Origin: Melioribacteraceae bacterium
Lineage (GTDB): Bacteria > Bacteroidota > Ignavibacteria > Ignavibacteriales > Melioribacteraceae
Direction of reading: 5' to 3'
Length of the DNA stretch: 64,000 nt
Assembly (NCBI GenBank): GCA_016342755.1
Contig: JAEINS010000005.1
Location: forward strand, 124,001-188,000
Numbering within the stretch: the stretch's first letter is position 1; each line of letters starts with the position of its first letter. This document shows positions 1 to 64,000 of the stretch, piece after piece. The translations under genes and the position numbers were made by a program. The notes under the pieces were generated by a model. It had not been told where the DNA came from. It saw only the letters and a program-made list of their open reading frames with translations, and made no database searches.

Positions 1-659
1 ACCAGCGCGGCCTCATGTATACTTAAATAAGTACCCGATTTTGTCTTTAATGTTAAAGGTGTATGGGCAATTTTTATTTCGTTTAAGTATCCCGAATTAT
101 ATAGATATTCGTATCGGTTTTCCTGATATGCATCAATCCACCAGGCATTATGGTTTTCAATTAAATTAAACTCAGTTAATTCATCCGCAATTTTAATACT
201 ATTAACTTCATCTTCCTCCGGAAATTCATATCTGAAACCCAGACCATAATCATAAACCCTAAAAATTATTTTTAACACACATTTATTTTTGTCTATTGGT
301 GTTAATTCAACTGTTAACTGATTATAATTATTCCTTATGGATTTAACCTCTCCCCAGGGCTGATTCCATGTCTCATCAAATGAATTCCGCTCTAAATTTC
401 CAACTGAAAATCTATTAGGAAAATTTGTATTATCCTTAAGTTCAAAACCCAGTTTCGATTTACCTATAATTATATTGCCCGAATATTCTACACTGTAATA
501 CGGAATTCCATCATCCATTAAAAATTTAACTTTAACATTTTCATTTGGTGATAAGATTTCATTTGACTGTGGATAGACATCTTGAACACAGAGAAGAACC
601 AAAATTACAATAAGTGTTACTGACTGGAATATTTTTTTTCTGATATCAATAATTTTCAT
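1..659 (-). CDS. GH97 family glycoside hydrolase, N-terminal part (cut by window edge)
   Basis: An open frame starts at ATG 659-657 and continues off the left edge, giving about 219 residues. It opens with a hydrophobic signal peptide (KKIFQSVTLIVILVLL...) followed by features of the GH97 N-terminal beta-sandwich: SPNENVKVKF, YYSVEYSG, a WGEVKSIRNNYNQLTVEL segment, GLGFRYEFP, IADELTEFNL and WWIDAYQENRYEYLYN. GH97 enzymes are retaining or inverting exo-alpha-glucosidases or alpha-galactosidases (SusB type), usually periplasmic. The catalytic barrel lies outside the window, so linkage and mechanism cannot be judged. It follows the hybrid two-component regulator gene on the same strand after 238 bp and has its own upstream direct repeat at 733-762. 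The family call is firm; the specificity is unknown. Confidence 0.85.
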   Translation of the reverse strand, partial: MKIIDIRKKIFQSVTLIVILVLLCVQDVYPQSNEILSPNENVKVKFLMDDGIPYYSVEYSGNIIIGKSKLGFELKDNTNFPNRFSVGNLERNSFDETWNQPWGEVKSIRNNYNQLTVELTPIDKNKCVLKIIFRVYDYGLGFRYEFPEEDEVNSIKIADELTEFNLIENHNAWWIDAYQENRYEYLYNSGYLNEIKIAHTPLTLKTKSGTYLSIHEAAL

Positions 660-732
660 TAGCTATAACTCGCAGATTATCTATAAAATATTGATCTGAA
701 ATTAAACACAAAGATTAATTTTGTCTCATAAG

Positions 733-762
733 ATAGTATCAAAATGTAGCACAATAGTATCA
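733..762. promoter_or_regulatory. 9-bp direct repeat with 21-bp period upstream of the GH97 gene
   Basis: The sequence ATAGTATCA occurs at 733-741 and again at 754-762, so the copies sit exactly 21 bp (two helical turns) apart. The flanks are also similar: each copy is followed three bases later by TG. The pair lies 74-103 bp upstream of the GH97 start. Tandem half-sites on one face of the helix are how AraC-type DNA-binding domains usually bind, and the neighbouring gene encodes such a protein. The assignment as its operator is inference. Confidence 0.4.
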
Positions 763-824
763 TTTTGATCAAAACGGTCTATTTTCGAGGGTTTTCCCTG
801 ACAGAGGTAATTTTAAATTTCTCA

Positions 825-854
825 GATCTTAAAATTCTGGTGTTTCTTAAGATC
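825..854 (-). terminator. Possible hairpin after the hybrid regulator gene
   Basis: GATCTTAA (825-832) and TTAAGATC (847-854) form a perfect 8-bp inverted repeat with a 14-nt loop, 44-73 nt downstream of the hybrid regulator stop codon. No clear U-tract follows on the minus strand; on the plus strand a T5 run follows. It may be a weak terminator or a binding palindrome. Confidence 0.25.
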
Positions 855-897
855 AGTTTTTCTATTAATATTTGGTTTTAGTAAACCTATTAATTAA

Positions 898-3800
898 CTA
901 ATTAATATTTTGAGAAAGGTATTCTGAAGGTGATTTTCCGTACTGTTTTCTGAAACATCTTGAAAAATAATTTAAGTCTTTAAATCCAATATAGTACGCA
1001 ATTTCTGTTACATTCATTTTTCGCTGATCGAGAAGCTGCTTTGCTCTTTTTAATCGGATAATACGTATAAATTCATGAACAGTCTGACCGGTTAGCCCTT
1101 TTAATTTACGGTATAACTGAACACGGCTTATACCAACCTGACTACTTAGATAGTCCGCATCCATTTTCCAATTCGATATATCATCTTCAACAACCTGTTT
1201 AATTCTAATCATAAACTTTTCATCCAGGCTTAACACCTTAGAATTTTCCGGTTCAGATAATATTTGCTGGCGATATTTCTCTTTTATCTTATTATTTTCG
1301 AGCAGCAGATTATTAACCCTGGCAAATAATTCTTCATCATCAAATGGTTTGGGAAGATAGGCGACAGCTCCAACTTTAATACCTTTAAGTCTGTTTTCGG
1401 CTTCTGAGTGTGCTGTTAATAAAATTATTGGAATATGACTTGTTTTTTCTTCGCTCTTCAATTTCCGGCAAAGTTCATATCCATCCAATTCCGGCATCAT
1501 AATATCGCTGATGATTATATCCGGGACAGCGTCGATTGCTTTCTCAAATCCCTCGCGGCCATTTTTGGCTGTTAAAACCTGGAACCTGTCGCTGAATAAA
1601 TCTCTAACATAATGCCTCATATCCGGTTCATCATCAATAAATAAAATAAGCGAACTATCAATAGGCATAGAAACGGACGGAATTGTCTCAATCCCCTTGT
1701 TTTCAGAAACATTAGGTTCTAACTGACTATTTTTATCATGTTCAATTTTATCAAACTCAACTATATCTGCTGGCAAAATCACTCTGAATAATGTTCCTTT
1801 ATCCTTTTCGCTTTCAACAGAAATTTTTCCCTGATGCAACTCAACTAGTTCATGTGTAAGATTTAATCCTATGCCAATTCCTTCGGAATGTGTTGATTCA
1901 CCGTAACTAACCTGATAAAACCTTTCGAAAATACGTTCTCTCTGATCCTCAGGTATTCCAATCCCGGAATCACTAATTAGTATCTCAATATAATTTTGCA
2001 ATTTAACATCTTTTACAACTACATTAATCGATATACCAATTTCACCGCCATCCGGAGTAAATTTAAACGCGTTTGAAAGTATATTATAGATAATTTTATC
2101 AATTATATCTTTATCAAACCAGGTATAAACATTATTAACATTTGTATTAAATGAAAAATTAATGTTATGATCGAGAGCATACTGCTTAAAGGATAAATAG
2201 ATGTTTTTTATAAAACTAATAAGCTCACTTTTTTCCAGATTAAGAATTATCTCCGGCGCCTCTGTTTCATAAAAGTTGATAAGCTGCTCCATCATTCTTG
2301 AAAGACGTTCGGCATTTCTAATTATCAGGCTAACCTTTTCTTTTGTTCCTTCATTTACTTTACCTGATTTAAGAAGCCTTTCCAGAGGACCAACTATAAG
2401 CATAATCGGAGTACGGATTTCGTGAGATACATTACTGAAAAAACGGGATTTTATTTTATCTAATTCTGATAATTTTTCAATTTTTATATGCTCCAGTTCC
2501 AGTTCATGACGCAGTTTTTCCTGCTTAATGTAATATTTCATTCCAATATACAGTATTAAGAAAAATGTACCGGCATAAAACAAATAAGCCCACCACGTTT
2601 TCCAAAATGGCGGATGAACCCTAATTAGCAGTTCAATTCCTTTATTATTCCATACTCCATTGTTATTAGCCGCTTTTACTCTAAAAACATAATCGCCTGC
2701 ATCAAGATTTGTATATGTTACATTTCGCCTGTTCCCGGAATAAATCCAATCATCTTCAAATCCTTCAAGCATGTAAGCATATTGGTTTTTTTCGGGATGT
2801 GTATAATTTAACGCTGTAAATTCTAAGGTAAATACTGTGTGATAATAGGAAAGTTCAATTTGTTTTGTTTCACTAATGTGTTTTTTTAATACATTATTTT
2901 CACCAATCATCTCCGATTTATTTGAAATTTTGAAATCGGTAAATACAATTCTGGGAGGAAATGGATTAACAGTTATTTCTTTGGGATCGAAAATATTAAA
3001 ACCTTTAGAACCTCCAAATAATATTTCCCCTTTCCCGGTTTTATAAACAGAATTTCTATTGAAACTATATCCTTGAATATTGTTAGTCAGATCATAATGA
3101 TTAAATTCTTTTAAATCGGGACTTATACTGGATATTCCTTTTAGCGAACTTATCCACAATGTTCTGCTGGAATCTTCCGTAACTGCCGAGACATAATTAG
3201 AAAGCAATCCGTCATCCTTTCCAAACACTTTAAAAGAACCATTTTCCCTATCCATTAAATTTAATCCGTTAGATGTAGCAACCCATAATCTGCCCGAAAG
3301 ATCCTCATGTATACAATGTACTACGTTATTGCTTATCCCATTTTCAATTTGCGGATAATACTGATATCGCCAAAACTCAACTTCGCCGTTTTCTTTTTCC
3401 TTTAATTTGTTTAATCCGTCTCCTAATGATCCTATCCAGATCTTATTTTCGCTATCCTGATACAAAGTAAATAAATTATTGCTGGAAATACTGTTAAGAT
3501 TATTTGGTATGTTTTTGTATGTTTCCCATGTTCCGTCATCAAGATGGAATATGTTTAATCCTCCATGATATGTAGCTACATATATTTTATTTTTTCCATC
3601 AAACAACAGATCAAAAATATCATTACTAGCCAGACGGCTATTATCAGTATTTAATCTGGTAAATTTATTTTTCTTCTGGTCGTAGATATTAATTCCGCCA
3701 TTCCATGTTCCTATCCATAATCTGTCTTTATCATCAAAACATAAACTTAAAATACCGTTGCTGCTAATGCTGTTTTGATCTGACGGGTTGTGCAGAAATA

Positions 3801-4995
3801 CTGAAAATTTACGAGATTTTCTATCGAAATAGTTTAAGCCTCCGCCATCCGTAGCAATCCATAAATTACCCTTTTTATCTTCAAGAAAATCGGTAACAAT
3901 ATCATTCGATAAATGACTTAGTCCTTTTGTACTCTGATAATTATCAAACCGGACACTAAACGGATCTATATAATTTACGCCGGAATTCCAGATCCCAAAC
4001 CAAATACGGTTATAACTGTCCTGACATATAGACCATATTGAATTGCCGCTAATAGATTTTGGATCATCGGGATTATTATAAATATGATTCTTGATTTTTC
4101 TATCGGCATCAATAACTACAAGTCCGGCGTTCTCTAAGCTTACCCAGAGATTTCCGTCTTTATCCAGAAATAAAGCTAATAACCTGTAATTACTGAAATA
4201 TGTATTTTCTTTAAAGTTGTCCTTAAATTTTTCCAGCTTAAAACTATTATCATTTAATGTAAGCTTAATTAGTCCGGCTCTATTAGTCGCTATCCAGTAA
4301 TAACCATCCTTGTCCTGAAGCATTTCATGAAAATGCCAGCCTTCTTCACCAAGTTTTTCTTTACTGCCATTTATAAATAATTGCAGTTCTTTTTTCCCGG
4401 AATCGAATTTGAATAAATCGTTCCAGTAGCCATACCAAATTGTTCCTGAAATATCTTCATAAATAAAATTGTGGTAGGTTACCCTGTTTGTTTTTGCTTC
4501 ATCCGGAACAGCTTCATATCTTACGAAGTCATTAGATTCAGGCTGAAATAGACAGAGATCACCGGCAGCCACCCAGATTCGCCCTAATCTGTCAACAATT
4601 ACATCACTTACATTATCACTCGATAAACTTTTGTTATCACCCGGGACAGTAAAATATCTTATAAATTTATCATTTGTCCTGTCGTATCTATTTAATCCAT
4701 GTTCAGTAGCAATCCATAAATCACCATTTTTATCCTCAACAATTTTTCTTATATAATTATTCGAAATTGAAATACTATCGCTGAAGTTGTGTTCGTAAAC
4801 CAGTATCTGAATACCGTCAAACCTATTTAAGCCATAAGCGGTTCCAAACCATAAAAAACCTTTACTGTCTTCTATAATTGTTGTAACTGTGTTTTGCGAG
4901 ATTGGTTCATCAAGGTGAATAAAATAATTATCTTTTATCTGTCCCGTCAATTGTATAAAAATGCAGAGTGAAACTATAAGAAGATTTTTAAGCAT
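898..4995 (-). CDS. Hybrid two-component system regulator (periplasmic propeller sensor / kinase / receiver / AraC)
   Basis: At 1365 aa this is a one-protein sensor-regulator of the type that controls polysaccharide loci. After a signal peptide come about 700 residues of Reg_prop blades with recurring GLWFGT, LWIAT and IWIGS-type strands. A Y_Y_Y domain follows (about 730-790), then one membrane span (about 800-820). The HisKA box has SHEIRTP with phospho-acceptor His858. An HATPase domain carries DSGIGIPEDQ and GIGLNL, and a receiver domain has Asp1164 in ISDIMMPELDG. The protein ends with two AraC helix-turn-helix motifs (IAYYIGFKDLNYFSRCFRKQ). The periplasmic part probably senses an oligosaccharide released by the locus. 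It lies between the periplasmic-binding kinase and the GH97 gene, all on the minus strand. Every key residue is present, so it looks functional. The ligand is unknown. Confidence 0.95.
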   Translation of the reverse strand: MLKNLLIVSLCIFIQLTGQIKDNYFIHLDEPISQNTVTTIIEDSKGFLWFGTAYGLNRFDGIQILVYEHNFSDSISISNNYIRKIVEDKNGDLWIATEHGLNRYDRTNDKFIRYFTVPGDNKSLSSDNVSDVIVDRLGRIWVAAGDLCLFQPESNDFVRYEAVPDEAKTNRVTYHNFIYEDISGTIWYGYWNDLFKFDSGKKELQLFINGSKEKLGEEGWHFHEMLQDKDGYYWIATNRAGLIKLTLNDNSFKLEKFKDNFKENTYFSNYRLLALFLDKDGNLWVSLENAGLVVIDADRKIKNHIYNNPDDPKSISGNSIWSICQDSYNRIWFGIWNSGVNYIDPFSVRFDNYQSTKGLSHLSNDIVTDFLEDKKGNLWIATDGGGLNYFDRKSRKFSVFLHNPSDQNSISSNGILSLCFDDKDRLWIGTWNGGINIYDQKKNKFTRLNTDNSRLASNDIFDLLFDGKNKIYVATYHGGLNIFHLDDGTWETYKNIPNNLNSISSNNLFTLYQDSENKIWIGSLGDGLNKLKEKENGEVEFWRYQYYPQIENGISNNVVHCIHEDLSGRLWVATSNGLNLMDRENGSFKVFGKDDGLLSNYVSAVTEDSSRTLWISSLKGISSISPDLKEFNHYDLTNNIQGYSFNRNSVYKTGKGEILFGGSKGFNIFDPKEITVNPFPPRIVFTDFKISNKSEMIGENNVLKKHISETKQIELSYYHTVFTLEFTALNYTHPEKNQYAYMLEGFEDDWIYSGNRRNVTYTNLDAGDYVFRVKAANNNGVWNNKGIELLIRVHPPFWKTWWAYLFYAGTFFLILYIGMKYYIKQEKLRHELELEHIKIEKLSELDKIKSRFFSNVSHEIRTPIMLIVGPLERLLKSGKVNEGTKEKVSLIIRNAERLSRMMEQLINFYETEAPEIILNLEKSELISFIKNIYLSFKQYALDHNINFSFNTNVNNVYTWFDKDIIDKIIYNILSNAFKFTPDGGEIGISINVVVKDVKLQNYIEILISDSGIGIPEDQRERIFERFYQVSYGESTHSEGIGIGLNLTHELVELHQGKISVESEKDKGTLFRVILPADIVEFDKIEHDKNSQLEPNVSENKGIETIPSVSMPIDSSLILFIDDEPDMRHYVRDLFSDRFQVLTAKNGREGFEKAIDAVPDIIISDIMMPELDGYELCRKLKSEEKTSHIPIILLTAHSEAENRLKGIKVGAVAYLPKPFDDEELFARVNNLLLENNKIKEKYRQQILSEPENSKVLSLDEKFMIRIKQVVEDDISNWKMDADYLSSQVGISRVQLYRKLKGLTGQTVHEFIRIIRLKRAKQLLDQRKMNVTEIAYYIGFKDLNYFSRCFRKQYGKSPSEYLSQNIN

Positions 4996-5120
4996 ATAAA
5001 GAATTTCACAATAAAGTTATTGTCAGTTTATTACAGATATAAAACTACTAATTTAATCTTAAATTATAAAACATATTAATGGTACAAATAGATTGGTTTT
5101 CTGAAGTAATTAGCAAACTA

Positions 5121-7085
5121 TTAATTTAGAATATTAGATAAGTTGAAAGTAAGTTTAAATATTGTTCCTTCTTTTTTTATACTAGATACTTTAATATCAA
5201 TATCGTTCAGTTCACAATACTTTTTAACAAGAGCCATACCAATTCCATTTCCATCAAAACTTCTTGTGTAACCCTGTTCCTCTTGTCTAAAAGGCTCAAA
5301 AATATGCGGTAAAAATTCTTTAGAAATTCCTATTCCGGTATCCTTAACCGTAATAATTATTTTGCCGGTTTCATTTTTATCTGCTTCTATTACCACAGAT
5401 CCTTTTAGCGTGTATTTTATGGAATTATCTATAAGGTTTGATAAAATTTGCGTTATACTGAACAGATCACCTTTAACTGCCGTTCCATTTGTTTTATTTA
5501 TATAATTAAGTTCAATATCCTTTTTTACCGCATTATTTCTATACTCTTTTAACAAAGGTTCTATTACTTCCTTTCCAAGATTAATAGTCTTTATAATAGT
5601 ATCGTAAGAACCTAACTGAATCTCAGACATATTTATAAGCAAATCAATTGTTCTCATAATTCTCTTGCTCGATGCACTTATACTCTCGTATATATAATCG
5701 CTGTCCTCTTTTTCACCAGGTTCATCGGCAGAACAGTTCTCAATAAGAAGTCCCGTATAATTTAAAATATTATTAACAGGAGTTCTAATCTCATGTGAAA
5801 TCTGGGCAAGAAATTCGGATTTTAATTTATCAGATTTTTCTGCCTTTTCTTTTGCAATTGTTAATTCCCTAAAGTGATCTTTAACATGAGTTATATCTTT
5901 AATAAATACAGCAAGACCTTTTTTAGACGGAATTCCTCTAATTTCCAGCCATTGATTTAACTCCTCTTTAAAGAATTCTAGTCTAATTGTTTTTTTAGTT
6001 TCAACAGCATTTTTAAAATCTGTAAACAAATGATTTTTTAAGTAGGGAAATGTTTCCCAAATATTCTTCCCTTCTATCGATTCAATATCTCCGCCAAAGA
6101 GTAATGCAGCCTGATGATTTACATTTGTAAATACCCAGTCATTAGTCAGCCAGTAAAAACCTTCATCCATATTTTCAAGAGTATCAATAAGTTTTTTATG
6201 AGTATCTATCAATTTTTCAGTTTTTAATCTGACTTGTCTTTGTAATGCCCTATTCCAAATAAAAATGACGCCAATTATTATAATCAGTACAATAAGAAGA
6301 TAACTAATATAATGAAGAATACTATTTATGCTTTCAAAAGCTTCCTCTTTTTGCCCAAACCATTTATCTTCAATTTCTTCAAGTTTACGTGTATCTTTTA
6401 ATTTTACTAATCCCTTATTTAAGATCCTCAGTAATTCAGAATTTCCTTCTTTAACAACAAAGGCATACTCTTTAGGAAAAATGGGCGCACCTACCCTTAT
6501 TATATTATTATATTCATTTAGCTTAAATATATTACGCGAAACTGTCTGGGATAATACTGCGCAATCACCAATACCATTTGATAATAAAATTAATGCCTCA
6601 GGTTCATTTTCAACTTTAATTAATTTTGATTCAGGATATAGATCAATAAGTTTATCATAAACAAAGGACATATTTTGTACAATTACACTTTTCCCTTTTA
6701 AATCATCAAGAGAATTTATATTGCTAACACCTTTTCTAACAAAAATCTCATCGTAAGCTATGGTAAAGGGAATTGAAAAATCGACTAATGAATCTCTCAT
6801 ATCAGAATAAAACATATCAGAGATATCAATATTACTGGTCTGTTCAAGTTCTTTTCTAATCACCGACCAATTATCAAGTCTAAATTTGACGTTGAAATTT
6901 AATTCTTCAGCAATTGCACTTATAACAGCAATATTGAATCCGTCCGGGACACCTTCGTCATTTAAATATTCGTAAGGCGGGTAATTTGAATCTCCTCCGT
7001 AAATATATGTTTTACGTTCTGCCTGAGAGTACAGTAAAGTTGCAGATAATAATAGAATACATAAAAACAAGTTTAGTCTAAACAT
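5121..7085 (-). CDS. Histidine kinase with SBP_bac_3 periplasmic sensor and PAS domain
   Basis: A 654-aa membrane sensor kinase. The ATG at 7085 is preferred over an upstream start (7166) because it has a GGAAG ribosome site 4 nt upstream and begins a clean signal peptide (MFRLNLFLCILLLS...). Residues 24-245 form an extracellular solute-binding family 3 domain (SNYPPYEYLNDEG, DGFNIAVISAIA, FPKEYAFVVKEGN). One transmembrane span (about 255-277) follows, then a PAS-like domain (about 300-410), a HisKA box with His431 (SHEIRTPVNNIL) and an HATPase (DTGIGISKEF, GNGIGMALVKKYC). There is no receiver domain and no separate response regulator nearby. SBP_bac_3 sensors usually bind amino acids or small organic ligands, so it might report on peptide release rather than sugar. 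That reading is inference. Confidence 0.9.
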   Translation of the reverse strand: MFRLNLFLCILLLSATLLYSQAERKTYIYGGDSNYPPYEYLNDEGVPDGFNIAVISAIAEELNFNVKFRLDNWSVIRKELEQTSNIDISDMFYSDMRDSLVDFSIPFTIAYDEIFVRKGVSNINSLDDLKGKSVIVQNMSFVYDKLIDLYPESKLIKVENEPEALILLSNGIGDCAVLSQTVSRNIFKLNEYNNIIRVGAPIFPKEYAFVVKEGNSELLRILNKGLVKLKDTRKLEEIEDKWFGQKEEAFESINSILHYISYLLIVLIIIIGVIFIWNRALQRQVRLKTEKLIDTHKKLIDTLENMDEGFYWLTNDWVFTNVNHQAALLFGGDIESIEGKNIWETFPYLKNHLFTDFKNAVETKKTIRLEFFKEELNQWLEIRGIPSKKGLAVFIKDITHVKDHFRELTIAKEKAEKSDKLKSEFLAQISHEIRTPVNNILNYTGLLIENCSADEPGEKEDSDYIYESISASSKRIMRTIDLLINMSEIQLGSYDTIIKTINLGKEVIEPLLKEYRNNAVKKDIELNYINKTNGTAVKGDLFSITQILSNLIDNSIKYTLKGSVVIEADKNETGKIIITVKDTGIGISKEFLPHIFEPFRQEEQGYTRSFDGNGIGMALVKKYCELNDIDIKVSSIKKEGTIFKLTFNLSNILN

Positions 7086-7225
7086 ATATCTTCCGATTAG
7101 TAAGATAGTTGAATCGATTAAAATTATAAGTGTGGTTGAATTTAAACTTTTGAATTCAATTTTCAAATAAAATTAGCTCATAAAGAAAAAATCATTTTTA
7201 GTACGCGGAAGTATTTTTATAAGAA

Positions 7226-7290
7226 ATCCCGTTATTTTTCTAAAGTTGAAATACAAAAAAGTATAATCAACTCAATTAAAATAACAGGAT
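7226..7290 (-). promoter_or_regulatory. Long three-stem RNA hairpin between GH43 and kinase genes
   Basis: The arms ATCCCGTTATTTT (7226-7238) and AAAATAACAGGAT (7278-7290) are complementary over 13 positions. Inside them AGTTGA (7244-7249) pairs with TCAACT (7267-7272) and ATAC (7251-7254) with GTAT (7261-7264) around an A6 loop. On the minus-strand RNA the only imperfect pair in the outer stem becomes a G-U wobble, while plus-strand RNA would have a C-A mismatch. This favours function in the minus-strand transcript. It sits 71 nt after the GH43 stop and 141 nt before the kinase start. It could be a terminator, a processing signal or a leader structure. Confidence 0.5.
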
Positions 7291-7360
7291 CTAAATATTG
7301 ATAAACATTTTATTATTTTCATTTAACATATTAAACACTGATGTTGGAACTTAATATATC

Positions 7361-8425
7361 TCATTTCAGCAAACGTTTTTCAACTCCAGTAAATGTTATT
7401 TTAACCGGCTTAATCAATCCGGTTTCATCAAAATACATTCTGTCAATACATATTACACGATGATTAATATTTGTTCTGTCAAGCGGTCTTCTATGGTAAA
7501 CTATATACCAGTCATCAGTATTTGGAATATTTATAAGTGAATGATGTCCGCTTCCGGTTGCAACTTTAGGATCCTGCTTTAATATCTTTTTAATCCTGGT
7601 AAAAGGACCAAGCGGAGAATCACTTATTGCATAAGCCACGCTATAATCGGGTCCTCCCCATCCTCCTTCGGACCACATCATATAATATTTATTTTTACGT
7701 TTAAAAACAAAAGGTCCTTCTACATAATTTCCCGGAGTAATTTCCTTGAACATTTTCCCGTCATCAAATGGTTTAAGACTCAGCAGATCTTCGCTAAGTT
7801 TTACAACATTGCAATGTCTCCATCCGCCATAATATAAATATATCTGATTATCATCATCACGAAAAACAAACTGATCAATCGGCTGGGCATCATTATAGAA
7901 TTTATTAATCAATGGTTTGCCAATGGCATCAATAAAAGGGCCTTCCGGTTTATCGGCAACAGCAACACCAATACCGCCAAACTCACCGTCACTTTGAATA
8001 TCGTTTGCGCCAAAGAAAAGATAATACTTATTTTTTGCTTTAATTATTGATGGAGCCCAAAGAGCAAATGAAGCCCACTTAACGTCTTTAATATCCAATA
8101 CGTGCGAATGTTTTTCCCAAGTTACTAAGTCATTAGATGAAAACGCATTAAAGAAAGTCTGCTTAAGGTATTCTTTATTAATTGTATTCTTTTGGGCATT
8201 CAACTGTTCTTCGCTAAATTCTGTTGATACATCAGGAATATCATAATGATCTGAGTAAGTTGGATAAATCCAGTATTCATCACCAAATATTATTGCCTCC
8301 GGATCCGCATACCAGCCTTTAACAACTGGATTTCCTGAAAAAGATTTGGGATCTTCATTAGTTTCGTTTGTACATGATACTAATGATATCAAAATAAAGA
8401 TCAAGAAAATGTTCACACTTCGCAT
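7361..8425 (-). CDS. GH43 family lipoprotein glycosidase
   Basis: A 354-aa lipoprotein: the signal peptide ends in a LVSC lipobox with Cys18. The five-bladed propeller fold of GH43 is recognisable from the expected catalytic trio: Asp41 in YADPE (base), Asp184 in PIDQFVFRDDD (pKa modulator) and Glu236 in VEGPFV (acid). Other family features are WAPS, YYMMWSEGGWGGPDYSVAYA, GSGHHS and WYIVYHRRP. GH43 enzymes include alpha-L-arabinofuranosidases, beta-xylosidases and exo-galactosidases. Which activity applies cannot be read from the sequence, but an enzyme removing side decorations fits the setting. An AAGGA ribosome site precedes the start. Upstream on the same strand is the GH127-like gene, 189 bp away. 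Confidence 0.88.
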   Translation of the reverse strand: MRSVNIFLIFILISLVSCTNETNEDPKSFSGNPVVKGWYADPEAIIFGDEYWIYPTYSDHYDIPDVSTEFSEEQLNAQKNTINKEYLKQTFFNAFSSNDLVTWEKHSHVLDIKDVKWASFALWAPSIIKAKNKYYLFFGANDIQSDGEFGGIGVAVADKPEGPFIDAIGKPLINKFYNDAQPIDQFVFRDDDNQIYLYYGGWRHCNVVKLSEDLLSLKPFDDGKMFKEITPGNYVEGPFVFKRKNKYYMMWSEGGWGGPDYSVAYAISDSPLGPFTRIKKILKQDPKVATGSGHHSLINIPNTDDWYIVYHRRPLDRTNINHRVICIDRMYFDETGLIKPVKITFTGVEKRLLK

Positions 8426-8568
8426 AATTGTTTTCCTTAAAACTTGTAATATTAAATACTATTATAATTCCTAATACCAGTTATCTACTTATTACCACGC
8501 TAAATTTGATTCTCACTTCGAAAAACAAATATCAGTTCACTTAATATGTTTTTACATTCAGCAATTTA

Positions 8569-8592
8569 TAAAGATTATATTTATCATCTTTA
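8569..8592 (-). terminator. Weak AT-rich hairpin after the GH127-like gene
   Basis: TAAAGAT (8569-8575) and ATCTTTA (8586-8592) form a perfect 7-bp stem with a 10-nt loop, 23-46 nt beyond the GH127-like stop codon. No strong U-tract follows, so it is only a possible terminator. Confidence 0.25.
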
Positions 8593-8614
8593 CAAAGGGA
8601 ATTTAAAATGCTGG

Positions 8615-10750
8615 CTATTTGCTTTTTACAACAACCGGGAAAGCACTTATCCTTAATCTTGTAGTTCCCATCGGTACTAATTCAATTTGCTCAATTTTTG
8701 TATTAACATTAATTGGACTATCAACAAGTTCCCCGCATAAATAATTTTCATCAAGGCTCCAATCATTAAGTATAGCTCCCTTTGCATAAATTGAGATTGG
8801 ATTTGTTACATGAGTAAACGGGAAATTGTTTTGCGGCCAGTTATGTTTTACAATTTCAAAACTTTTCTCCATATCTGCTGCATTATAAAATAAACCGTAA
8901 TTCCAACGAGAATCCGGATGTATCTCAAACGACGGCCATTTTGTTACATCGGCTCCCTTTTGCCATTTAGAATCATAGATTGCGGTTTTGTCACTTTCCT
9001 TTTTTATGTACTTTTCCTTTATCTTAAGCGAGAAAGTTAGTGGTCCATAATTTACACTGACACTATTATGGTTTTTCTCCCAGGTTTTCACGGAAATAGA
9101 CATTGGCAATTCTAAGCTGATAATATCACCGTCATTCCAGGTTCTTTCAATACGAACGTATTTTGCCGCCAAAATATTTTCTTTAATTGATTTATTATTA
9201 ATTTTAACAATTGCATTATTGCACCACGACGGTACTCTTATATATAAAGGGAATTCTACACTGCTTTCTGTATTTACAGTAAATTTAATTTTATCATCAA
9301 ACGGATATTCTGTTTCTTCTTTAATATTAACTTCAACTCCGTCTCCAACTTTAACATTAACACTGCTTGCGCAATATACAGCCGCAAGAACTCCGTTATC
9401 CGGAGTTGCCATCCATAAATTTTCTGTAAAATAAGGCCATCCCTGTGCATGATTATGCTGACAGCATCTTGAACTAAAAGGATTCATCATTAAAAAAGGA
9501 CCTCTGTTTTGAACTCCCGGATGATGGTTCCTGCTATCACATAAAACCATATTTGGCGCGGTTAAATAATGTAAAGATTTAAAATCGGGCATAACTGCCG
9601 ATGGATACATATTAAACGCAACCTCCTCTAAATGATCAGCCCAAAACGGATCACCGCTTATCCTCAGCATCTGTTCATCAGAATTCATCTGTTCAACTAT
9701 ACCACATGTTTCTATACACTGTCGGGGATCATCGCATCCAGGTCTGGCATTTTCGTCTGCGCCAAACATTCCGCCAGGAACCTGACCAAAATGTTCGCGG
9801 ATTATACTAAAATTTTCATATGCAGCTTTTATGTGATCTTCATTTTTACTAAGTAAATAATATTGTGCAGGTTCCCTAAAACACTGTGCATGATTAACAT
9901 TGTGCCAGTCAATTTGATCTCCATACCAGTCGGGCCATTCTAATCCGGCTCTAACTTCCTTAAAATTTCTAACTGCCTCTAAACTATTTCCTCTGCTCAT
10001 CCAATCAGCAGTATTTCTATGAATTTTTTCTGCAAGTTCTAATAAAAATTTGTCGCCAGTCCGGTTATAAAGCCACATAACACTATGCAGATTATCGCCG
10101 CCGCGAATATTTTGCCAATAATGAGTTAAAAACTTTTCATCCGGAACTCTAATCTGATACTTAAAATATTTTGTCATCAGATCAATTATTCGTTCATCAC
10201 CGCTAAATTCATAATAAGACTGAAGACAGTACAACATTATCATGTTGCCCCAAAAATCGATAGAACCGTCTTCAAATCTTTGAATCGGGCCAAAACTTCC
10301 GTCAGTACGCTGGTTTTTTATAACGGCATTTATCCAGACTTCAGCTTCTTTAATTACTTTCTCATCGTTTAAAATATAGCCGATGTTTGCATATCCTTTT
10401 AACCAGTAGGGCACTTCTTCCCAGCCAAACTTCCCTTTTCCGTCTTTTGCCAGCCATGCATTATCTTCTTTTTGAAGCCACGCGCTTATTTCGCCTAAAT
10501 TGCCAGTCAGACCGTCACGTTGTTTTTCTAAATAGACTTTTAACCAGCCTTCCGGTTTTACAGAAGTTACAGGCAGTTTTATGAACATGCTTGATTTTAA
10601 TGGCTGCCGATTGCTGACATAGTTACTATTAGTTTTTGATGTATCCGGTCTATTTACAACCGATATATTTTCATCTAATCCGCATGAGATAAAAAAAACG
10701 AAAAAAAACGGCATTAGATAGATATGAATCCGCAATTTTATATTTCGCAT
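8615..10750 (-). CDS. GH127-like (DUF1680) lipoprotein, putative beta-L-arabinofuranosidase-type enzyme
   Basis: A 711-aa protein with a signal peptide ending FFISC, so probably a lipoprotein. The (alpha/alpha) barrel of the DUF1680/Glyco_hydro_127 superfamily is recognisable (VPYWLKGYANIGY, QRTDGSFGP, CFREPAQYYLL). The characterised enzyme HypBA1 uses a zinc site of one Glu and three Cys, with one Cys as nucleophile. The equivalent residues are present as Glu347 and Cys349 in IETCG, and Cys429-Cys430 in SRCCQHN. Retention of this whole site indicates an active cysteine glycosidase. The family is broad (GH127, GH137, GH142, GH146), and I cannot choose the exact family or substrate. It lies 152 bp downstream of GH125. 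Confidence 0.85.
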   Translation of the reverse strand: MRNIKLRIHIYLMPFFFVFFISCGLDENISVVNRPDTSKTNSNYVSNRQPLKSSMFIKLPVTSVKPEGWLKVYLEKQRDGLTGNLGEISAWLQKEDNAWLAKDGKGKFGWEEVPYWLKGYANIGYILNDEKVIKEAEVWINAVIKNQRTDGSFGPIQRFEDGSIDFWGNMIMLYCLQSYYEFSGDERIIDLMTKYFKYQIRVPDEKFLTHYWQNIRGGDNLHSVMWLYNRTGDKFLLELAEKIHRNTADWMSRGNSLEAVRNFKEVRAGLEWPDWYGDQIDWHNVNHAQCFREPAQYYLLSKNEDHIKAAYENFSIIREHFGQVPGGMFGADENARPGCDDPRQCIETCGIVEQMNSDEQMLRISGDPFWADHLEEVAFNMYPSAVMPDFKSLHYLTAPNMVLCDSRNHHPGVQNRGPFLMMNPFSSRCCQHNHAQGWPYFTENLWMATPDNGVLAAVYCASSVNVKVGDGVEVNIKEETEYPFDDKIKFTVNTESSVEFPLYIRVPSWCNNAIVKINNKSIKENILAAKYVRIERTWNDGDIISLELPMSISVKTWEKNHNSVSVNYGPLTFSLKIKEKYIKKESDKTAIYDSKWQKGADVTKWPSFEIHPDSRWNYGLFYNAADMEKSFEIVKHNWPQNNFPFTHVTNPISIYAKGAILNDWSLDENYLCGELVDSPINVNTKIEQIELVPMGTTRLRISAFPVVVKSK

Positions 10751-10902
10751 AATTAGCCTATAAATTTAGAGTAAGAGTATCCCGATATATTTGAACCAGA
10801 TTAAATAGCTGCTAAAATAAGGATGATAACTATTCAATATTTTTAATTTTATTCCGGGCAGATTCATTAAAATTTCAAATTCGCATTCCAAAAATTATTA
10901 GA

Positions 10903-12336
10903 TCAGATATTTTTCAGCAGATGCTGTCTTTCTTTATACACTTTATATATTAGCTCACCAAACAGAGTATTTGCCCATGCAAACCACTTTCGTGTAAAAT
11001 TGTCCGGGTCATCTTTATGAAAGGATTCATGCATAAATCCGGTGCCGGCGTGTGTTTTCATAAGAGTCTTAATACACTGCTTAATTTCTTCATCATCTGT
11101 GCTTGTTAAAGCTCTCATTGTAATGCTCATTGGCCAAATCATATCCATTCCAACATGAGGTCCGCCTATACCTTCGGCAAACTCGCCTTTAAAGAAATAA
11201 GGATTAGATTTACTAAGTACAAACTTTCTTGTGTTCTTATATACTTTATCATCCGGCTCAACTGATTCCAAATAAGGCAGAGCTAATAAACTTGGTATAT
11301 TTGAATCATCCATAAATGAAATACTGCCATAACCGTCAACTTCAAACGCATAAATTTTTCCAAATTCAGGATGCTCATGTACTCCGTATTTTTCAACCGC
11401 ATTTTTAACTTCACCGGCAAGTGAAAGAAATTCATCCGCAAGTTTATTGTCTTTATATACTTTGCTTAAAATCTCTGCTGCCTGTTTAAGCGAAACTACC
11501 GCAAATAAATTAGAGGGAATTAGAAAAGGAAAAATTGCAGCATCATCCGAAGGGCGGAAAATTGAGCATATTAATCCAACCGGATTAACAGGATTTCCAT
11601 AACCGCTATTTGAAACTGTATCTGTCTGTACAGCAGTTTCTCTCTGAAAATGATAAGGTCCTTTCCCTTCTTTACGCTGTTGTTCAATAAAAGTTTTATA
11701 AATAAGTTTTACTGCTTCCAGCCAGTTTTTATCGAAGCATGAAGTCTCTCCTGTCTCTTTCCAAAAACCGTGCGCAAGTCTTACAGCATAACAAAGCGAA
11801 TCAATCTCCCATTTCCGCTCATGCAATTCAGGTTTCATGTCTGTAATATCGCTTTGCCAATGACCTCCGGTAGGTCCATCGTTAAACGCGTTTGCATAAG
11901 GATCAATTAGAATACACTGGGTCTGACGATTAATTACTCCTTCTACAAGCTTCTTTAATTCCTTATCCTTATTACATAATTGTATATAAGGCCAGACTTG
12001 CGCCGAAGAATCTCTAAGCCACATAGCGTGTATATCGCCGGTAATAACAAAAGTATCCGGTTTATTATTTTCAGTTTTATAATTTACTGTTGTATCAATA
12101 GTATTAGGGAAACAGTTTTCGAACATCCATGAAAGTTCGTTGTTGCCAACATTATTTTTTATTTCAGTTATAACATCTTCAACAGCACTGCTGACAAATT
12201 TTCTATCATTTAACGGAGGTCTGTTTGTTACAAAACCATTTACATTAGTAGTCTTCGCAAAATTAATATTAGATCCGAATGTAAGTCCGGTTGCTAATAT
12301 TCCTGATGTCTTAATAAAATCTCTTCTGGAAACCAT
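10903..12336 (-). CDS. GH125 exo-alpha-1,6-mannosidase, Tat-type signal
   Basis: A 477-aa protein beginning [10 protein letters not shown], a twin-arginine signal, so it is probably exported folded to the periplasm. The family is clear from [77 protein letters not shown] and [16 protein letters not shown]125 enzymes are inverting exo-alpha-1,6-mannosidases that act on mannan backbone oligosaccharides. Asp264/265 (FRPSDDA) and Glu437 (MHESFHKDD) match the family's acid and base regions. A strong AAAGGAG site stands 5 nt before the ATG. In alpha-mannan loci it complements the endo-acting GH76, which is present here at 40185-41297. It lies 65 bp after the CotH gene. Confidence 0.93.
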
Positions 12337-12401
12337 TTTTTCTCCTTTATCAAATAGAACTTATATTTTTCTTTCACTTTAAATTTATAACTGCGGTAAA
12401 A

Positions 12402-15086
12402 CTATTTAAGCAGAATCATTTTTTTCGTTTCAGTCAGCTCATCGGTTTGCAATTGATAATAATAAATTCCGTTTGTCATATTACCGGCATCAAATCTTAC
12501 CTTGTGATTCCCGGATCCTAAATGACCGTTAATAATTGTTTTCACTTTTCTTCCTAAAACATCATATATGTTTAGTTGTACCACCGATTTACGAACCGGG
12601 ATGGAAAACTCTATTACTGTAGACGGATTAAAAGGATTTGGATAGTTTTGCTTTAATGAGAATGTACTAACCTCAGCACTTAAATTTGATTTGTCATTAC
12701 TTACAACTGTACCCGGCATATTATCGTCCATCCATTCTAACCGGTTCTTAACCCAGTATTTTAAATATTCAATTTCCTGTTCGTACGTTATATCCCATAT
12801 TGCGTTCGGCCATACATATTCATCAAGTATAGGCCACCGCAAAAAATTTCTAGTAATAGCTGATTCACCAATTTCAGTTCTAAGACTGTCAATAATGAAC
12901 TCTACTGATTCATCGCTAAGAGTGCTTTCTCTTAAAGATGCCCATCTTGTTTTGAGCCGGTTTTTATAAAAGTCGTCCTGCAGCATTTTAGACCACCAGA
13001 ACGGTATAGAACCATATTCTTTTCCGCCATGCCAGTTATACTGCCATCCCTCGGGATATTGTGCATCGTCATAATCCGCATTTCCATACGAAATATTAAA
13101 ATCCCAAACCGGACCAATGTTTAAGAGTCCGCCTTTACTTTCTTTATTTTTAAAAAGGAAAGTACTAAGTCTATAACCATCAACACTTTTACTTAACTCA
13201 ATTAAAATCATGTGATCAATAAAAGAATCAACATCAATGTACTTTCTATATCCTATTTCAGGATCATTAAAACTAGATTTAAGCAGTGAACTCTCAAACT
13301 GATAAATATAGTTTTGAATATATTCTTTCTGAACTTCAATAATATTTTCCGGCTTTGGATAATGATACTGTATGAATAGTATATTATCGTGGCTTGATAT
13401 AGTTGGGAAACTAGACCACCAGCCATCATTAGAACTTCCGGTTAATTTATCAAGCTTTATAATGTAACCGCCAGTTACATCATCACCTTCAATATCTTCT
13501 TCTTCCAATTTTGAAACATTAACTCTGTTTTTATCCCTTTTAATTTTTTCCATTAATACATAAACTCCCTGATACTCTCCATTTAATACCAGTTCACAAA
13601 ACTTTGTCCGTGAAGCATATCTATTAAGTTTTCTTGAGACTGTATATTCAAGAACATTTCTTATTAAGGTTTTATCGCTATACGGAGCATGTAATATCCA
13701 GTCTTCCTCTTTTGGCAATCCTAATAATGAAGCCGTAGAATCTTCACCGCCAGAGGATCTTATTTCAATTGCATATTGTTTTTTTGGGAAACTCTGAGAT
13801 GTAGAACCTCTAAATTCAATACCTATCTTTCCATCATAATCATTAAAACTATCTTTAACATAATTAACTTTCCCGGCTCCATTATCAATTATTCCCATTC
13901 TAACATTTATCTTCTCTTCATCTTTAATCCGGGCGCCTTCTGTATCAATAATAATCAAAGGAAGTTTCGATTCGCTGAATAATAAATAGGTGCTTCCCGG
14001 AGTAGTATTGGCTGCACCCGGAGTAGGATCCGTATAAACCATTGTCATTTTCGGATCGTTGATATATTTTCCAACGGATTTATTTAATGCGATTTCAGAG
14101 TAGGATATTTCGTCAACTGTTTCACCAGAAGGATCGGACAGATATAACACATCCTTTTCATTGCTTAATTGGAAATCGGCATGTATACCCGAAGGCATAT
14201 TAGGTATGTATTCTGATAAACTTAAATTCAAATCGGGGTTATTCTTGTATGCAATATTTAATATTGGAATAACAGTTAAATCCGAGGAAGTTGTTCCGGC
14301 GTTATGAACTTGTAAACTTATTAAATTTTCACCTTCCTTAAGATATGCGGAAAAATTTTTCAGTGAAAATGTTTCCGGCTTTATACCTCTATATAACTTT
14401 GCTTCATGGTCACTATTATCAGCAACCTCATTAAAATTAGGGATTACACCTGCCGTTCCAATATTATCCCTTGCAACTTCAATACCATTTATATATGCAA
14501 CAAATGCGTCATCGTAATCAACGTTTAATATTATCTGTATTATATTTTCCAAATTATTAACATTGAAAGTCTTTCTTATAAAAACCGAATTGGCATTACC
14601 AATATAGGTCGCGTCATCATTATCACCATAACCGAAGCCGCTGTTTCCAGTTGCCCACAACAAATCGTCGAACCCGGGATTATTCCAGCCAGCCGCCGGT
14701 TCTTTATTACCAATAAAATATTTCCAATCGTCTCCTTTATCAATTAGTGTTTTCCATTTGAACGGGATTAAACGATTTTCTTTCCCGGAAAGAAATAGGA
14801 GTAAATATTCATCCGTTTTCACCGGCATTCCGGGAAATTTCCACTTAAAGGGATCAGATTTATCGTTAGATAAACCATAATCCCTTAAGTTTTTTGATGA
14901 ACCTGAATTATTGAAAATTTCAACCCAAGCTGTATAATCGTTATCTTCATCAACAATACCCAAAGTGTTACCCGGCAGCAATTCGTTAATCTGAAAATCC
15001 TGCGAGTATAAACTTATAGGAATAAGAAAAATATAAACAACAATTTTTAACGCGTCCAATCTTCTCAAAAATTCATCTATCATCAT
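12402..15086 (-). CDS. CotH-kinase family protein with lamin-tail and T9SS sorting domains
   Basis: An 894-aa secreted protein. After a signal peptide come a lamin-tail-like domain (FQINELLPGNTLG..., about 25-105), a beta-sandwich region (DDWKYFIGN, GWNNPGFDDLLWATG), and a CotH kinase-like domain (about 390-760). The CotH part shows IEFRGSTSQSFPKKQYAIEI, WILHAPYSDKTLIRN, ELVLNGEYQGVYVLMEKI, YIIKLDK and the metal-binding type motif VWDFN with Asp662. The C-terminus is a T9SS sorting domain (NYPNPFNPSTVIEF ... KKMILLK). CotH proteins are atypical secreted kinases in spore coats and elsewhere; in this group the substrate is unknown. The start codon overlaps the ROK stop by 4 nt (ATGA), with no good ribosome site of its own, so it is probably translationally coupled. 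Confidence 0.88.
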   Translation of the reverse strand: MMIDEFLRRLDALKIVVYIFLIPISLYSQDFQINELLPGNTLGIVDEDNDYTAWVEIFNNSGSSKNLRDYGLSNDKSDPFKWKFPGMPVKTDEYLLLFLSGKENRLIPFKWKTLIDKGDDWKYFIGNKEPAAGWNNPGFDDLLWATGNSGFGYGDNDDATYIGNANSVFIRKTFNVNNLENIIQIILNVDYDDAFVAYINGIEVARDNIGTAGVIPNFNEVADNSDHEAKLYRGIKPETFSLKNFSAYLKEGENLISLQVHNAGTTSSDLTVIPILNIAYKNNPDLNLSLSEYIPNMPSGIHADFQLSNEKDVLYLSDPSGETVDEISYSEIALNKSVGKYINDPKMTMVYTDPTPGAANTTPGSTYLLFSESKLPLIIIDTEGARIKDEEKINVRMGIIDNGAGKVNYVKDSFNDYDGKIGIEFRGSTSQSFPKKQYAIEIRSSGGEDSTASLLGLPKEEDWILHAPYSDKTLIRNVLEYTVSRKLNRYASRTKFCELVLNGEYQGVYVLMEKIKRDKNRVNVSKLEEEDIEGDDVTGGYIIKLDKLTGSSNDGWWSSFPTISSHDNILFIQYHYPKPENIIEVQKEYIQNYIYQFESSLLKSSFNDPEIGYRKYIDVDSFIDHMILIELSKSVDGYRLSTFLFKNKESKGGLLNIGPVWDFNISYGNADYDDAQYPEGWQYNWHGGKEYGSIPFWWSKMLQDDFYKNRLKTRWASLRESTLSDESVEFIIDSLRTEIGESAITRNFLRWPILDEYVWPNAIWDITYEQEIEYLKYWVKNRLEWMDDNMPGTVVSNDKSNLSAEVSTFSLKQNYPNPFNPSTVIEFSIPVRKSVVQLNIYDVLGRKVKTIINGHLGSGNHKVRFDAGNMTNGIYYYQLQTDELTETKKMILLK

Positions 15087-16186
15087 TTATCTAGGGAATT
15101 TAAGGCAAATGCATAAGCACCCAGTGAAATAGCAGAACTGGTACCAATTTTAGAAATTCCAATTCCAACTCTCATTTCAGAATCATATTGAATTGTCTTT
15201 TCAGTTCCGGGTATTTTAATTTTTTTGTTCGAACCTTTTACAAATTGCTGCATGTCATCCTCATCTTCCAGATTGTAAACCTTAGCAACTAACCTTGGAA
15301 ACTCAGTGCCATCGGGATTAATAAAATTACTGTTCATCTCCTTAACAACCGCAGGCAGAAAAATTTCGGCAGCACCGGATAATCCGCCGCCTATAACCGC
15401 AATCCCGTCAATTAATGTAATAGCGTTTGAAATGGCATCTCCAACAGCTTCGCCCATTTCTTCAAAAGCTTTTTTTGCGGCATTTATATTACCTCCTTTT
15501 TTTCCAAGAGCAATCTCATAAATATCTTTTGGTTCAGGAACCACGTCAGCACTTATCCCGGATTCACGAATATAAATTTTCTTAATACCTCTTATGCTGG
15601 CATGTTCTTCTATATTTGTGGCGGGACACAATTTATCTCTTGAAAGCCAAATTTCACCGGCAATAGAATTATCACCTAATAATAAATTACCATCGCGTAC
15701 AATACCTGCTCCAAAGCCCGTTCCTAAAGTTAATCCCAATAAATTTTTAAACCTTTTGGGGCTGCCTGATTTTTCCAGTTTTTCATTTAGATCTGGCAAA
15801 TAACCTGAAAGTGCTTCTCCATAAGCGTATAAATCACCGTCGTTATTAATATAAACCGGAATGCCAAATTTTTCGGCCAGCATTGGACCAAGAGCAATAC
15901 CGCCTCTAAATGCAGGAAGGTTTTGCAGATCACCAATAATTCCATTCGGATAATCGGCCGGACCCGGAAACGCAAAACTTATTGCTACAGGATTTTCGTT
16001 AAGACGCAACTTAACCTGTTCAAATCCATAAATTATTGAATACAAACATTTATCCAAATCATCTGCATTCGACGGCATAACAATATTTTCAATTACATTT
16101 TTATTTCCTTTAATTGCGGAAAATACAAAATTTGTACCTCCTGCATCAAGTGTCATTACAGTTCGTTTATCTTCATTATATTTCAT
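15083..16186 (-). CDS. ROK-family sugar kinase
   Basis: A 367-aa cytoplasmic protein. The phosphate-binding motif LDAGGTNFVFSAI opens it, followed by NNDGDLYAYGEAL (substrate side, catalytic Asp), GLTLGTGFGAGIV and AGEIWLSRDKLCP. ROK kinases phosphorylate glucose, fructose, mannose or N-acetyl-sugars. In this operon mannose or fructose is the likeliest substrate (inference). The usual ROK zinc motif CxCGxxGCxE is absent: the equivalent stretch reads DKLCPATNIEEHAS, leaving a single Cys. Length is longer than typical (about 300). The gene begins directly after the permease stop codon (TAAATG) with a GAGG site inside the permease end, and overlaps the CotH start by 4 nt, so the three genes are tightly coupled. 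Confidence 0.85.
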   Translation of the reverse strand: MKYNEDKRTVMTLDAGGTNFVFSAIKGNKNVIENIVMPSNADDLDKCLYSIIYGFEQVKLRLNENPVAISFAFPGPADYPNGIIGDLQNLPAFRGGIALGPMLAEKFGIPVYINNDGDLYAYGEALSGYLPDLNEKLEKSGSPKRFKNLLGLTLGTGFGAGIVRDGNLLLGDNSIAGEIWLSRDKLCPATNIEEHASIRGIKKIYIRESGISADVVPEPKDIYEIALGKKGGNINAAKKAFEEMGEAVGDAISNAITLIDGIAVIGGGLSGAAEIFLPAVVKEMNSNFINPDGTEFPRLVAKVYNLEDEDDMQQFVKGSNKKIKIPGTEKTIQYDSEMRVGIGISKIGTSSAISLGAYAFALNSLDK

Positions 16187-17398
16187 TTATACCTCTTTTA
16201 ACATTTCATTTTCACTTGAAGTCTTTTTTAGTAGAATAACAGAAACAGCTAATATATATAACAAACATAACAATGGCACGGCAAATCCGGTTAAAATATT
16301 TGTTAAATCGGATACCTGCCCCATTACCAAAGGTATAATTGCTCCGCCGGCAATGGCTGTTACCATAAGACCCGATAATTCATTAGATCTTTCCGGCATT
16401 TCGTCTATCGCAATAGAAAATATTAATGGAAAAATATTTGCTAATCCTAAGCCGACAAAAATAATTCCGATGTATGTAATAACCTGATTTCCAGTGAACA
16501 TAAGCAGAACGCCAATTATGGCAAGTATTACAGTCTGAATTAAAAAACTTTTTGGTAAAATCTTCTCTAATATTAACGATCCTAAAAATCTTCCTAATAA
16601 TATTGGCAAGAAAAACAATGCCCATGATACCCATAAACTAAAGCCTTCAACTCCAAAATTTTCTTTAACAAGAATTGGCACACCCGAACTCATTGAAACT
16701 TCGGCACCCACATATATAAATATTGCCGCCACCATCATTAGTACATAACCATTTTTTAAAAGTGAAAAACAAGAACTGATTGATGCAGGCTTTGAATCGG
16801 GATCTTTATATTCTGAGATTTTTAGCGGTGAAACCATAAACAAGGTGATTACAATTAAACTGGCAAATATTGGGAATAAAATACTCCATTCCAGTCCAAA
16901 ATAAATTGCTAAAAGCGGAGGAACTAAAAAGCCCAGCGATGAACCGACTGCTTTAATTGATTGTGCAAAGGATAAATTCTTGGAGAATTTACCTTCCGGT
17001 GAAACATCCCTCATAATCGGGTTCCCGACAACCTGCAGAATAGTTGCCCCGGCGCATAAAACAAATATTGAAATTAAAACCACATAAAAATTAAAATACT
17101 CTCCCTGGTTAAACTCAATAGGAGAACCGTACATCCCGTTTAATATTGGAATAAGAAGACCTATAAGCGCCACAGCAAGACCCAAAATAAGAACTTGCTT
17201 CTTACCCTTTTTATCCTGGTATATTCCCATTGGAACTGAAAGTAACCCAAACATAATAAAGCCTGAAAAAGGAATTAATTGTGCCATTGTATAGGATAAC
17301 TGAAATGTATCTTTTACAAGTCCGACAAGCGGTCCAACTACATCACCAAAACCCATGCATAAAAATACTAGAAATATAGGGAAGGCTTTCTTATTCAT
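16187..17398 (-). CDS. MFS sugar permease, FHS (FucP-like) type
   Basis: A 403-aa polytopic membrane protein with about 12 hydrophobic segments. I place the start at ATG 17398 (MNKKAFPIFLVFL) because GGAG stands 6 nt upstream; a TTG four codons earlier has no such site. The N-terminal part (CMGFGDVVGPLVGLVKDTF, QLIPFSGFIMFGLLSVPMGIYQDKKGKK) resembles the fucose/glucose-galactose:proton symporter branch of the MFS. In the locus it would import the monosaccharide released in the periplasm, most likely mannose (inference). It is followed without a gap by the ROK kinase gene, the classical uptake-plus-phosphorylation pair. Upstream lies the frameshifted sugar porter, so this may be the only working MFS importer of the operon. 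Confidence 0.85.
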   Translation of the reverse strand: MNKKAFPIFLVFLCMGFGDVVGPLVGLVKDTFQLSYTMAQLIPFSGFIMFGLLSVPMGIYQDKKGKKQVLILGLAVALIGLLIPILNGMYGSPIEFNQGEYFNFYVVLISIFVLCAGATILQVVGNPIMRDVSPEGKFSKNLSFAQSIKAVGSSLGFLVPPLLAIYFGLEWSILFPIFASLIVITLFMVSPLKISEYKDPDSKPASISSCFSLLKNGYVLMMVAAIFIYVGAEVSMSSGVPILVKENFGVEGFSLWVSWALFFLPILLGRFLGSLILEKILPKSFLIQTVILAIIGVLLMFTGNQVITYIGIIFVGLGLANIFPLIFSIAIDEMPERSNELSGLMVTAIAGGAIIPLVMGQVSDLTNILTGFAVPLLCLLYILAVSVILLKKTSSENEMLKEV

Positions 17399-17557
17399 TA
17401 AATTCTCCAAATAAATTGTGTAAGTTTTAATTTATAAATATTAGTTTTGAAATATCATAATCTTACTTTCATATTTGCATTCTTCACCATTCAGAGCAAA
17501 TAGCTTTACTCACAGCTATTCCGTTAAACCTGGCAAACATCCATTTTTACTGCCTCT

Positions 17558-18891
17558 TTAATTTTTTCTGTTTACAACAACAATCTTTTCCAATTCTTCC
17601 AGCGATTTACCTTTTGTTTCGGGCATTACTTTCCAGACAAAAATGTAAAATGGAATCATCATTACGGCAAAGAAAATAAAAATGTGACCGCCCCCGAATA
17701 TTGTAAGAGCTATGGGAAATACAAGACCAATTACGGCATTCATAATCCAGTGAGTAAATGATCCTAAAGATTGACCTTTAGCTCTAATCTTATTAGGGAA
17801 AATTTCCGCAAGAAAAACCCAGATCACCGCTCCCTGTGAGAAGGCAAAAAACGCGATAAAGCTGATTATAAAAATAGAACACCGGTGTCTCCAAAAAGAT
17901 TTTCGTTATAATAGTGTAATCCGGCACCCGATAAAGAAACAAACATTCCAACTGCACCAATCAGTAATAATGTTTTCCGCCCGACTTTATCAATAAAAAA
18001 CATAGCCGCTATTGTAAAGATCATATTTGTTATTCCAACTGCAACAGCCTGAAACATTGCTGTAGAAGTAGTAGCGCCTGTCTCTTCAAAAATCATTGGC
18101 GCATAATAAAGGATTGCGTTTATACCTGATAATTGATTAAATACGGCAAGTAGTACAGCACACATTATTACAAATTTATATTTGCCCTGAAACAATTTTT
18201 CTGATGATCTTCCAACTTCTTCTTTTAGTGATTCAACAATTTGTGACAATTCATTTTCAACATTAACAGACCCAATTTGCTTTAGCACTGAATGGGCATT
18301 TTCAATTAGTCCCCTTTTAACAAGCCAGCGCGGGCTTTCCGGAACAAACATCATTAAAATAAAAAATAGTACCGCCGGAATTGCTTCAACACCAAACATC
18401 CACCGCCAGCTATCTATGCTAATATCCACTAGATAATAATTTGAAAAAAAAGCGATCAGAATTCCAAACACAATATTAAACTGAGCAACGGCAACAAGCC
18501 GGCCTCTTAAAGCACCTGGTGAGATTTCGGCAATATACATAGGTGCCATAACAGATGAAGCACCAATAGCTAATCCTCCAATAAATCTTGAAAACAAAAG
18601 CATATACCATTCACTTGCCATTGCGCAGCCAAGTGCCGATATAAAATATAAAGCTCCACAGGTTATCAGTATTATTTTTCTGCCGTAAATATCACCCAAT
18701 TTGCTAATACTTATCGAACCAACTACGGTTCCCCATAGGGCAATTGAAACTGTTATACCAAGTGACGTATCACTTAAATTAAAATAGGAAGAAATAAACT
18801 TTGTTGTACCTGATATTACTGCTGTATCAAATCCAAAGAGAAAGCTTCCTAAGGCTGATATAATAGTTGCAAAAAATATTTTTTTATTCAA
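17558..18891 (-). pseudogene. MFS sugar porter (xylose/glucose-proton symporter type) with a single-base frameshift
   Basis: Two fragments make one sugar porter. The first part reads MNKKIFFATIISALGSFLFG, then FDTAVISG, GRKIILI, PESPRWLVKRG and NQLSGINAILYYAP, and stops after GVLFL. The second, in another frame, continues FIAFFAFSQGAVIWVFLAEI and then FPNKIRAKG, GSFTHW and PETKGKSLEELE. Adding one T to the T5 run at 17870-17874 (minus strand) restores the frame through GVLFFIISFIAFF and gives about 444 residues, the normal size. I prefer the TTG start at 18891: GGAG lies 6 nt upstream, it matches the usual N-terminus, and it avoids overlap with the upstream gene. An ATG at 18939 is the alternative. 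This could be a real inactivation, slippage-dependent expression or a homopolymer error in the assembly. Confidence 0.85.
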
Positions 18892-18911
18892 GGAAGACTC
18901 CGAAAACTCTT

Positions 18912-20705
18912 TTATAAACCGGCAATATCTCTGTACCATTTAGCTTTATGATCGAAAAAAGGAAACATTGGCACAGAACTTCTAATAGGAAAATGAGTTT
19001 TCTTAATACCCATATTACCTCCAAAATATTCAATCTTATCTATTAATTTCTGATCAATTGATATTTTATAATTAGCTATAACTTCCCTAAGATAATTATT
19101 AAGTCTATTTTGAAGTTGTTTATCTACCGCCAGGGAATAAACTTTATCTTTAATTTTTTCAAACTCAAAAGGGGCAGGACGTTTTATCTCTAATAATTTA
19201 ACTATCGCAAACGTTCCGTCTTTATTCTCAATCGGTTTGCTGATATCACCTGGTTTCATATTGACTAAAGCTTCCCCTATTTTACCCCACATATTTCTAG
19301 TAATATAAAGGCCGGGTTCTTTAGAATTAACCGCTAATTTATTAAGACTGTATTGTTTAGTTATTTTAACAATATCGGTACCAGCAATAATTCTTTTGTA
19401 AAGTTTATTAGATAATTTTTTATCCTTAACTATTAATGGAATTATTTTGAATTTCTCAGGCTGCATAAAATCATATTTTGTAGAATCGTAAATTTGAATA
19501 AGTCTTTCATCCTCAATAAATATTTCTTCTCTGGCTTTACTTATATATGATTGCGCAAGTATATTAGTTTGCCACATTGCAGATTGCTGTTTTACATAAC
19601 CTGTATTATTATATTCCCTTTGTAATGCGTCTTGCGAAACTGAATTAAGAAGAATTATTCTTTTCAGAACATCAAAAAGACCTTTCTCCAGGTCATTAGG
19701 ATTTTCGTAATTAAGCGGATAAGGAGATACAGAAATCATTTCCCAACAGTCTTCTACTGTCCAATTACTATTATCATCAAAGGTAATTAAAGTCTGTTTA
19801 AATGAATTTTCTTTTCTAATTTCGCTAACCAGTAATTCGTACTGTATAGACTCTGGGTTTTTATACTTAAGTCCGTTACGGTTATATATAACTGGATACA
19901 ATTGCTGAAGCAAAAAATTGTAGGCTTGTTTATTTATACTGAATGATCTGTCATTCATGAGGCTGCTAATCTTTTGATCAACAGAATATTTTTCTTTCCG
20001 TTCTCTAACTCTCTTTTCTACTTCCGGCAGCAACTCATTTCTAGAATATTTTTTAAACTCCGCTACAGGTTCTTTCGTAACTAACTTAAATATGTAATAA
20101 AGGCTGTCAACTAATATAGGATCAGAAATTTCACCTGACTTAAGATTATAAACCGCGTTTTCAATCTCTGGTAACGAAACTGAATATTCAATTTCCTTAA
20201 ACTGCGGCTGTATATCTAATTTATTCCCTTTTAATAAACCCTTTCTCAATTTTTCGCTTTCGGCTAAACTTTTTACTGTCCAAAAATTAACAGATCTTTT
20301 TTCTACAAATTTTGGATAAGCATCTAAAATCTCTTTTTCTGATACATTAATTTTTGCTCTTACTTCTTTGTTCATCCATTCTTCATAAAGAGCTTCATTT
20401 TTATATTCTTCAGCTAACAGGGAAACCCTCTTTAACGTATCTAACTTTTCTTTTTGTGCCTCGCAAGAAAAAACTGTCTCGGCAATTAAAGTAGCCGTTA
20501 AATTTTGTTTTAATTCATGTATTGGCAATTTTAATGTCTGCGGTATACTGTTCAGTCTGCTCTGAAACTCTTCGAAGCTAATCTTTCTATCATCAATTTT
20601 AATAACCGTATCGGAATCTTTATCCGCACATGACGTTATTAATATTAGACATAATAGAATACTAAAATTTAAAATGGTTGTTTTTTTTCTCAATAGCTTT
20701 TTCAT
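18912..20705 (-). CDS. Peptidyl-prolyl isomerase-like lipoprotein (SurA/PpiC type)
   Basis: A 597-aa lipoprotein: the signal peptide ends LITSC. The N-terminal half is helical and resembles the SurA/PrsA chaperone region (VIKIDDRKISFEEFQSRL, EEWMNKEVRAKINVSEKEILDAYPKF). The C-terminal part (about 418-525) has parvulin-like features (PEKFKIIPLIV, ITKQYSLNKLAVNSKEPG, IGEALVNMKPGDISKPIENKDGTFAIVKLLEI). Such proteins help outer membrane or exported proteins fold in the periplasm. Its place inside a mannan operon suggests a dedicated folding factor for the TonB receptor, PorV-like protein or T9SS cargo (inference). An AGGA site precedes the ATG. The sugar porter follows 20 nt after its stop. Confidence 0.75.
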   Translation of the reverse strand: MKKLLRKKTTILNFSILLCLILITSCADKDSDTVIKIDDRKISFEEFQSRLNSIPQTLKLPIHELKQNLTATLIAETVFSCEAQKEKLDTLKRVSLLAEEYKNEALYEEWMNKEVRAKINVSEKEILDAYPKFVEKRSVNFWTVKSLAESEKLRKGLLKGNKLDIQPQFKEIEYSVSLPEIENAVYNLKSGEISDPILVDSLYYIFKLVTKEPVAEFKKYSRNELLPEVEKRVRERKEKYSVDQKISSLMNDRSFSINKQAYNFLLQQLYPVIYNRNGLKYKNPESIQYELLVSEIRKENSFKQTLITFDDNSNWTVEDCWEMISVSPYPLNYENPNDLEKGLFDVLKRIILLNSVSQDALQREYNNTGYVKQQSAMWQTNILAQSYISKAREEIFIEDERLIQIYDSTKYDFMQPEKFKIIPLIVKDKKLSNKLYKRIIAGTDIVKITKQYSLNKLAVNSKEPGLYITRNMWGKIGEALVNMKPGDISKPIENKDGTFAIVKLLEIKRPAPFEFEKIKDKVYSLAVDKQLQNRLNNYLREVIANYKISIDQKLIDKIEYFGGNMGIKKTHFPIRSSVPMFPFFDHKAKWYRDIAGL

Positions 20706-20745
20706 TATTTTCCTAAACTCTCAAAATGTTTAATGTTATTTTCAA

Positions 20746-23010
20746 TTATTTAAGATATAACATTTTACACACTTTGGTATAATTACCAGCTTGCAATCTG
20801 TAAAAATATACTCCGCTCGCTAATTTAGAAGCATCGAACTTAACATTATATTTACCGTCAGCTTTTTCTTCTTTTACTAATACAGAAACTTCATTCCCTA
20901 AAATATTATAAACTTTTAACTCAACAAATTCTCTATTGCTAATTGAATATTGTATTGTTGTTGCGGGATTAAACGGATTTGGGTAATTCGGTTCCAGACT
21001 ATATCCGGTTGGAGTTACGTCTAAATCATTTTCAATATTTGTAATTTCTTTCGGTTTTGAAATAGTAATACTAAAGATCTTTGGTCCCCATCCGTCCGAA
21101 AGAATTCCGTCTTCAAACTTCAGGTAAAAATCATCCCATCCGTTTTTAAAGAAATCATTTATACTAATTTTCACATCAGTCAAATTCCATCCGTGAACAT
21201 GTGTATCGGTGGCTCTCCATCTTTCAACTTGTGTCCAGTCACCATTAAGGCTGTCTGAAGCACTAATTACATATTCACTGCTTACAGAAATATTCATCAT
21301 AAGTTCGTCAGGATAATCACTCAGCTTTTGAATTTCTTCTTTACTGAAATGATAAATTATCACATCGCTGCTATCAGCCCATCTATGAAGAGAATCAGAA
21401 CCACTTCCCGGATATTCCGTTACCAGATACTGCTTTTCTATCTCGCCATTATTAGGAATAAATTCTATTATATTTTCTCTGGGACCTAAATTCTTTTTAA
21501 TTAACGCCACAAAAGCATCTGGTGTAACAACAATTACGTTACTATCCAGTTTACTTACGCAGTCTAATACATCATCAACGTTCTCAGACCATACATGAAC
21601 AGGCACTAAACTATATGCTGCCGATGAATAAACATCTTTTGAAGCTTTATTTAATTTTCTGGCTAGTTCAGTTGCGTCATCAAATTCCGGAACCCACAGT
21701 TGATATCTTCCGTAAATTACCGGTTTATCGTTTACCCATTTTATTTTACCGTTGCCTCTAACATAACTGCTGTAGTAATAATAAAATACCGCATCTATAT
21801 TATCCTGTTCAAGAAATGGTTCTATATACTGATCAGCATCATTATTTCCTAATAAGTTTAGAATCCTTAAATCCGCTTTTTTCATAAAACTATTTGTTAA
21901 TGAAGCAAAAGATTCCACATCATTATACCGTTCAGGAAACATGTAACCTACACCAGAAGGTCCGGCAACAAAATGATCTCGTCCTGCCTCAGTATTAGCC
22001 GCATTATCATAGAAATATTTTAGAACTGTCGGAGCTAATTCTGCATGAGCCGGAGACATTGTCCAGCCAATATTTGTTAACCCGCGTTTACTGCTTCCAT
22101 ACCATCCCGGATTAGAAGCAAATCCCCCCAGTGTCCATTGAATATTATCACCATCAGTCATTAAAAAGCAGACATAATGCGCATTTTCTTTCGGTTCAAC
22201 CCGTTTAACAGGTTCCTTCTGTTTTACCTCAGCCTCATAATTTGATAACACTGATAAATTTGAAGCAAAATCTGCTGCGTGAACGTATATATCGTACTTT
22301 GAAACTTCATCAACTAAGCCATGCTCATCAAAGCCCCATCCAAACAGTGCTGAATTAGGTTCGAACGAATTAAATATTTTTTCAGTCCATGTAGTAAACT
22401 CACCATTATATAAACTTATCATTTTACCAAATGACGCATAATCAGCTAAAAATTCCGGCATGGTATCTTTTTGAAAACACAAAATATTTTTATTGATCTG
22501 ATCTCCATAATTATCGAAGAACCAGTTTTCATCTCTTTCACGTACATCTTCCAGCATTGTTATTCCATACTTCTCAACAATCTTTTTTGAAGCACCTGTT
22601 ACAGCAATGGAATTAGTAATACCGCATAATGAAATAGCGACACTTACGGAATTATCATCAAGATTACATAATATATAATGATCAATATCATTTTTAAAAT
22701 GTTCAATCAGTCCATCGAAGTTATACATATAATCAGAATTTACAACGGTTCCATAATTATTTTCAAGATCATCCAGCCACATTTCATATTCATTAGAACT
22801 GATTCTAAATATTTTTGGTTTTGTCTGGGCTAAAATACCCTGCAAGGTTCCAACAGTTAACAATTCACTTTTCGAAAGATGTTTATCGTATACTTTGAAC
22901 AATGTATCAGGCTTTTCTGAAACGGGATAAGGGCTCCCGGGAATTCGGCTAATTGATTGTGAAAATAAAAACTCAGTAAATAATAAGATCGCGATAAAAA
23001 ATTTCTTCAT
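20746..23010 (-). CDS. GxGYxYP-family putative glycoside hydrolase with HRWAD/GWGP module and T9SS domain
   Basis: A 754-aa secreted protein. The first 515 residues match the GxGYxYP putative hydrolase family: FLMTDGDNIQWTLGGF, GWTMSPAHAELAPTVL and the signature GPSGVGYMFPERYND at about residues 352-365. Residues about 520-655 form a module with HRWAD (about 538) and DGWGP (about 640) that also occurs four times in the protein encoded at 24740-27673. The C-terminus (about 670-754) is a T9SS sorting domain (NYPNPFNPATTIQY ... KMLYLK). Known biochemistry for the family is scarce; hydrolase activity is predicted from fold only. A paralogue without the last two domains lies immediately upstream. 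Together they suggest the same catalytic domain in two locations. Confidence 0.85.
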   Translation of the reverse strand: MKKFFIAILLFTEFLFSQSISRIPGSPYPVSEKPDTLFKVYDKHLSKSELLTVGTLQGILAQTKPKIFRISSNEYEMWLDDLENNYGTVVNSDYMYNFDGLIEHFKNDIDHYILCNLDDNSVSVAISLCGITNSIAVTGASKKIVEKYGITMLEDVRERDENWFFDNYGDQINKNILCFQKDTMPEFLADYASFGKMISLYNGEFTTWTEKIFNSFEPNSALFGWGFDEHGLVDEVSKYDIYVHAADFASNLSVLSNYEAEVKQKEPVKRVEPKENAHYVCFLMTDGDNIQWTLGGFASNPGWYGSSKRGLTNIGWTMSPAHAELAPTVLKYFYDNAANTEAGRDHFVAGPSGVGYMFPERYNDVESFASLTNSFMKKADLRILNLLGNNDADQYIEPFLEQDNIDAVFYYYYSSYVRGNGKIKWVNDKPVIYGRYQLWVPEFDDATELARKLNKASKDVYSSAAYSLVPVHVWSENVDDVLDCVSKLDSNVIVVTPDAFVALIKKNLGPRENIIEFIPNNGEIEKQYLVTEYPGSGSDSLHRWADSSDVIIYHFSKEEIQKLSDYPDELMMNISVSSEYVISASDSLNGDWTQVERWRATDTHVHGWNLTDVKISINDFFKNGWDDFYLKFEDGILSDGWGPKIFSITISKPKEITNIENDLDVTPTGYSLEPNYPNPFNPATTIQYSISNREFVELKVYNILGNEVSVLVKEEKADGKYNVKFDASKLASGVYFYRLQAGNYTKVCKMLYLK

Positions 23011-23031
23011 AATTATAAATCCCCGGTATTA

Positions 23032-24657
23032 CTAATGTTGAATATTTTTTCTAATGAGGGCTACAAATTCATCAGGTGTTACAACACGCACATTATCATC
23101 AAAGTGGTTTATTGTAGTAAGTACATCGTCTACAGATTCCGTCCAGACATGAACCGGAATTAAACTGTATGCTTTTGAATATGTAATGTCCTTAGACATA
23201 ATGTTAATTTTATCAGCCAAAGTTTCCGGGCCGTCAAACTCTCCGCCCCATAACTGATAGCGGCCGGTTATAACAGGTTTATCATTTACCCAATATATAT
23301 TACCTTCTCCGCCAACATAGCTATAATAGTAATAGAAAAATATTGCGTCTATCTGTTCCTGTTCCAAAAATGGCTTTAGATAATCTTCTTTAACTGTTGT
23401 TCCAATAATATTAAGTATACGCATATCTGCTTTTTTCATATACTCGGCAGTTTTAACGGCAAAGTTCTCCAGATCACTATACTGATCTGGAAAAATATAT
23501 CCCATTCCCGAAGGTCCGGCAACAAAATAATCTTTTCCTCCTTTTTCCCTTCCGGCAGTATCATAAAATTTTTTTAAAACTGTAGGAGCTAATTCGGTTA
23601 AAGCAGGAGCCATTGTCCAGCCAATATTTGCTTTTTTTCTATTTGGACTTCCATACCAATTAGAACCTTCCTTAAATCCTCCAACAGTCCATTGTATGTT
23701 ATCACCGTCTGTCATTAAAAAACAAACTGTATGAACTTTTTCGAGTACATCAGGATTATTATTGTAATTCAATTGTTTTGTATCAACACCAAAATTTGAC
23801 AGAGTAGAAAGATTAACAACCCAATCTGCCGCATCAACTATAATTGCATTACTAGAAGCTACTTCTACAAGCTGATCTTCACTAGTTCCCCAGCCAAGCA
23901 GTACTGCATTATTATTCATCTCGGAAAATACTTTTGAAGTTAAACTGCTTCTAATACCGTCATAAAAGAAAAATCCTTTCCCAAAAACTGCATAATCAGA
24001 TAAGAACTTAGCTTTAGAAGCTGTCTGATAACACAAAAAATCCTTATTAACCTGATCGCCGTATCGTGTAATAAAATCCTCGTAAGGCTTATTTCTCACA
24101 TCTTCAGTTAAGGAAATACCCGTTTCTTTTATAATTGCTTCGTCATTATCCAATACTACTATTGAGTTAACAAGACCCGCCAAAGAAAACGCATAATGAA
24201 TTGAAGTCTGTCCCGGTTTTGTTAAAATATAACCATCAATTTCATTCTTAAAATGTTTTAATAGTCCTTCAAAATCAGCACTATATGTATAGATAGTTTT
24301 TACACCGTAATTAGATTTCAAGTCATAAAGCCAATCTGAGTAACTTCCCGGACTAAGTCTGTAAATTCGGGGTTTAGTTTGTGCAAGTAAACCTTGCAAA
24401 CTTTGGATAGTAATTAATTGTGAATCAGTAAAATTAGGATCCTCAATAATATATAGAGTATCAGGTTTACTGGAAGCGGGATACGGACTGCCTAGTAATC
24501 TAGTAGGCTCAGAATATTCAATAGAACTGCCGTTCTTACCAGAATCAACAACATTAGAATCTTCGGAACATCCGTAAAATAAATTTAGAACTGCAGTAAT
24601 TAGCAATATTAAAAGGCTATAATTACTTTTTTTTTGGTTCTTTTTAACTATCACCAT
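23032..24657 (-). CDS. GxGYxYP-family putative glycoside hydrolase, lipoprotein form
   Basis: A 541-aa paralogue of the downstream gene product, 21 nt away. I place the start at ATG 24657 (MVIVKKNQKKSN...), which gives a normal lipoprotein signal ending LFYGC; a GTG 20 codons upstream would add an implausible N-terminus. The family signature is GPSGMGYIFPDQYSD (about residues 380-393), with FLMTDGDNIQWTVGGF and GWTMAPALTELAPTVL. It ends soon after FVALIRKN, so it has neither the HRWAD/GWGP module nor a T9SS domain. It is therefore probably anchored by lipid, facing the periplasm or surface, while its sister is released or surface-attached by T9SS. Substrate unknown. Confidence 0.83.
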   Translation of the reverse strand: MVIVKKNQKKSNYSLLILLITAVLNLFYGCSEDSNVVDSGKNGSSIEYSEPTRLLGSPYPASSKPDTLYIIEDPNFTDSQLITIQSLQGLLAQTKPRIYRLSPGSYSDWLYDLKSNYGVKTIYTYSADFEGLLKHFKNEIDGYILTKPGQTSIHYAFSLAGLVNSIVVLDNDEAIIKETGISLTEDVRNKPYEDFITRYGDQVNKDFLCYQTASKAKFLSDYAVFGKGFFFYDGIRSSLTSKVFSEMNNNAVLLGWGTSEDQLVEVASSNAIIVDAADWVVNLSTLSNFGVDTKQLNYNNNPDVLEKVHTVCFLMTDGDNIQWTVGGFKEGSNWYGSPNRKKANIGWTMAPALTELAPTVLKKFYDTAGREKGGKDYFVAGPSGMGYIFPDQYSDLENFAVKTAEYMKKADMRILNIIGTTVKEDYLKPFLEQEQIDAIFFYYYYSYVGGEGNIYWVNDKPVITGRYQLWGGEFDGPETLADKINIMSKDITYSKAYSLIPVHVWTESVDDVLTTINHFDDNVRVVTPDEFVALIRKNIQH

Positions 24658-24739
24658 AAATAAATTCTCACTAAATAAAAAATAAGCGGGCAGAGATAAT
24701 ATTTTATCCCCGCCCACTTTCTCACTATTACCTAACTAA

Positions 24740-27673
24740 CTATTTTAGGAGTACCATTTTTCTTATTAATTGCTGTGCATTATTATAAGATACACGGTAG
24801 AAATAAACACCGCTTGTTACTTTTCTTCCGAAGTTGTTTTCACCTCTCCATGTATATGTATATTTTCCTGAAGATTGTACATCGTTAACCAATGTAATTA
24901 CTTCACGTCCTAGCATATCATATATTCTTAAAGTAACATTCCCGGTAGTTGGAATCGTATAATTTATAGTTGTAGAAGGGTTAAATGGATTTGGATAGTT
25001 TTGGCTTAATGTAAATTCAGTAGGAATATTAACATTAACATCTTCAACATCGGTTACAACAGGTTTAAGGCTGCTTAAACCAACCGAGTATAATGAAGGT
25101 CCCCATCCATCTGTAGAAATACCATCTGTAAATACTATATAAACATCTTCCCAGCCCTGGTCAAAATATTCTTTTAATGATATATCTTTAACTTCATAAT
25201 TTTGTCCGTCATGATGAGGCTCGCCTATTGCACTCCAGGTATGCACCTGAGTTGCAGCACTGTCTAAGTTTTGTGTAACTGAAATAACATACTCATTTAC
25301 AAGTCCAACCTGGAATAATATATTATCAGCACCACCAGTTCTCCCTAATAGATCAGCTTTATTAAAGTGATAAGTAATATCAGATGTATTGTCTGCCCAT
25401 CTATGATTATCATCAAAGCCAGTACCTTCGTGACCAGAAACTATAAAATCAACTTCTGCTGTTCCAGCACGTCCGGGAACAAAATCTAATACCGGGTAAT
25501 AAGCTAAAAGTTCACGATAAGTTATGCTTGCTCCCCAATAGTCACCGCCCCATCCGTCAGCTGTAATTCCATCATAAAAGAAGAAAACTACACTAGTAAG
25601 ACCAGCATCTATATAAGGTTGAAGTGACATGCTAATTTGACCATAGTTACTGCCGTCATGTAATGGCTCACCAATTTCACTCCATATCTTAACTGTATCT
25701 TGTTCTTCGCGCGATACATTCTCGTCTGCGGCAGAAGTAATTACAAATTCATTTCTTCCCCACATATTGAAGAATAACTCAGTAGCATGATCTGTAGGTT
25801 TTAATCCCTGTAATTCAGTTAAATTAAATTTATACGCAAATGAAGTAGTTCCATCAACATAACGGTGAGAATCACCACCCTGAGAACCATCGTCTAAAAT
25901 TAAATACTCGCTGTCACCATTATCTACACTTGTTCCAGGAGTCCATGATAATAATTCTACTGAATTATAATCGCCTAAATAATAAACACGGATAGTATTA
26001 ATTCCCGGTCCCCAGCCTGCTGCTGGTAAACCATCAGTAAACCAAACATAAACGTCTTCAAAACCAAGCTCTCTCATTTGAGCTACAGAAATCTCAACAT
26101 CTGTTTCGTTCTCGCCGGTAGTTGCTGGTTCATCTTTTGAAGACCACATAGCAACATTAGTTTTTTCACCGGAAACCGAACCACTTACATCAACAACAAA
26201 TTCATTCCAAGTATGGAAATCTAAATAAAGATCAACACCAGGAGCTAAACTTTCAAGATCAGTTAAATTAAAACGATATCCTAAAGTATCACTATTATCA
26301 GCCCAACGGTGTGAACCGCTATTACCAGAACCTGTATATCCTTCAACTATATAAGGTTCATCTTCAGTACCAACACTAATTATTTTTAATAGACCTTTAG
26401 GTGTTTCTTCAGCATCAACAGCTGCTCTAAGATCTGTAATTTCAGTTTTTAATCCCCAAGAAGAAGGATTATCATCAACATTTTCGTCAATACCAGTTAT
26501 TAAAGCACCATCAACAGCCGAGCCGTCAAAATCTTCAACCTGGAATGCAAATGGAATAATTGGAATTTCGACGTTATCAACATTATAAATATCGGGGAAA
26601 TTAGTTGGACCCATTTTAAATGCTTTTTTAACAGTATCTGCTACATAAAAAGAGAAATATGGAATTTTAGCTTCTACTGAATATCCGGTTGAAGTTTTTG
26701 TAACACCAACTACAGCATCCGGTAATAATCCGTTTACAATCTTAGTTTCTAAAATTGTAGGTGCTGAATCGTTAATAAGTATTTCTACACGGTAATCAGG
26801 CTCTCTTTGTTTTCTATAACCGGTTAAACCAGGTAATGCTGTATGACCAAAATTAGGTGTATTTTCTTGCAGTGAATATAATCCTACATAAAATACTATT
26901 TTGTCACCATCCATTACAACATCATCATCAGTTACATTTGCGGCTAAATAAAGATTGTCTTTATCAAATCCGATAGTAGCACTTGCACTTAAATCAGCGT
27001 TATCATCAATCTGACCTACAGTAACAATACCTTCACCATCTTTGGCAATTGAGATCCATTCATTTTCTTCAGGCCATTCATCAGTTAGACCGTCATCAAC
27101 AGTAATAAAATCTAATTCACCAAGAACAGCGTTAACATTATTATCTAAAATTTCTGATAAATCCTGCTTAACATAAATACCCATATCAGTTACACTAGGA
27201 CCCCATCCATCAGACGGATGACCATCAAAAATACTTACATAAAGATCAGTCCAGCCAAAATCGATATAATCCTGTAACGGAATTGTTATCCAACCCTGGT
27301 TCTCGCCACTGTGTACACCATCTACATCAGGATTCTGCGAATATATAGCCACTTGCTCACCTTGAGATACATCAGTTATAGCTATATCAGAAAACTTAAT
27401 TAAATATTCGTTCCATAAAAAAGTACGTAAATAAATTTTATCACTTGAGATTTCAGAGTATTGAGATAAATCAAAGTGATATTCTAAAATTGTGCTTTCA
27501 TCTGCATATCTGTGATTACCCGATTGCTGGCCTGGTTCTATTAGGGAAGCCATTTCAGCGGCATTTTCATCACCAACACGAAAACGGAACAGAGGATTGT
27601 ATACTTCCTGGGCTTCAACATAACCCACCAACAGAAATAGAAAAATAAATAAAGAAGATAAATATTTTTTCAT
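24740..27673 (-). CDS. Four-repeat putative carbohydrate-binding protein with CBM9/DOMON-like domain and T9SS domain
   Basis: A 977-aa secreted protein with a signal peptide (SLFIFLFLLVGYVEAQ). Four copies of a module of about 130 residues are visible, each opening with HR(W/Y)xD and ending near DG...GWG(P/G): about 50-157 (NHRYAD, SDGWGP), 450-556 (SHRWAD, AAGWGP), 600-711 (SHRYVD, ADGWGG) and 753-860 (NHRWAD, TDGWGP). In between are EY(V/L)I or EF(V/I) strands and Gly-rich turns with SNYG/GQNY. Between copies 1 and 2 lies a CBM9/DOMON-like domain (about 180-420; DEWPEENEWI, IGFDKDNLYLAANVTDDDV). The C-terminus is T9SS (NYPNPFNPSTTINY ... KMVLLK). No catalytic motif is seen. A surface glycan-binding protein replacing SusE/F-type proteins fits best (inference). 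A strong AGGAG site precedes the ATG. Confidence 0.78.
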   Translation of the reverse strand: MKKYLSSLFIFLFLLVGYVEAQEVYNPLFRFRVGDENAAEMASLIEPGQQSGNHRYADESTILEYHFDLSQYSEISSDKIYLRTFLWNEYLIKFSDIAITDVSQGEQVAIYSQNPDVDGVHSGENQGWITIPLQDYIDFGWTDLYVSIFDGHPSDGWGPSVTDMGIYVKQDLSEILDNNVNAVLGELDFITVDDGLTDEWPEENEWISIAKDGEGIVTVGQIDDNADLSASATIGFDKDNLYLAANVTDDDVVMDGDKIVFYVGLYSLQENTPNFGHTALPGLTGYRKQREPDYRVEILINDSAPTILETKIVNGLLPDAVVGVTKTSTGYSVEAKIPYFSFYVADTVKKAFKMGPTNFPDIYNVDNVEIPIIPFAFQVEDFDGSAVDGALITGIDENVDDNPSSWGLKTEITDLRAAVDAEETPKGLLKIISVGTEDEPYIVEGYTGSGNSGSHRWADNSDTLGYRFNLTDLESLAPGVDLYLDFHTWNEFVVDVSGSVSGEKTNVAMWSSKDEPATTGENETDVEISVAQMRELGFEDVYVWFTDGLPAAGWGPGINTIRVYYLGDYNSVELLSWTPGTSVDNGDSEYLILDDGSQGGDSHRYVDGTTSFAYKFNLTELQGLKPTDHATELFFNMWGRNEFVITSAADENVSREEQDTVKIWSEIGEPLHDGSNYGQISMSLQPYIDAGLTSVVFFFYDGITADGWGGDYWGASITYRELLAYYPVLDFVPGRAGTAEVDFIVSGHEGTGFDDNHRWADNTSDITYHFNKADLLGRTGGADNILFQVGLVNEYVISVTQNLDSAATQVHTWSAIGEPHHDGQNYEVKDISLKEYFDQGWEDVYIVFTDGISTDGWGPSLYSVGLSSLKPVVTDVEDVNVNIPTEFTLSQNYPNPFNPSTTINYTIPTTGNVTLRIYDMLGREVITLVNDVQSSGKYTYTWRGENNFGRKVTSGVYFYRVSYNNAQQLIRKMVLLK

Positions 27674-27705
27674 TCGAAATTCTCCTGATAATTTTGAGTG
27701 ATTAG

Positions 27706-27730
27706 TTAATTAAGATAATTTCTTAATTGA
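27706..27730 (-). other. Intercistronic hairpin between PorV-like and four-repeat protein genes
   Basis: AATTAAG (27708-27714) pairs with CTTAATT (27722-27728), and the stem extends by a wobble and one more pair to 27706-27730, with a 7-nt loop. It stands 33-57 nt upstream of the four-repeat protein start. Such stems often set differential mRNA stability within an operon. No U-tract makes it a convincing terminator. Confidence 0.3.
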
Positions 27731-27782
27731 TTATTTATTTGTATGGATCTCAACTCTAAACCTTTCCAGTTTTTATTATCTC

Positions 27783-28790
27783 TTAAAAATTTAATTTCAC
27801 TGATATTTGTTGAGTATAGTCTAAGTATTCCACTTTTGTATAAGAATAATCAATACCCACAAAATCATATTTAATACCGGCACCAAATGTTAATCCGCTC
27901 ATATCTGTATCTATCAAGATAGATTTATAACCAGATCTTAGGGCAAAACAGTCGAATACAGTTAATTCGCAGCCTACATTTATGCTAGAGAAGTTATCAT
28001 TAGGATGAATGTAATCAGCCGTGATAAGTAATTTATTATTCTCAATTTCTAAAGCCCTGTAAGCAAGACCGAATCTAAAGCTAAGTGGCAGCGACCATTC
28101 TTTTGTATATAAATTGGTCATAATCTGAGTATTGTTACCAGTAATTGTTTCATCGATATCTGTAAATACAATTGCGTCAACACCCTGCATCTGTAATTTT
28201 TGTCCGAAATTAAGAATAGACATTCCTAAGGTTATTTTATCCCAAGGAAGTGTATACATAATACCGAAATCCATTGCTACAGAAGTCGCGTTCATGTGCC
28301 AGATTCTTCGGTTTATATATTTAAGAGTCATACCGAATGAAAAACGGTCAGTGAGCTTTTTAGAATAACTCAGACCTAGTGCTAAATCCGCAGCGTCGAA
28401 ACGGGTACCAAGCCCTTCAGGTTCCTCAACAGTTCTAACAACCATTTCAGGAGTTGAAAAAGAAGTTACCGAAAGTCCAAAACTTCCTAATTCACCACTA
28501 TGTATTACGGCACCAAAATTAACGAACTTCATTCCGGCAAACCAATCAACATAATTGAACGCCGCATCATTTAATGTATATCTATCTAAGCCGGCAGGGT
28601 TCCAGTACATAGCAGAAGCATCGTTAGCAACTGCAGTATAGGCTTCACCTAAACCTGCTGCTCTAGAGCCGACACCAATTTGTAAAAACGGCGCGGCCGA
28701 GGTTCCAACTTTTGAAACCTCCTGAGACCAGGTTGTAAGCTGGCATAGTAGTAATATTATTGTTATAGGTAATATTCGCTTAAGTTTCAT
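27783..28790 (-). CDS. PorV/PorQ-family outer membrane protein
   Basis: A 335-aa predicted beta-barrel. The start at ATG 28790 is chosen because GGAG stands 5 nt upstream and it begins the signal peptide (MKLKRILPITIILLLC...); an ATG 4 codons earlier lacks this. Family features are GTSAAPFLQIGVGSRAAGLGEA, YTAVANDASAMYWNPAG, LGLSYSKKLTDRFSFGMTLKYI and the C-terminal alternation ending KLNF. PorV is the outer-membrane shuttle of the type IX system; PorQ- and PorV-like paralogues are common next to TonB receptors in Ignavibacteria. Here it closes a three-gene set with the receptor and the large surface protein, so it may help deliver that protein to the surface (inference). Confidence 0.85.
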   Translation of the reverse strand: MKLKRILPITIILLLCQLTTWSQEVSKVGTSAAPFLQIGVGSRAAGLGEAYTAVANDASAMYWNPAGLDRYTLNDAAFNYVDWFAGMKFVNFGAVIHSGELGSFGLSVTSFSTPEMVVRTVEEPEGLGTRFDAADLALGLSYSKKLTDRFSFGMTLKYINRRIWHMNATSVAMDFGIMYTLPWDKITLGMSILNFGQKLQMQGVDAIVFTDIDETITGNNTQIMTNLYTKEWSLPLSFRFGLAYRALEIENNKLLITADYIHPNDNFSSINVGCELTVFDCFALRSGYKSILIDTDMSGLTFGAGIKYDFVGIDYSYTKVEYLDYTQQISVKLNF

Positions 28791-28804
28791 TTGTTCTCCC
28801 ATGA

Positions 28805-31800
28805 TTAATTAATTATTGCGAACGTACCGGTTTTTTGACCAATACCAGGAGCGTCGATATGAAAGACATAAATTCCAAATGATACTTCTAAACCTTCATC
28901 TGTTGTAATGTCCCAAAATTCACTTCCGTCCGAGTTAGAACCACCATGTTCTATTGTTTTAATTAATATTCCGTTTTGTGTAAAGATTCTAATTTTACAC
29001 TTGGAGGGTAAATGAATGAATGATATTTTTCTTTCACCCCTACCGGAAAGATCTGATCCTCTTTCCCAACTAGCAGTTAACATATAAGGATTAGGAACAA
29101 CAGCTACTTTATTCAATGATTCTTTTTCCACTCCTTTTGTACCGCTTGCAGTGGTTGTAAACTCAAATGAATCATTTGCGGTAAATGGATTATCACAGAT
29201 AAATGTAAATCTATCACCATCTTCTGGTTCAACAGCATCTACGTTTGGATCAGCAGGAGCCAGGAAACCTATATTCCATGCTTTAACTATTCTGTTATCC
29301 AATGTATAATGCAGTACAGTTACTATATCACCAGGATTTATTTTCCCATCTTTATTTAGATCTCTGCTAAACTGGAAGTCCAGTGTATCAAGAGTATTTC
29401 TATCATATACTTTGAAGTATACCGGATCAGTTTTCTTGAATGGCTTATGACTTGGTACATCAGTTACTTCTATAATAAAGTCCTTAGAAATAAGTCCTGA
29501 TCCACCTTGTGAAACATTGGTTCTAAGGTTAGTTTTACTATTATCAGTCCAGCCCGATAAAGCATTTATCTTTATTGGATCCGGCGCTGTATTCTGAAAT
29601 CTAAGCTGCATTCCGTCAAATACAGGAGAAATCCATGAAAGTGTTTTTGTTGTTATAGTGTCTGTAGGTATCGAAACTTCATCCAATAAAACCATAGCTG
29701 TACTAATATTTTTTACGGTATAGGACATTGTATGTATTTCACCTACATTATTAAGCTCATCTATAAACGTAACTTCATAATTATTATTATCTACAAGTTC
29801 TTCCGGATTAATAACCTGTACTTTTACCGAACCTGTAGTTGGCGAGCCATCTAATTTTGTAATTCTACCCTGTTCATCAGCATCAGTATATCCGCTATTA
29901 TAATCAGTTGCCAATGTATTTGGTATAACTATAACCGCGTTTCTGCTTATTGCCGATAAAGCACCATACTGATAAGTAATTTCGAACGGAGATTCAGCAG
30001 GAGACATATTAACAAGGTTTCTATCATCCATACCAGGATAATATCCCTGATCGTACGCGACAACAACATAGTAATAGGTCATTCCGTTTATTACATCATC
30101 ATCTTCATAATAATAATTTAAACCAGTATCGTCTCCCATATCATAATGTATACCGGACGAATACTCATTTCCTATTTCCTGACCTAATGCCACAGGATGT
30201 AAATTTCTAATCCCGTTTATTAAATCGAACTGAGCAATTGATTTATAGTAAGCAAAACTTCCGTACGAGTTTGTAATTACCTGTGCATCAGTTAACTGAG
30301 GATCGGTACCTTTATAGATTTTATATCCTTCAAAATCCTTTCCATATACAGGATCTAAAGATCTTTCAGCAAAGTTATCCCAGTAAATAGTTACTTTCTC
30401 ATCACCGGCAACAGCTTTAACAGTAGGTGTTAACGGAGGTTTAGTAAATCTGTAATCGTTATCATAAATCTGCTGCGATGTATACGCGTTTCTAAATATT
30501 TGTCTTTCATCATCACCAAATAACCAGCACACAGAAAATCTTTCTGTCTGATTTTGTGAAAGATTAAACGGTCCGGAAGCAAATATCCAGAGTCTGTTTC
30601 CATCGTTTTCCGGCTTTTCAAAATTGCCAGGTTGAATATACTGCCAAATCGACTGATCGTTACTTGAAGTTAAAGCACCATAAAGAGGAGCATAAAAAGA
30701 AGTTAAACCAATCTGATCAGATTCGTCGTTATCAGTTTTACCAAAGTTAGGTTCACCCTGATCAGGCATTCCGTTTCCTTCAGTACCATCAAAATCTGGA
30801 CCTACATAATTAAGATCTAACGGGCCAATTCCATCGGTACCAACATCATCTCTTAATGCATCCCAATCACCATCTTCATCACCACTCCAGTGATCTTTAT
30901 TTTCACCATAATTACCAATATCACCGGATTCAATCCATATACCGGCATCATTATCTCTTCTCTCATCAATTAAACCGTCTTCATCATTATCAAATCCGTC
31001 TAACTGTCCCGGACTCTCTAAATATTTCCAAGCCATATAGCCAGGTAATATTTCGCGTGAACTTGCCCATTGACCTTTATTATCTTTTGCCCAGGCAAAA
31101 ACCATGTTATCGCCGTTTGAATAATCATTTAAGTCATTAGAACTTCCAAGTCCGCCGGGATGAGTATCGGCAAAGGCACCTAAGTAAATATTTTTGTTAT
31201 AATCATTATTTGATATGTTGGTTACCTGGAAATGAATAAATATTTGATCTTGCGCTAAAGGATGCGCCCATTGGAATAATCTGGTTTCAACCTGCATTCC
31301 TAATCCTCTTTTAGTACTGTCAGAGGCAATAGGATAATAAGGGAATTCAGAATTTTCAAAATCATCAATTACATAAACTGCTTCTTTATCGGCAGTAAAT
31401 TGATTCTGTCCAAAATATCCGTTCCATGTACCATCCCACGAAGCGTCTTTACCCGGCCAGTTTGAAGGCCATGTACTTTCATCGGTACTTGCAGCAACTT
31501 TTGCGGTTGTATCAACCATTCCCGATGCATTAACAAATCTTCTATCATCATTTGCGTAACCTGGTAAAGGATTCCACCAAAATTCTTTCCCGTCGGGAGA
31601 ACGGTCAGATCCTTCTGAATATGAATCTGATGCTATCTGGTATAAATCACCATCTTTACCAACAACTTCCGCAGAAACAAGCATTGTCATTTCATGAATA
31701 TGACCGTGACCTGTACCCTTTGGCCAAACACCAGAATACGGATCATCTCGTTTACCAAACATTCCCCAGTTTCCAAAAATAGATTCAGCTCTATTTGCAT

Positions 31801-31942
31801 TCATTATCTGTTCTTTACGGTATTTTTTTTCACCTTTATTAGGATCAATATAAATACTGCCATTCTGAGCATAAATTTTCCCAAACAAACCTAAGACCAT
31901 AATTGTCATTAAGTGGAGAATAAACCATTTTTTAATTACCAT
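28805..31942 (-). CDS. Large secreted surface protein with FN3-like and Ca-binding segments, T9SS-like C-terminus
   Basis: A 1045-aa exported protein lying between the TonB receptor and the PorV-like gene. After the signal peptide comes a conserved-looking N-terminal region (ANRAESIFGNWGMFGKRDDP, GHGHIHEMTMLVSAEVVG). Asp-rich segments follow (GFDNDEDGLIDERRDND at about 313-329, SGDEDGDWDALRDD), a fibronectin-III-like region (EKVTIYWDN ... YYYVVVAYDQG, about 520-650) and a dockerin-like loop (DLNKDGKINPGD, about 860-872). The C-terminal 100 residues (VVPNPYMLTASWERG ... GIYVFHIDAPG ... TGTFAIIN) resemble a variant sorting domain. No catalytic motif is recognised. From its position it may be the surface partner of the TonB receptor in place of SusD (inference). 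GAGGA precedes the ATG. Confidence 0.72.
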   Translation of the reverse strand: MVIKKWFILHLMTIMVLGLFGKIYAQNGSIYIDPNKGEKKYRKEQIMNANRAESIFGNWGMFGKRDDPYSGVWPKGTGHGHIHEMTMLVSAEVVGKDGDLYQIASDSYSEGSDRSPDGKEFWWNPLPGYANDDRRFVNASGMVDTTAKVAASTDESTWPSNWPGKDASWDGTWNGYFGQNQFTADKEAVYVIDDFENSEFPYYPIASDSTKRGLGMQVETRLFQWAHPLAQDQIFIHFQVTNISNNDYNKNIYLGAFADTHPGGLGSSNDLNDYSNGDNMVFAWAKDNKGQWASSREILPGYMAWKYLESPGQLDGFDNDEDGLIDERRDNDAGIWIESGDIGNYGENKDHWSGDEDGDWDALRDDVGTDGIGPLDLNYVGPDFDGTEGNGMPDQGEPNFGKTDNDESDQIGLTSFYAPLYGALTSSNDQSIWQYIQPGNFEKPENDGNRLWIFASGPFNLSQNQTERFSVCWLFGDDERQIFRNAYTSQQIYDNDYRFTKPPLTPTVKAVAGDEKVTIYWDNFAERSLDPVYGKDFEGYKIYKGTDPQLTDAQVITNSYGSFAYYKSIAQFDLINGIRNLHPVALGQEIGNEYSSGIHYDMGDDTGLNYYYEDDDVINGMTYYYVVVAYDQGYYPGMDDRNLVNMSPAESPFEITYQYGALSAISRNAVIVIPNTLATDYNSGYTDADEQGRITKLDGSPTTGSVKVQVINPEELVDNNNYEVTFIDELNNVGEIHTMSYTVKNISTAMVLLDEVSIPTDTITTKTLSWISPVFDGMQLRFQNTAPDPIKINALSGWTDNSKTNLRTNVSQGGSGLISKDFIIEVTDVPSHKPFKKTDPVYFKVYDRNTLDTLDFQFSRDLNKDGKINPGDIVTVLHYTLDNRIVKAWNIGFLAPADPNVDAVEPEDGDRFTFICDNPFTANDSFEFTTTASGTKGVEKESLNKVAVVPNPYMLTASWERGSDLSGRGERKISFIHLPSKCKIRIFTQNGILIKTIEHGGSNSDGSEFWDITTDEGLEVSFGIYVFHIDAPGIGQKTGTFAIIN

Positions 31943-31978
31943 ACTATTATCCTCAATTTCTTATCTTATTAGCTTCTA

Positions 31979-34645
31979 TTAAAAGTTTACCGATAATCCA
32001 ACTTTTACAAGTCGTGGTCTCGGTTGAGAAGCAGGATTATATCTATAATCGTATAGAGTATTTATATATTCTTTAGATTCGTGACCTTCTATATCATCTT
32101 GCTTCAATTCAGGAAAATTTTCACTTAAAGTTTCATCTAATAAATTCTCGACCTGCATAAAGAAAGTTGTAGAAAGTCCGGCAATTTCTAAGTTTTTATA
32201 TAGTCTCACATCAACATTAACTCTTGGCTTTCTTCTGCCCATATTTCTCAATTGAACATTTGAGGTTTGAATATATGTGGTTGAAGGTGAAAACGGATAG
32301 CCGGATTGATATCTTGAGATTGTACTAATACCCCAGTCTTTACCATTTAGATTTAATACCCAGTTAAATACATGTCTCTGATCCCAATTTAATGGCACAA
32401 GAGTTTTAGTTGATTCATCATTGTTACCCGCATCATAAAATGCCTGTTTAGGATCCGAACCGTTACCTTCGGCAACCTGATAAGTATAATCAACCGTTGA
32501 GGATACAATACCGGCACGTAACAGATCAAGAGCTAAAGTAAATCCCCAAACACTACCGTAATCATAATTAGTATATTTACCGTATGAAACCTGATCGAAT
32601 GTTTCATAAAGTTTTGTACCGGCCAAATTTCTAACATCTTTATAATAACATGTAGCATCAAGAACTATATTTGGAGTTAACATCTGCTGTAAACCAATTT
32701 CATAAATAGTGGTTCTTTCCGCTTCTAAATCAGCATTTCCTATAAAAGATTCGAATGTACCAATAACTTCAAAATCCGGATTTTCATAAAGTCTGCCTAA
32801 TTCTGGAATTTGAAAAAACTGTCCAAAAGAAGCGTGAAGTGTTCCTTCGTCAGAAATTGGAAATGCCATTCCTAATCTTGGACTTAACTGCATCTTAGCA
32901 TCTACGTCTTCATAAGCATCATCAAAAGATTTTGGTTCAGAAGAACCTGTTGAAATATTTGACGGATTGGTAAAATCTTTTGGAACATAACTTTTTGCAT
33001 TAAAGTAATCGAAACGCAGACCTACGTTAACTATAAGATCTTCTATCTCAATCTTATCTTGTATATACGCCGAAATTTCAATTGGCTTCTTTTTGTAATA
33101 ATTATGAGCCATTGAAGAAACATCATCAACCTGAAGTTGCCAGTTTGTACCTTCATCTCTTCTAACAACAAAATATTCATCTTCCAATTTATTCTGTCTG
33201 TATTCAACACCCATCTTAACAAGATGTGATCTGTGAATCTGACTTGTTAAATCATATTTTATGGCTAAAGTATTACTATATCTTTCCGAGAATCCGGTTG
33301 AAACCAAACCGATAGCAAATATATCGGAAGGTGTATTTGCCTGGTTGTGTATTTCTTTTTCATATCTTGGATCAAAAGGATCTTTATATTTTGAACTTTC
33401 AAAATTGTATGTATAATTTGCAATCCGTAACTCGTGCACTGTACTTGGACTTAAGGTATGTGTAAAAGATAAAATGTTGTTTATACCCCAAGATTTGCTT
33501 GTACCGTCATGATCAGGATTATACTTCTGGGAATGATTATAACCTCTCCATTTAGAATAGTCTGAGATTAAATTGTAAGATACTTTCAAATTGTTAAACA
33601 ATCTGAAAGAAAGCTTTCCCTGTAAAGCTCTTGACTGTGAAGGATTCATCTCAACAATGCTGCTGTCGCCGCCGTATTGAATTGTCCAATTCTCAGGATT
33701 TGTGCTGCTAAAATCGGCTGAATCACTAGGCGAATGATTTCTTTGTCCGTATAACCAATTTTCAACATCTGTAATACGTGTAGAAAGGAAAAAGTTTGCA
33801 TTCTTAACAAACGGAATTGGACCACTTACAAATCCTTCAAAATATTTTTGCGAAAGAGGATTAATGTCATCAATATTAAAAAACATATCATCGTGTGTAG
33901 TTAGGAAATCCCCTGTGTAACCAGATATTGAACCTCTGAATTTTTCAGTTCCCTCTTTAGTTACAATGTTGACAATTCCTGACATTGCGCGACCATATTC
34001 CGCATTAAAGGTTCCACTAATAACTTCCATTTGCTGAATTGTATTGTTCTGAACTGATACCGCCATTCCGCCGCCAAATGGGTTAGAAACCGAAATTCCA
34101 TCAACCATATATTCAATCTCTGCTGAACGGCCGCCTCTTAGATGTAATCCGCCTCCGGCATCCTGAGTAATACCTGTTTGCAGTGAAAGGATATCTCCAA
34201 TACTTTCAACCGGCATTTTTTGAATTTCATCAGCACTAATCTGTTCTGATGAAGCAGTTAAATCTTTAATAATTCCCTTTTTGCTGGCAATTATTTCAAT
34301 TACTTCAGTTTGCAAGTCGCCAATTGTTAATTCAAAATCAATACTAGTTGTTCTGTCTACATTAACCACAACTTGTTTTTTAACAACTGACTGATAACCT
34401 ATAAATGAAGCTTTAACATCGTAAACGCCCGGAGGGATATTAATTATATAATAAGTTCCTTCAATATCGGCAGAACCTCCAAGATTAGTACCCATAATCA
34501 TAATATTTGCACCAATCAATAATTCGCCAGTTTCGGCATCTACAATTTTACCTGAAATTTTCCCCGTTGTTCCGCACCATAATCTTGAAGGAAAAATTAA
34601 GGTTACAAGAACTAACAATGTTAGTAATAATTTTACTTTTCGCAT
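31979..34645 (-). CDS. TonB-dependent receptor with carboxypeptidase-regulatory-like domain
   Basis: An 888-aa outer membrane receptor. After the signal peptide, residues about 27-115 are a CarboxypepD_reg-like domain (GKISGKIVDAETGELLIGAN, GTYYIINIPPGVYDV). A plug domain follows (about 125-240; SIGDILSLQTGITQDAGGGLHLRGGR, EVISGTFNAEYGRAMSGIVNIVTKEG). The rest is a 22-strand type barrel ending in the outer-membrane signature ...GLSVNF with terminal Phe. It would import mannooligosaccharides using TonB energy (inference from context). Unlike Bacteroides SusC it has no SusD next to it. It is the first gene of the 34-kb minus-strand run and its upstream region (34646-35023) carries the divergent promoter. 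Confidence 0.92.
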   Translation of the reverse strand: MRKVKLLLTLLVLVTLIFPSRLWCGTTGKISGKIVDAETGELLIGANIMIMGTNLGGSADIEGTYYIINIPPGVYDVKASFIGYQSVVKKQVVVNVDRTTSIDFELTIGDLQTEVIEIIASKKGIIKDLTASSEQISADEIQKMPVESIGDILSLQTGITQDAGGGLHLRGGRSAEIEYMVDGISVSNPFGGGMAVSVQNNTIQQMEVISGTFNAEYGRAMSGIVNIVTKEGTEKFRGSISGYTGDFLTTHDDMFFNIDDINPLSQKYFEGFVSGPIPFVKNANFFLSTRITDVENWLYGQRNHSPSDSADFSSTNPENWTIQYGGDSSIVEMNPSQSRALQGKLSFRLFNNLKVSYNLISDYSKWRGYNHSQKYNPDHDGTSKSWGINNILSFTHTLSPSTVHELRIANYTYNFESSKYKDPFDPRYEKEIHNQANTPSDIFAIGLVSTGFSERYSNTLAIKYDLTSQIHRSHLVKMGVEYRQNKLEDEYFVVRRDEGTNWQLQVDDVSSMAHNYYKKKPIEISAYIQDKIEIEDLIVNVGLRFDYFNAKSYVPKDFTNPSNISTGSSEPKSFDDAYEDVDAKMQLSPRLGMAFPISDEGTLHASFGQFFQIPELGRLYENPDFEVIGTFESFIGNADLEAERTTIYEIGLQQMLTPNIVLDATCYYKDVRNLAGTKLYETFDQVSYGKYTNYDYGSVWGFTLALDLLRAGIVSSTVDYTYQVAEGNGSDPKQAFYDAGNNDESTKTLVPLNWDQRHVFNWVLNLNGKDWGISTISRYQSGYPFSPSTTYIQTSNVQLRNMGRRKPRVNVDVRLYKNLEIAGLSTTFFMQVENLLDETLSENFPELKQDDIEGHESKEYINTLYDYRYNPASQPRPRLVKVGLSVNF

Positions 34646-35023
34646 TAACTGTATCTCTATTTTTTTAAAGAATATTTACAATTAAGATTTAAATTAACTA
34701 CTCTTAGTGTTTCAAATACCAAAAACATAATTAAAGCCTGTTATTTCTAATTCGTCTTAATACCTCCTTTTACATTATATATATTGTTACGCTATTTAAA
34801 TCTTTTGCATATAAAAATTACATTTTTTATAACAGAGTGTCAATACTTTTTAGCATCTTTTTATATACTTACACTATTTTTTAGTATTTTTATATTTATT
34901 ATATATATACTGTTGGGATTTTAATGTGATTTTCGCTAGAATGTATTTTGATTTACACAATATATTTCTTATTATCGCTGTATTTATTAGTTACTGATAC
35001 ATAAAACTTTATGCTGAATTATT
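34646..35023. promoter_or_regulatory. Divergent promoter region with three TATATA-type elements
   Basis: This 378-bp gap separates the TonB receptor operon (minus) from the symporter-regulator operon (plus) and holds no gene. Three related AT elements stand in it: ATTATATATATTGTT (34774-34788), TTATATACTTACAC (34861-34874) and TTATATATATACTGTT (34899-34914). On the minus strand they read A-A-C-A-(A/G)-TATATATA or close to it, and similar elements stand at 44343, 44551 and 58835. They may be operators of the nearby regulators, or -10 boxes (the first contains TATAAT on the minus strand), or simply AT-rich chance matches. Confidence 0.4.
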
Positions 35024-36973
35024 ATGTTTACATTTAATTATATCGATTTGGGCTCAATTTCTCTTTACATTATTGTAATTGTATCCCTTGGTTTCTACTT
35101 TAAGAAAAAGTCTTCGAAAAGTATTCAAGATTATTTCTTAGGAGCAAATAAACTGCCTTGGTGGGCAATGGGTATTTCAGGTATGTCTTCATTTTTAGAT
35201 ATGGCTGGTACAATGTTAATAGTTTCGTTCTTATATATGCTGGGACCAAGAGGTCTATATATAGAATTTAGAGGTGGGGCTGTATTAATTTTAACATTTA
35301 TGCTTTTGTGGTCCGGTAAGTGGCATTATCGCTCAAAATGTATGACAGGAGCTGAATGGATGATTTATAGATTTGGAGAATGTTGGGGCGGTCAGTTTGC
35401 ACGGATAATTTCTTCAATTGCTGTTATTATTACAACAATTGGGATGCTTGCTTATTTAATTAAAGCATTGGGACTTTTCATGTCAATGTTTTTACCCTTC
35501 CCGCCGTCGGTATGCGCATTAATAATGATATCGATAGCAACAGTTTATACAATTATTTCCGGGTTTTATGGTGTTGTTTATACAGATTTATTTCAATCAG
35601 TTATAATAATTACAACCATTATTATAATATCGGTTCTTGCGTTAACAAAAATTGCCCAGATTGATGATATTGCTCTTCTAGCAGAAAAAGTAACAGGAAA
35701 TAGTGAATGGATTAAATCATCAATTAAAATGGAAGTATCGATGCCTGCCGGATACGAAGCCTATTCAGATCTATTTTTACTTGCTTCATTCTATTTTATA
35801 AGAAATATGTTAACCGGAATTTCATCCGACGGTGCTGATCCAAAATATTTTGGTGCAAGAAGTGAACGTGAATGCGGAACTTTAACTTTTCTCTGGACTT
35901 CATTAATGATGTTCCGCTGGCCGATGATGATGGGTTTTGCGGTACTTGGAATTATAATGGTTAATAATTTTTTCCCGGATCAGGCTGTATTAAATGAAGC
36001 GGCAAACTTTATAAAAATGTATAACCCGGAAATTACACTGCAAAACTGGCCGGAGAATATTTCGAACATTATAAATAATTATGACAAATTTCCTATTGAG
36101 TTTATAACGAGATTAGAAAGTATTTTACAAAATGACTGGCAGACAAAACTTCAATTGATATCATTTAACGGTACTGTAAATACCGAGAACATTGTACCGG
36201 CTGTTTTATTGTTCAATATTCCCGCTGGCTTAAAAGGATTCTTTTTTGTAGCGTTTGTTGCTTCAGCCTTATCAACTTTTAATGCAAGTGTAAATAAAAC
36301 AGCAGGTTATTTTACCCGCGATATTTTTCAAAGATACTTAACTACAAATGCTACAAACAAACAGCTTCTTACTGCAACTTATTCTTTCATAGCTGTATTA
36401 GTATTTTTGGGTTACATTCTTGCTTATCAGGTTGAAAGCATTAACCAAATTTGGGGATGGATTGTGATGGGACTTGGCGGCGGATTAGCTATTCCTTCAG
36501 CATTAAAATTTTATTGGTGGCGTTATAATGGCGGCGGGTACGCTATTGGTACAACTACAGGAATAATTACCGCTGTAATAGAGATAATTAATTTTCCTGA
36601 ACATACAGAATGGGAACGTTTTTTGATCATTTCAATTATTTCTTTAGCGGCAACCATAATAGGTACATTTTTAACTAAACCGACAGACAAAAAAGTAATT
36701 GACAATTTTTATAAAACTACCAGACCATTTGGTTTTTGGAAGCCCTTTAAAAATAAGCTTGCCCCGGAAGTAAAAAAACAAATGGTGCGTGAACACAAAT
36801 TTGAAATTCTTTCAGTTCCCTTTGTTCTTGGCTGGCAAGTCTCGCTTTTTTTAATTCCGATGCAATTAATGATAAATTCTTATCATGATTTAGGGATAAC
36901 CTCTGTAATATTTATAATTTGTTTAATTTGTATATATATGTTGTGGTACAGAAACCTGCCACCAAAAATATAG
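35024..36973 (+). CDS. Sodium:solute symporter (SSS family)
   Basis: A 649-aa polytopic membrane protein with about 13-15 hydrophobic segments. SSS-family features include FKKKSSKSIQDYFLGANKLPWWAMGISGMSSFLD, SGFYGVVYTDLFQ, DPKYFGARSERECG and VASALSTFNASVNKTAGYFTRDIFQRY. The family couples sodium to uptake of sugars, sialic acid, proline and other solutes. Placed between the TonB operon and two sugar-type regulators, a monosaccharide or small glycoside is the likely cargo (inference). It diverges from the TonB receptor across 378 bp. The ribosome site is weak. It may be regulated by the two downstream GntR/LacI-like proteins. Confidence 0.88.
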   Translation: MFTFNYIDLGSISLYIIVIVSLGFYFKKKSSKSIQDYFLGANKLPWWAMGISGMSSFLDMAGTMLIVSFLYMLGPRGLYIEFRGGAVLILTFMLLWSGKWHYRSKCMTGAEWMIYRFGECWGGQFARIISSIAVIITTIGMLAYLIKALGLFMSMFLPFPPSVCALIMISIATVYTIISGFYGVVYTDLFQSVIIITTIIIISVLALTKIAQIDDIALLAEKVTGNSEWIKSSIKMEVSMPAGYEAYSDLFLLASFYFIRNMLTGISSDGADPKYFGARSERECGTLTFLWTSLMMFRWPMMMGFAVLGIIMVNNFFPDQAVLNEAANFIKMYNPEITLQNWPENISNIINNYDKFPIEFITRLESILQNDWQTKLQLISFNGTVNTENIVPAVLLFNIPAGLKGFFFVAFVASALSTFNASVNKTAGYFTRDIFQRYLTTNATNKQLLTATYSFIAVLVFLGYILAYQVESINQIWGWIVMGLGGGLAIPSALKFYWWRYNGGGYAIGTTTGIITAVIEIINFPEHTEWERFLIISIISLAATIIGTFLTKPTDKKVIDNFYKTTRPFGFWKPFKNKLAPEVKKQMVREHKFEILSVPFVLGWQVSLFLIPMQLMINSYHDLGITSVIFIICLICIYMLWYRNLPPKI

Positions 36974-37064
36974 TCATTAATAAATAAATTGTTATTTTTG
37001 TAGCAGTTTATTTAAATAGGAAGATTAATACTCTTCCATTTAATTGGAACATTAAGGGAAAACT

Positions 37065-38138
37065 ATGAGTAAAGAACGATCTTTAAAAAAGTATGAAATT
37101 TTACGAAATGAACTTTTATCCTACATCAATAAACATGGCTTGAAGACTAATGACAGACTTCCTACCATTAAGGAAATAATAAAAGACTCTAATTTTAGTT
37201 ATGCAACTGTTAACAGAACTCTAATAGAAATGGAAAATGAGGGAATTATTTCTAAACATCAGGGCAAAGGTCTTTATGTTAACAGAGTAAAAGCAAGTAA
37301 TATTTTAAGACAGGTTTCTCTAATTATTCCTGCTCATTTTAGTGATCACAAAATTTTCATGAATATCTTATCGGGTGTACGCAGAACTTTAGAGAGCGCA
37401 AATATTGGTCTGCTTGTTTCAATTTCTAACATGAGTCATCAAAAAGAAAAAGAAACTATTGAGATGCTTATATCTAAAAGTATTGATGGAATAATCTTAT
37501 TTATGGAAGACGGTTATCTTTACGATTATTCTCATATTAAGGAACTAAAATCTAAAAATTTCCCATTTGTTTTAGTTGATAGATTTATACCTGAATTGGA
37601 AACAGATTTTGTTGTAGTTAATAATCATAGTGCTATGATAAGAATCTACTCATACTTAAAATATAACAAAGGATGTAATAAAATATATTTTGTTAAAAGC
37701 GATGAAAGTCCGGATAATATTTCTTCTACCCAGGATAAATTTGAGGGAATAAAAGATGCTAACAAGCTTTTATTTGGTGAAGATATTAATAGAATTATAT
37801 CATTAGAAGAACTAGTTAGTAATTTAGAAAAAATAAGTGCATCTGATGAAAAGGTTGGTATTAGTTTTAATCATGACGCAATGATAACAAAATTCCTTCA
37901 AAATTTAGAAGAACAAAATTTAGTTCTGCCGGAAAATCTCCATTTGTTTGGTTATAATAACAGCGGCAGATTAGAGTATCCTACTGTTGAACAATTTAAC
38001 GAAAAAGTTGGTGAAAAAGCTGCTGAACTATTGATAAATAAGCTAAACTCAGCAGAAATATTAGAAAGTTCCCAAATTAAGATTGAACCTAAATTAATTA
38101 TACCGGAAGAGACTGGAAATCTGGTAATGGAAAAATAA
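37065..38138 (+). CDS. GntR-type HTH regulator with LacI-like sugar-binding effector domain (copy 1)
   Basis: A 357-aa cytoplasmic DNA-binding protein. Residues 1-72 are a GntR winged helix-turn-helix (LRNELLSYINKHG, RLPTIKEIIKDSNFSYATVNRTLIEMENEGIISKHQGKGLYV). Residues about 80-355 are a periplasmic-binding-fold effector domain (QVSLIIPAHFSDHKIFMNILSGVRRTLE, DGIILFME, FPFVLVDRFIPELETDFVVVNN, HLFGYNNSGRLEYPTVEQFNEKVGEKAAELLINKL). This architecture is that of AraR-type repressors, which release DNA on binding a sugar. A good AAGGGA site precedes the ATG. It is in one operon with the symporter and a paralogue 88 bp downstream. Confidence 0.9.
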   Translation: MSKERSLKKYEILRNELLSYINKHGLKTNDRLPTIKEIIKDSNFSYATVNRTLIEMENEGIISKHQGKGLYVNRVKASNILRQVSLIIPAHFSDHKIFMNILSGVRRTLESANIGLLVSISNMSHQKEKETIEMLISKSIDGIILFMEDGYLYDYSHIKELKSKNFPFVLVDRFIPELETDFVVVNNHSAMIRIYSYLKYNKGCNKIYFVKSDESPDNISSTQDKFEGIKDANKLLFGEDINRIISLEELVSNLEKISASDEKVGISFNHDAMITKFLQNLEEQNLVLPENLHLFGYNNSGRLEYPTVEQFNEKVGEKAAELLINKLNSAEILESSQIKIEPKLIIPEETGNLVMEK

Positions 38139-38225
38139 AGGAACTAAGTTTTAATAAATAATTACAGTTAATTATACTAAAAATTTGTTTCATGTTTTAA
38201 TTGATAAGGCGCGGAGAATAACTTT

Positions 38226-39302
38226 ATGAGTAAAGTTCAGAAATCCAAAAAATATAATATTCTAATTGACGAAATTTTGTCTTATATCAAAAAAAACAAT
38301 TTGAAACGCGGAGACAAATTACCAACTGTACTGGAAATAATAGACAAATGGAGTTTTAGTTATTCAACTGTAAACCGGACTTTACTTGAACTTGAAAAAC
38401 ATGGCATTATAGATAAACAAAAAGGGAAAGGTTTATTTGTTAAAAATACCGAAATTCCGAAACAGGTAAAACAAGTTGCTTTAGTAATACCAGATTCGTA
38501 CACAGAGAATAAAATTTTTATGAATTTGCTTAATGGAGTCAGGAACGAACTTGAGAATGCCGGAATTGGTATGCTTGTTTCTATCACCGATTTAAACCAT
38601 CAAAAAGAAAAAGAAACTATAGAAATGCTGATTTCTAAAAACGTGGATGGTTTGATAATTTTTATGGAAAGCAATTATAGAAATGACTATAACCATATTA
38701 CTGATCTCAAAGATAAAGATTTCCCATTTATTTTAATTGACAGATACATCCCCGAATTAGAAACAGATTATGTTATTGTAAATAATAAAGATATAATGGT
38801 TAGAATATGCTCTTACCTAAAATATAATAGAAACTGCGATTCAATATTTTATGTGATTGCCGGTGATGATCCAAAGGGTGTAACTTCCACTGAAGAAAAA
38901 CTTGAAGGATTTGCCATTGCAAACAAATTACTTTTTGGCAAAGATGATAAAATGGTTATTTCGCTAAACGAATTAGTTTCAAATTATAGTGAATTACTTA
39001 AGTCTTATGATAATATTGGTCTTTGTTTTAACTATGATGAACTTGTTACTGAATTTTTAAATATTCTAAGTGAACAGGGAAAAGAAATGCCGGAGAATAT
39101 TCACCTCTTTGGTTATAACAACGTTTATGATGAACCTGCCTTCCCGAGTGTAGAACAATTTAATACCGAAGTTGGGAGAAAAGCTGCTGAAATATTGATT
39201 AATAAAATCAATAATATTGAAAACAAAGAAATTATAAAATACCGGATTGAGCCTAAATTAGTTATTCCTAATAATAAAGGCGGCTTCCATCTGGAAGCCT
39301 GA
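38226..39302 (+). CDS. GntR-type HTH regulator with LacI-like sugar-binding effector domain (copy 2)
   Basis: A 358-aa paralogue of the preceding gene with the same two-domain plan. The winged helix has KLPTVLEIIDKWSFSYSTVNRTLLELEKHGIIDKQKGKGLFV; the effector part has KQVALVIPDSYTENKIFMNLLNGVRNELE, NHQKEKETIEMLISK (identical in both copies) and ERYIP-like RYIPELETDYVIVNN. The DNA-recognition helix (FSYSTVNRTL against FSYATVNRTL) is nearly the same in both, so they probably bind related or identical operators. Differences in the effector domain would let them respond to different sugars or form heterodimers (inference). The GGAG site is 9 nt from the ATG. A hairpin overlaps the last codons. 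Confidence 0.9.
   Translation: MSKVQKSKKYNILIDEILSYIKKNNLKRGDKLPTVLEIIDKWSFSYSTVNRTLLELEKHGIIDKQKGKGLFVKNTEIPKQVKQVALVIPDSYTENKIFMNLLNGVRNELENAGIGMLVSITDLNHQKEKETIEMLISKNVDGLIIFMESNYRNDYNHITDLKDKDFPFILIDRYIPELETDYVIVNNKDIMVRICSYLKYNRNCDSIFYVIAGDDPKGVTSTEEKLEGFAIANKLLFGKDDKMVISLNELVSNYSELLKSYDNIGLCFNYDELVTEFLNILSEQGKEMPENIHLFGYNNVYDEPAFPSVEQFNTEVGRKAAEILINKINNIENKEIIKYRIEPKLVIPNNKGGFHLEA
39282..39299. terminator. Bidirectional hairpin at the convergent regulator/peptidase junction
   Basis: GGCTTCC (39282-39288) and GGAAGCC (39293-39299) form a perfect 7-bp stem with a 4-nt loop over the final codons of the second regulator. On the minus strand it is followed by GCCTTTATTATT, a T-rich stretch, so it can end the peptidase-like gene (stop at 39324). 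On the plus strand the following sequence is TGATAATAATT. Confidence 0.5.
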
Positions 39303-39323
39303 TAATAATTGATTTCGGTAATT

Positions 39324-40109
39324 TTATAGCGCGTCCTGATATTCGGTCCAAAGATTTTCAATTGAATCATCCAATAATGAATAAGCTGCCGAAGACCATT
39401 TAAAATCATAATTTTTTCCGGCATACTGATTCAGTTTATATAAGAATTCAGAATCTTTGTTTTCCATAAGCCAGACAATAAAAAATCCGGTTGTAGTGTA
39501 GCCGTCAGTATAACTGCCTCCTGAATGTCTTCTGGTAATTTTATCCGCACCCGATAAGTAACGAAGCGCATCCGCTATACCTTCAATACAACTCCATCCA
39601 TCGTTTTTATATTCACAAGCCTGCTGAAATACGTGTGTCATCTCGTGAATAAGTACACCATTAATTTCATCCTGAACTTCCCTCTTGGTTTTTCCCTGCA
39701 TAATTTTACTTAAATAATCGCTGCTGAAAACAATCCGTTTCTTATTTGCCGCGCCTAATCCGGTAGTATAAGCAACACCGCCTTCATACTCTTCAATCCG
39801 TAACTCAATTTTGGCTATATCAATAACCTCTGATGGATCTTTATATAATATTTTATTTACTAATAATATAAGAGTATCAATCTGGTTAACAGGATCATCA
39901 AAATATAAAGTATAATATTTACCGTTACCTAATGAATCAGCATTTACAAAACTTAACTCAGGTTTAACAAAACTATCCCAGACGCTGGATGGTTCTTCTG
40001 TATCAGGGTTTTTGTCTGCCGGCGGATCAACAGGATTTGAATCATCACTACAGCCAATTACAAAAAATATATAGAGCAGCAGAACAAGTAGAAGATTATT
40101 TTTTTTCAA
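39324..40109 (-). CDS. HEXXH metallopeptidase-like lipoprotein (basic secretory protein family type)
   Basis: A 261-aa lipoprotein. The start codon is TTG at 40109, supported by GGAG 8 nt upstream and by an immediate signal peptide ending FFVIGC. The zinc-peptidase motif HEMTH is at residues 155-159, followed by CIEGIADALRYL, whose Glu is placed like the third ligand of gluzincins. The layout (ANKKRIVFSSDYL, GVLIHEMTHVFQQA, DGYTTTGFFIVWLMEN, IENLWTEYQDAL) fits the basic secretory protein family (PF04450), a presumed protease family. It is one of three HEXXH proteins in the mannosidase region, so it may act on the protein part of mannoproteins (inference). It lies 75 bp downstream of GH76. Confidence 0.8.
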   Translation of the reverse strand: MKKNNLLLVLLLYIFFVIGCSDDSNPVDPPADKNPDTEEPSSVWDSFVKPELSFVNADSLGNGKYYTLYFDDPVNQIDTLILLVNKILYKDPSEVIDIAKIELRIEEYEGGVAYTTGLGAANKKRIVFSSDYLSKIMQGKTKREVQDEINGVLIHEMTHVFQQACEYKNDGWSCIEGIADALRYLSGADKITRRHSGGSYTDGYTTTGFFIVWLMENKDSEFLYKLNQYAGKNYDFKWSSAAYSLLDDSIENLWTEYQDAL

Positions 40110-40184
40110 TTTAGATTCTCCATCTATTATTTTTAATTTAATTCAATTACAAAAAAATTCAGCCAAATTTTATATCCTTTCCCG

Positions 40185-41297
40185 TTATCTGGTTGGCGGA
40201 CAAATCTGCATTAAACCGACAGCACTGCTGGCTTCATAGGATTGCACAGTTCCAGAAGGACATTTAACGGAGTAGTCTCTATAAGTAATATTTCTGGACT
40301 TATCTCTGTTTTTCCATGCTGTATCCGCGTTCTTCTGTATCCATGGCAAATACTGAGCTTGGCCGCAGTCATTTATCAGCATCATAATGTATCGGGAAAA
40401 TATAGCTTTTAAAACTCCTTGTTCGTTCCAATCCCCTTCTTTGGGTAATATCTGATTACTATCGCACATAATGTTTTTTGTATAATCCGCAACAAGCACA
40501 GCATCTTCTAAATACTTATTTTCGTTTGTAGCTTTATATAACATTACGGCAGAACCAATACATGTTCCTTGATTATATGTATAATCATCCCAGCCAATAT
40601 GTCCGTTCATGTTTTTATGATCCGCTACTCTTCCTGTTGAAAGATCAATAATATTATTTCTAGACCACTCATAAATACTTTTTGCTTTTTCCAGATAAGA
40701 ATTGTCGCCTGTAATTTTATATAGTCTTAAAGCAGCTATTACAGTCGGGAAATTGATACAAGAGTTTTTTGAACCATGATCAAACGCCCAAAACATTCCG
40801 CCGTTATCGGCATCACGCCCTTCGCTCCATACATGATAGAATCCGGATACTGAAGCATCTAAATATTTTCTATTACCTGTAATTTCATGAGCTCTGGCTA
40901 AAGAAATTATCCACCACATCATATCATCATATATAAACCATTCAACATGGTTTTCCCAGTTATAACCATCGTATTCGTTAAAACCGCCTAGATACATATC
41001 ATCAATCATAGTTCTGTACTTAGTTTCCTCAGTACGCTCGTACGCGTCCATTACAATATCCCAGAATATTGCCTGTGTCCATATGGCTCCAATTTTATCC
41101 TGATCGGATGAATGATAATATAGGTTAGCAGTCTGATTGTAAAAAACCTTATTAAAAGCTTCAAATGCAATAGTAGCGTCATCCGAAGTAAAACCGGATT
41201 CTTTTGCGGTATCACTTTGATTTATAGTTCCGTCACTAGAACTACAATTAAGCAGAAGTACAGCTATAATTGAATAAACAACTTTATAGAATTTCAT
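40185..41297 (-). CDS. GH76 endo-alpha-1,6-mannanase lipoprotein
   Basis: A 370-aa lipoprotein; the start at ATG 41297 (MKFYKVVYSI...) is preferred to a TTG three codons upstream, and the signal ends LLLNC. GH76 is recognised from AIFWDIVMDAYERT, the catalytic Asp pair Asp124-Asp125 in IYDDMMWW, HVWSEGRDADNGGMFW, SCINFPTVIAALRLY and YNQGTCIGSAVMLYKAT. GH76 enzymes cut the alpha-1,6-mannan backbone of fungal mannan internally. The lipid anchor suggests the outer-membrane surface. With GH125 (exo-alpha-1,6) and GH92/GH38 (side chains) it completes a yeast-mannan type toolkit. It stands 27 bp after the GH92-PA14 gene in one minus-strand unit. Confidence 0.92.
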   Translation of the reverse strand: MKFYKVVYSIIAVLLLNCSSSDGTINQSDTAKESGFTSDDATIAFEAFNKVFYNQTANLYYHSSDQDKIGAIWTQAIFWDIVMDAYERTEETKYRTMIDDMYLGGFNEYDGYNWENHVEWFIYDDMMWWIISLARAHEITGNRKYLDASVSGFYHVWSEGRDADNGGMFWAFDHGSKNSCINFPTVIAALRLYKITGDNSYLEKAKSIYEWSRNNIIDLSTGRVADHKNMNGHIGWDDYTYNQGTCIGSAVMLYKATNENKYLEDAVLVADYTKNIMCDSNQILPKEGDWNEQGVLKAIFSRYIMMLINDCGQAQYLPWIQKNADTAWKNRDKSRNITYRDYSVKCPSGTVQSYEASSAVGLMQICPPTR

Positions 41298-41324
41298 CTT
41301 TATCAATACCTTAAATATTTAATA

Positions 41325-44309
41325 TTATTTTTTCATAAAAAAAGCATCTGCCGGAATTTCACTTCTACTAATGCCGGATCCGTCCCACTCAAGTTTTAGT
41401 GTATTAGAAACGCTACCCTCAAAATATTTAACTCTAAATTTATAATATCCTTTAGAAAACGCGGCTACTTTTTGAACAGTTGATTCACCATGCAAACCGT
41501 CATTGTCTATAAACACTTCATCATCAAGATACATTTTGCTGCCATCATCCGAAGTTAAGTAGAAAGTATACATGCCGTCGGAAGGAATATTTATATAACC
41601 TGAATAAACAACTCCAAATTCATCCTCTTTTTCTATCATGGAAATATCTACAGTTGCAGTTTCTCCGGTCTTAACAAGATTCTTTAGTTTTTCGACACTA
41701 TTAACTCTGTCTTCATAATACTCGTACTTTAATCCGGGTACTAATCCTTCAACTTTAGTTGGTTCTCTTAGCGCAATTTTCTCAAAATATTCTGATGTAA
41801 CCAGACTAGGCTCCATTCCGTCCTTAAAGGCTGTAATTTTTATAGTAGTTGTTTTATTAATTGAAATTGGAGCTGAATATAAAAGCGAATTCCCGTTAGG
41901 AACTGATCCGTCAAGTGTATATCTAATTTCGGCACCTTTTATTTTGCAAGCCAGTTCAACAGTAGTTTTCCCGCCAAAATATCTTTCACCAGTTTTTGCG
42001 AACGGTGGAGAAGTAAATTCTCCTTCTGTCATTGAATAAGGTTTGTCCTGTTCATTTATACCGCGAAGTTTATTTGGCTTATCACTCATATTAAGTTTAA
42101 TTTTACCGCCGTTCATTATAACATCATGTTCAATAAAATTTTGTGTATAATTTTCACCATTCAACGTAGCAGTTTCTATAAATACGTTGCTGCTATTGTT
42201 ATTAGGAGCTTCAATAATAAAATTATTACCATTCTCCAGGTGTAGAGTAACTTTATTAAACAATGGCGAGCCTAACGCGTATTGTGTTGTTCCCGGACAC
42301 ACTGAATACATTCCTAGTGCTGAAAAGACATACCAGGCCGAAGTCTGACCGTTATCTTCATCACCGCATAATCCGTCAGGATCCGGAGTATACAATTTAT
42401 CCATAACCTCACGGGCTCTCATCTGTGTTTTCCAGGGTTCACCAACATAATCATAAAGATAAATTCCATGCTGAATAGGCTGATTTCCGTGCGCATATTG
42501 ACCCATATTTGCAATTAACATTTCAGTAATTTCATGTATCTGTCCGCCGTAATATGAATCATCAAATTTTGGGGGCGCTGTAAATAGAGAATCAAGTCTG
42601 TTGCTGAACTGTTCTTTTCCGCCCATAAGATTTATTAAACCTTTAGGATCATGGAAAACCGCCCATGTATAATGCCAGGAACATCCTTCAGTAAATGCAT
42701 CGCCCCATTTCTCGGGTACAAAAGGAGTTTGCCAGTTACCATTTTTATTTTTCCCTCTCATAAAATTTGTTGAAGGATCAAATACATTTTTATAATAAGA
42801 AGCTCTTTTTTTGAACAGATCTATGGTTTTAGAATCTTTGCCAAGTGCTTTTGCCAGTTGCCAGATTGTAAAGTCATCGTATGAATATTCAAGTGTACGC
42901 GCTACATTTTCATTTATACCGGAATCATAAGGGATGTAACCGAGAGAATTATAATAATCAACTCCATATCTGCCGACTGATGTAATTGGACCTTCGTTCT
43001 CAGAGTTTTTCAAAATTGCTTCAAACAGTGTTTCAATATCATATCCTCTAATTCCTTTTAAATAAGAATCAGCAATAATTGAAGCTGAATTTGAACCGAT
43101 CATTACATTGTGATATCCGGGACTTGCCCATTCCGGCAGCCAGCCTCCTTCTTTATAAGTATTAACCAGACCGGACATAATATTACTGTTAATTTCCTGA
43201 TACATTACAGTGAAAAATGGAAATACAGCTCTAAATGTATCCCAAAAGCCGTTATCAGTGAACATATAACCCGGAAGTACTTCTCCGTTGTACGGACTAT
43301 AGTGAACAATATTATTATCAGCATCGTGCTCATAAAATTTTCTTGGAAAAAGCAGAACTCTATATAACGCCGTATAAAATGTTTGAAGCTGTCTTACGGA
43401 AGCTCCGTCAATTTCAATTCTATTTAATTCTTTATTCCACGCCTGTTTTGCATTTTCTTTTGTCTGCTCAAAAGTATTTTCGCCAAGTTCCCTTTTTAGA
43501 TTCAATTCAGCCTGCTCGTTACTAATAAAGGATGAAGCTACTTTAACATTAACTTCTTTTTGAGCTGATTTTGTACTGAATTTAATTACCGCCTGAACTC
43601 TGTTTCCATTATTTTCATTCTCATCTTCATAAAAAGAACCGTCTTTCCAGGTAAAACTTTCTTCAAAAGGAGTATCAAAATAAAGGACAAAATATGTTCT
43701 AAAGTTTTTTGGTACAGAACCGGTTGCATATTTTGTGTACCCAATAATTTTCTGTTCTTCAGGTATTATTTTAATTTCGTTTCCACCTCCAAAACCATCT
43801 AATATTAAATAAGATTTATCGGTTTTAGGATATGTTATACGAAATTGCGCAGCTCTTTCTGTAGGAGCAATCTCTGTTACAAGATCATAATCTGCTAAAT
43901 ATGCTCTATAATAGTATGGTTTAGAAATTTCTGCTTTATGAGAAAACCATGAACCTCTTTCATCGTCTTTAATCTTTAGCTCGCCTGTCATAGGAATTAA
44001 AGAAAAAACACCATAATCATTTACCCAGGGCGACGGCTGATGAGTTTGTTTAAATCCATATATCTTATAATCATCGTACATATATGCCCAACCGCTTTTA
44101 CGATTTTTGTTTGTAACAGGAGTCCAAAAATTCATTCCCCATGGAAGTGCAATTGCCGGATAAGTATTCCCATTTGATAAAGCAACATCAGAGTCTGTAC
44201 CCAATAAAGGATTAACATAATCTACAAGACTGCCGTTTGATTGAGAAAATACCCTGTCATTTGTAAAAACGGATAGAACTAGAAATACTGAAAAGATAAT
44301 TCGCTTCAT
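41325..44309 (-). CDS. GH92 alpha-mannosidase with chitobiase-like and PA14 domains
   Basis: A 994-aa secreted protein with an N-terminal signal peptide. Residues about 27-735 are GH92 (VDYVNPLLGTDS, GFKQTHQPSPWVNDYG, GNQPIQHGIYLYDYVGEPWKTQ, CGDEDNGQTSAWYVFSALGMY). GH92 enzymes are calcium-dependent inverting exo-alpha-mannosidases. About 765-836 is a chitobiase/beta-hexosaminidase C-terminal-like domain (IRYTLDGSVPNGNSLLYSAPI), and about 856-990 a PA14 domain (YSGYINIPSDGMYTFYLTSDDGSKMYLDD). The family's usual GNEPxHH and NDDCGQ are GNQPIQH and DEDNGQ here, unlike the two plus-strand GH92 proteins, so the linkage preference may differ. There is no T9SS domain or lipobox, so it may be periplasmic. 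A strong GAGGAAAAT site precedes the ATG. Confidence 0.93.
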   Translation of the reverse strand: MKRIIFSVFLVLSVFTNDRVFSQSNGSLVDYVNPLLGTDSDVALSNGNTYPAIALPWGMNFWTPVTNKNRKSGWAYMYDDYKIYGFKQTHQPSPWVNDYGVFSLIPMTGELKIKDDERGSWFSHKAEISKPYYYRAYLADYDLVTEIAPTERAAQFRITYPKTDKSYLILDGFGGGNEIKIIPEEQKIIGYTKYATGSVPKNFRTYFVLYFDTPFEESFTWKDGSFYEDENENNGNRVQAVIKFSTKSAQKEVNVKVASSFISNEQAELNLKRELGENTFEQTKENAKQAWNKELNRIEIDGASVRQLQTFYTALYRVLLFPRKFYEHDADNNIVHYSPYNGEVLPGYMFTDNGFWDTFRAVFPFFTVMYQEINSNIMSGLVNTYKEGGWLPEWASPGYHNVMIGSNSASIIADSYLKGIRGYDIETLFEAILKNSENEGPITSVGRYGVDYYNSLGYIPYDSGINENVARTLEYSYDDFTIWQLAKALGKDSKTIDLFKKRASYYKNVFDPSTNFMRGKNKNGNWQTPFVPEKWGDAFTEGCSWHYTWAVFHDPKGLINLMGGKEQFSNRLDSLFTAPPKFDDSYYGGQIHEITEMLIANMGQYAHGNQPIQHGIYLYDYVGEPWKTQMRAREVMDKLYTPDPDGLCGDEDNGQTSAWYVFSALGMYSVCPGTTQYALGSPLFNKVTLHLENGNNFIIEAPNNNSSNVFIETATLNGENYTQNFIEHDVIMNGGKIKLNMSDKPNKLRGINEQDKPYSMTEGEFTSPPFAKTGERYFGGKTTVELACKIKGAEIRYTLDGSVPNGNSLLYSAPISINKTTTIKITAFKDGMEPSLVTSEYFEKIALREPTKVEGLVPGLKYEYYEDRVNSVEKLKNLVKTGETATVDISMIEKEDEFGVVYSGYINIPSDGMYTFYLTSDDGSKMYLDDEVFIDNDGLHGESTVQKVAAFSKGYYKFRVKYFEGSVSNTLKLEWDGSGISRSEIPADAFFMKK

Positions 44310-44661
44310 ATTTTCCTCATAAAATCGAAAATTATTTTATACATTATATATACTCTTACACAAGAAAACATTATTAAAGTATATTAACACTATAAACTTA
44401 TCATAAGACGCTTTAAACTGCAAAGTTTTTTAAACAAAAATTTTACAAAATTTACGGATATTCGTAAAACCGTGATAGTATAATACTTAGTTTTCTAATT
44501 TTTTTAATATTTTTTCCTACTATGTTACTTAAAAATTTGTATTTTTGACATACTATATATATACAATTGAAGAAAACTAAATATTCTCAATAGAAATATG
44601 AGTTAATTACAAGATTTTATATAAAACTAAAAAAAAATTAATTTAAATAAGGGAGTAGCTT
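44310..44661. promoter_or_regulatory. Divergent promoter region of the GH92/GH76 and GH38/GH92 units
   Basis: This 352-bp gap has no gene. It holds two TATATA-type elements (44343-44361 and 44551-44568) like those upstream of the TonB receptor, and an 18-bp near-palindrome at 44451-44468. The element at 44343 shares 17 of 20 positions with the one at 34773, and on the minus strand both contain TATAAT, so either a promoter -10 or an operator is possible. Confidence 0.45.
44451..44468. promoter_or_regulatory. 18-bp near-perfect palindrome, candidate regulator operator
   Basis: TTTACGGATATTCGTAAA reads the same on both strands except at two symmetric positions. It lies centrally between two divergent mannosidase units, 142 bp from the GH92 start and 194 bp from the peptidase-like gene start. 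Length and symmetry fit a GntR or LacI dimer site, and two GntR/LacI-like regulators are encoded at 37065-39302. The link to them is inference. Confidence 0.45.
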
Positions 44662-45345
44662 ATGAAAAACTGTCTGAAAATCTGTTTACTTATTATTTTA
44701 ATATTTTCACTTTCAAACTCAATAACCTCGCAAGAGAATTCATACTCAAAATTTGGGTATAAGCTAAATTTTGTGAATAATGATTCTACTACAACACCGG
44801 AATTCTGTAAAAAATTAGTAGATACATTTTATGAGGTATATCCAAAACTTGCGGAACGTTTTAATAAAAATACTGCCGGTGAAGTTACATTTATTATAGA
44901 TCCCGACTTCATAGGAGTTGCCGCGACTGGAAATGATACTGTGAGATTCAGTTCAAATTGGTTTCATAAACGTCCGGGTGATATTGATGTTGTAACACAT
45001 GAGGTTATGCATATTGTACAGGCTTATCCAAATAATAGCGGTCCCTGGTGGATTACAGAAGGAATAGCTGATTATGCCCGATATAAATTCGGAGTTGATA
45101 ATGAAGGCGGAGGCTGGATCTTACCAAAAGTTGATTCAACTCAGAATTTTGATAATAGCTACCGGATTACCGCCAGGTTTTTTGCATGGCTAGAGCTGAA
45201 TGAAAACCAGGATTTAATTAACAACCTGGATTCTAAAATGAGATCTAAAAAATATACTTCCGAATTTTGGATGGAATCAACAGGTAAAACAATTGAACAG
45301 CTTTGGAAAGAATACTTAAAAAATCCGGAACTGGCATCCATATAA
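44662..45345 (+). CDS. Secreted HEXXH metallopeptidase-like protein (basic secretory protein family type)
   Basis: A 227-aa protein with an SPI signal peptide (CLKICLLIILIFSLSNS). The zinc motif HEVMH is at residues 113-117 in VTHEVMHIVQAY, followed by WWITEGIADYARYKFG with a Glu in the gluzincin position and a C-terminal IEQLWKEYLKNP. It resembles the lipoprotein at 39324-40109 but has no lipobox. Family: basic secretory protein (PF04450). It is the first gene of the plus-strand unit, directly before the GH38 gene (49 bp), so peptidase and mannosidase are probably made together. A GGGAG site stands 6 nt before the ATG. Confidence 0.8.
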   Translation: MKNCLKICLLIILIFSLSNSITSQENSYSKFGYKLNFVNNDSTTTPEFCKKLVDTFYEVYPKLAERFNKNTAGEVTFIIDPDFIGVAATGNDTVRFSSNWFHKRPGDIDVVTHEVMHIVQAYPNNSGPWWITEGIADYARYKFGVDNEGGGWILPKVDSTQNFDNSYRITARFFAWLELNENQDLINNLDSKMRSKKYTSEFWMESTGKTIEQLWKEYLKNPELASI

Positions 45346-45394
45346 AAGAATTATTATTAATAAATAAAAATCAATTATAGATAAAGGATAAAGT

Positions 45395-48300
45395 ATGTTA
45401 AAAAGTTTTTTATACCGGGGAATAATTCTGTTAATATTGGTTATATTCTCCAACAATATTATAGCACAAAGTGATATTACAAATCTTGCGGACGGAGTAA
45501 TCACTTCTCAGCATAACGATTCTCCAAGTGACGAAAATATTTCAAAACTTATTGATAATAGTTCCGGCACAAAATATTTAACATTTCACAGTAACGGATG
45601 GGTGCAGTTTTATACACCAATCGCATATGTAGTAAATAAATATACCTTTACTTCGGCAAATGATTCTCCCGAAAGAGATCCTTCTAAATGGACTTTATCG
45701 GCTTCTAACGATCTTTCCAGTTGGGTAACATTAGATTCAAGATCTAACGAAAGTTTTTCTGATAGATTCCAGACAAAAGAATATATGTTTAACAATAGCA
45801 GTGAATATAAATACTTCCGCTTTATTCTCAATTCAAAAAGCGGAAATATCTTACAGCTTTCTGAATTAGAACTTTTCACACTAATGTTAGAGCATGATGT
45901 TAGTGTTACTAATATTTCTTCGCAAGTAAAATCCATGAATACTCCTGTTATACCAAAAATATCAGTCAGTAATTTTGGTGCTAATACAGAATCATTTTCT
46001 GTAACCTGTATTATTAAGAAAGAAAACGGTTCCGAAGTTTATAACCAGTCTATGAATGTTGGAAATCTAACATCAGGTAATACACGTACAATATCCTTTC
46101 CCCAATTTATACCAACTGAAGATGTTACTTACACAATAACAGCAGAGACAGAATTGAATTCTGATTTGATGCCGGATAATGATTCCAAAACTGTCAGAAC
46201 CAATACACATAAAAAAGTATATATTGTTGGTTACAGTCATCTCGATCTTCAGTGGAACTGGACAATGGGAACAACAATAAATGAATATCTGCCAAATACT
46301 CTTTTAGGTAATTTTAAATTATTCGAAAAGTACCCGGATTACAGATTTAGTTTTGAAGGCGCTTATCGTTACATGATAATTAAGAAAAACTACCCTGATG
46401 ATTATGCAAAACTAAAACAATATATAGCTGATGAAAAATGGTACGTTGCCGGAAGTATGGTGGAAGCCGTTGATGTAATTGTACCAAGTCCTGAATCACT
46501 TATGCGCCAGATTTTATACGGGAACGGATTTTTTAAGGAAGAATTTGGGAAAACCAGTGTCGATATATTATTACCCGACTGTTTCGGATTTGCTTATTCC
46601 CTTCCGACAATTGCCGTACATTGCGGATTAAAAGGTTTTTCGACACAAAAATTTGACAGATGGGGCGGATCATTTCCAACTCCTTTTTCAATTGGACAAT
46701 GGGAAGGTGTTGACGGAAGTAGAATTACCGCTGTAATGAAACCGGGAGCTTATGATGATAACGCAACTATTAGAGAAAATGATTTAAACGAACTTGGTGA
46801 TGAAACCGGCTTATATGTGGCTTATGATTATTATGGAAAACGAGGTGATATTGGCGGACCTCCGGATGAAAGTCAGGTTACTAATTTTTTATCACTCATG
46901 AATAACAGTGGAACATCCGAGATAGAAGTAATAGCTGCTTCTTCCGATCAGATTTTCAGAGACCTTACAGAAAGCCAGATATCGAATCTGCCTGTTTACA
47001 ATGGCGAATTTTTAATGACTTTGCACGGATCGGGCTGTTATACATCTCATGCCGATCTTAAACTGCTTAACCGTAAAAATGAATTAACCGCTAACTCGGC
47101 TGAACGGGTTTCTGTTATGGCTGAACTATTTGCTGGAAAACCTTATCCTAAATCGGAACTGACTGAAAATTGGATTAAATTTATTGCACATGCTTTTCAC
47201 GATGATTTAACCGGAACATCCATACAGCCAGCTTATGATTATTACTCAATACCCGATTATGAAGAAGCTTTAGAGTATTTTGAAAATACTGAAACTGAGG
47301 CAAATAATTCTCTGTCATCAAAACTTGATACACGGGTTGATGATTCCAATTCAATTCCAGTTGTTGTATATAATCCGCTTGCTGTTAGCAGAACTGATGC
47401 GGTTGAGACAACAGTTAAGTTCTCCGGCGATTTACCTGCTAATGTAAAAGTGTTTAATAAAAACGGGGATGAAGTACCTTCACAAATAATTGATAAATAT
47501 GGCGATAAAATAACAGTCATGTTTATGGCCGCGGTTCCATCAGTTGGTCATGAAGTTTATTATGTAAAAAAATCTTCGGTACCCTGCGCAATTGAAACAG
47601 GTCTTAATGTTAACAATGAAATACTAGAGAATGATCGCTATACTGTTACAATAGACGACTGGGGCGATGTATCAAGTATATATGATAAATTAAATGATAG
47701 AGAACTTTTTGATTCTCCTTCAAAATTTGAATTGCGCGATAATAAATCCGCAAGATTCCCGGCATGGGAAATTTATTACAATGATGTTGTATCGCCTCCC
47801 CGCTCTTATGTAGAACAGTCAGTTTATAAAACTGTACTGGATAGCGGAGCAGCACAAGTTTCAATAAAAGTAACACGTTCAAATGAAGGATCAAATTTTA
47901 CGCATATATATTCATTAAACGCACAGGACGACGGATTTTTAAAAGTTGAGAATATAGTTAACTGGAAACCTAATAATCCAAACGGATCGCTATTAAAAGT
48001 TTCTTTTCCTCTATCAGTTTCAAATATAAACACAACATACGATCTTGGCCTTGGAACAATTAAAAGAGGATTAAATACCGCGCAACTGTATGAAGTTCCC
48101 GGACAGCAATGGGCTGATATAACTGAGAATGATAATAGTTACGGAGTTTCGATACTTAATGACTGTAAATACGGCTGGGATAAACCATGGGATAACATAA
48201 TACAATTAACACTTATTCATTCGCCGGTGGGCGGCAACTATACATATCAAGGCGATAAATATGTTCATAATTTCACGTATGGAATTTATGGTCATACAGG

Positions 48301-48991
48301 CAACTGGGCAGAAGGATTAGTTGTTCCGGCTGCCGAAAGATTAAATCAGCCATTAATGGCATTCCAGACAAATTCTCATGCTGGTGAACTTGGAAAATCA
48401 ATTTCATTTGTTTCAGCAGATCCATCAAAGATTTCAGTTATGGCATTAAAAAAATCTGAAGATGAATCAGGATACATAGTTCGTGTGCGTGAATCAGCAG
48501 GTAAAAGCAGTTCTAATGTAAAACTAACCTTTGCTACCGGAATTGTCTCTTCAGAAGAAACAAACGGAATGGAAGAAACTGTCGGAGGTGTAAGCACAGA
48601 TGCAAACTCTATTAGTTTTGATCTAACTCCATATCAGCCAAAAACATTTCTTGTTAAACTGAATAATACTTTAACTACTTCAGTTAATAATGGGAATGAA
48701 ACTTATTTAAAGGAATTCAGATTAAATGCGCCATATCCAAATCCTTCAAATAATTCTGTAATAATTTCTTTTAGTCTTCCAATACAAGATAATGTTAAGA
48801 TAAAAATATACGATCAGCTTGGGCAGGAAGTTAGAACATTAGAAAGTAATTCTGAATTTGCCGCTGGTGATCATAAAGTAGCATGGAATCATACTAACGA
48901 CCAGGGCAGAATACTAGCCAGCGGAATTTATTTTATACGTGTGGAAACTAGTAAAAATGTGGCAATGAAAAAAATTGTTGTATTAAAATAA
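45395..48991 (+). CDS. GH38 alpha-mannosidase, T9SS-secreted, with N-terminal discoidin-like domain
   Basis: A 1198-aa secreted enzyme. After the signal peptide comes a discoidin-like domain (about 26-168; GVITSQHNDSPSDENISKLI ... QLSELELF) and a CARDB-like sandwich (about 170-275). The GH38 catalytic region follows: zinc ligands His282 and Asp284 in GYSHLDLQWNW, nucleophile and ligand Asp395 in LLPDCFGFAYSLP, and His544 in LHGSGCYTSHADL. GH38 enzymes are retaining zinc alpha-mannosidases. The C-terminus is a T9SS sorting domain (PYPNPSNNSVIISF ... IVVLK). Many bacterial GH38 proteins are intracellular; export by T9SS here suggests action on surface-bound mannan. The discoidin-like domain is shared with the peptidase-like protein at 53857-55755. 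Confidence 0.92.
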   Translation: MLKSFLYRGIILLILVIFSNNIIAQSDITNLADGVITSQHNDSPSDENISKLIDNSSGTKYLTFHSNGWVQFYTPIAYVVNKYTFTSANDSPERDPSKWTLSASNDLSSWVTLDSRSNESFSDRFQTKEYMFNNSSEYKYFRFILNSKSGNILQLSELELFTLMLEHDVSVTNISSQVKSMNTPVIPKISVSNFGANTESFSVTCIIKKENGSEVYNQSMNVGNLTSGNTRTISFPQFIPTEDVTYTITAETELNSDLMPDNDSKTVRTNTHKKVYIVGYSHLDLQWNWTMGTTINEYLPNTLLGNFKLFEKYPDYRFSFEGAYRYMIIKKNYPDDYAKLKQYIADEKWYVAGSMVEAVDVIVPSPESLMRQILYGNGFFKEEFGKTSVDILLPDCFGFAYSLPTIAVHCGLKGFSTQKFDRWGGSFPTPFSIGQWEGVDGSRITAVMKPGAYDDNATIRENDLNELGDETGLYVAYDYYGKRGDIGGPPDESQVTNFLSLMNNSGTSEIEVIAASSDQIFRDLTESQISNLPVYNGEFLMTLHGSGCYTSHADLKLLNRKNELTANSAERVSVMAELFAGKPYPKSELTENWIKFIAHAFHDDLTGTSIQPAYDYYSIPDYEEALEYFENTETEANNSLSSKLDTRVDDSNSIPVVVYNPLAVSRTDAVETTVKFSGDLPANVKVFNKNGDEVPSQIIDKYGDKITVMFMAAVPSVGHEVYYVKKSSVPCAIETGLNVNNEILENDRYTVTIDDWGDVSSIYDKLNDRELFDSPSKFELRDNKSARFPAWEIYYNDVVSPPRSYVEQSVYKTVLDSGAAQVSIKVTRSNEGSNFTHIYSLNAQDDGFLKVENIVNWKPNNPNGSLLKVSFPLSVSNINTTYDLGLGTIKRGLNTAQLYEVPGQQWADITENDNSYGVSILNDCKYGWDKPWDNIIQLTLIHSPVGGNYTYQGDKYVHNFTYGIYGHTGNWAEGLVVPAAERLNQPLMAFQTNSHAGELGKSISFVSADPSKISVMALKKSEDESGYIVRVRESAGKSSSNVKLTFATGIVSSEETNGMEETVGGVSTDANSISFDLTPYQPKTFLVKLNNTLTTSVNNGNETYLKEFRLNAPYPNPSNNSVIISFSLPIQDNVKIKIYDQLGQEVRTLESNSEFAAGDHKVAWNHTNDQGRILASGIYFIRVETSKNVAMKKIVVLK

Positions 48992-49029
48992 AATTAATGT
49001 GAAATGATTTTTTTATAAACGTATATTTT

Positions 49030-49070
49030 TCTGCTGTTTCTTATATATAATTTATTTGAGAAACAGCAGA
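49030..49070 (+). other. 11-bp stem-loop between GH38 and GH92 genes
   Basis: TCTGCTGTTTC (49030-49040) and GAAACAGCAGA (49060-49070) are perfectly complementary around a 19-nt AT-rich loop. No U-tract follows on either strand, so it is better explained as an intercistronic mRNA-stability or processing hairpin than as a terminator. Confidence 0.45.
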
Positions 49071-49110
49071 TTCTAAAAACTGATCTCTTAAATATAGGGA
49101 ACGAATTTAA

Positions 49111-51441
49111 ATGAAATTAGTAAAGTTTTTTTTTCTTTTATTATTATCGAGTATAAGCATGATAGCACAAGACAAAACACCTTATGACTACGTAAATCCA
49201 TTTATTGGAACTGATGATATGGGACATACCTTCCCGGGCGCCACAGTTCCATTTGGCTTAGTTCAATTAAGTCCTGAAACTGATGTTGAACTTTACAGTG
49301 AAGGAAATGGATACAATCCTGAAACCTATAAATATTGTGCAGGCTATCAATATGAAGATAAAACCATTGTGGGTTTCAGTCATACTCATTTCAACGGAAC
49401 AGGCCACTCCGATCTAGGTGATTTTTTAATTATGCCTACAGTTGGAGAACTAAAATTGAAAGCCGGAACAAAAGAAAATCCAAATGAAGGATACCGTTCA
49501 CGATTTTCTCATGATTCTGAAAAAGCAAGTCCGGGATATTATGCTGTACATCTTAAAGATTATAATATTGACGCAGAATTAACAACAGATACTCATACCG
49601 GATTCCACAAATATAAATTCCCTAAATCTAAAGATTCGCATTTAATTTTAGATTTAACTTCGGGTATCTATAATTATAAAGGTAAAGTTGTATGGTCATT
49701 TGTCCGTATGGAAAATGATACTTTAATTACCGGGTATCATCAGACAAACGGATGGGCACGAACCAGATATGTTTATTTTGCTATGGCTCTTTCCAAGCCG
49801 GTTAAATCCTATGGTTTTGTAAATGATGAAAAACTTGTTTACAAAGGATTCTGGCGAAGATGGGATGAAGATAAAAACTTTCCTGAAAGAGCCGGACAAA
49901 ATATAAAATGCCATTTCGATTTTGAAACTGAAGACGGCGAAGAACTGCTTGTAAAATTTGCTATCTCTGGCGTTAGTACCGAAAACGCGATACAAAATCT
50001 AAATACCGAAATACCAGACTGGGATTTTGAAGAAACAAAATTGAAGGCAAAAAAACGCTGGGAACATGAATTATCTAAAATAACAATTGAAGCCAGTGAA
50101 GACAGGAAAGTAAATTTTTACACTTCCATGTATCATTCATTCTTAAATCCCAGTGAATTCTCTGATGTTAACGGAGAGTACAGAGGGTTAGATCAGAATA
50201 TTCATAAATCTGATAAATTCAAAAATTATACTACTTTTTCTTTATGGGATACTTACCGGGCATTACATCCCTTATATACTATAATTCAGCAAGAACGCAC
50301 AAAAGATATTGTAAATTCAATGCTTGCCCATTACGATCAGAGTGTTCATAAAATATTACCTGTATGGTCCCACTGGGCCAATGAAAACTGGTGTATGATT
50401 GGTTATCACGCCGTACCGGTAATTGTAGACGCATTTATGAAAGGGATTGGCGGTTTCGACAATATTAAGGCTTTAGAAGCTGTACTTTCCAGTGCAAATT
50501 ACGATTCATTCGATGGAATTGGCGCTTATAAAAAATATGGATTTGTTCCGGAAGATATGATCTCTAATTCAGCATCAAAAACTTTAGAATATGCTTATGA
50601 TGACTGGACAATATATAAGATGGCCGAAAAAATCGGGAATCAGGAAATAGCCGGAATTTTTAAGAAAAGAGCAGCCTCATATAAAAATATCTATGATGAG
50701 AAATCTAATTTTATGCGCGCAAAAAACTCGGATGGATCATGGAAAACACCTTTCGATCCTTTAAGTGTTGCCCATCAGGGTTATATTGAAGGCAACGCAT
50801 GGAACTATTCTCTTTATGTGCCACACGATATAGCGGGCTTTATTGAATTGTTAGGCGGCGAAGATAAATTAGTGAACTGGCTTGATACACTTTTCACTTT
50901 TGAATTACCTGAAAAATATTTTGGTGAAAGTGAAGATGTAACTAAAGTTGGAATGATAGGAAATTATGTACAGGGAAATGAACCGAGTCATCACGTGCCT
51001 TATATGTACTGTTATGCCGGCAAACCCTGGAAAACACAGGAAAGAATACATCAAATTGTTAATACACTTTATAAGCCGGAACCACACGGTCTATGCGGTA
51101 ATGATGACTGCGGACAAATGTCGGCTTGGTATATATTTAGTTTAATAGGATTTTATCCGGTTGCACCCGGAAGCAACCAGTATGTTTTAGGCAGCCCGTG
51201 TGTAAAATCGGCCGCAATAAATTTAGAGAATGGCAAAACATTTAATATTAGCGCAAAAAATCTAAGTTTAGAAAATATCTATATAAAAGAAGTTCTATTA
51301 AACGGTGCTAATATTGATAGATCCTATATCAAACATGATGAAATAATTAATGGCGGTGAATTGACATTTATCATGGCATCAGAGCCTAATAAAAGTTGGG
51401 CAGTTTCAAAAGAGTCTCTTCCCTATTCAATGAAAAAGTAA
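49111..51441 (+). CDS. GH92 alpha-mannosidase
   Basis: A 776-aa protein, full length for the family, with an SPI signal peptide (VKFFFLLLLSSISMIAQ). GH92 features are YDYVNPFIGTDDMGHTFPGATVPFG, GFSHTHFNGTGHSDLGDFL, GNEPSHHVPYMYCYAGKPWKTQ and CGNDDCGQMSAWYIFSLIGFYPV, which contains the expected calcium and catalytic acidic residues. It lacks a lipobox and a T9SS domain, so it is probably periplasmic. GH92 removes alpha-1,2-, alpha-1,3- or other linked mannose from the non-reducing end, and the exact linkage cannot be assigned by eye. It stands 119 bp after GH38 and 21 bp before a second GH92. Confidence 0.94.
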   Translation: MKLVKFFFLLLLSSISMIAQDKTPYDYVNPFIGTDDMGHTFPGATVPFGLVQLSPETDVELYSEGNGYNPETYKYCAGYQYEDKTIVGFSHTHFNGTGHSDLGDFLIMPTVGELKLKAGTKENPNEGYRSRFSHDSEKASPGYYAVHLKDYNIDAELTTDTHTGFHKYKFPKSKDSHLILDLTSGIYNYKGKVVWSFVRMENDTLITGYHQTNGWARTRYVYFAMALSKPVKSYGFVNDEKLVYKGFWRRWDEDKNFPERAGQNIKCHFDFETEDGEELLVKFAISGVSTENAIQNLNTEIPDWDFEETKLKAKKRWEHELSKITIEASEDRKVNFYTSMYHSFLNPSEFSDVNGEYRGLDQNIHKSDKFKNYTTFSLWDTYRALHPLYTIIQQERTKDIVNSMLAHYDQSVHKILPVWSHWANENWCMIGYHAVPVIVDAFMKGIGGFDNIKALEAVLSSANYDSFDGIGAYKKYGFVPEDMISNSASKTLEYAYDDWTIYKMAEKIGNQEIAGIFKKRAASYKNIYDEKSNFMRAKNSDGSWKTPFDPLSVAHQGYIEGNAWNYSLYVPHDIAGFIELLGGEDKLVNWLDTLFTFELPEKYFGESEDVTKVGMIGNYVQGNEPSHHVPYMYCYAGKPWKTQERIHQIVNTLYKPEPHGLCGNDDCGQMSAWYIFSLIGFYPVAPGSNQYVLGSPCVKSAAINLENGKTFNISAKNLSLENIYIKEVLLNGANIDRSYIKHDEIINGGELTFIMASEPNKSWAVSKESLPYSMKK

Positions 51442-51462
51442 ATTCAAGTTGGAGAAAAATTC

Positions 51463-53808
51463 ATGAAAAAAATAAGTTCAATTTTAATTTTTGCTGTATC
51501 AATTTTAATAGCCGGATGTTCAAATTCATCTGAGACAACCACTAAACCAAATTTGGTTAATTATATAAAGCCCATTATAGGCACACAGGGCGAAGGCAAT
51601 GTATACCCGGGACCGGTTGCTCCGCATGGTATGGTACAATTAGGACCGGATACTGATAAAAAAAGTTGGGAAACGGCTTCGGGTTATGAATACAGCGATT
51701 CCGCTATAATCGGGTTCAGTATGCAGCATTTAAGCGGAACAGGAATACCGGATCTTGGTGACTTTCTTTTTATGCCTTCCGTAGGTAAAATGGAGTTTAA
51801 ACCAGGTACAGTAAAAAAGAAAGAGAAGAACGGAAGAGAACATTATATACAGGATCCTGACGCAGGCTATTGTACAAAATATTCTCATGAGGATGAAGTT
51901 GTAAAAGCAGGTTATTACTCAGTAAAACTTCCCGAACATAATGTACTTGTTGAATTAACTGCAACCGAACGTGCGGGAATCTTAAAATTCACTTTCCCTA
52001 AATCGGATAGCTCAAACATAATGATGGATCTTAGTCATGTATTACAGTGGAATGTAATTTACTCGAATGTGCGCGCTGAAGATAAATCTTTAATAACAGG
52101 AATGCATCTTGTTAAAGGCTGGGCAAAAGAGAGATATCTTTATTTTGCCGCCAGATATTCTAGAGAATATGACGATTTTGGAATAATGCAGAGAGGCAAA
52201 AAAGTAATCTATAACACTACAAGATTCCGTAGTAAATTAGAAGCAGCCGATTCAGATCTGCAATATTATACAAGCTATTCTACCGATGAAAACGAAGTAA
52301 TAATGGTTAAAGTCGGGATTTCTGCTGTTAGTACAGAAAGCGCTCTAATGAATCTTGATAAAGAAATTCCACATTGGGATTTTGATAAAGTTGTAGATGA
52401 AACCCGCGAGAAGTGGAATAATGAAATGCAGCGTATGACTGTTGAAGGAACTGACAATGAAAAAGAAACCTTCTATACCTCATTATATCACACTTTACTT
52501 ACACCAACAATTTATGAAGATGTAGACGGCAGATACAGAGGTCTTGATCAGAATATACACGAATCTAAAGGGTTTACAAACTATGCGATCTTTTCATTAT
52601 GGGATACTTACAGAGCTACTCATCCTTTGTTTGCGCTTATTCAGCCCGACAGAAACGTAGACATGATTAATTCGATGCTTGCTCATTACGATCAAAGTGC
52701 GGATCATCTTCTGCCAATATGGTCCCTTAATAATAATGATACATGGTGTATGATTGGTTACCACGCGGTTCCGGTTATTGCGGATGCCATTATACAAGGC
52801 TTAAAAGGGTTTGATTACGAACGCGCATACGAAGCGTGTAAAACAACCGCAATGAATCCTGATTACGATGAAGTAGCTGAATATGCTGAAATTGGGTATG
52901 TTCCCTTCGATCAGGAAAATGAATCAGTTTCTAAAACACTGGAATATGCGTATGATGATTTTTGTATTGCCCAGATAGCTAAAAAACTTGGTAAGGATGA
53001 AGATTATAAATATTTCATGAAACGCGCAATGTCTTATAAAAACATTTTTGATCCGGCAACAAAACTGATGAGAGGAAAAGATTCTAACGGAAACTGGAGA
53101 ACTCCTTTTGAACCGCACGGATATATTGCTGACATGAATAAAAGAGATATAACTGAAGGTACAAACTGGCAATATACATGGTACGTTCCGCAGGATGTAC
53201 ACGGATTAATAAAGCTGTACGGCAGTAAAGAAGAGTTTGCCGCAAAGCTTGATACACTTTTTATGGAAACAGAAACGGATGAAATTGCGGAAGGTTCTGA
53301 AGACATTTGGGGACGTTTTGGTCAGTACTGGCATGGAAATGAACCGGCTCATCATGTAGCATATCTGTATGATTTTGCGGGACAGCCATGGAAGACACAG
53401 AATCTTATTAGAAAAATTATGTTAACACAGTATGGAAATAAACCAAACTCGCTTTGTGGAAACGATGACTGCGGACAAATGTCGGCCTGGTATTTATTTA
53501 ATACCATGGGTTTTTATCCTGTTGCTCCAAGCATTAATTATTATATGATTGGAACACCTTGTGCTAAAAAGGTTACAATGAAAGTTGGCGAAAATAAAAC
53601 TTTTACAACTATCGCTGAAAATTATTCAGATGAAAATATGTTTATTCAGTCAGTAACACTTAACGGTAAGAACTGGGATAAAACATATTTACCAGTTGAA
53701 GAAGTAAAAAAAGGCGGTGAATTAATTTTTATAATGGGAAATAAACCAAATAAAAATTGGGGAATTACAAATGAGAGTATTCCAACGGCTTTAGAGGAAA
53801 GTAAATAA
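51463..53808 (+). CDS. GH92 alpha-mannosidase lipoprotein
   Basis: A 781-aa lipoprotein; the signal ends LIAGC. It has the complete GH92 plan: VNYIKPIIGTQGEGNVYPGPVAPHG, GFSMQHLSGTGIPDLGDFLFM, GNEPAHHVAYLYDFAGQPWKTQ and CGNDDCGQMSAWYLFNTMGFYPV. It differs from the preceding GH92 in the N-terminal sugar-binding loops (QHLSGTG instead of THFNGTG) and in anchoring, so the two probably take different linkages or act in different places (inference). GGAG stands 8 nt before the ATG. The peptidase-like T9SS protein follows 48 bp later in the same unit. Confidence 0.94.
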   Translation: MKKISSILIFAVSILIAGCSNSSETTTKPNLVNYIKPIIGTQGEGNVYPGPVAPHGMVQLGPDTDKKSWETASGYEYSDSAIIGFSMQHLSGTGIPDLGDFLFMPSVGKMEFKPGTVKKKEKNGREHYIQDPDAGYCTKYSHEDEVVKAGYYSVKLPEHNVLVELTATERAGILKFTFPKSDSSNIMMDLSHVLQWNVIYSNVRAEDKSLITGMHLVKGWAKERYLYFAARYSREYDDFGIMQRGKKVIYNTTRFRSKLEAADSDLQYYTSYSTDENEVIMVKVGISAVSTESALMNLDKEIPHWDFDKVVDETREKWNNEMQRMTVEGTDNEKETFYTSLYHTLLTPTIYEDVDGRYRGLDQNIHESKGFTNYAIFSLWDTYRATHPLFALIQPDRNVDMINSMLAHYDQSADHLLPIWSLNNNDTWCMIGYHAVPVIADAIIQGLKGFDYERAYEACKTTAMNPDYDEVAEYAEIGYVPFDQENESVSKTLEYAYDDFCIAQIAKKLGKDEDYKYFMKRAMSYKNIFDPATKLMRGKDSNGNWRTPFEPHGYIADMNKRDITEGTNWQYTWYVPQDVHGLIKLYGSKEEFAAKLDTLFMETETDEIAEGSEDIWGRFGQYWHGNEPAHHVAYLYDFAGQPWKTQNLIRKIMLTQYGNKPNSLCGNDDCGQMSAWYLFNTMGFYPVAPSINYYMIGTPCAKKVTMKVGENKTFTTIAENYSDENMFIQSVTLNGKNWDKTYLPVEEVKKGGELIFIMGNKPNKNWGITNESIPTALEESK

Positions 53809-53856
53809 AGCTTATTTCAATTAAAATAATTATTAAAATTTAACAGGATCAAATAA

Positions 53857-55755
53857 ATGCAGAAAAAATTAATTATGATGTTAATACTCATCTATACATT
53901 TACTTTGTCATCATACGCCCAGAATGAAACTGATATTACTGATTCTAATGGAATTATAACTTCGCAGTATTCTGATTCACCAAACGATAATCAGGATACA
54001 GTATTATTTGATGACGATCTAAATACTAAATATATAACTTACCACAACACTTCATGGATTCAATACCAGGCATTAGGATTTTTTGTTATCAGCAAATATT
54101 CAATTTCATCAGCAGAAAATTCTCCAAACAGAGATCCAAAAAATTGGACATTGGAAGCTTCAAAAGACGCGCTTGTGTGGGATACTTTAGATATTAAAAC
54201 AGATCAGACATTTGAGAATAGATTAGAAACAAAAATCTTTGATTTGGATAATACTGTAAGCTATATGTATTATAAAATTACAATGACCAACGGAAGCGGG
54301 ATTATACTGCAATTATCTGAGCTTGAACTTATAGGTGAACCTGAAAATGACGGAAGTACTTCCCTGCCAAACGTACCTTTGAATTTAACAGCTTCTGAAA
54401 TATCTGTTTCATCAATTGAGCTTACATGGGAAGATAACTCTGATAATGAAAACTCATTTATTATTGAAGTTTCGGATGACGATAGTGCATGGTCTATATT
54501 AAATGTTGTTGATAAAGGTACAACAGAATATTTATGTGCGGATTTAAATTTGGAATATCCTTATTACTTCCGTGTACTTGCGAGAAATTCAACAGGCGAT
54601 TCAGAATTTTCAAATTCAGCCTATGCTGTTACCCGGCCGGTAACAAACTGGAAGGAAAAATGGTACGAACATAAGCAGGAATTATCGCTTGTTTATTATA
54701 ACGAGGATGTAGCTGTTTATTACGATAAAGATATGTATTCATCAATAACATGGATGCAGTCCTTTGTAACCGATATATGGAAATATACCAAAAGTGTTTA
54801 TGGCAATTTTGGTATGGATCCGAGGCTTCACGCTATATTCCATCAAAATAAATATGGCGGCGGAACTGCTTTTAGTTATTTTGACGCTGTTACTAATCAT
54901 AAAAATGTAATTGATCTTGGCACAAACAACTGGAACAGTAAAACCGGATGGAATATAGATGCAACGGCTCATGAAGTATGCCATATAGTGGAAGGTTCTG
55001 CGCATGGCGTACACGAATCGCCAGCATGGGATATTTGGAAAGATAGTAAATGGGCCGAAATATTTGTTTATGACGTTTACAAACACATAGGAATGGAAAA
55101 TGAAGCCAGCAGACTTTACCAGACTTATATAAAAACAACTGATAATTTTCCCCGCAATGGTACACATTGGTTTAGAGACTGGTTCTACCCTATCTATGAT
55201 CAATACGGAGGCAACCAGCTATTAAACGGGTTTTTCAAATTACTATCGCAACATTTTCCCAAAGGAAGTGAATCATACTCAAGAAGAATGAACTATGGAG
55301 AATTTGTGCATTTTTACAGTGGCGCTGCAGGAGTAAGTTTAAAAGACCAGGCTACAAAGGCTTTTGGCTGGACTGATGAATATGAAGCTCAATTATTAAA
55401 AGCTCAATCAGATTTCCCGGAAATAACTTATGAAATAACCTCAATTGAGAATAACACTGATGAAGTTATAATTCTTGAAGATTATTCGCTGAATCAAAAT
55501 TATCCTAATCCATTTAATCCTGAAACAAATATCAGTTTTAATACTAGAGAATTTGGTTATGTAACACTAACTATTTATAACGCCATAGGCGAAAAGGTAA
55601 ATACTTTAATTGATAATCAGATGAATAGCGGATTTCATATTACCAAATGGAATAGTGTTAATGATAATGGAATAAAAGTTCCATCGGGAATTTATTTCTA
55701 CAAATTATCAGTTAACAATTATGTTCAAGTAAAAAAAATGATTCTGCTACAGTAA
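53857..55755 (+). CDS. Discoidin-like/FN3/HEXXH metallopeptidase-like protein with T9SS domain
   Basis: A 632-aa secreted protein. Residues about 24-165 repeat the discoidin-like domain of the GH38 enzyme (GIITSQYSDSPNDNQDTVLF ... QLSELELI). An FN3 domain follows (about 172-262; LPNVPLNLTASEISVSSIEL). Residues about 270-520 contain the zinc motif HEVCH (372-376) in ATAHEVCHIVEGSAHG, followed by KWAEIFVYDVY with a possible third ligand Glu. The C-terminus is T9SS (NYPNPFNPETNISF ... KKMILLQ). I do not recognise the exact peptidase family. It is the last gene of the mannosidase unit, and sharing a putative binding domain with GH38 suggests a common target such as a mannoprotein (inference). Confidence 0.8.
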   Translation: MQKKLIMMLILIYTFTLSSYAQNETDITDSNGIITSQYSDSPNDNQDTVLFDDDLNTKYITYHNTSWIQYQALGFFVISKYSISSAENSPNRDPKNWTLEASKDALVWDTLDIKTDQTFENRLETKIFDLDNTVSYMYYKITMTNGSGIILQLSELELIGEPENDGSTSLPNVPLNLTASEISVSSIELTWEDNSDNENSFIIEVSDDDSAWSILNVVDKGTTEYLCADLNLEYPYYFRVLARNSTGDSEFSNSAYAVTRPVTNWKEKWYEHKQELSLVYYNEDVAVYYDKDMYSSITWMQSFVTDIWKYTKSVYGNFGMDPRLHAIFHQNKYGGGTAFSYFDAVTNHKNVIDLGTNNWNSKTGWNIDATAHEVCHIVEGSAHGVHESPAWDIWKDSKWAEIFVYDVYKHIGMENEASRLYQTYIKTTDNFPRNGTHWFRDWFYPIYDQYGGNQLLNGFFKLLSQHFPKGSESYSRRMNYGEFVHFYSGAAGVSLKDQATKAFGWTDEYEAQLLKAQSDFPEITYEITSIENNTDEVIILEDYSLNQNYPNPFNPETNISFNTREFGYVTLTIYNAIGEKVNTLIDNQMNSGFHITKWNSVNDNGIKVPSGIYFYKLSVNNYVQVKKMILLQ

Positions 55756-55789
55756 TTATAAAAATGGAGCTGCCAAAAAAATCTACCAG

Positions 55790-55893
55790 TTTGTAATTCT
55801 TACGCCTGCCTGCTAACGGCATGCGTAAGAACTTAGGTCTTTGATTACAAATAAGATTTCTCTTATTCACTTCGCCTGCTTTCCGGCTGCAGG
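55790..55893. repeat. Nested palindromic repeat elements
   Basis: An outer pair TTTGTAAT (55790-55797) / ATTACAAA (55844-55851) encloses a strong hairpin: TTCTTACGC (55797-55805) pairs with GCGTAAGAA (55823-55831), and TGCC (55807-55810) with GGCA (55818-55821), around a 7-nt loop. A second small hairpin, CCTGC (55875-55879) / GCAGG (55889-55893), follows, and both share a CGCCTGC core. They look like short REP/MITE-like insertions. The second abuts a decayed T9SS domain. Confidence 0.5.
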
Positions 55894-55901
55894 TTTTGCT
55901 A

Positions 55902-56019
55902 GAAATTATTATTGTAAATGAGATTAAAAATGCCGGATTTGTTAACATCCGGAATCTATTTTTACAGAATGTCGACAGGTGATTTTAATTCAACGAGAAA
56001 ATTTCTAGTATTAAAATAG
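55902..56019 (+). pseudogene. Decayed T9SS C-terminal sorting domain
   Basis: The tail of a sorting domain is readable in two frames. The first frame (55902-55940) gives EIIIVNEIKNAGF, matching the usual strand before the last beta hairpin. After a small deletion, another frame gives LTSGIYFYRMSTGDFN and then STRKFLVLK up to the TAG at 56017-56019. No start, body or ribosome site precedes it; palindromic elements occupy that place. It is the remnant of another T9SS cargo gene, different in sequence from the end of the intact gene upstream (GIYFYKLSVNNYVQ). Confidence 0.75.
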
Positions 56020-56121
56020 CATCAAATATGTTTTATTAAAAAAAATATATTTGTATTTACCAGTATTAAGAAAATGAATTTGATTTGTAACGAAGAATAG
56101 ATAGAAATAAAATGTTTAGAT

Positions 56122-56154
56122 TTAGGCAGCTCATAGTTTTTTTGAGCTGCCTAA
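56122..56154. terminator. 12-bp perfect hairpin between convergent genes
   Basis: TTAGGCAGCTCA (56122-56133) and TGAGCTGCCTAA (56143-56154) pair perfectly around a 9-nt loop. It lies between the plus-strand peptidase-like unit and the minus-strand DUF4965 gene, 35 nt beyond the stop of the latter. A-rich sequence follows on the plus strand, giving a T8 run just before the stem on the minus strand. It is a likely bidirectional terminator or barrier. Confidence 0.6.
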
Positions 56155-56188
56155 TTAAAAAAAAGATTATACCATTAAATACTTTAGA

Positions 56189-58726
56189 CTAATTTTTACC
56201 GGACAACGTTTTATCTTTCAACATTTTTATAAAATATCCTCCAACCACAGAGCGGGCCTGAAAGCCTACTTGCGATGCATCAGTTGTCTCATACCAGTCA
56301 GTCATTGGAACACGCTTTGGAGTTTCGTTTACAAATTTGTGTAAAGGAGCAATAAATTTATTAAATGTTTCGTTATCTTCCGCCAGAGATGCAGTCCAAA
56401 TAATCCAATCCGATTTTGTATATGTACGACGGTTATCCAACGGCAATCCGTATTTGTTTTGTTTTGTCAAATAATAAGCAATTTCCTTTTCTATTACATT
56501 CTTATCAAAAATATTAAAGCCAAGTATTTTATCCCAAACTAAATTATATTTTTGGCTCCATGTACCCGGCTTATCAAATGTTAAACGATAATGATCTTTG
56601 TCATCCGCCATCTCAGTCCATTTACCAGCCATTTTCCTTGCCTTTACTAAATATTTATCAGCTATATCTGATTTACCTAACATTTCTGCAAGTTTACCGT
56701 AACTGGCAATACCCATAATAGCTTTAACCGAAAGATTTGTGTTATGAGCAAAATGTCCCGCAAAATCATCAGTACATAATTGGTTTTCAGGATCCATCCC
56801 GTTACTGAGCAGATAATCGGCCCATATAGTAAGAGTTTCCCAATGTTTCCCGGCATAATTGGCATTCCCTTCCATTTTAGCAATAGCTGCTGTTAAGATT
56901 AGCATATTGCCAGTTTCTTCAACAGGCATATCGCCGCCATATGTCTGACCGTTAGCTATTGGATAAGTACCAACATCGTGCGGAGCAAATGGTTTTATCC
57001 ACTTCCCGCTTTCAGTGTAATAAAATATTGGATTAAGCATTCCTTTTAACAGCTCGTGATTATAATATAAATACAATGGTGCTGAAGGATATGTAACATC
57101 TACAGTACCAATGGAACCATTACTAAAATTTTCTTTTGAAAGAAAAAGAATTTCGCCTTCTGTATCTTTAACTAATTTATGAGCAGCTATTGATTGTCTA
57201 AATGCTAAGATACATAAGTCAGCATAATTTGCACTTCCCGACTCCACTGCATCCGCATAAAATTGTTTATCAAAATTATTACATTTATTAATTATCTCTT
57301 TATATTCACCAGATGCTGAAATAAATTCATTCTCAATTGAAAAACCTTCAACTTTCTTCCACCAGGGTTTTAGATTTTGTCCAAAATATTGAATAGAATA
57401 TAAATCATCATAACCAACCATCAATTTACCAAAAACAGTTTCTGAATTAATTTTGCCCAACGAATGGCTATATGCGAGAACCGGCATTATTTCATTTAAT
57501 TCAGTTTTTATTTCATTTTTTTCTATTCCTTTTAAGTTACCGCTTTTAAGAAATTCTTTTTTCATTTCATCGTATAAACCAATGCTATAACTTAAATTTT
57601 CTCTTTCCTCTCCGCTAAAGTAAAAATATCCCCAATCAATTCTTACATTATCACCTTTTTTGCCAAGAACATTCTGATCAACCGTTCCGGTCTTTAAATA
57701 TTCAAAACCATCTTTTTTATACTTTGAAACAACAACTTCTTGTGATAAATTATCAACTGCCAGTTCCGGAGTAGCTTCAAAATATATTTGAACATCATGC
57801 TCATCTCCATCGTTAGAGTTTAGTTCATAACTCATATAATTAATTGGTCTTGATAAAATATCAAGTTCATCAGGTAAAAGCGGAGAAGTAAATGTTAATT
57901 TCAAATCAACTTTGCCGCACGAAAAATTGTAAACGGATTGTGTAGCAGTCAATTCAACTGATTTCTGAACAGCATTTGTCTTAAAGAACTCTTCCACATC
58001 CTGAGCCTGTAAAATACCAAAATCAACAAACGCTTCACCTACCCGGTTAAAACAATGGGCGGCAATTACATTTTTACCATTTTCATTAATGAGATCACGC
58101 AAATCTCCATCCAGAGGAAGTAATACATTTTTGAAACATGTGTTGCCCGTAGCTATAATTTTTTTCCCATTTAGGTATAAATCTAAATCATCATCGTGTG
58201 AATAAACAAGATATAATGGCGCGTCTGAAAGAGGTTTATCGATTGTAAATTCTCTTCTTAGCCATACATGTGGTGTTTCCCACAAAGTACTCATATTTGG
58301 AGTTCCTTTTGATCCAAAAGCGGACTTCCCTTTTTTCCACTTCGAATCATCAAATTTCATATTTCCCCAGGCTGAATCAGGTTCGTTAAATGTATAATTA
58401 CAATCCCATGATTTTTTATCAGACATTGCAACAAGAACATTTAGAGGTAATTCTTCCTTACCAAGGAATCTGTACACTTTACCATCAACGCGCAAAGCAC
58501 CAATAATACTCTGCCTGGTTCCTGTCCAATGACGCACAACATCATTATAGAGTGTATCAGTCATTGACCATAAACTTGTGTATGGATCAATTGTAATAAG
58601 CGGTGTTGCCGGAGCTCTAAGATTTTGCTTATAATTCTCTTGAGAACATGCAATTGTTAGGAACAAAAATAGAACTAACGAAAAAGACAAATGTTTTTTA
58701 ATGAATTTAAATGGGTTTCTTTTCAT
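56189..58726 (-). CDS. DUF4964/DUF5127/DUF4965/DUF1793-type (glutaminase A-like) lipoprotein
   Basis: An 845-aa lipoprotein; the signal ends LTIAC. The N-terminus (APATPLITIDPYTSLWSMTD, VRHWTGTRQSIIGALRVDG) is DUF4964-like. About 105-235 is a jelly-roll insertion (WGNMKFDDSKWKKGKSAFGS, VWLRREFTI, LYLNGKKI), then a DUF5127-like sandwich. The C-terminal (alpha/alpha) region (about 500-840) shows APHDVGTYPIANGQTYGGDMPVEETGNMLIL, CTDDFAGHFAHNTNLSVKAIMG and TWSQKYNLVWDKILGF. Relatives are annotated as fungal glutaminase A, but the fold is glycosidase-like and Bacteroidota members usually sit in glycan loci, so I do not assign an activity. It stands alone on the minus strand next to the mannosidase unit. 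Confidence 0.85.
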   Translation of the reverse strand: MKRNPFKFIKKHLSFSLVLFLFLTIACSQENYKQNLRAPATPLITIDPYTSLWSMTDTLYNDVVRHWTGTRQSIIGALRVDGKVYRFLGKEELPLNVLVAMSDKKSWDCNYTFNEPDSAWGNMKFDDSKWKKGKSAFGSKGTPNMSTLWETPHVWLRREFTIDKPLSDAPLYLVYSHDDDLDLYLNGKKIIATGNTCFKNVLLPLDGDLRDLINENGKNVIAAHCFNRVGEAFVDFGILQAQDVEEFFKTNAVQKSVELTATQSVYNFSCGKVDLKLTFTSPLLPDELDILSRPINYMSYELNSNDGDEHDVQIYFEATPELAVDNLSQEVVVSKYKKDGFEYLKTGTVDQNVLGKKGDNVRIDWGYFYFSGEERENLSYSIGLYDEMKKEFLKSGNLKGIEKNEIKTELNEIMPVLAYSHSLGKINSETVFGKLMVGYDDLYSIQYFGQNLKPWWKKVEGFSIENEFISASGEYKEIINKCNNFDKQFYADAVESGSANYADLCILAFRQSIAAHKLVKDTEGEILFLSKENFSNGSIGTVDVTYPSAPLYLYYNHELLKGMLNPIFYYTESGKWIKPFAPHDVGTYPIANGQTYGGDMPVEETGNMLILTAAIAKMEGNANYAGKHWETLTIWADYLLSNGMDPENQLCTDDFAGHFAHNTNLSVKAIMGIASYGKLAEMLGKSDIADKYLVKARKMAGKWTEMADDKDHYRLTFDKPGTWSQKYNLVWDKILGFNIFDKNVIEKEIAYYLTKQNKYGLPLDNRRTYTKSDWIIWTASLAEDNETFNKFIAPLHKFVNETPKRVPMTDWYETTDASQVGFQARSVVGGYFIKMLKDKTLSGKN

Positions 58727-59306
58727 GGTTATTTCACTATTTATTTTTGAATAGTTAATTAGTAAACAAAATTTATTTTGTATTAATAAATAAAACTAAT
58801 TATTGTTAATATATCTCTAGGCACATACACGCATCTATATATATACTGTTTAAATATAAACTTAGCGATAGACAAATTCAATTATTTAAGCTTCAAATTA
58901 TTTATTAATAATGGATTATAATGAGGCTGTTATTAGACTTGTCCGGGTAGTTCCCAATTAAGGATAATAAAACTTTCAGGTTCCCATATTACACAAAATG
59001 TAAACACCCGGAAGAAAAGAGTAATCTTAAAATTTAGACTAAAAAAGTTGGAAGGTAATTTCACAATGGAGATTTTTTTAAATACGCATATCTCTACAAC
59101 TCACTGTTTTGCAATCACTTAGTAAAATACAATTAACAATGTAGTAACAGTATTGAGTTGAATTTAAGCGTTTTCTAATGGCTGATTTGGCTTGTCATTG
59201 TTGACAATCTTATTCGATATTATTTGGCTATGGATATTTTTTTATCCTCTTGTTTATCCGCCATTTTTTTAGGCGGGACTTTTTTTATACCGCCATTAGA
59301 ACTGTT
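58727..59306. other. Intergenic region with promoter element, no convincing gene
   Basis: This 580-bp gap upstream of the DUF4965 gene and downstream of the toxin gene has only very short open frames (for example 16 codons at 58912). It contains a TATATA-type element at 58835-58850 (CTATATATATACTGTT), the sixth such element at a promoter of this locus, and the CCGCC/GGCGG terminator-like array at 59258-59294. The part 58860-59250 shows no recognisable RNA or protein. Confidence 0.5.
59258..59294 (+). terminator. Plus-strand terminator-like hairpin with an alternative partner
   Basis: CCGCC (59258-59262) pairs with GGCGG (59272-59276) around a 9-nt loop and is followed by GACTTTTTTT, a good intrinsic terminator in the plus direction. 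A second CCGCC at 59290-59294 could pair with the same GGCGG instead. No plus-strand gene lies upstream, so it might end an unannotated transcript. On the minus strand the array follows the toxin stop by 13 nt and may serve as its 3' structure. Confidence 0.45.
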
Positions 59307-59594
59307 CTAAATCTTTATCTGGTAATAGTTGCTTGAACTTTCTAATCGTAAGAATATAGTTTTTTTAGTCCCAAGTTTATAAATAATTCTGTATTCACCC
59401 TCAAATAGTTCCCGTATTTCTTCTCTATTTGATTCTGGAACTTTTCTTCCACTTTCTGAATTGTTTTTAAGTAATTCGACTTTAACAAAGATATTTTCAA
59501 TCAAATTCTGAGCAGCTGAAACATTATCTCTTGCAATGTAATCATATATTTCCTCTAATCTTTCTACAGCCAGGGGAGACCAAAGTATTTCCAT
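59307..59594 (-). CDS. RelE/ParE-family toxin
   Basis: A 95-aa protein. The ATG at 59594 (MEILWSPLAVERLEEIYDYIARDN) gives the usual ParE N-terminus; an upstream in-frame start would add 12 residues reaching into the antitoxin gene. ParE features are SPLAVERLEEIYDYIA, GRKVPE, IRELFEGEYRIIYKL. ParE toxins poison gyrase and RelE toxins cut mRNA; the ParE subfamily seems closer (inference). It starts 1 nt after the antitoxin stop (TAG-T-ATG), the usual toxin-antitoxin arrangement. Confidence 0.88.
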   Translation of the reverse strand: MEILWSPLAVERLEEIYDYIARDNVSAAQNLIENIFVKVELLKNNSESGRKVPESNREEIRELFEGEYRIIYKLGTKKTIFLRLESSSNYYQIKI

Positions 59595-59595
59595 A

Positions 59596-59871
59596 CTATG
59601 GTTTCTTTTCAAATTTCTTTCTAACCTCATTGTGTAAAATAGCTAAGCCATCACTTATTTGGTTTTCAGCTAGCTTAATATCCTCCAGGACTTCTATTTT
59701 ATCAATCATTTGCTGGTATTCACCAACATCTAATAAAATCGCAGAACTTTTTCCGTTTTGTGTTATTATCAAAGGCCTCTTTGTTTTCTTAACTTGATCA
59801 AAATAAGATGAAACTTTTGAACGAAATGTAGATAGTGGCTGAATATCTTCATTAAACTGTATTTTATGCAT
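59596..59871 (-). CDS. Phd/YefM-family antitoxin
   Basis: A 91-aa protein. ATG at 59871 is chosen because GGAG stands 6 nt upstream; a longer frame adds 25 implausible residues. Phd/YefM features: IQPLSTFRSKVSSYFDQVKKTKRPLIITQNGKSSAILLDVGEYQQM, with a charged helical C-terminus (NEVRKKFEKKP) that would wrap the toxin. Such antitoxins neutralise the toxin and repress the pair's own promoter. Confidence 0.9.
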   Translation of the reverse strand: MHKIQFNEDIQPLSTFRSKVSSYFDQVKKTKRPLIITQNGKSSAILLDVGEYQQMIDKIEVLEDIKLAENQISDGLAILHNEVRKKFEKKP

Positions 59872-60211
59872 AATTAACTCCGAAATTTTATTGTACGCTA
59901 AAATGTACTTTATATTGCACAAAACAATAACCCTAAAATTACTCACTAGGTGGTATTACCATATATTAACCCGACGGAAACAGAAGAAATTTAGAACGTT
60001 AGCCCGGCAATATTTCGTCCTGACAATCTATTCTTTATTTCGTTCTAACGACCCTATTATTACGACTAAGATATAACATAAATGTATTATTTAAAAGTTA
60101 TGTATTCTCTTTTTATTATAATTTAACCGGTCTAAAAAAAGATCGTAACTTTCCTAAGTTTTTAGCTTCTTCAATATCGTTCTCATAAGCCTTTCTTTTT
60201 TATCATAAAAA
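59872..60211. other. Intergenic region with a short coding-like fragment
   Basis: This 340-bp gap lies upstream of the toxin-antitoxin pair and downstream of the large CotH gene. On the minus strand 60193-60116 encodes 25 codons of protein-like sequence (KAYENDIEEAKNLGKLRSFF, then RPVKL and a stop) without a start codon or ribosome site, probably the end of a decayed gene. Nothing else is recognised. Confidence 0.35.
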
Positions 60212-63200
60212 CTATTTAAGCAGAATCATCTTTCTGGTTTCAGCAAAATCACCCGTTTGTAATCTGTAGAGATAAATTCCACTGGCTAATTCTGATCCGT
60301 TAAACTCAACCTTATAAAATCCGGCTTCTTGTCTCGTATTAACAAGAATCCTCACTAATTCACCCAGAATATTATACACAGATATCTTAACTTTTCCGGC
60401 ACTAGGAATAGTGTAACTTATTACTGTAGACGGATTAAACGGATTAGGGTAATTCTGATAGACTGAATATTCCGTAGGCAATTTGTTCTTTTCCGTTAAA
60501 GACGTAGGAATAAAATTTGAATTTATTTTGCCGGGAGTACCGCCTTCTGTTTTAGAAGAAGACCACACCAGCGGACTATTTGTTATGTTTAACGGATTTA
60601 TCAGTTCCAAACTTGCGCCGGTTCCATCTGCATTATCTGGCCAGGGTTCAGAATTAGTATAGCTTATACAACTGATAAAATCTTTACCGCTGCCGTACAA
60701 ATATATTTTGTCATGTGTACCAAGCCCAAAATCAAAATCGCCAATAAAATTATTAGCCTCAGGATATACACTATTAAAGCTATATTTATCCTGGCAGAAA
60801 ATAAGATATTCATCCGGCGCAATAAAAGTTTCAGAAGGGAAAATAAACTTGTGTGTACTATCAGCATCAGTAATAAACCAGCCGCCTAAATCAATCTTCT
60901 CCAAAGAATTATTGTACAATTCTATCCAATCCCCACTCTTATAATTTTTACCATCGTTATACATTATCTCATTAATAATAATTTCATTTCCAAATATCTT
61001 ACGAACAGTTTCCGGGTAATCTTCAATATTAAAATTGTAATTAGCACCAATATCCGCAATCGATCCGTCATCATCCTTTTTATGCAAAGGATCTCCCGTA
61101 TCAACAGCAGCGGAATAATTACTAATGGATAAGTTGTAATTAAACGGATCAATAAATGAAGGATCGGCAAAAATATTATTTTCACCTTCGAGAATATCGG
61201 TATCGGATAAGGAATAAGAAACTTTAATTGATGAGAGCGAATCAATTAAAAACGGACTAATTTTAGAACCGGAAATAAGTGAATTTGTTATTTTAGCATA
61301 TCCGCCACCATTGCCATAATTTTTTTCGAAAGCCGCAATTGAATAATCATTATAAAAAAATGTATTCTGATCTAATAAAGCACTTGAATAATCCTTAACT
61401 GCAACACCATTATTACAGCCTACAATAACATTTAGTGTAATAATAACTGATGATTGCTGCCCAACAGAAATACCTTTATCTTTTGAATTAAAAATTAAGT
61501 TCCCGCTTATCAATATATCTTCCGATTGTTCACCTATATCAATTGCGTCGCAGTTATAACCTTCAAAATTATAAAATCTGTTCCCTAGTATTTTTCCATT
61601 ACTAACACCGTCAAAATCTATTGCATCGGTATCAGGCGATTTATTTCCATAGAAAAAATTATTCTCAACTAATCCATTTCCATATTTAATATTTATATAA
61701 TCACAGGTAACATCAGTTTTAATAGAGGAATTACGCAATATTGTACTTCCGTAAATTGCATAAATAGGAAATTTTACATCCTTAAGAATAAGTCCTTCAA
61801 GAACAAGATTAGAATTATTTGATGATATTGCCGCTTTTTGTTTAACAGGATCATTTCCGTTAGTTGCACCGGAAATATTAACATATTTTAGGAAACAGGT
61901 ATCCGTTGCGTTTTTAAAGCATATAGCTCCCCACTTTTTTACACCGGATTCTTTATTCCCCGATATATCTACTGGATTAGCAAGGGTTCCATTTATAATT
62001 AATTTCCCATTCACATAAATACTTGCTCCTTCAGCCATCTTTATTTCAACGCCTTCTTCAATATTTAGAGTTGTATTCGGACTTATATTAACATCGCCTT
62101 CGGTATAATATGTATTACCCTTTTTTAAAGTTGTGCTGACAGATATATTCTGCTCTAATTTTAACTGAAGGTTTTTCACAAATACCGGGAATAGAGTTGT
62201 ATCACTTGTTAATTCCATTTCCAGTGAATCTGAATTGGATAGATCTTTCCATTCAATAAACTTATACCCTGATCTTGGAACAGCTTTTATTTCGATGGGA
62301 ATATCAGCAAAAAATTTAAGCGGGTTTTCAAAATTTGTAATAGGAATATTATTTATAAGTATTTTTGATAAACCCGGATCATTATTATTTATTTCTAAAT
62401 TGATAATTCCTTTCAAACCAAACTGGCTTTTTAAGTGTTCAAAGACAATTTCGTCCCGCTTATTTCCAAACCTTTTTATATCATTAAGATGCGAATACCA
62501 GCTTTCAACGGATGAAATTCCGCCCGCGGATGCCCATCTGTTTACATGCCCAGGAATTTCCGGCGCTAATATTAAACTTAAACTGTCAACAATACTATTA
62601 ACTCTTTCTGAAGAAAAAGTGCTGTTAAGATGCGCGGCAAACTTTTGGATAAATCTATTATAAAACTTTTCATTTTTTAAAAGTGAATTAAATAATCCAT
62701 AATCAGAAATAAAACTGCCAATCAGATTACTGGAAATATTACTATAATTAAATCCTCTGTCAATATCGGGTAAAAGCCATTTCCATTTAGCACCTTCTTT
62801 ACCAGACCGCCACCATTCCCTATTATGTTTCCAGCTTGTATTGCATACATATAACTCAGCAATAATGAAATCGATAAAATTATCTATATCCATTTGTGAT
62901 GCTGCAAATTCATAATGCTCAAAAATTTCCAGATTGTTATTTTCCGCATAATTAAGAAACTCTTGATATTCGTTTAAACTTCCTTCAATAACCTGCATCC
63001 CGAATCTTCCATCGGGCGGCAGAAAATTGTATTCTATATGATCAAAATTATTAGGATCAACATCAAAATTTGAGACAAAATACTGAACATCTGATTTTTC
63101 TCTTATATTGTGTATTCCCCAGTATTCTCCATTTATAAAAACTATAGAAGGCGCAAAAGCCTGAATACCATTTTCCATTTGACCTTTTAGCAAACTTTCA

Positions 63201-64000
63201 GACATTGCATCGGTTAAAAATGATTTTGCCCAATTATCGCCGCCGTTTCTTAACCGCAGACCTTTAAACTCACCTATCTGTTTATTTTCGAACAATTTAT
63301 AAGAAATTAGATCATCACCATATTTACTTCGCATATAAATATTCAAGGGTTTCTGATCGAACCGCCAAATGTTGTAACCACCAATTCTAGCGCCTGCGTT
63401 AACATTAAATTGAAATGCGGAGTTTTTATCAAAGTATTCTAATGTTACGGAAATTTCTTTCTGCTTATAGTTATTTTCAATAATTCCAATATCATCATCC
63501 CAAAGAAGAAATGGATCGGCTATAAATGATATAACCGGAAGAGTAAATTTTTCTTGGGAAATAAAATATGTTTTTGATTTTACCGGACCGTCAATTAAAC
63601 CGGATGTAATTGTTCTTGCCCTTACTACACAATTTTTGTCGATTATAATTGGTTCCAGATAAGGTTCTGAATTAACTGTAGGTACCGATCCATCTTTTGT
63701 GTAGAAGATATCTTCATTTTCCGAAGACAAGTTTAATGTTTGTACCGAATTATAAAATCCGCTTTCTAAAGAAAATTCAACTACACCGGAATATTTTATT
63801 TGATCTGTTGAATAAGTATTATTTGCGGATCCGGGAGTTGGCTCACCAAAGTAAGACCAATTATCAGAATTTTCATTTGTTCTGCCAAAAGAAATATCGC
63901 TGCTTTGTCTTTTGAAAACTACTGAATCGATTAGAACTGATGAAGAAATATCTTGTGAAGAATATGTCAGCATTTCTAAATCAAATCCCAAATCAGAACT
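60212..64000 (-). CDS. Large CotH-kinase/beta-helix/lamin-tail T9SS protein (N-terminus beyond window)
   Basis: The frame is open to the right edge, so the first TTG at 63991 is not the true start; about 1262 residues are visible. In order: the end of a lamin-tail domain (SVVFKRQSSDISFGR ... PTPGSANNT), a chitobiase-like domain (IFYTKDGSVPTVNSEPYLEPI), a CotH kinase-like domain (LRNGGDNWAKSFLTDAM, VFINGEYWGIHNIREK, WLLPDIDRGFNYSN), a short beta-rich segment (PRSGYKFIEWKDLS), a right-handed beta-helix (about nt 62160-61080; NTTLNIEEGVEIKMAEGASI), a second lamin-tail domain (IIINEIMYNDG, GDWIELYNNS) and a T9SS domain (NYPNPFNPSTVISY ... RKMILLK). It resembles the CotH protein at 12402-15086 in plan. 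Role unknown; a surface-exposed modifying or adhesive protein is plausible. Confidence 0.85.
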   Translation of the reverse strand, partial: SSDLGFDLEMLTYSSQDISSSVLIDSVVFKRQSSDISFGRTNENSDNWSYFGEPTPGSANNTYSTDQIKYSGVVEFSLESGFYNSVQTLNLSSENEDIFYTKDGSVPTVNSEPYLEPIIIDKNCVVRARTITSGLIDGPVKSKTYFISQEKFTLPVISFIADPFLLWDDDIGIIENNYKQKEISVTLEYFDKNSAFQFNVNAGARIGGYNIWRFDQKPLNIYMRSKYGDDLISYKLFENKQIGEFKGLRLRNGGDNWAKSFLTDAMSESLLKGQMENGIQAFAPSIVFINGEYWGIHNIREKSDVQYFVSNFDVDPNNFDHIEYNFLPPDGRFGMQVIEGSLNEYQEFLNYAENNNLEIFEHYEFAASQMDIDNFIDFIIAELYVCNTSWKHNREWWRSGKEGAKWKWLLPDIDRGFNYSNISSNLIGSFISDYGLFNSLLKNEKFYNRFIQKFAAHLNSTFSSERVNSIVDSLSLILAPEIPGHVNRWASAGGISSVESWYSHLNDIKRFGNKRDEIVFEHLKSQFGLKGIINLEINNNDPGLSKILINNIPITNFENPLKFFADIPIEIKAVPRSGYKFIEWKDLSNSDSLEMELTSDTTLFPVFVKNLQLKLEQNISVSTTLKKGNTYYTEGDVNISPNTTLNIEEGVEIKMAEGASIYVNGKLIINGTLANPVDISGNKESGVKKWGAICFKNATDTCFLKYVNISGATNGNDPVKQKAAISSNNSNLVLEGLILKDVKFPIYAIYGSTILRNSSIKTDVTCDYINIKYGNGLVENNFFYGNKSPDTDAIDFDGVSNGKILGNRFYNFEGYNCDAIDIGEQSEDILISGNLIFNSKDKGISVGQQSSVIITLNVIVGCNNGVAVKDYSSALLDQNTFFYNDYSIAAFEKNYGNGGGYAKITNSLISGSKISPFLIDSLSSIKVSYSLSDTDILEGENNIFADPSFIDPFNYNLSISNYSAAVDTGDPLHKKDDDGSIADIGANYNFNIEDYPETVRKIFGNEIIINEIMYNDGKNYKSGDWIELYNNSLEKIDLGGWFITDADSTHKFIFPSETFIAPDEYLIFCQDKYSFNSVYPEANNFIGDFDFGLGTHDKIYLYGSGKDFISCISYTNSEPWPDNADGTGASLELINPLNITNSPLVWSSSKTEGGTPGKINSNFIPTSLTEKNKLPTEYSVYQNYPNPFNPSTVISYTIPSAGKVKISVYNILGELVRILVNTRQEAGFYKVEFNGSELASGIYLYRLQTGDFAETRKMILLK

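Follow-up and report, generated by a model that had tools for sequence, protein, structure and literature searches.

CotH is a spore-coat kinase of Bacillus subtilis and B. cereus. Its known substrates are reported to be coat proteins, and the exchanges D228Q or D251A leave the B. subtilis protein inactive (PMC7821199). CotH residues are described as corresponding to D166, N171 and D184 of PKA, and in the B. cereus protein the adenine is stacked between Tyr142 and Trp245 (PMC12189002). Secreted CotH proteins also occur around polysaccharide-degrading enzymes. The cellulosomal proteins of Clostridium thermocellum include CotH with lamin-tail modules (Cthe_0239, LTD-LTD-Fn3-CotH; PMC6083626); the relevant part of a 2025 review considers the role of cellulosomal CotH structural or regulatory and calls it unclear (PMC12484212), and elsewhere CotH is merely listed among structural modules (PMC3413522). 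A CotH domain also occurs in a stalk-formation cluster, where the passage that mentions it leaves its function open (PMC8250860). In Pel loci of streptococci and clostridia a CotH-VTC-DUF4956 arrangement has been noted (PMC7112168); mutants of the CotH-like SIR_1594 and its neighbour SIR_1592 of Streptococcus intermedius are reported to aggregate less (PMC12345266), and VTC and CotH genes of Clostridium perfringens are tabulated with one gene between them (PMC2879425).

Here we describe a CotH protein encoded in a 64,000-nucleotide stretch of a Melioribacteraceae genome (the window; genome 4.73 Mb, 56 contigs, nine CotH matches). The protein is the T9SS counterpart of the secreted and cellulosomal CotH proteins (Table 1). 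It shares with spore-coat CotH (5jd9, 5jda) the fold, the catalytic Asp, the metal Asp and the Trp, at only 17–18% identity in structural alignment; unlike spore-coat CotH, it bears a T9SS tail, has no spore-coat setting, carries Ser at the Asn171-type position and possesses additional lamin-tail and GH2-type modules. Like Cthe_0239, it combines CotH and lamin-tail modules among polysaccharide-degrading enzymes, but it has a T9SS sorting tail and no dockerin, a domain absent from a Pfam scan of the protein at E 0.01. As in the Pel loci, this is a secreted CotH in a polysaccharide locus; in contrast to them, its contig carries no VTC gene. T9SS-tailed CotH proteins of Bacteroidota, Ignavibacteria, Calditrichota and Marinimicrobia fall into the same subfamily, although the complete lamin-tail and jelly-roll region is missing from most of these. 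Our literature searches, in which mostly top-ranked results were considered and a mention could be missed, returned nothing on T9SS CotH proteins. The case offers a testable handle on the secreted CotH proteins, with a subfamily that extends across several bacterial groups and has an otherwise complete kinase site with a fixed Asn to Ser replacement, and the same window provides a contrast in a paralogue from which much of the kinase site is gone. It bears on the question of whether kinases can operate outside the cells of sugar-degrading bacteria, and on what the phosphate donor would be.

Table 1. Features of the CotH locus and of other genes in the window (positions in the window).
Feature	Position	Strand	Basis
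GH43 gene	7361–8425	-	Pfam
GH127 gene	8615–10750	-	Pfam
GH125 alpha-mannosidase gene, 65 nt downstream of CotH	10903–12336	-	Pfam
CotH / T9SS protein, 894 aa	12402–15086	-	ORF list, Pfam, NCBIfam
T9SS type A sorting tail, residues 815–891	12414–12644	-	Pfam, NCBIfam
CotH kinase-fold domain, residues 373–793	12708–13970	-	5jd9 structural match
Trp661-Asp662 codons (B. cereus Trp245; metal Asp, B. subtilis D251)	13101–13106	-	alignment
Ser641 codon, at the PKA Asn171 position	13164–13166	-	alignment
Asp636 codon, equivalent of the catalytic Asp (B. subtilis D228)	13179–13181	-	alignment
Lamin-tail domain, second half, ~residues 283–364	13995–14240	-	comparison with other CotH proteins
Inserted jelly-roll module, ~residues 107–282	14241–14768	-	GH2 N-terminal-domain fold, VIA-align
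Lamin-tail domain, first half, ~residues 30–106	14769–14999	-	Pfam LTD below cut-off; low model confidence
Likely export signal, residues 1–28	15003–15086	-	hydrophobic, ends LYSQ; judged by eye
ROK-family sugar kinase gene	15083–16186	-	Pfam, NCBIfam
MFS sugar permease gene, GluP/FucP-like, under curated cut-offs	16187–17398	-	Pfam, NCBIfam
Upstream trio (rows below)	27783–34645	-	
PorV-like gene	27783–28802	-	
1045-aa protein without Pfam match	28805–31942	-	
TonB-dependent receptor gene	31979–34645	-	
Second CotH / LTD / T9SS protein, cut by window edge	60212–64000	-	Pfam, alignment

Domain architecture and gene junctions

The CotH domain scores 206.5 bits over residues 423–786 (Pfam PF08757, cut-off 23.8), and the sorting tail is recognized both by Pfam Por_Secre_tail (PF18962, residues 815–891, 37.5 bits, cut-off 27) and by NCBIfam TIGR04183 (40.3 bits, cut-off 23). 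An AlphaFold model calculated with 55 sequences (mean pLDDT 80.3, pTM 0.56) has pLDDT values mostly of at least 85 in the CotH domain and low values in the lamin-tail part. Structural superimposition of residues 374–793 of this model on B. cereus CotH (5jd9) with VIA-align gave a Z score of 31.6 over 337 residues at 2.9 Å, the next kinases being CtkA (Z 11.9) and HipA (Z 11.3), while Foldseek matched the model to 5jda with an E value of 1.3e-13. The profile scores and the 5jd9 match bear out the CotH fold and T9SS tail that had been proposed for this gene, and it can be identified with near certainty as a T9SS-tailed protein with the CotH fold. As judged by the SprA profile, the T9SS machinery is encoded in the host genome (TIGR04189, 1036.2 bits for the frame, cut-off 200). 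Using our own HMM, and counting only proteins with a CotH score above 150 bits, we found the T9SS tail in 40 of 44 CotH proteins from the class, three of which belong to this genome, and in 56/84 of those from the named loci. The 151 matches to the window CotH protein in its own genome are mostly to the tail.

The region preceding the kinase fold is composite. The lamin-tail domain (LTD) profile reaches 33.6 bits over residues 45–126, slightly below the Pfam cut-off of 34.3, and residues 107–282 align with the jelly rolls of GH2 N-terminal domains (VIA-align, Z ~12 over ~140 residues). The likeness to GH2 is confined to the jelly roll; the Pfam scan gave no match to a GH2 catalytic domain. The two lamin-tail halves lie almost next to each other in further CotH proteins encoded by this genome, most clearly in L070_13 (28.7 and 21.8 bits) and more weakly in L071_9 and L073_8; many CotH relatives have the jelly roll without the lamin-tail halves. 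From these two arrangements the jelly roll appears to be nested inside the lamin-tail domain, splitting it in two.

The gene follows the ROK gene with a 4-nt overlap, as the original prediction stated: the ROK stop codon TGA lies within the sequence ATGATG, and the first ATG of CotH overlaps it as ATGA, while the second CotH ATG overlaps the ROK stop by 1 nt. The ROK gene in turn abuts the permease gene, whose TAA stop is directly followed by the ROK ATG (TAAATG); the likely MFS start is the ATG at 17398, which is preceded by GGAG, and not the TTG at 17410. No clear Shine-Dalgarno sequence was seen at the CotH start and with an alternative TTG start at residue 10 the gap to ROK would be 23 nt, making the exact CotH start uncertain. 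In a promoter and terminator scan of positions 4800–18200, promoter-like matches (64) equalled those in shuffled sequence (mean 63.0), so that the scan is uninformative; the idea that a secreted kinase is made in a fixed ratio with sugar uptake is unsupported. The position of CotH behind ROK and MFS probably places it under the control of a mannan or high-mannose glycan locus.

Active site and the Ser641 signature

In profile alignment, Asp636, Asp662, Lys436, Glu513, Asp471, Arg476 and Trp661 of the window protein align with their B. cereus counterparts; the correspondence of Asp636 to B. subtilis D228 was established through the equal 23-residue spacing in the B. cereus chain. For the B. cereus Tyr142 the alignment offers no obvious counterpart: it falls at or beside Ile543, with Tyr541 nearby. 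To assess the conservation of these residues we collected 116 subfamily domains, defined as those scoring above 400 bits with our own HMM and drawn from the best matches to the window protein; they come from Bacteroidota, Ignavibacteria, Calditrichota, Marinimicrobia and others. Asp471, Arg476, Glu513, Asp636, Trp661 and Asp662 are identical in all 116, and Lys436 is kept in 113. The subfamily forms one clade in a FastTree phylogeny, with modest support (0.694). The nearest full-length relative, from a Calditrichaeota MAG (L157), is 48% identical over 888 aa and is the sister of the window protein in the tree (0.997), whereas in most relatives the CotH domain lies near the N-terminus, so that most are without the full lamin-tail and jelly-roll part.

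The position five residues after the catalytic Asp departs from this pattern of retention. Asn171 of PKA helps to hold the metal, and B. cereus CotH likewise has Asn here; the window protein has Ser641, and Ser occupies the position in 116/116 subfamily domains. Among 27 CotH domains outside the subfamily, Asn stands in that alignment column in 14, and in 26 by motif reading, in which neighbouring inserts are counted, the exception being L264_8. A further 29 places in the phylum, a few of them already sampled, gave the same division, two subfamily members having Ser and the other 27 Asn by motif reading. As far as these alignments reach, the Ser641 signature is a new element of the window protein's subfamily. 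Since Ser641 replaces the Asn of nearly all outside CotH proteins, catalysis may be altered or lost. In the ATP and metal site around Asp662, the alignment shows Asp662, Asp636, the Lys, the Glu and Trp661 to be kept and the Asn to be replaced. We regard the protein as a putative active extracellular kinase, which is likely enough to warrant a test.

The second, larger CotH/T9SS reading frame of the original prediction is present at the far end of the window, and its frame stays open past the window edge, to 1595 aa. In profile alignment Arg426, Asp471, Arg476, Asp636 and Trp661 are replaced in it by Gly, Asn, Thr, Ser and Pro, although a sequence this divergent may be misaligned by some positions around Asp471 and Arg476; a separate comparison also showed Asp636 and Trp661 to be lost. 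Lys436, Glu513 and Asp662 are retained. A loss of ATP-binding residues had been named as the observation that would count against a kinase, and with several active-site residues gone, this is what the second protein displays; it is probably a pseudokinase, as far as alignment can tell.

Gene neighbourhoods of CotH and ROK

The genes that adjoin CotH, for GH125, GH127 and GH43, confirm the glycan-degradation setting, and GH76 and GH92 are encoded ~25 kb away, at 40185–44309 (Pfam). For the operon neighbours of the subfamily we used 97 distinct loci, each 9 kb or longer; 15 of them had no operon-like neighbour, and 224 neighbours were counted. For 110 neighbours sampled from 215 eligible ones, the families recovered included the T9SS tail (11), GH5 (7), CBM6 (5), GH3 (4) and GH16 (4). 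The 109 random genes, taken from 20 regions of related genomes, gave two T9SS tails and no GH3, GH5 or GH16 among the 25 commonest of 173 families, below which single matches to these three could sit. A count with our own HMMs found GH16, GH3 or GH5 in 32/220 neighbours against 1/287 random genes, in 17 of the 97 loci, and the T9SS tail in 28/220 against 13/287; p-values for these counts overstate the difference, as the GH16, GH3 and GH5 queries were all taken from a single CotH locus, the random genes were drawn without regard to operons and related loci do not count as independent. Over whole neighbourhoods of 15–19 kb, glycoside hydrolases are in weak excess, occurring in 14/33 from the class (p 0.067) and 12/41 from the named loci (p 0.34) versus 3/20 random ones, and there is no excess of T9SS cargo (22/33, p 0.16, and 11/41, p 0.24, versus 9/20). 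A broad enrichment of either kind is thus not significant, and only the operon-level neighbours differ.

These loci differ in the type of glycan that they address, an argument against a kinase dedicated to a single glycan. At L163 the genes behind CotH encode a GFO/IDH/MocA oxidoreductase and a 3-keto-disaccharide hydrolase, and other sister loci carry GH16, GH3 and GH5, weakening the mannan-specific role envisaged for the window protein. The operon-like run at L081 consists of a protein without Pfam match (cut by the end of the stretch), a PorV-like protein, GH16, GH3, GH5-CBM6, CotH and a sodium symporter, a layout like that of the window with different hydrolases.

The original prediction further coupled CotH to the ROK kinase and the permease. 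The adjacency is real in this locus, but it is not that of a conserved module. Within the 245 genomes of the class, CotH relatives (E 1e-60) occur in 44 and ROK relatives (E 1e-70) in 24, this genome being included in both counts; five genomes have both, and in the other four the two genes are on separate contigs or over 700 kb from each other. We inspected 20 related ROK neighbourhoods out of 25 listed places, two of those being this genome's own; contig ends shorten some of the ROK and CotH neighbourhoods. In 15 of the 20 an MFS gene is the immediate same-strand neighbour of ROK (in two further ones ROK was not called as an ORF); none of the 20 holds a CotH gene. Among the CotH loci examined, ROK was found only in this genome's own paralogous locus on contig C18, where the ROK is 70% identical, the CotH is 56% identical over the domain and the two are ~8 kb apart; this CotH is transcribed divergently from MFS-ROK, and a GH85 gene lies 19 nt behind it. 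With the pair kept in 15/20 neighbourhoods and CotH in 0/20, ROK-MFS is a stable pair and CotH a local addition. A conserved ROK-MFS-CotH module is rejected, the linkage not being kept in relatives, and we have dropped the claim of coupling.

Candidate functions and phosphate donors

We tentatively predict, at somewhat under even chances, that the protein is a surface protein kinase, or a phospho-binding or nucleotide-dependent scaffold, for co-secreted proteins. After export it would reside at the cell surface or in the matrix, where the jelly-roll and lamin-tail modules may hold it near glycan, and its CotH domain would phosphorylate co-secreted proteins or bind them in a nucleotide-dependent manner, much in line with proposals made for cellulosomal CotH proteins. 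Glycan specificity differs between loci whereas T9SS export is constant, a pattern that suggests proteins, and not sugars, as the substrates. An argument against an extracellular kinase is the scarcity of ATP outside cells. An unlikely but serious alternative is a non-catalytic surface protein, such as an adhesin or matrix scaffold, in which the kinase fold is a binding or structural module and the Asn to Ser replacement marks lost phosphotransfer. The uniformity of Ser641 across the subfamily, against Asn in nearly all other sampled CotH proteins, is what such a protein might display, and the second CotH of the window, having lost much of its active site, keeps its sorting tail and lamin-tail domain; a structural role is also among the options in the part of the cellulosome review that treats CotH (PMC12484212). 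The invariance of the other catalytic residues over the 116 domains, with Lys436 in 113, would however be unexpected after loss of activity.

A kinase acting on mannan itself, or on released oligosaccharides before their uptake, in keeping with the glycan phosphorylation raised in the original prediction, we consider improbable. The position of CotH among GH125, GH127 and GH43, with GH92 and GH76 in the wider region, would suit it, as would the GH85 gene 19 nt from the paralogue and the resemblance of the jelly roll to GH2 N-terminal domains; but the relatives are found with GH16/GH3/GH5 or with the oxidoreductase and 3-keto-disaccharide hydrolase and thus have no common glycan, and the substrates given for CotH in the spore-coat work are proteins (PMC7821199). 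Even slighter is the chance of a functional tie to the ROK kinase and the MFS permease. The ATGA overlap speaks for such a tie, as does the second ROK ~8 kb from the second genomic CotH. It is contradicted by the lack of CotH in 20 ROK neighbourhoods and of ROK in the examined CotH loci outside this genome, by the lack of linkage in the four other genomes that have both, and by the divergent transcription of the C18 pair. ROK and MFS are probably not mechanistic partners of CotH.

VTC polyphosphate polymerase genes occur in 48/245 genomes of the class. CotH was found in 16 of 40 VTC neighbourhoods, taken from 52 listed places with one in this genome, compared with 0/20 random and 0/20 ROK neighbourhoods (Fisher p 0.0005 versus random); the 16 loci come from 11 genera and are not all independent. 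There is no VTC near the window CotH, the genome's two VTC matches being on contigs C24 and C19 and the window on C34. With our own HMMs, VTC or DUF4956 was detected near CotH only at L162, at L188 and at L070, the last of which holds a CotH of another type from this genome; two further subfamily members have VTC ~6 and 10 kb away by coordinates (G032 and G012), missed by our VTC search or by the fetched stretch. Linkage between the subfamily and VTC is thus uncommon among the loci examined, and with the window subfamily seldom beside VTC, a polyphosphate donor is speculation. In its fullest form, which we rate as a long shot, the T9SS-exported subfamily would be an extracellular phosphotransferase of altered chemistry, the fixed Ser at the metal site suiting it to a donor present extracellularly, such as polyphosphate that VTC-DUF4956 would produce and export, and would modify co-secreted enzymes or the matrix on the cell surface. 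Polyphosphate is chosen as the example on the basis of the CotH-VTC clustering in the class and in this genome, where contig C19 carries CotH, a 352-aa gene, VTC and DUF4956, with a second CotH some way beyond; at L188 the order is VTC-DUF4956-CotH-CotH.

CotH loci elsewhere in the same genome and in other genomes

In the neighbourhood L069, from the same genome as the window, a GH85 gene starts 19 nt downstream of a paralogous CotH gene, and GH92 genes lie close by; this proximity of CotH to GH85, together with the nearby GH92 genes, suggests that L069 is a high-mannose N-glycan locus. VTC, DUF4956 and CotH genes occur together in two neighbourhoods, and in L188 the arrangement is a run of four genes that includes two CotH genes.

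Features in the window and in the compared CotH neighbourhoods (L-handles)
Feature	Position	Basis	Remark
Sugar transporter gene	about 17560-18939	Pfam	frameshift near 17868
Two neighbouring GxGYxYP genes, putative glycoside hydrolases	20746-24717	Pfam	
TonB receptor, 1045-aa protein without any Pfam match, PorV-like protein	27783-34645		
Paralogous CotH and GH85 gene	L069:8790-14079		same genome as window
VTC, DUF4956 and CotH genes	L070:5211-16551		
VTC, DUF4956 and CotH genes	L188:3843-10620		
Second CotH gene, type differing from subfamily	L086:2-1525		
Second CotH gene, type differing from subfamily	L110:5418-6974		

Other genes of the window

Of the two GxGYxYP genes, only one has a T9SS tail match. 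The Pfam-less protein has 26 matching stretches within its own genome, several of them full-size relatives, and in other genomes parts of the trio are found close to CotH; the trio is possibly a SusCD-like uptake system of the class. The transporter reading frame covers only positions 2-335 of the 452 in the Pfam model, with the remainder in a different frame; either the gene is a pseudogene or the frameshift is a sequencing error.

Hosts and second CotH genes

In L086 and L110 a few kb separate the second CotH gene from the one that belongs to the subfamily. Subfamily members also occur beyond the usual groups, in metagenome-assembled genomes labelled Desulfonema limicola (L182) and Caldisericaceae (L174), and these contigs may be misbinned.

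Follow-up and report, generated by a model that had tools for sequence, protein, structure and literature searches.

A repeated domain of predicted beta-sandwich fold, probably carbohydrate-binding, shared by a four-repeat T9SS-tailed protein and a GxGYxYP protein in a putative mannan locus of Ignavibacteriales

The modules with which alpha-mannosidases bind their substrates have barely been characterised (PMC10167667). In a multidomain GH92 enzyme of Neobacillus, where a CBM32 is inserted into another CBM-like domain, the CBM32 domains had little effect on the binding of alpha-mannan and mattered for integrity (PMC10167667). The GxGYxYP proteins, which were proposed to be glycoside hydrolases from the structure of BT2193, are encoded in an alpha-mannan locus of B. 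thetaiotaomicron and are known with attached CBM6, CBM32 (F5/8C), PA14 or laminin-G domains; no catalytic activity had been shown for those of mannan loci when they were last reported on (PMC4071793).

The window analysed here, a stretch of 64,000 nucleotides from the genome of a Melioribacteraceae bacterium, carries genes for GH125, GH76, three GH92, GH38, GH43 and GH127 enzymes together with BSP peptidase, ROK and MFS genes, such as one would expect where alpha-mannan or mannose-rich glycans are the substrate. Genes for two CotH-kinase-domain proteins that bear T9SS tails are also present (12402-15086 and 60212-63991), one of them next to the GH125 gene within the mannan locus, and a search of positions 18000-36000 against Rfam gave no match. 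Two GxGYxYP genes lie side by side on the minus strand. The protein of 754 residues encoded by one of them (P0002; 20746..23010) scores over the cut-off for all four GxGYxYP Pfam domains (PF16216, PF20957, PF20958 and PF14323), matches the BT2193 structure (PDB ID: 3sgg) at E 1.9e-67, and has a DGD at residues 286-288 that is the proposed active-site Asp-x-Asp pair of the family. Its hydrolase-like part, as delimited by Pfam, takes up residues 39-505 (21496..22896), and it ends in a T9SS tail at residues 676-750 (20761..20985; TIGR04183, E 1.7e-11). The other gene (23032..24717) also encodes a GxGYxYP protein by Pfam, with DGDN at residue 337 and neither T9SS tail nor the repeat described below; judging by a lipobox-like cysteine (GCS at residue 49), the product is probably a lipoprotein.

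Five homologous copies of one domain are found at this locus, four of them in a protein of 977 residues (P0001; ORF at 24740..27673, minus strand) and the fifth in the adjoining GxGYxYP protein, between its hydrolase-like part and its T9SS tail. In leave-one-out tests each copy reached 87-132 bits (E 7e-25 to 9e-39) with a profile built from the other four, and the best of 10,000 shuffled copies only 18 bits, and because the former lie so far above the latter we regard the repeats as real. Pairwise BLAST among the five segments agrees, with identities of 28-37% and E-values of 8e-13 to 9e-35 against the five-sequence set. All copies are on the minus strand: repeat 1 at 27164..27553 (residues 41-170; 87 bits when held out), repeat 2 at 25973..26392 (residues 428-567; 113 bits), repeat 3 at 25499..25954 (residues 574-725; 90 bits), repeat 4 at 25061..25489 (residues 729-871; 132 bits), and the copy on the GxGYxYP protein at 21049..21471 (residues 514-654; 112 bits). 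The original prediction, made by reading the sequence, had picked out these segments by an opening HR[WY]xD and a closing GWG[PG], and both motifs are where it placed them, at residues 54, 455, 603 and 757 and at 156, 553, 707 and 856 of the four-repeat protein, respectively, and at 542 and 640 of the GxGYxYP protein, whose copy has the support of pairwise BLAST as well. The finer description needed revision: the copies are about 140 rather than about 130 residues long and start 13-29 residues before the HR, and of the GxNY turn only GxN is general, the tyrosine being restricted in the window to repeats 3 and 4. Similarly, the HR and GWG[PG] cores are present in the window copies, but several enzyme-attached orthologues have KR and AYGP or AYGV in their place. 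The genome, of 4.73 Mb and estimated to be 100% complete, holds only these five copies.

The four-repeat protein, a putative surface glycan-binding protein with full-length orthologues at 40-44% identity, has an N-terminus that reads as signal peptide-like and has no lipobox, followed in order by repeat 1, a CBM9-like domain, the contiguous repeats 2, 3 and 4, and a T9SS C-terminal sorting domain (24743..24997, minus strand; residues 893-977; TIGR04183, E 1.3e-11; PF18962). The repeats had been listed correctly beforehand, but both the sorting domain and the CBM9_1-like domain (26399..27142, minus strand; about residues 178-425, the limits being approximate) had gone unmentioned. The latter scores 22.4 bits with PF06452, just under the cut-off of 23.4, which two orthologues exceed (L056 with 27.8 bits and L002 with 33.1 bits); the profile thus explains the middle domain of the protein, and it gives no match to the repeats.

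Searches of Pfam, NCBIfam and PDB sequences, whether run with individual domains or with a 29-member profile, yielded nothing credible or consistent, in keeping with the earlier remark that no named family is known to have this signature. The best family match, to F5_F8_type_C at E 0.0059, came from one of the 29 members, the other 28 having none at E 1, and by this profile (PF00754) the 29 members fall outside the F5_F8_type_C/CBM32 family. CapZ (E 0.02 over 43 columns), KH_PARP14 and DUF3948 turned up as chance matches. CAZy defines some CBM families that are missing from Pfam, and the domain might accordingly belong to a family in CAZy or dbCAN that is absent from the Pfam, NCBIfam and PDB copies searched, in which case it would not be a new family. 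We think this unlikely, given that so broad a profile finds no credible PDB sequence and nothing consistent in Pfam or NCBIfam, and that no result points to a particular family.

The AlphaFold2 model of repeat 4 alone, built from a 29-row alignment, is a beta-sandwich predicted with high confidence (pLDDT 94.6, pTM 0.90), which suggests a discrete module that folds on its own; together with the leave-one-out homology it bears out the idea that all copies share one such domain. Foldseek gives weak matches in the PDB and BFVD (best PDB E 7e-4, TM by query mostly 0.3-0.5). By VIA-align the nearest structures are reelin (Z 9.7), an ANXUR malectin-like domain (9.1) and a porphyran-binding CBM (PDB ID: 8xmz; 8.9), with CBM35 (Z 8.1-8.5), CBM29 (7.9-8.2) and CBM22 (7.8) close by, the superpositions on CBM29, CBM35 and CBM22 aligning 113-123 residues at an rmsd of 3.5-3.7 Å. 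Identity to these neighbours is 4-17%, and Z-scores of 8-10 are common also to reelin and MAM; for the model, then, the matches are near-ties at the level of the fold, none marking out a closest family. Because a confident jelly-roll model goes together with the lack of any sequence-family match, the domain is best described, as judged against Pfam, NCBIfam and PDB sequences, as a family without a name within a known class of folds, predicted to be that of the jelly-roll, galactose-binding-like domains.

We sought relatives of the domain by scanning genome contigs. Three further Ignavibacteriales genomes (L001/G998, L002 and L003/G397) have the same pair of proteins, one with four repeats and a T9SS tail, the other a GxGYxYP protein with a single C-terminal copy and a T9SS tail, and in two of the three the four-repeat protein has a CBM9_1 match. 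One of these genomes, G397 of the Ignavibacteriaceae, has at least five GxGYxYP genes on contigs C319 and C46 (L059, L060), of which three bear the repeat and a T9SS tail and two do not. Fusion to GxGYxYP domains is thus seen in the window, L001, L002, L003 and G397, and another relative, G934, has the domain joined to a GH99-like catalytic region. This assignment is partial, as the region matches PDB GH99 endo-alpha-mannosidases (annotated family 71) at E 6e-5 but reaches only 26.4 bits with Pfam, under the cut-off of 33. Members of GH99 are endo-alpha-mannosidases. The domain is therefore contiguous, as far as sequence can tell, with two kinds of putatively carbohydrate-active catalytic domain, the putative glycoside hydrolase GxGYxYP and the GH99-like one, and since it occurs on the second as well it moves between unrelated enzymes. 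The original prediction had compared its presence in a multi-repeat protein and on an enzyme with the distribution of carbohydrate-binding modules, a comparison strengthened both by the GH99-like fusion and by the three genomes with the pair. The notion of a general association of the domain with GxGYxYP proteins was rejected: these occur in 15 of 197 genomes of the class, with no copy bearing the domain in the loci retrieved outside the window's own.

The domain is rarely detected, with the narrow profile in 1 of 395 genomes of the phylum (the window's own), with the broad profile in 4 of 391 genomes of the class, and in 5 of 388 genomes of the phylum of L004, all of these being lower bounds because a limited number of candidates was scored per genome; a tblastn search of plasmids found no copy. 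Two more distant loci, in Verrucomicrobiota and Omnitrophota, encode a protein of about 700 residues with one copy plus another that is interrupted by a complete copy in a loop; the domain was matched in 6 of 14 Omnitrophota genomes, where whole and half copies follow one another in the same order. The matches at L061:9198-11495, at L062:10700-12766 and in G1081-G1085 are to such a secreted protein with one copy inserted in the loop of another; RND efflux genes lie near those of L061 and L062, and no mannan genes were seen in either locus. In Verrucomicrobiota, L038:457-1848 and L039:442-1851 encode secreted calcineurin-like phosphoesterases with a remote copy at the C-terminus, and the remote copies of L036 and L037 stand near the N-terminus of large proteins with no assigned family. 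Since no connection with mannan was seen for these relatives, which are found on metallophosphatases or large proteins, specificity for mannan need not extend to the whole fold family.

Such remote copies also bear on the proposal that the HRWAD and GWGP cores form a ligand site. Seven residues (G22, R30, D33, Y40, N65, D122 and G130 in repeat 4 numbering) are conserved in nearly every member, and for the most part in the remote Verrucomicrobiota relatives too; since they persist in relatives of other function, phosphoesterases among them, this core looks structural and suggests a role in keeping the fold. His29, in comparison, occurs in the copies from Ignavibacteriales alone, and the residue at positions 31 and 129 (Trp31 and Trp129) varies, though mostly among aromatic ones. 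The proposed site is thus only partly tenable, with R30, D33 and G130 looking structural and H29 and the two tryptophans variable. This speaks for the main rival explanation, that the domain is a rigid spacer or stabilising beta-sandwich without a ligand of its own and that only the CBM9-like domain binds. A full-length AlphaFold model, made from only four sequences, is poor globally (pLDDT 62), so that its inter-domain geometry and CBM9-like part cannot be interpreted; it does show strands and helices succeeding one another in a similar way in each of the four repeats, with strands that continue between neighbouring ones (E557-577 and E711-731) as they might in a rod. The CBM32s appended to the alpha-mannosidase, too, were needed more for integrity than for binding (PMC10167667). 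Nevertheless, four copies with differing loops that have been kept as distinct orthologous groups are not what a spacer would lead one to expect, and the recurrence of the domain on two enzymes of mannan loci that are unrelated to each other fits a binding module better, so we consider a purely structural role improbable.

The history of the copies was traced in a tree of 31. Repeats 1, 2 and 3 of the four genomes with the pair each group in a supported clade of their own (99/97, 95/94 and 97/97, respectively), and the array is therefore older than the divergence of these genomes or has been passed on whole. Repeat 4 falls into one clade (98/93) with all of the enzyme-attached copies, which group together inside it (99/95), those on GxGYxYP proteins along with that on the GH99-like protein of G934. 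The latter copy and its T9SS tail are 39% identical over 239 residues to repeat 4 and the tail of the window's four-repeat protein, and the simplest reading would be that a repeat 4-like domain with its T9SS tail became fused to two unrelated catalytic domains. That the enzyme copies group with repeat 4, the one adjoining the tail, means that the two may have spread as a cassette, and could also be taken to indicate that the copies mediate assembly, the enzyme-borne domain docking with the four-repeat protein or with the secretion or attachment machinery and so clustering enzymes at the receptor. We give this little credence, however, because the other T9SS-tailed proteins of the genome do without the domain, because the remote relatives are found in other settings, and because no known docking fold was matched. 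For similar reasons the domain was set aside as a T9SS accessory: with further T9SS-tailed proteins in the genome and only five copies, it is not needed for secretion.

The four-repeat gene lies directly downstream of three genes, all on the minus strand, for a TonB-dependent receptor (31979..34645; PF00593 and PF07715), a protein of 1045 residues with no Pfam match (28805..31942) and an outer-membrane protein of the PorV/PorQ family (27783..28802; NF033709, 214 bits, with 20 further matching places in the genome). Trio and four-repeat gene are syntenic in G998 and, up to the end of the contig, in G397. Cassettes of this kind (TonB receptor, protein of about 1040-1270 residues, PorV-like protein), with the gene order unchanged, are found at nine places in the genome, the middle protein having paralogues at the same position: the window (27783-34645), L107 (C9), L108 (C24), L109/L110 (two on C28), L111 (C6), L112 (C18), L113 (C34:104-122k) and L115 (C15), that on C18 being near a second GH125 gene. 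The SusD_RagB profile found no match in the genome and was positive on a Bacteroides control, which makes the cassette a candidate substitute for SusCD. On C6 and C18 the product of the gene after the PorV-like one has a T9SS tail, together with a weak CBM20/X25-like match in the first and an F5/8C domain in the second, such a gene not being present in every cassette. In G934 the place of the four-repeat gene is taken by that of a T9SS protein which matches CBM9_1 (43.9 bits) and has other repeats. These repeats (L057:17060-19999) are of another, seemingly unrelated kind, with strand patterns like 'KFRVQYDGNTKAYTST...GTWKTAIFEIRDAKF...NGGADFRI', and Pfam matches only CBM9_1 and the T9SS tail in the protein. 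By its position after the cassette, the four-repeat protein would be the glycan-binding component.

Taken with the enzyme fusions, this leads us to a reading that we hold to be the best explanation and moderately probable, namely that the repeat is a non-catalytic domain of carbohydrate-binding type, used in an exported surface glycan-binding protein and in the targeting of enzymes, probably for mannose-rich glycans; binding of carbohydrate by the domain is itself probable. Repeat 1, the CBM9-like domain and repeats 2 to 4 would make up an elongated protein, exported and anchored at the cell surface by the type IX system, that catches mannose-rich glycans by many weak contacts and feeds the TonB receptor encoded upstream. 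The single copy on the GxGYxYP protein, and that on the GH99-like enzyme of the relative, would keep the enzyme attached to that same substrate. A more specific proposal, which we put forward tentatively and as rather less likely to be right, is that the domain represents a new CBM family for alpha-mannan or high-mannose glycans, of patchy occurrence in Ignavibacteriales and with distant branches in Verrucomicrobiota and one other phylum, and serves to catch the glycan in an uptake system that lacks SusD and is made up of TonB receptor, protein of about 1050 residues, PorV-like protein and T9SS-exported binding protein. A new module family tied to GH76, GH92, GH125, GH38 and GH99 loci would offer a handle on the capture of fungal or N-glycan mannans, and a testable clue to the substrate of GxGYxYP proteins, for which we found no known activity in the literature.

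Compared with CBM29, CBM35 and other jelly-roll CBMs, the domain is alike in its predicted overall beta-sandwich (VIA-align Z about 8-9 over 113-121 residues) and similar in size, but identity is only 7-14% and no sequence-profile relation was found in Pfam or the PDB. The enzyme part of the 20746-23010 protein is a member of the GxGYxYP family, for which alpha-mannan loci and attached binding domains are both known; its C-terminal domain, followed by a T9SS tail, differs in matching none of the attached domains reported (CBM6, F5/8C, laminin-G, PA14) (PMC4071793). Against SusE and SusF, the four-repeat protein differs in having a T9SS sorting domain where these have a lipoprotein anchor, in being built of different domains, and in coming from a genome without a SusD_RagB match. 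It resembles them in being multi-domain and non-catalytic and in having its gene just downstream of that of a TonB, SusC-like receptor in a glycan-degradation locus, and may do the same surface glycan-binding job. The locus points to an uptake cassette without SusD that is recurrent in Ignavibacteriales and that, if this is true, would serve these bacteria as SusCDEF serves Bacteroides.
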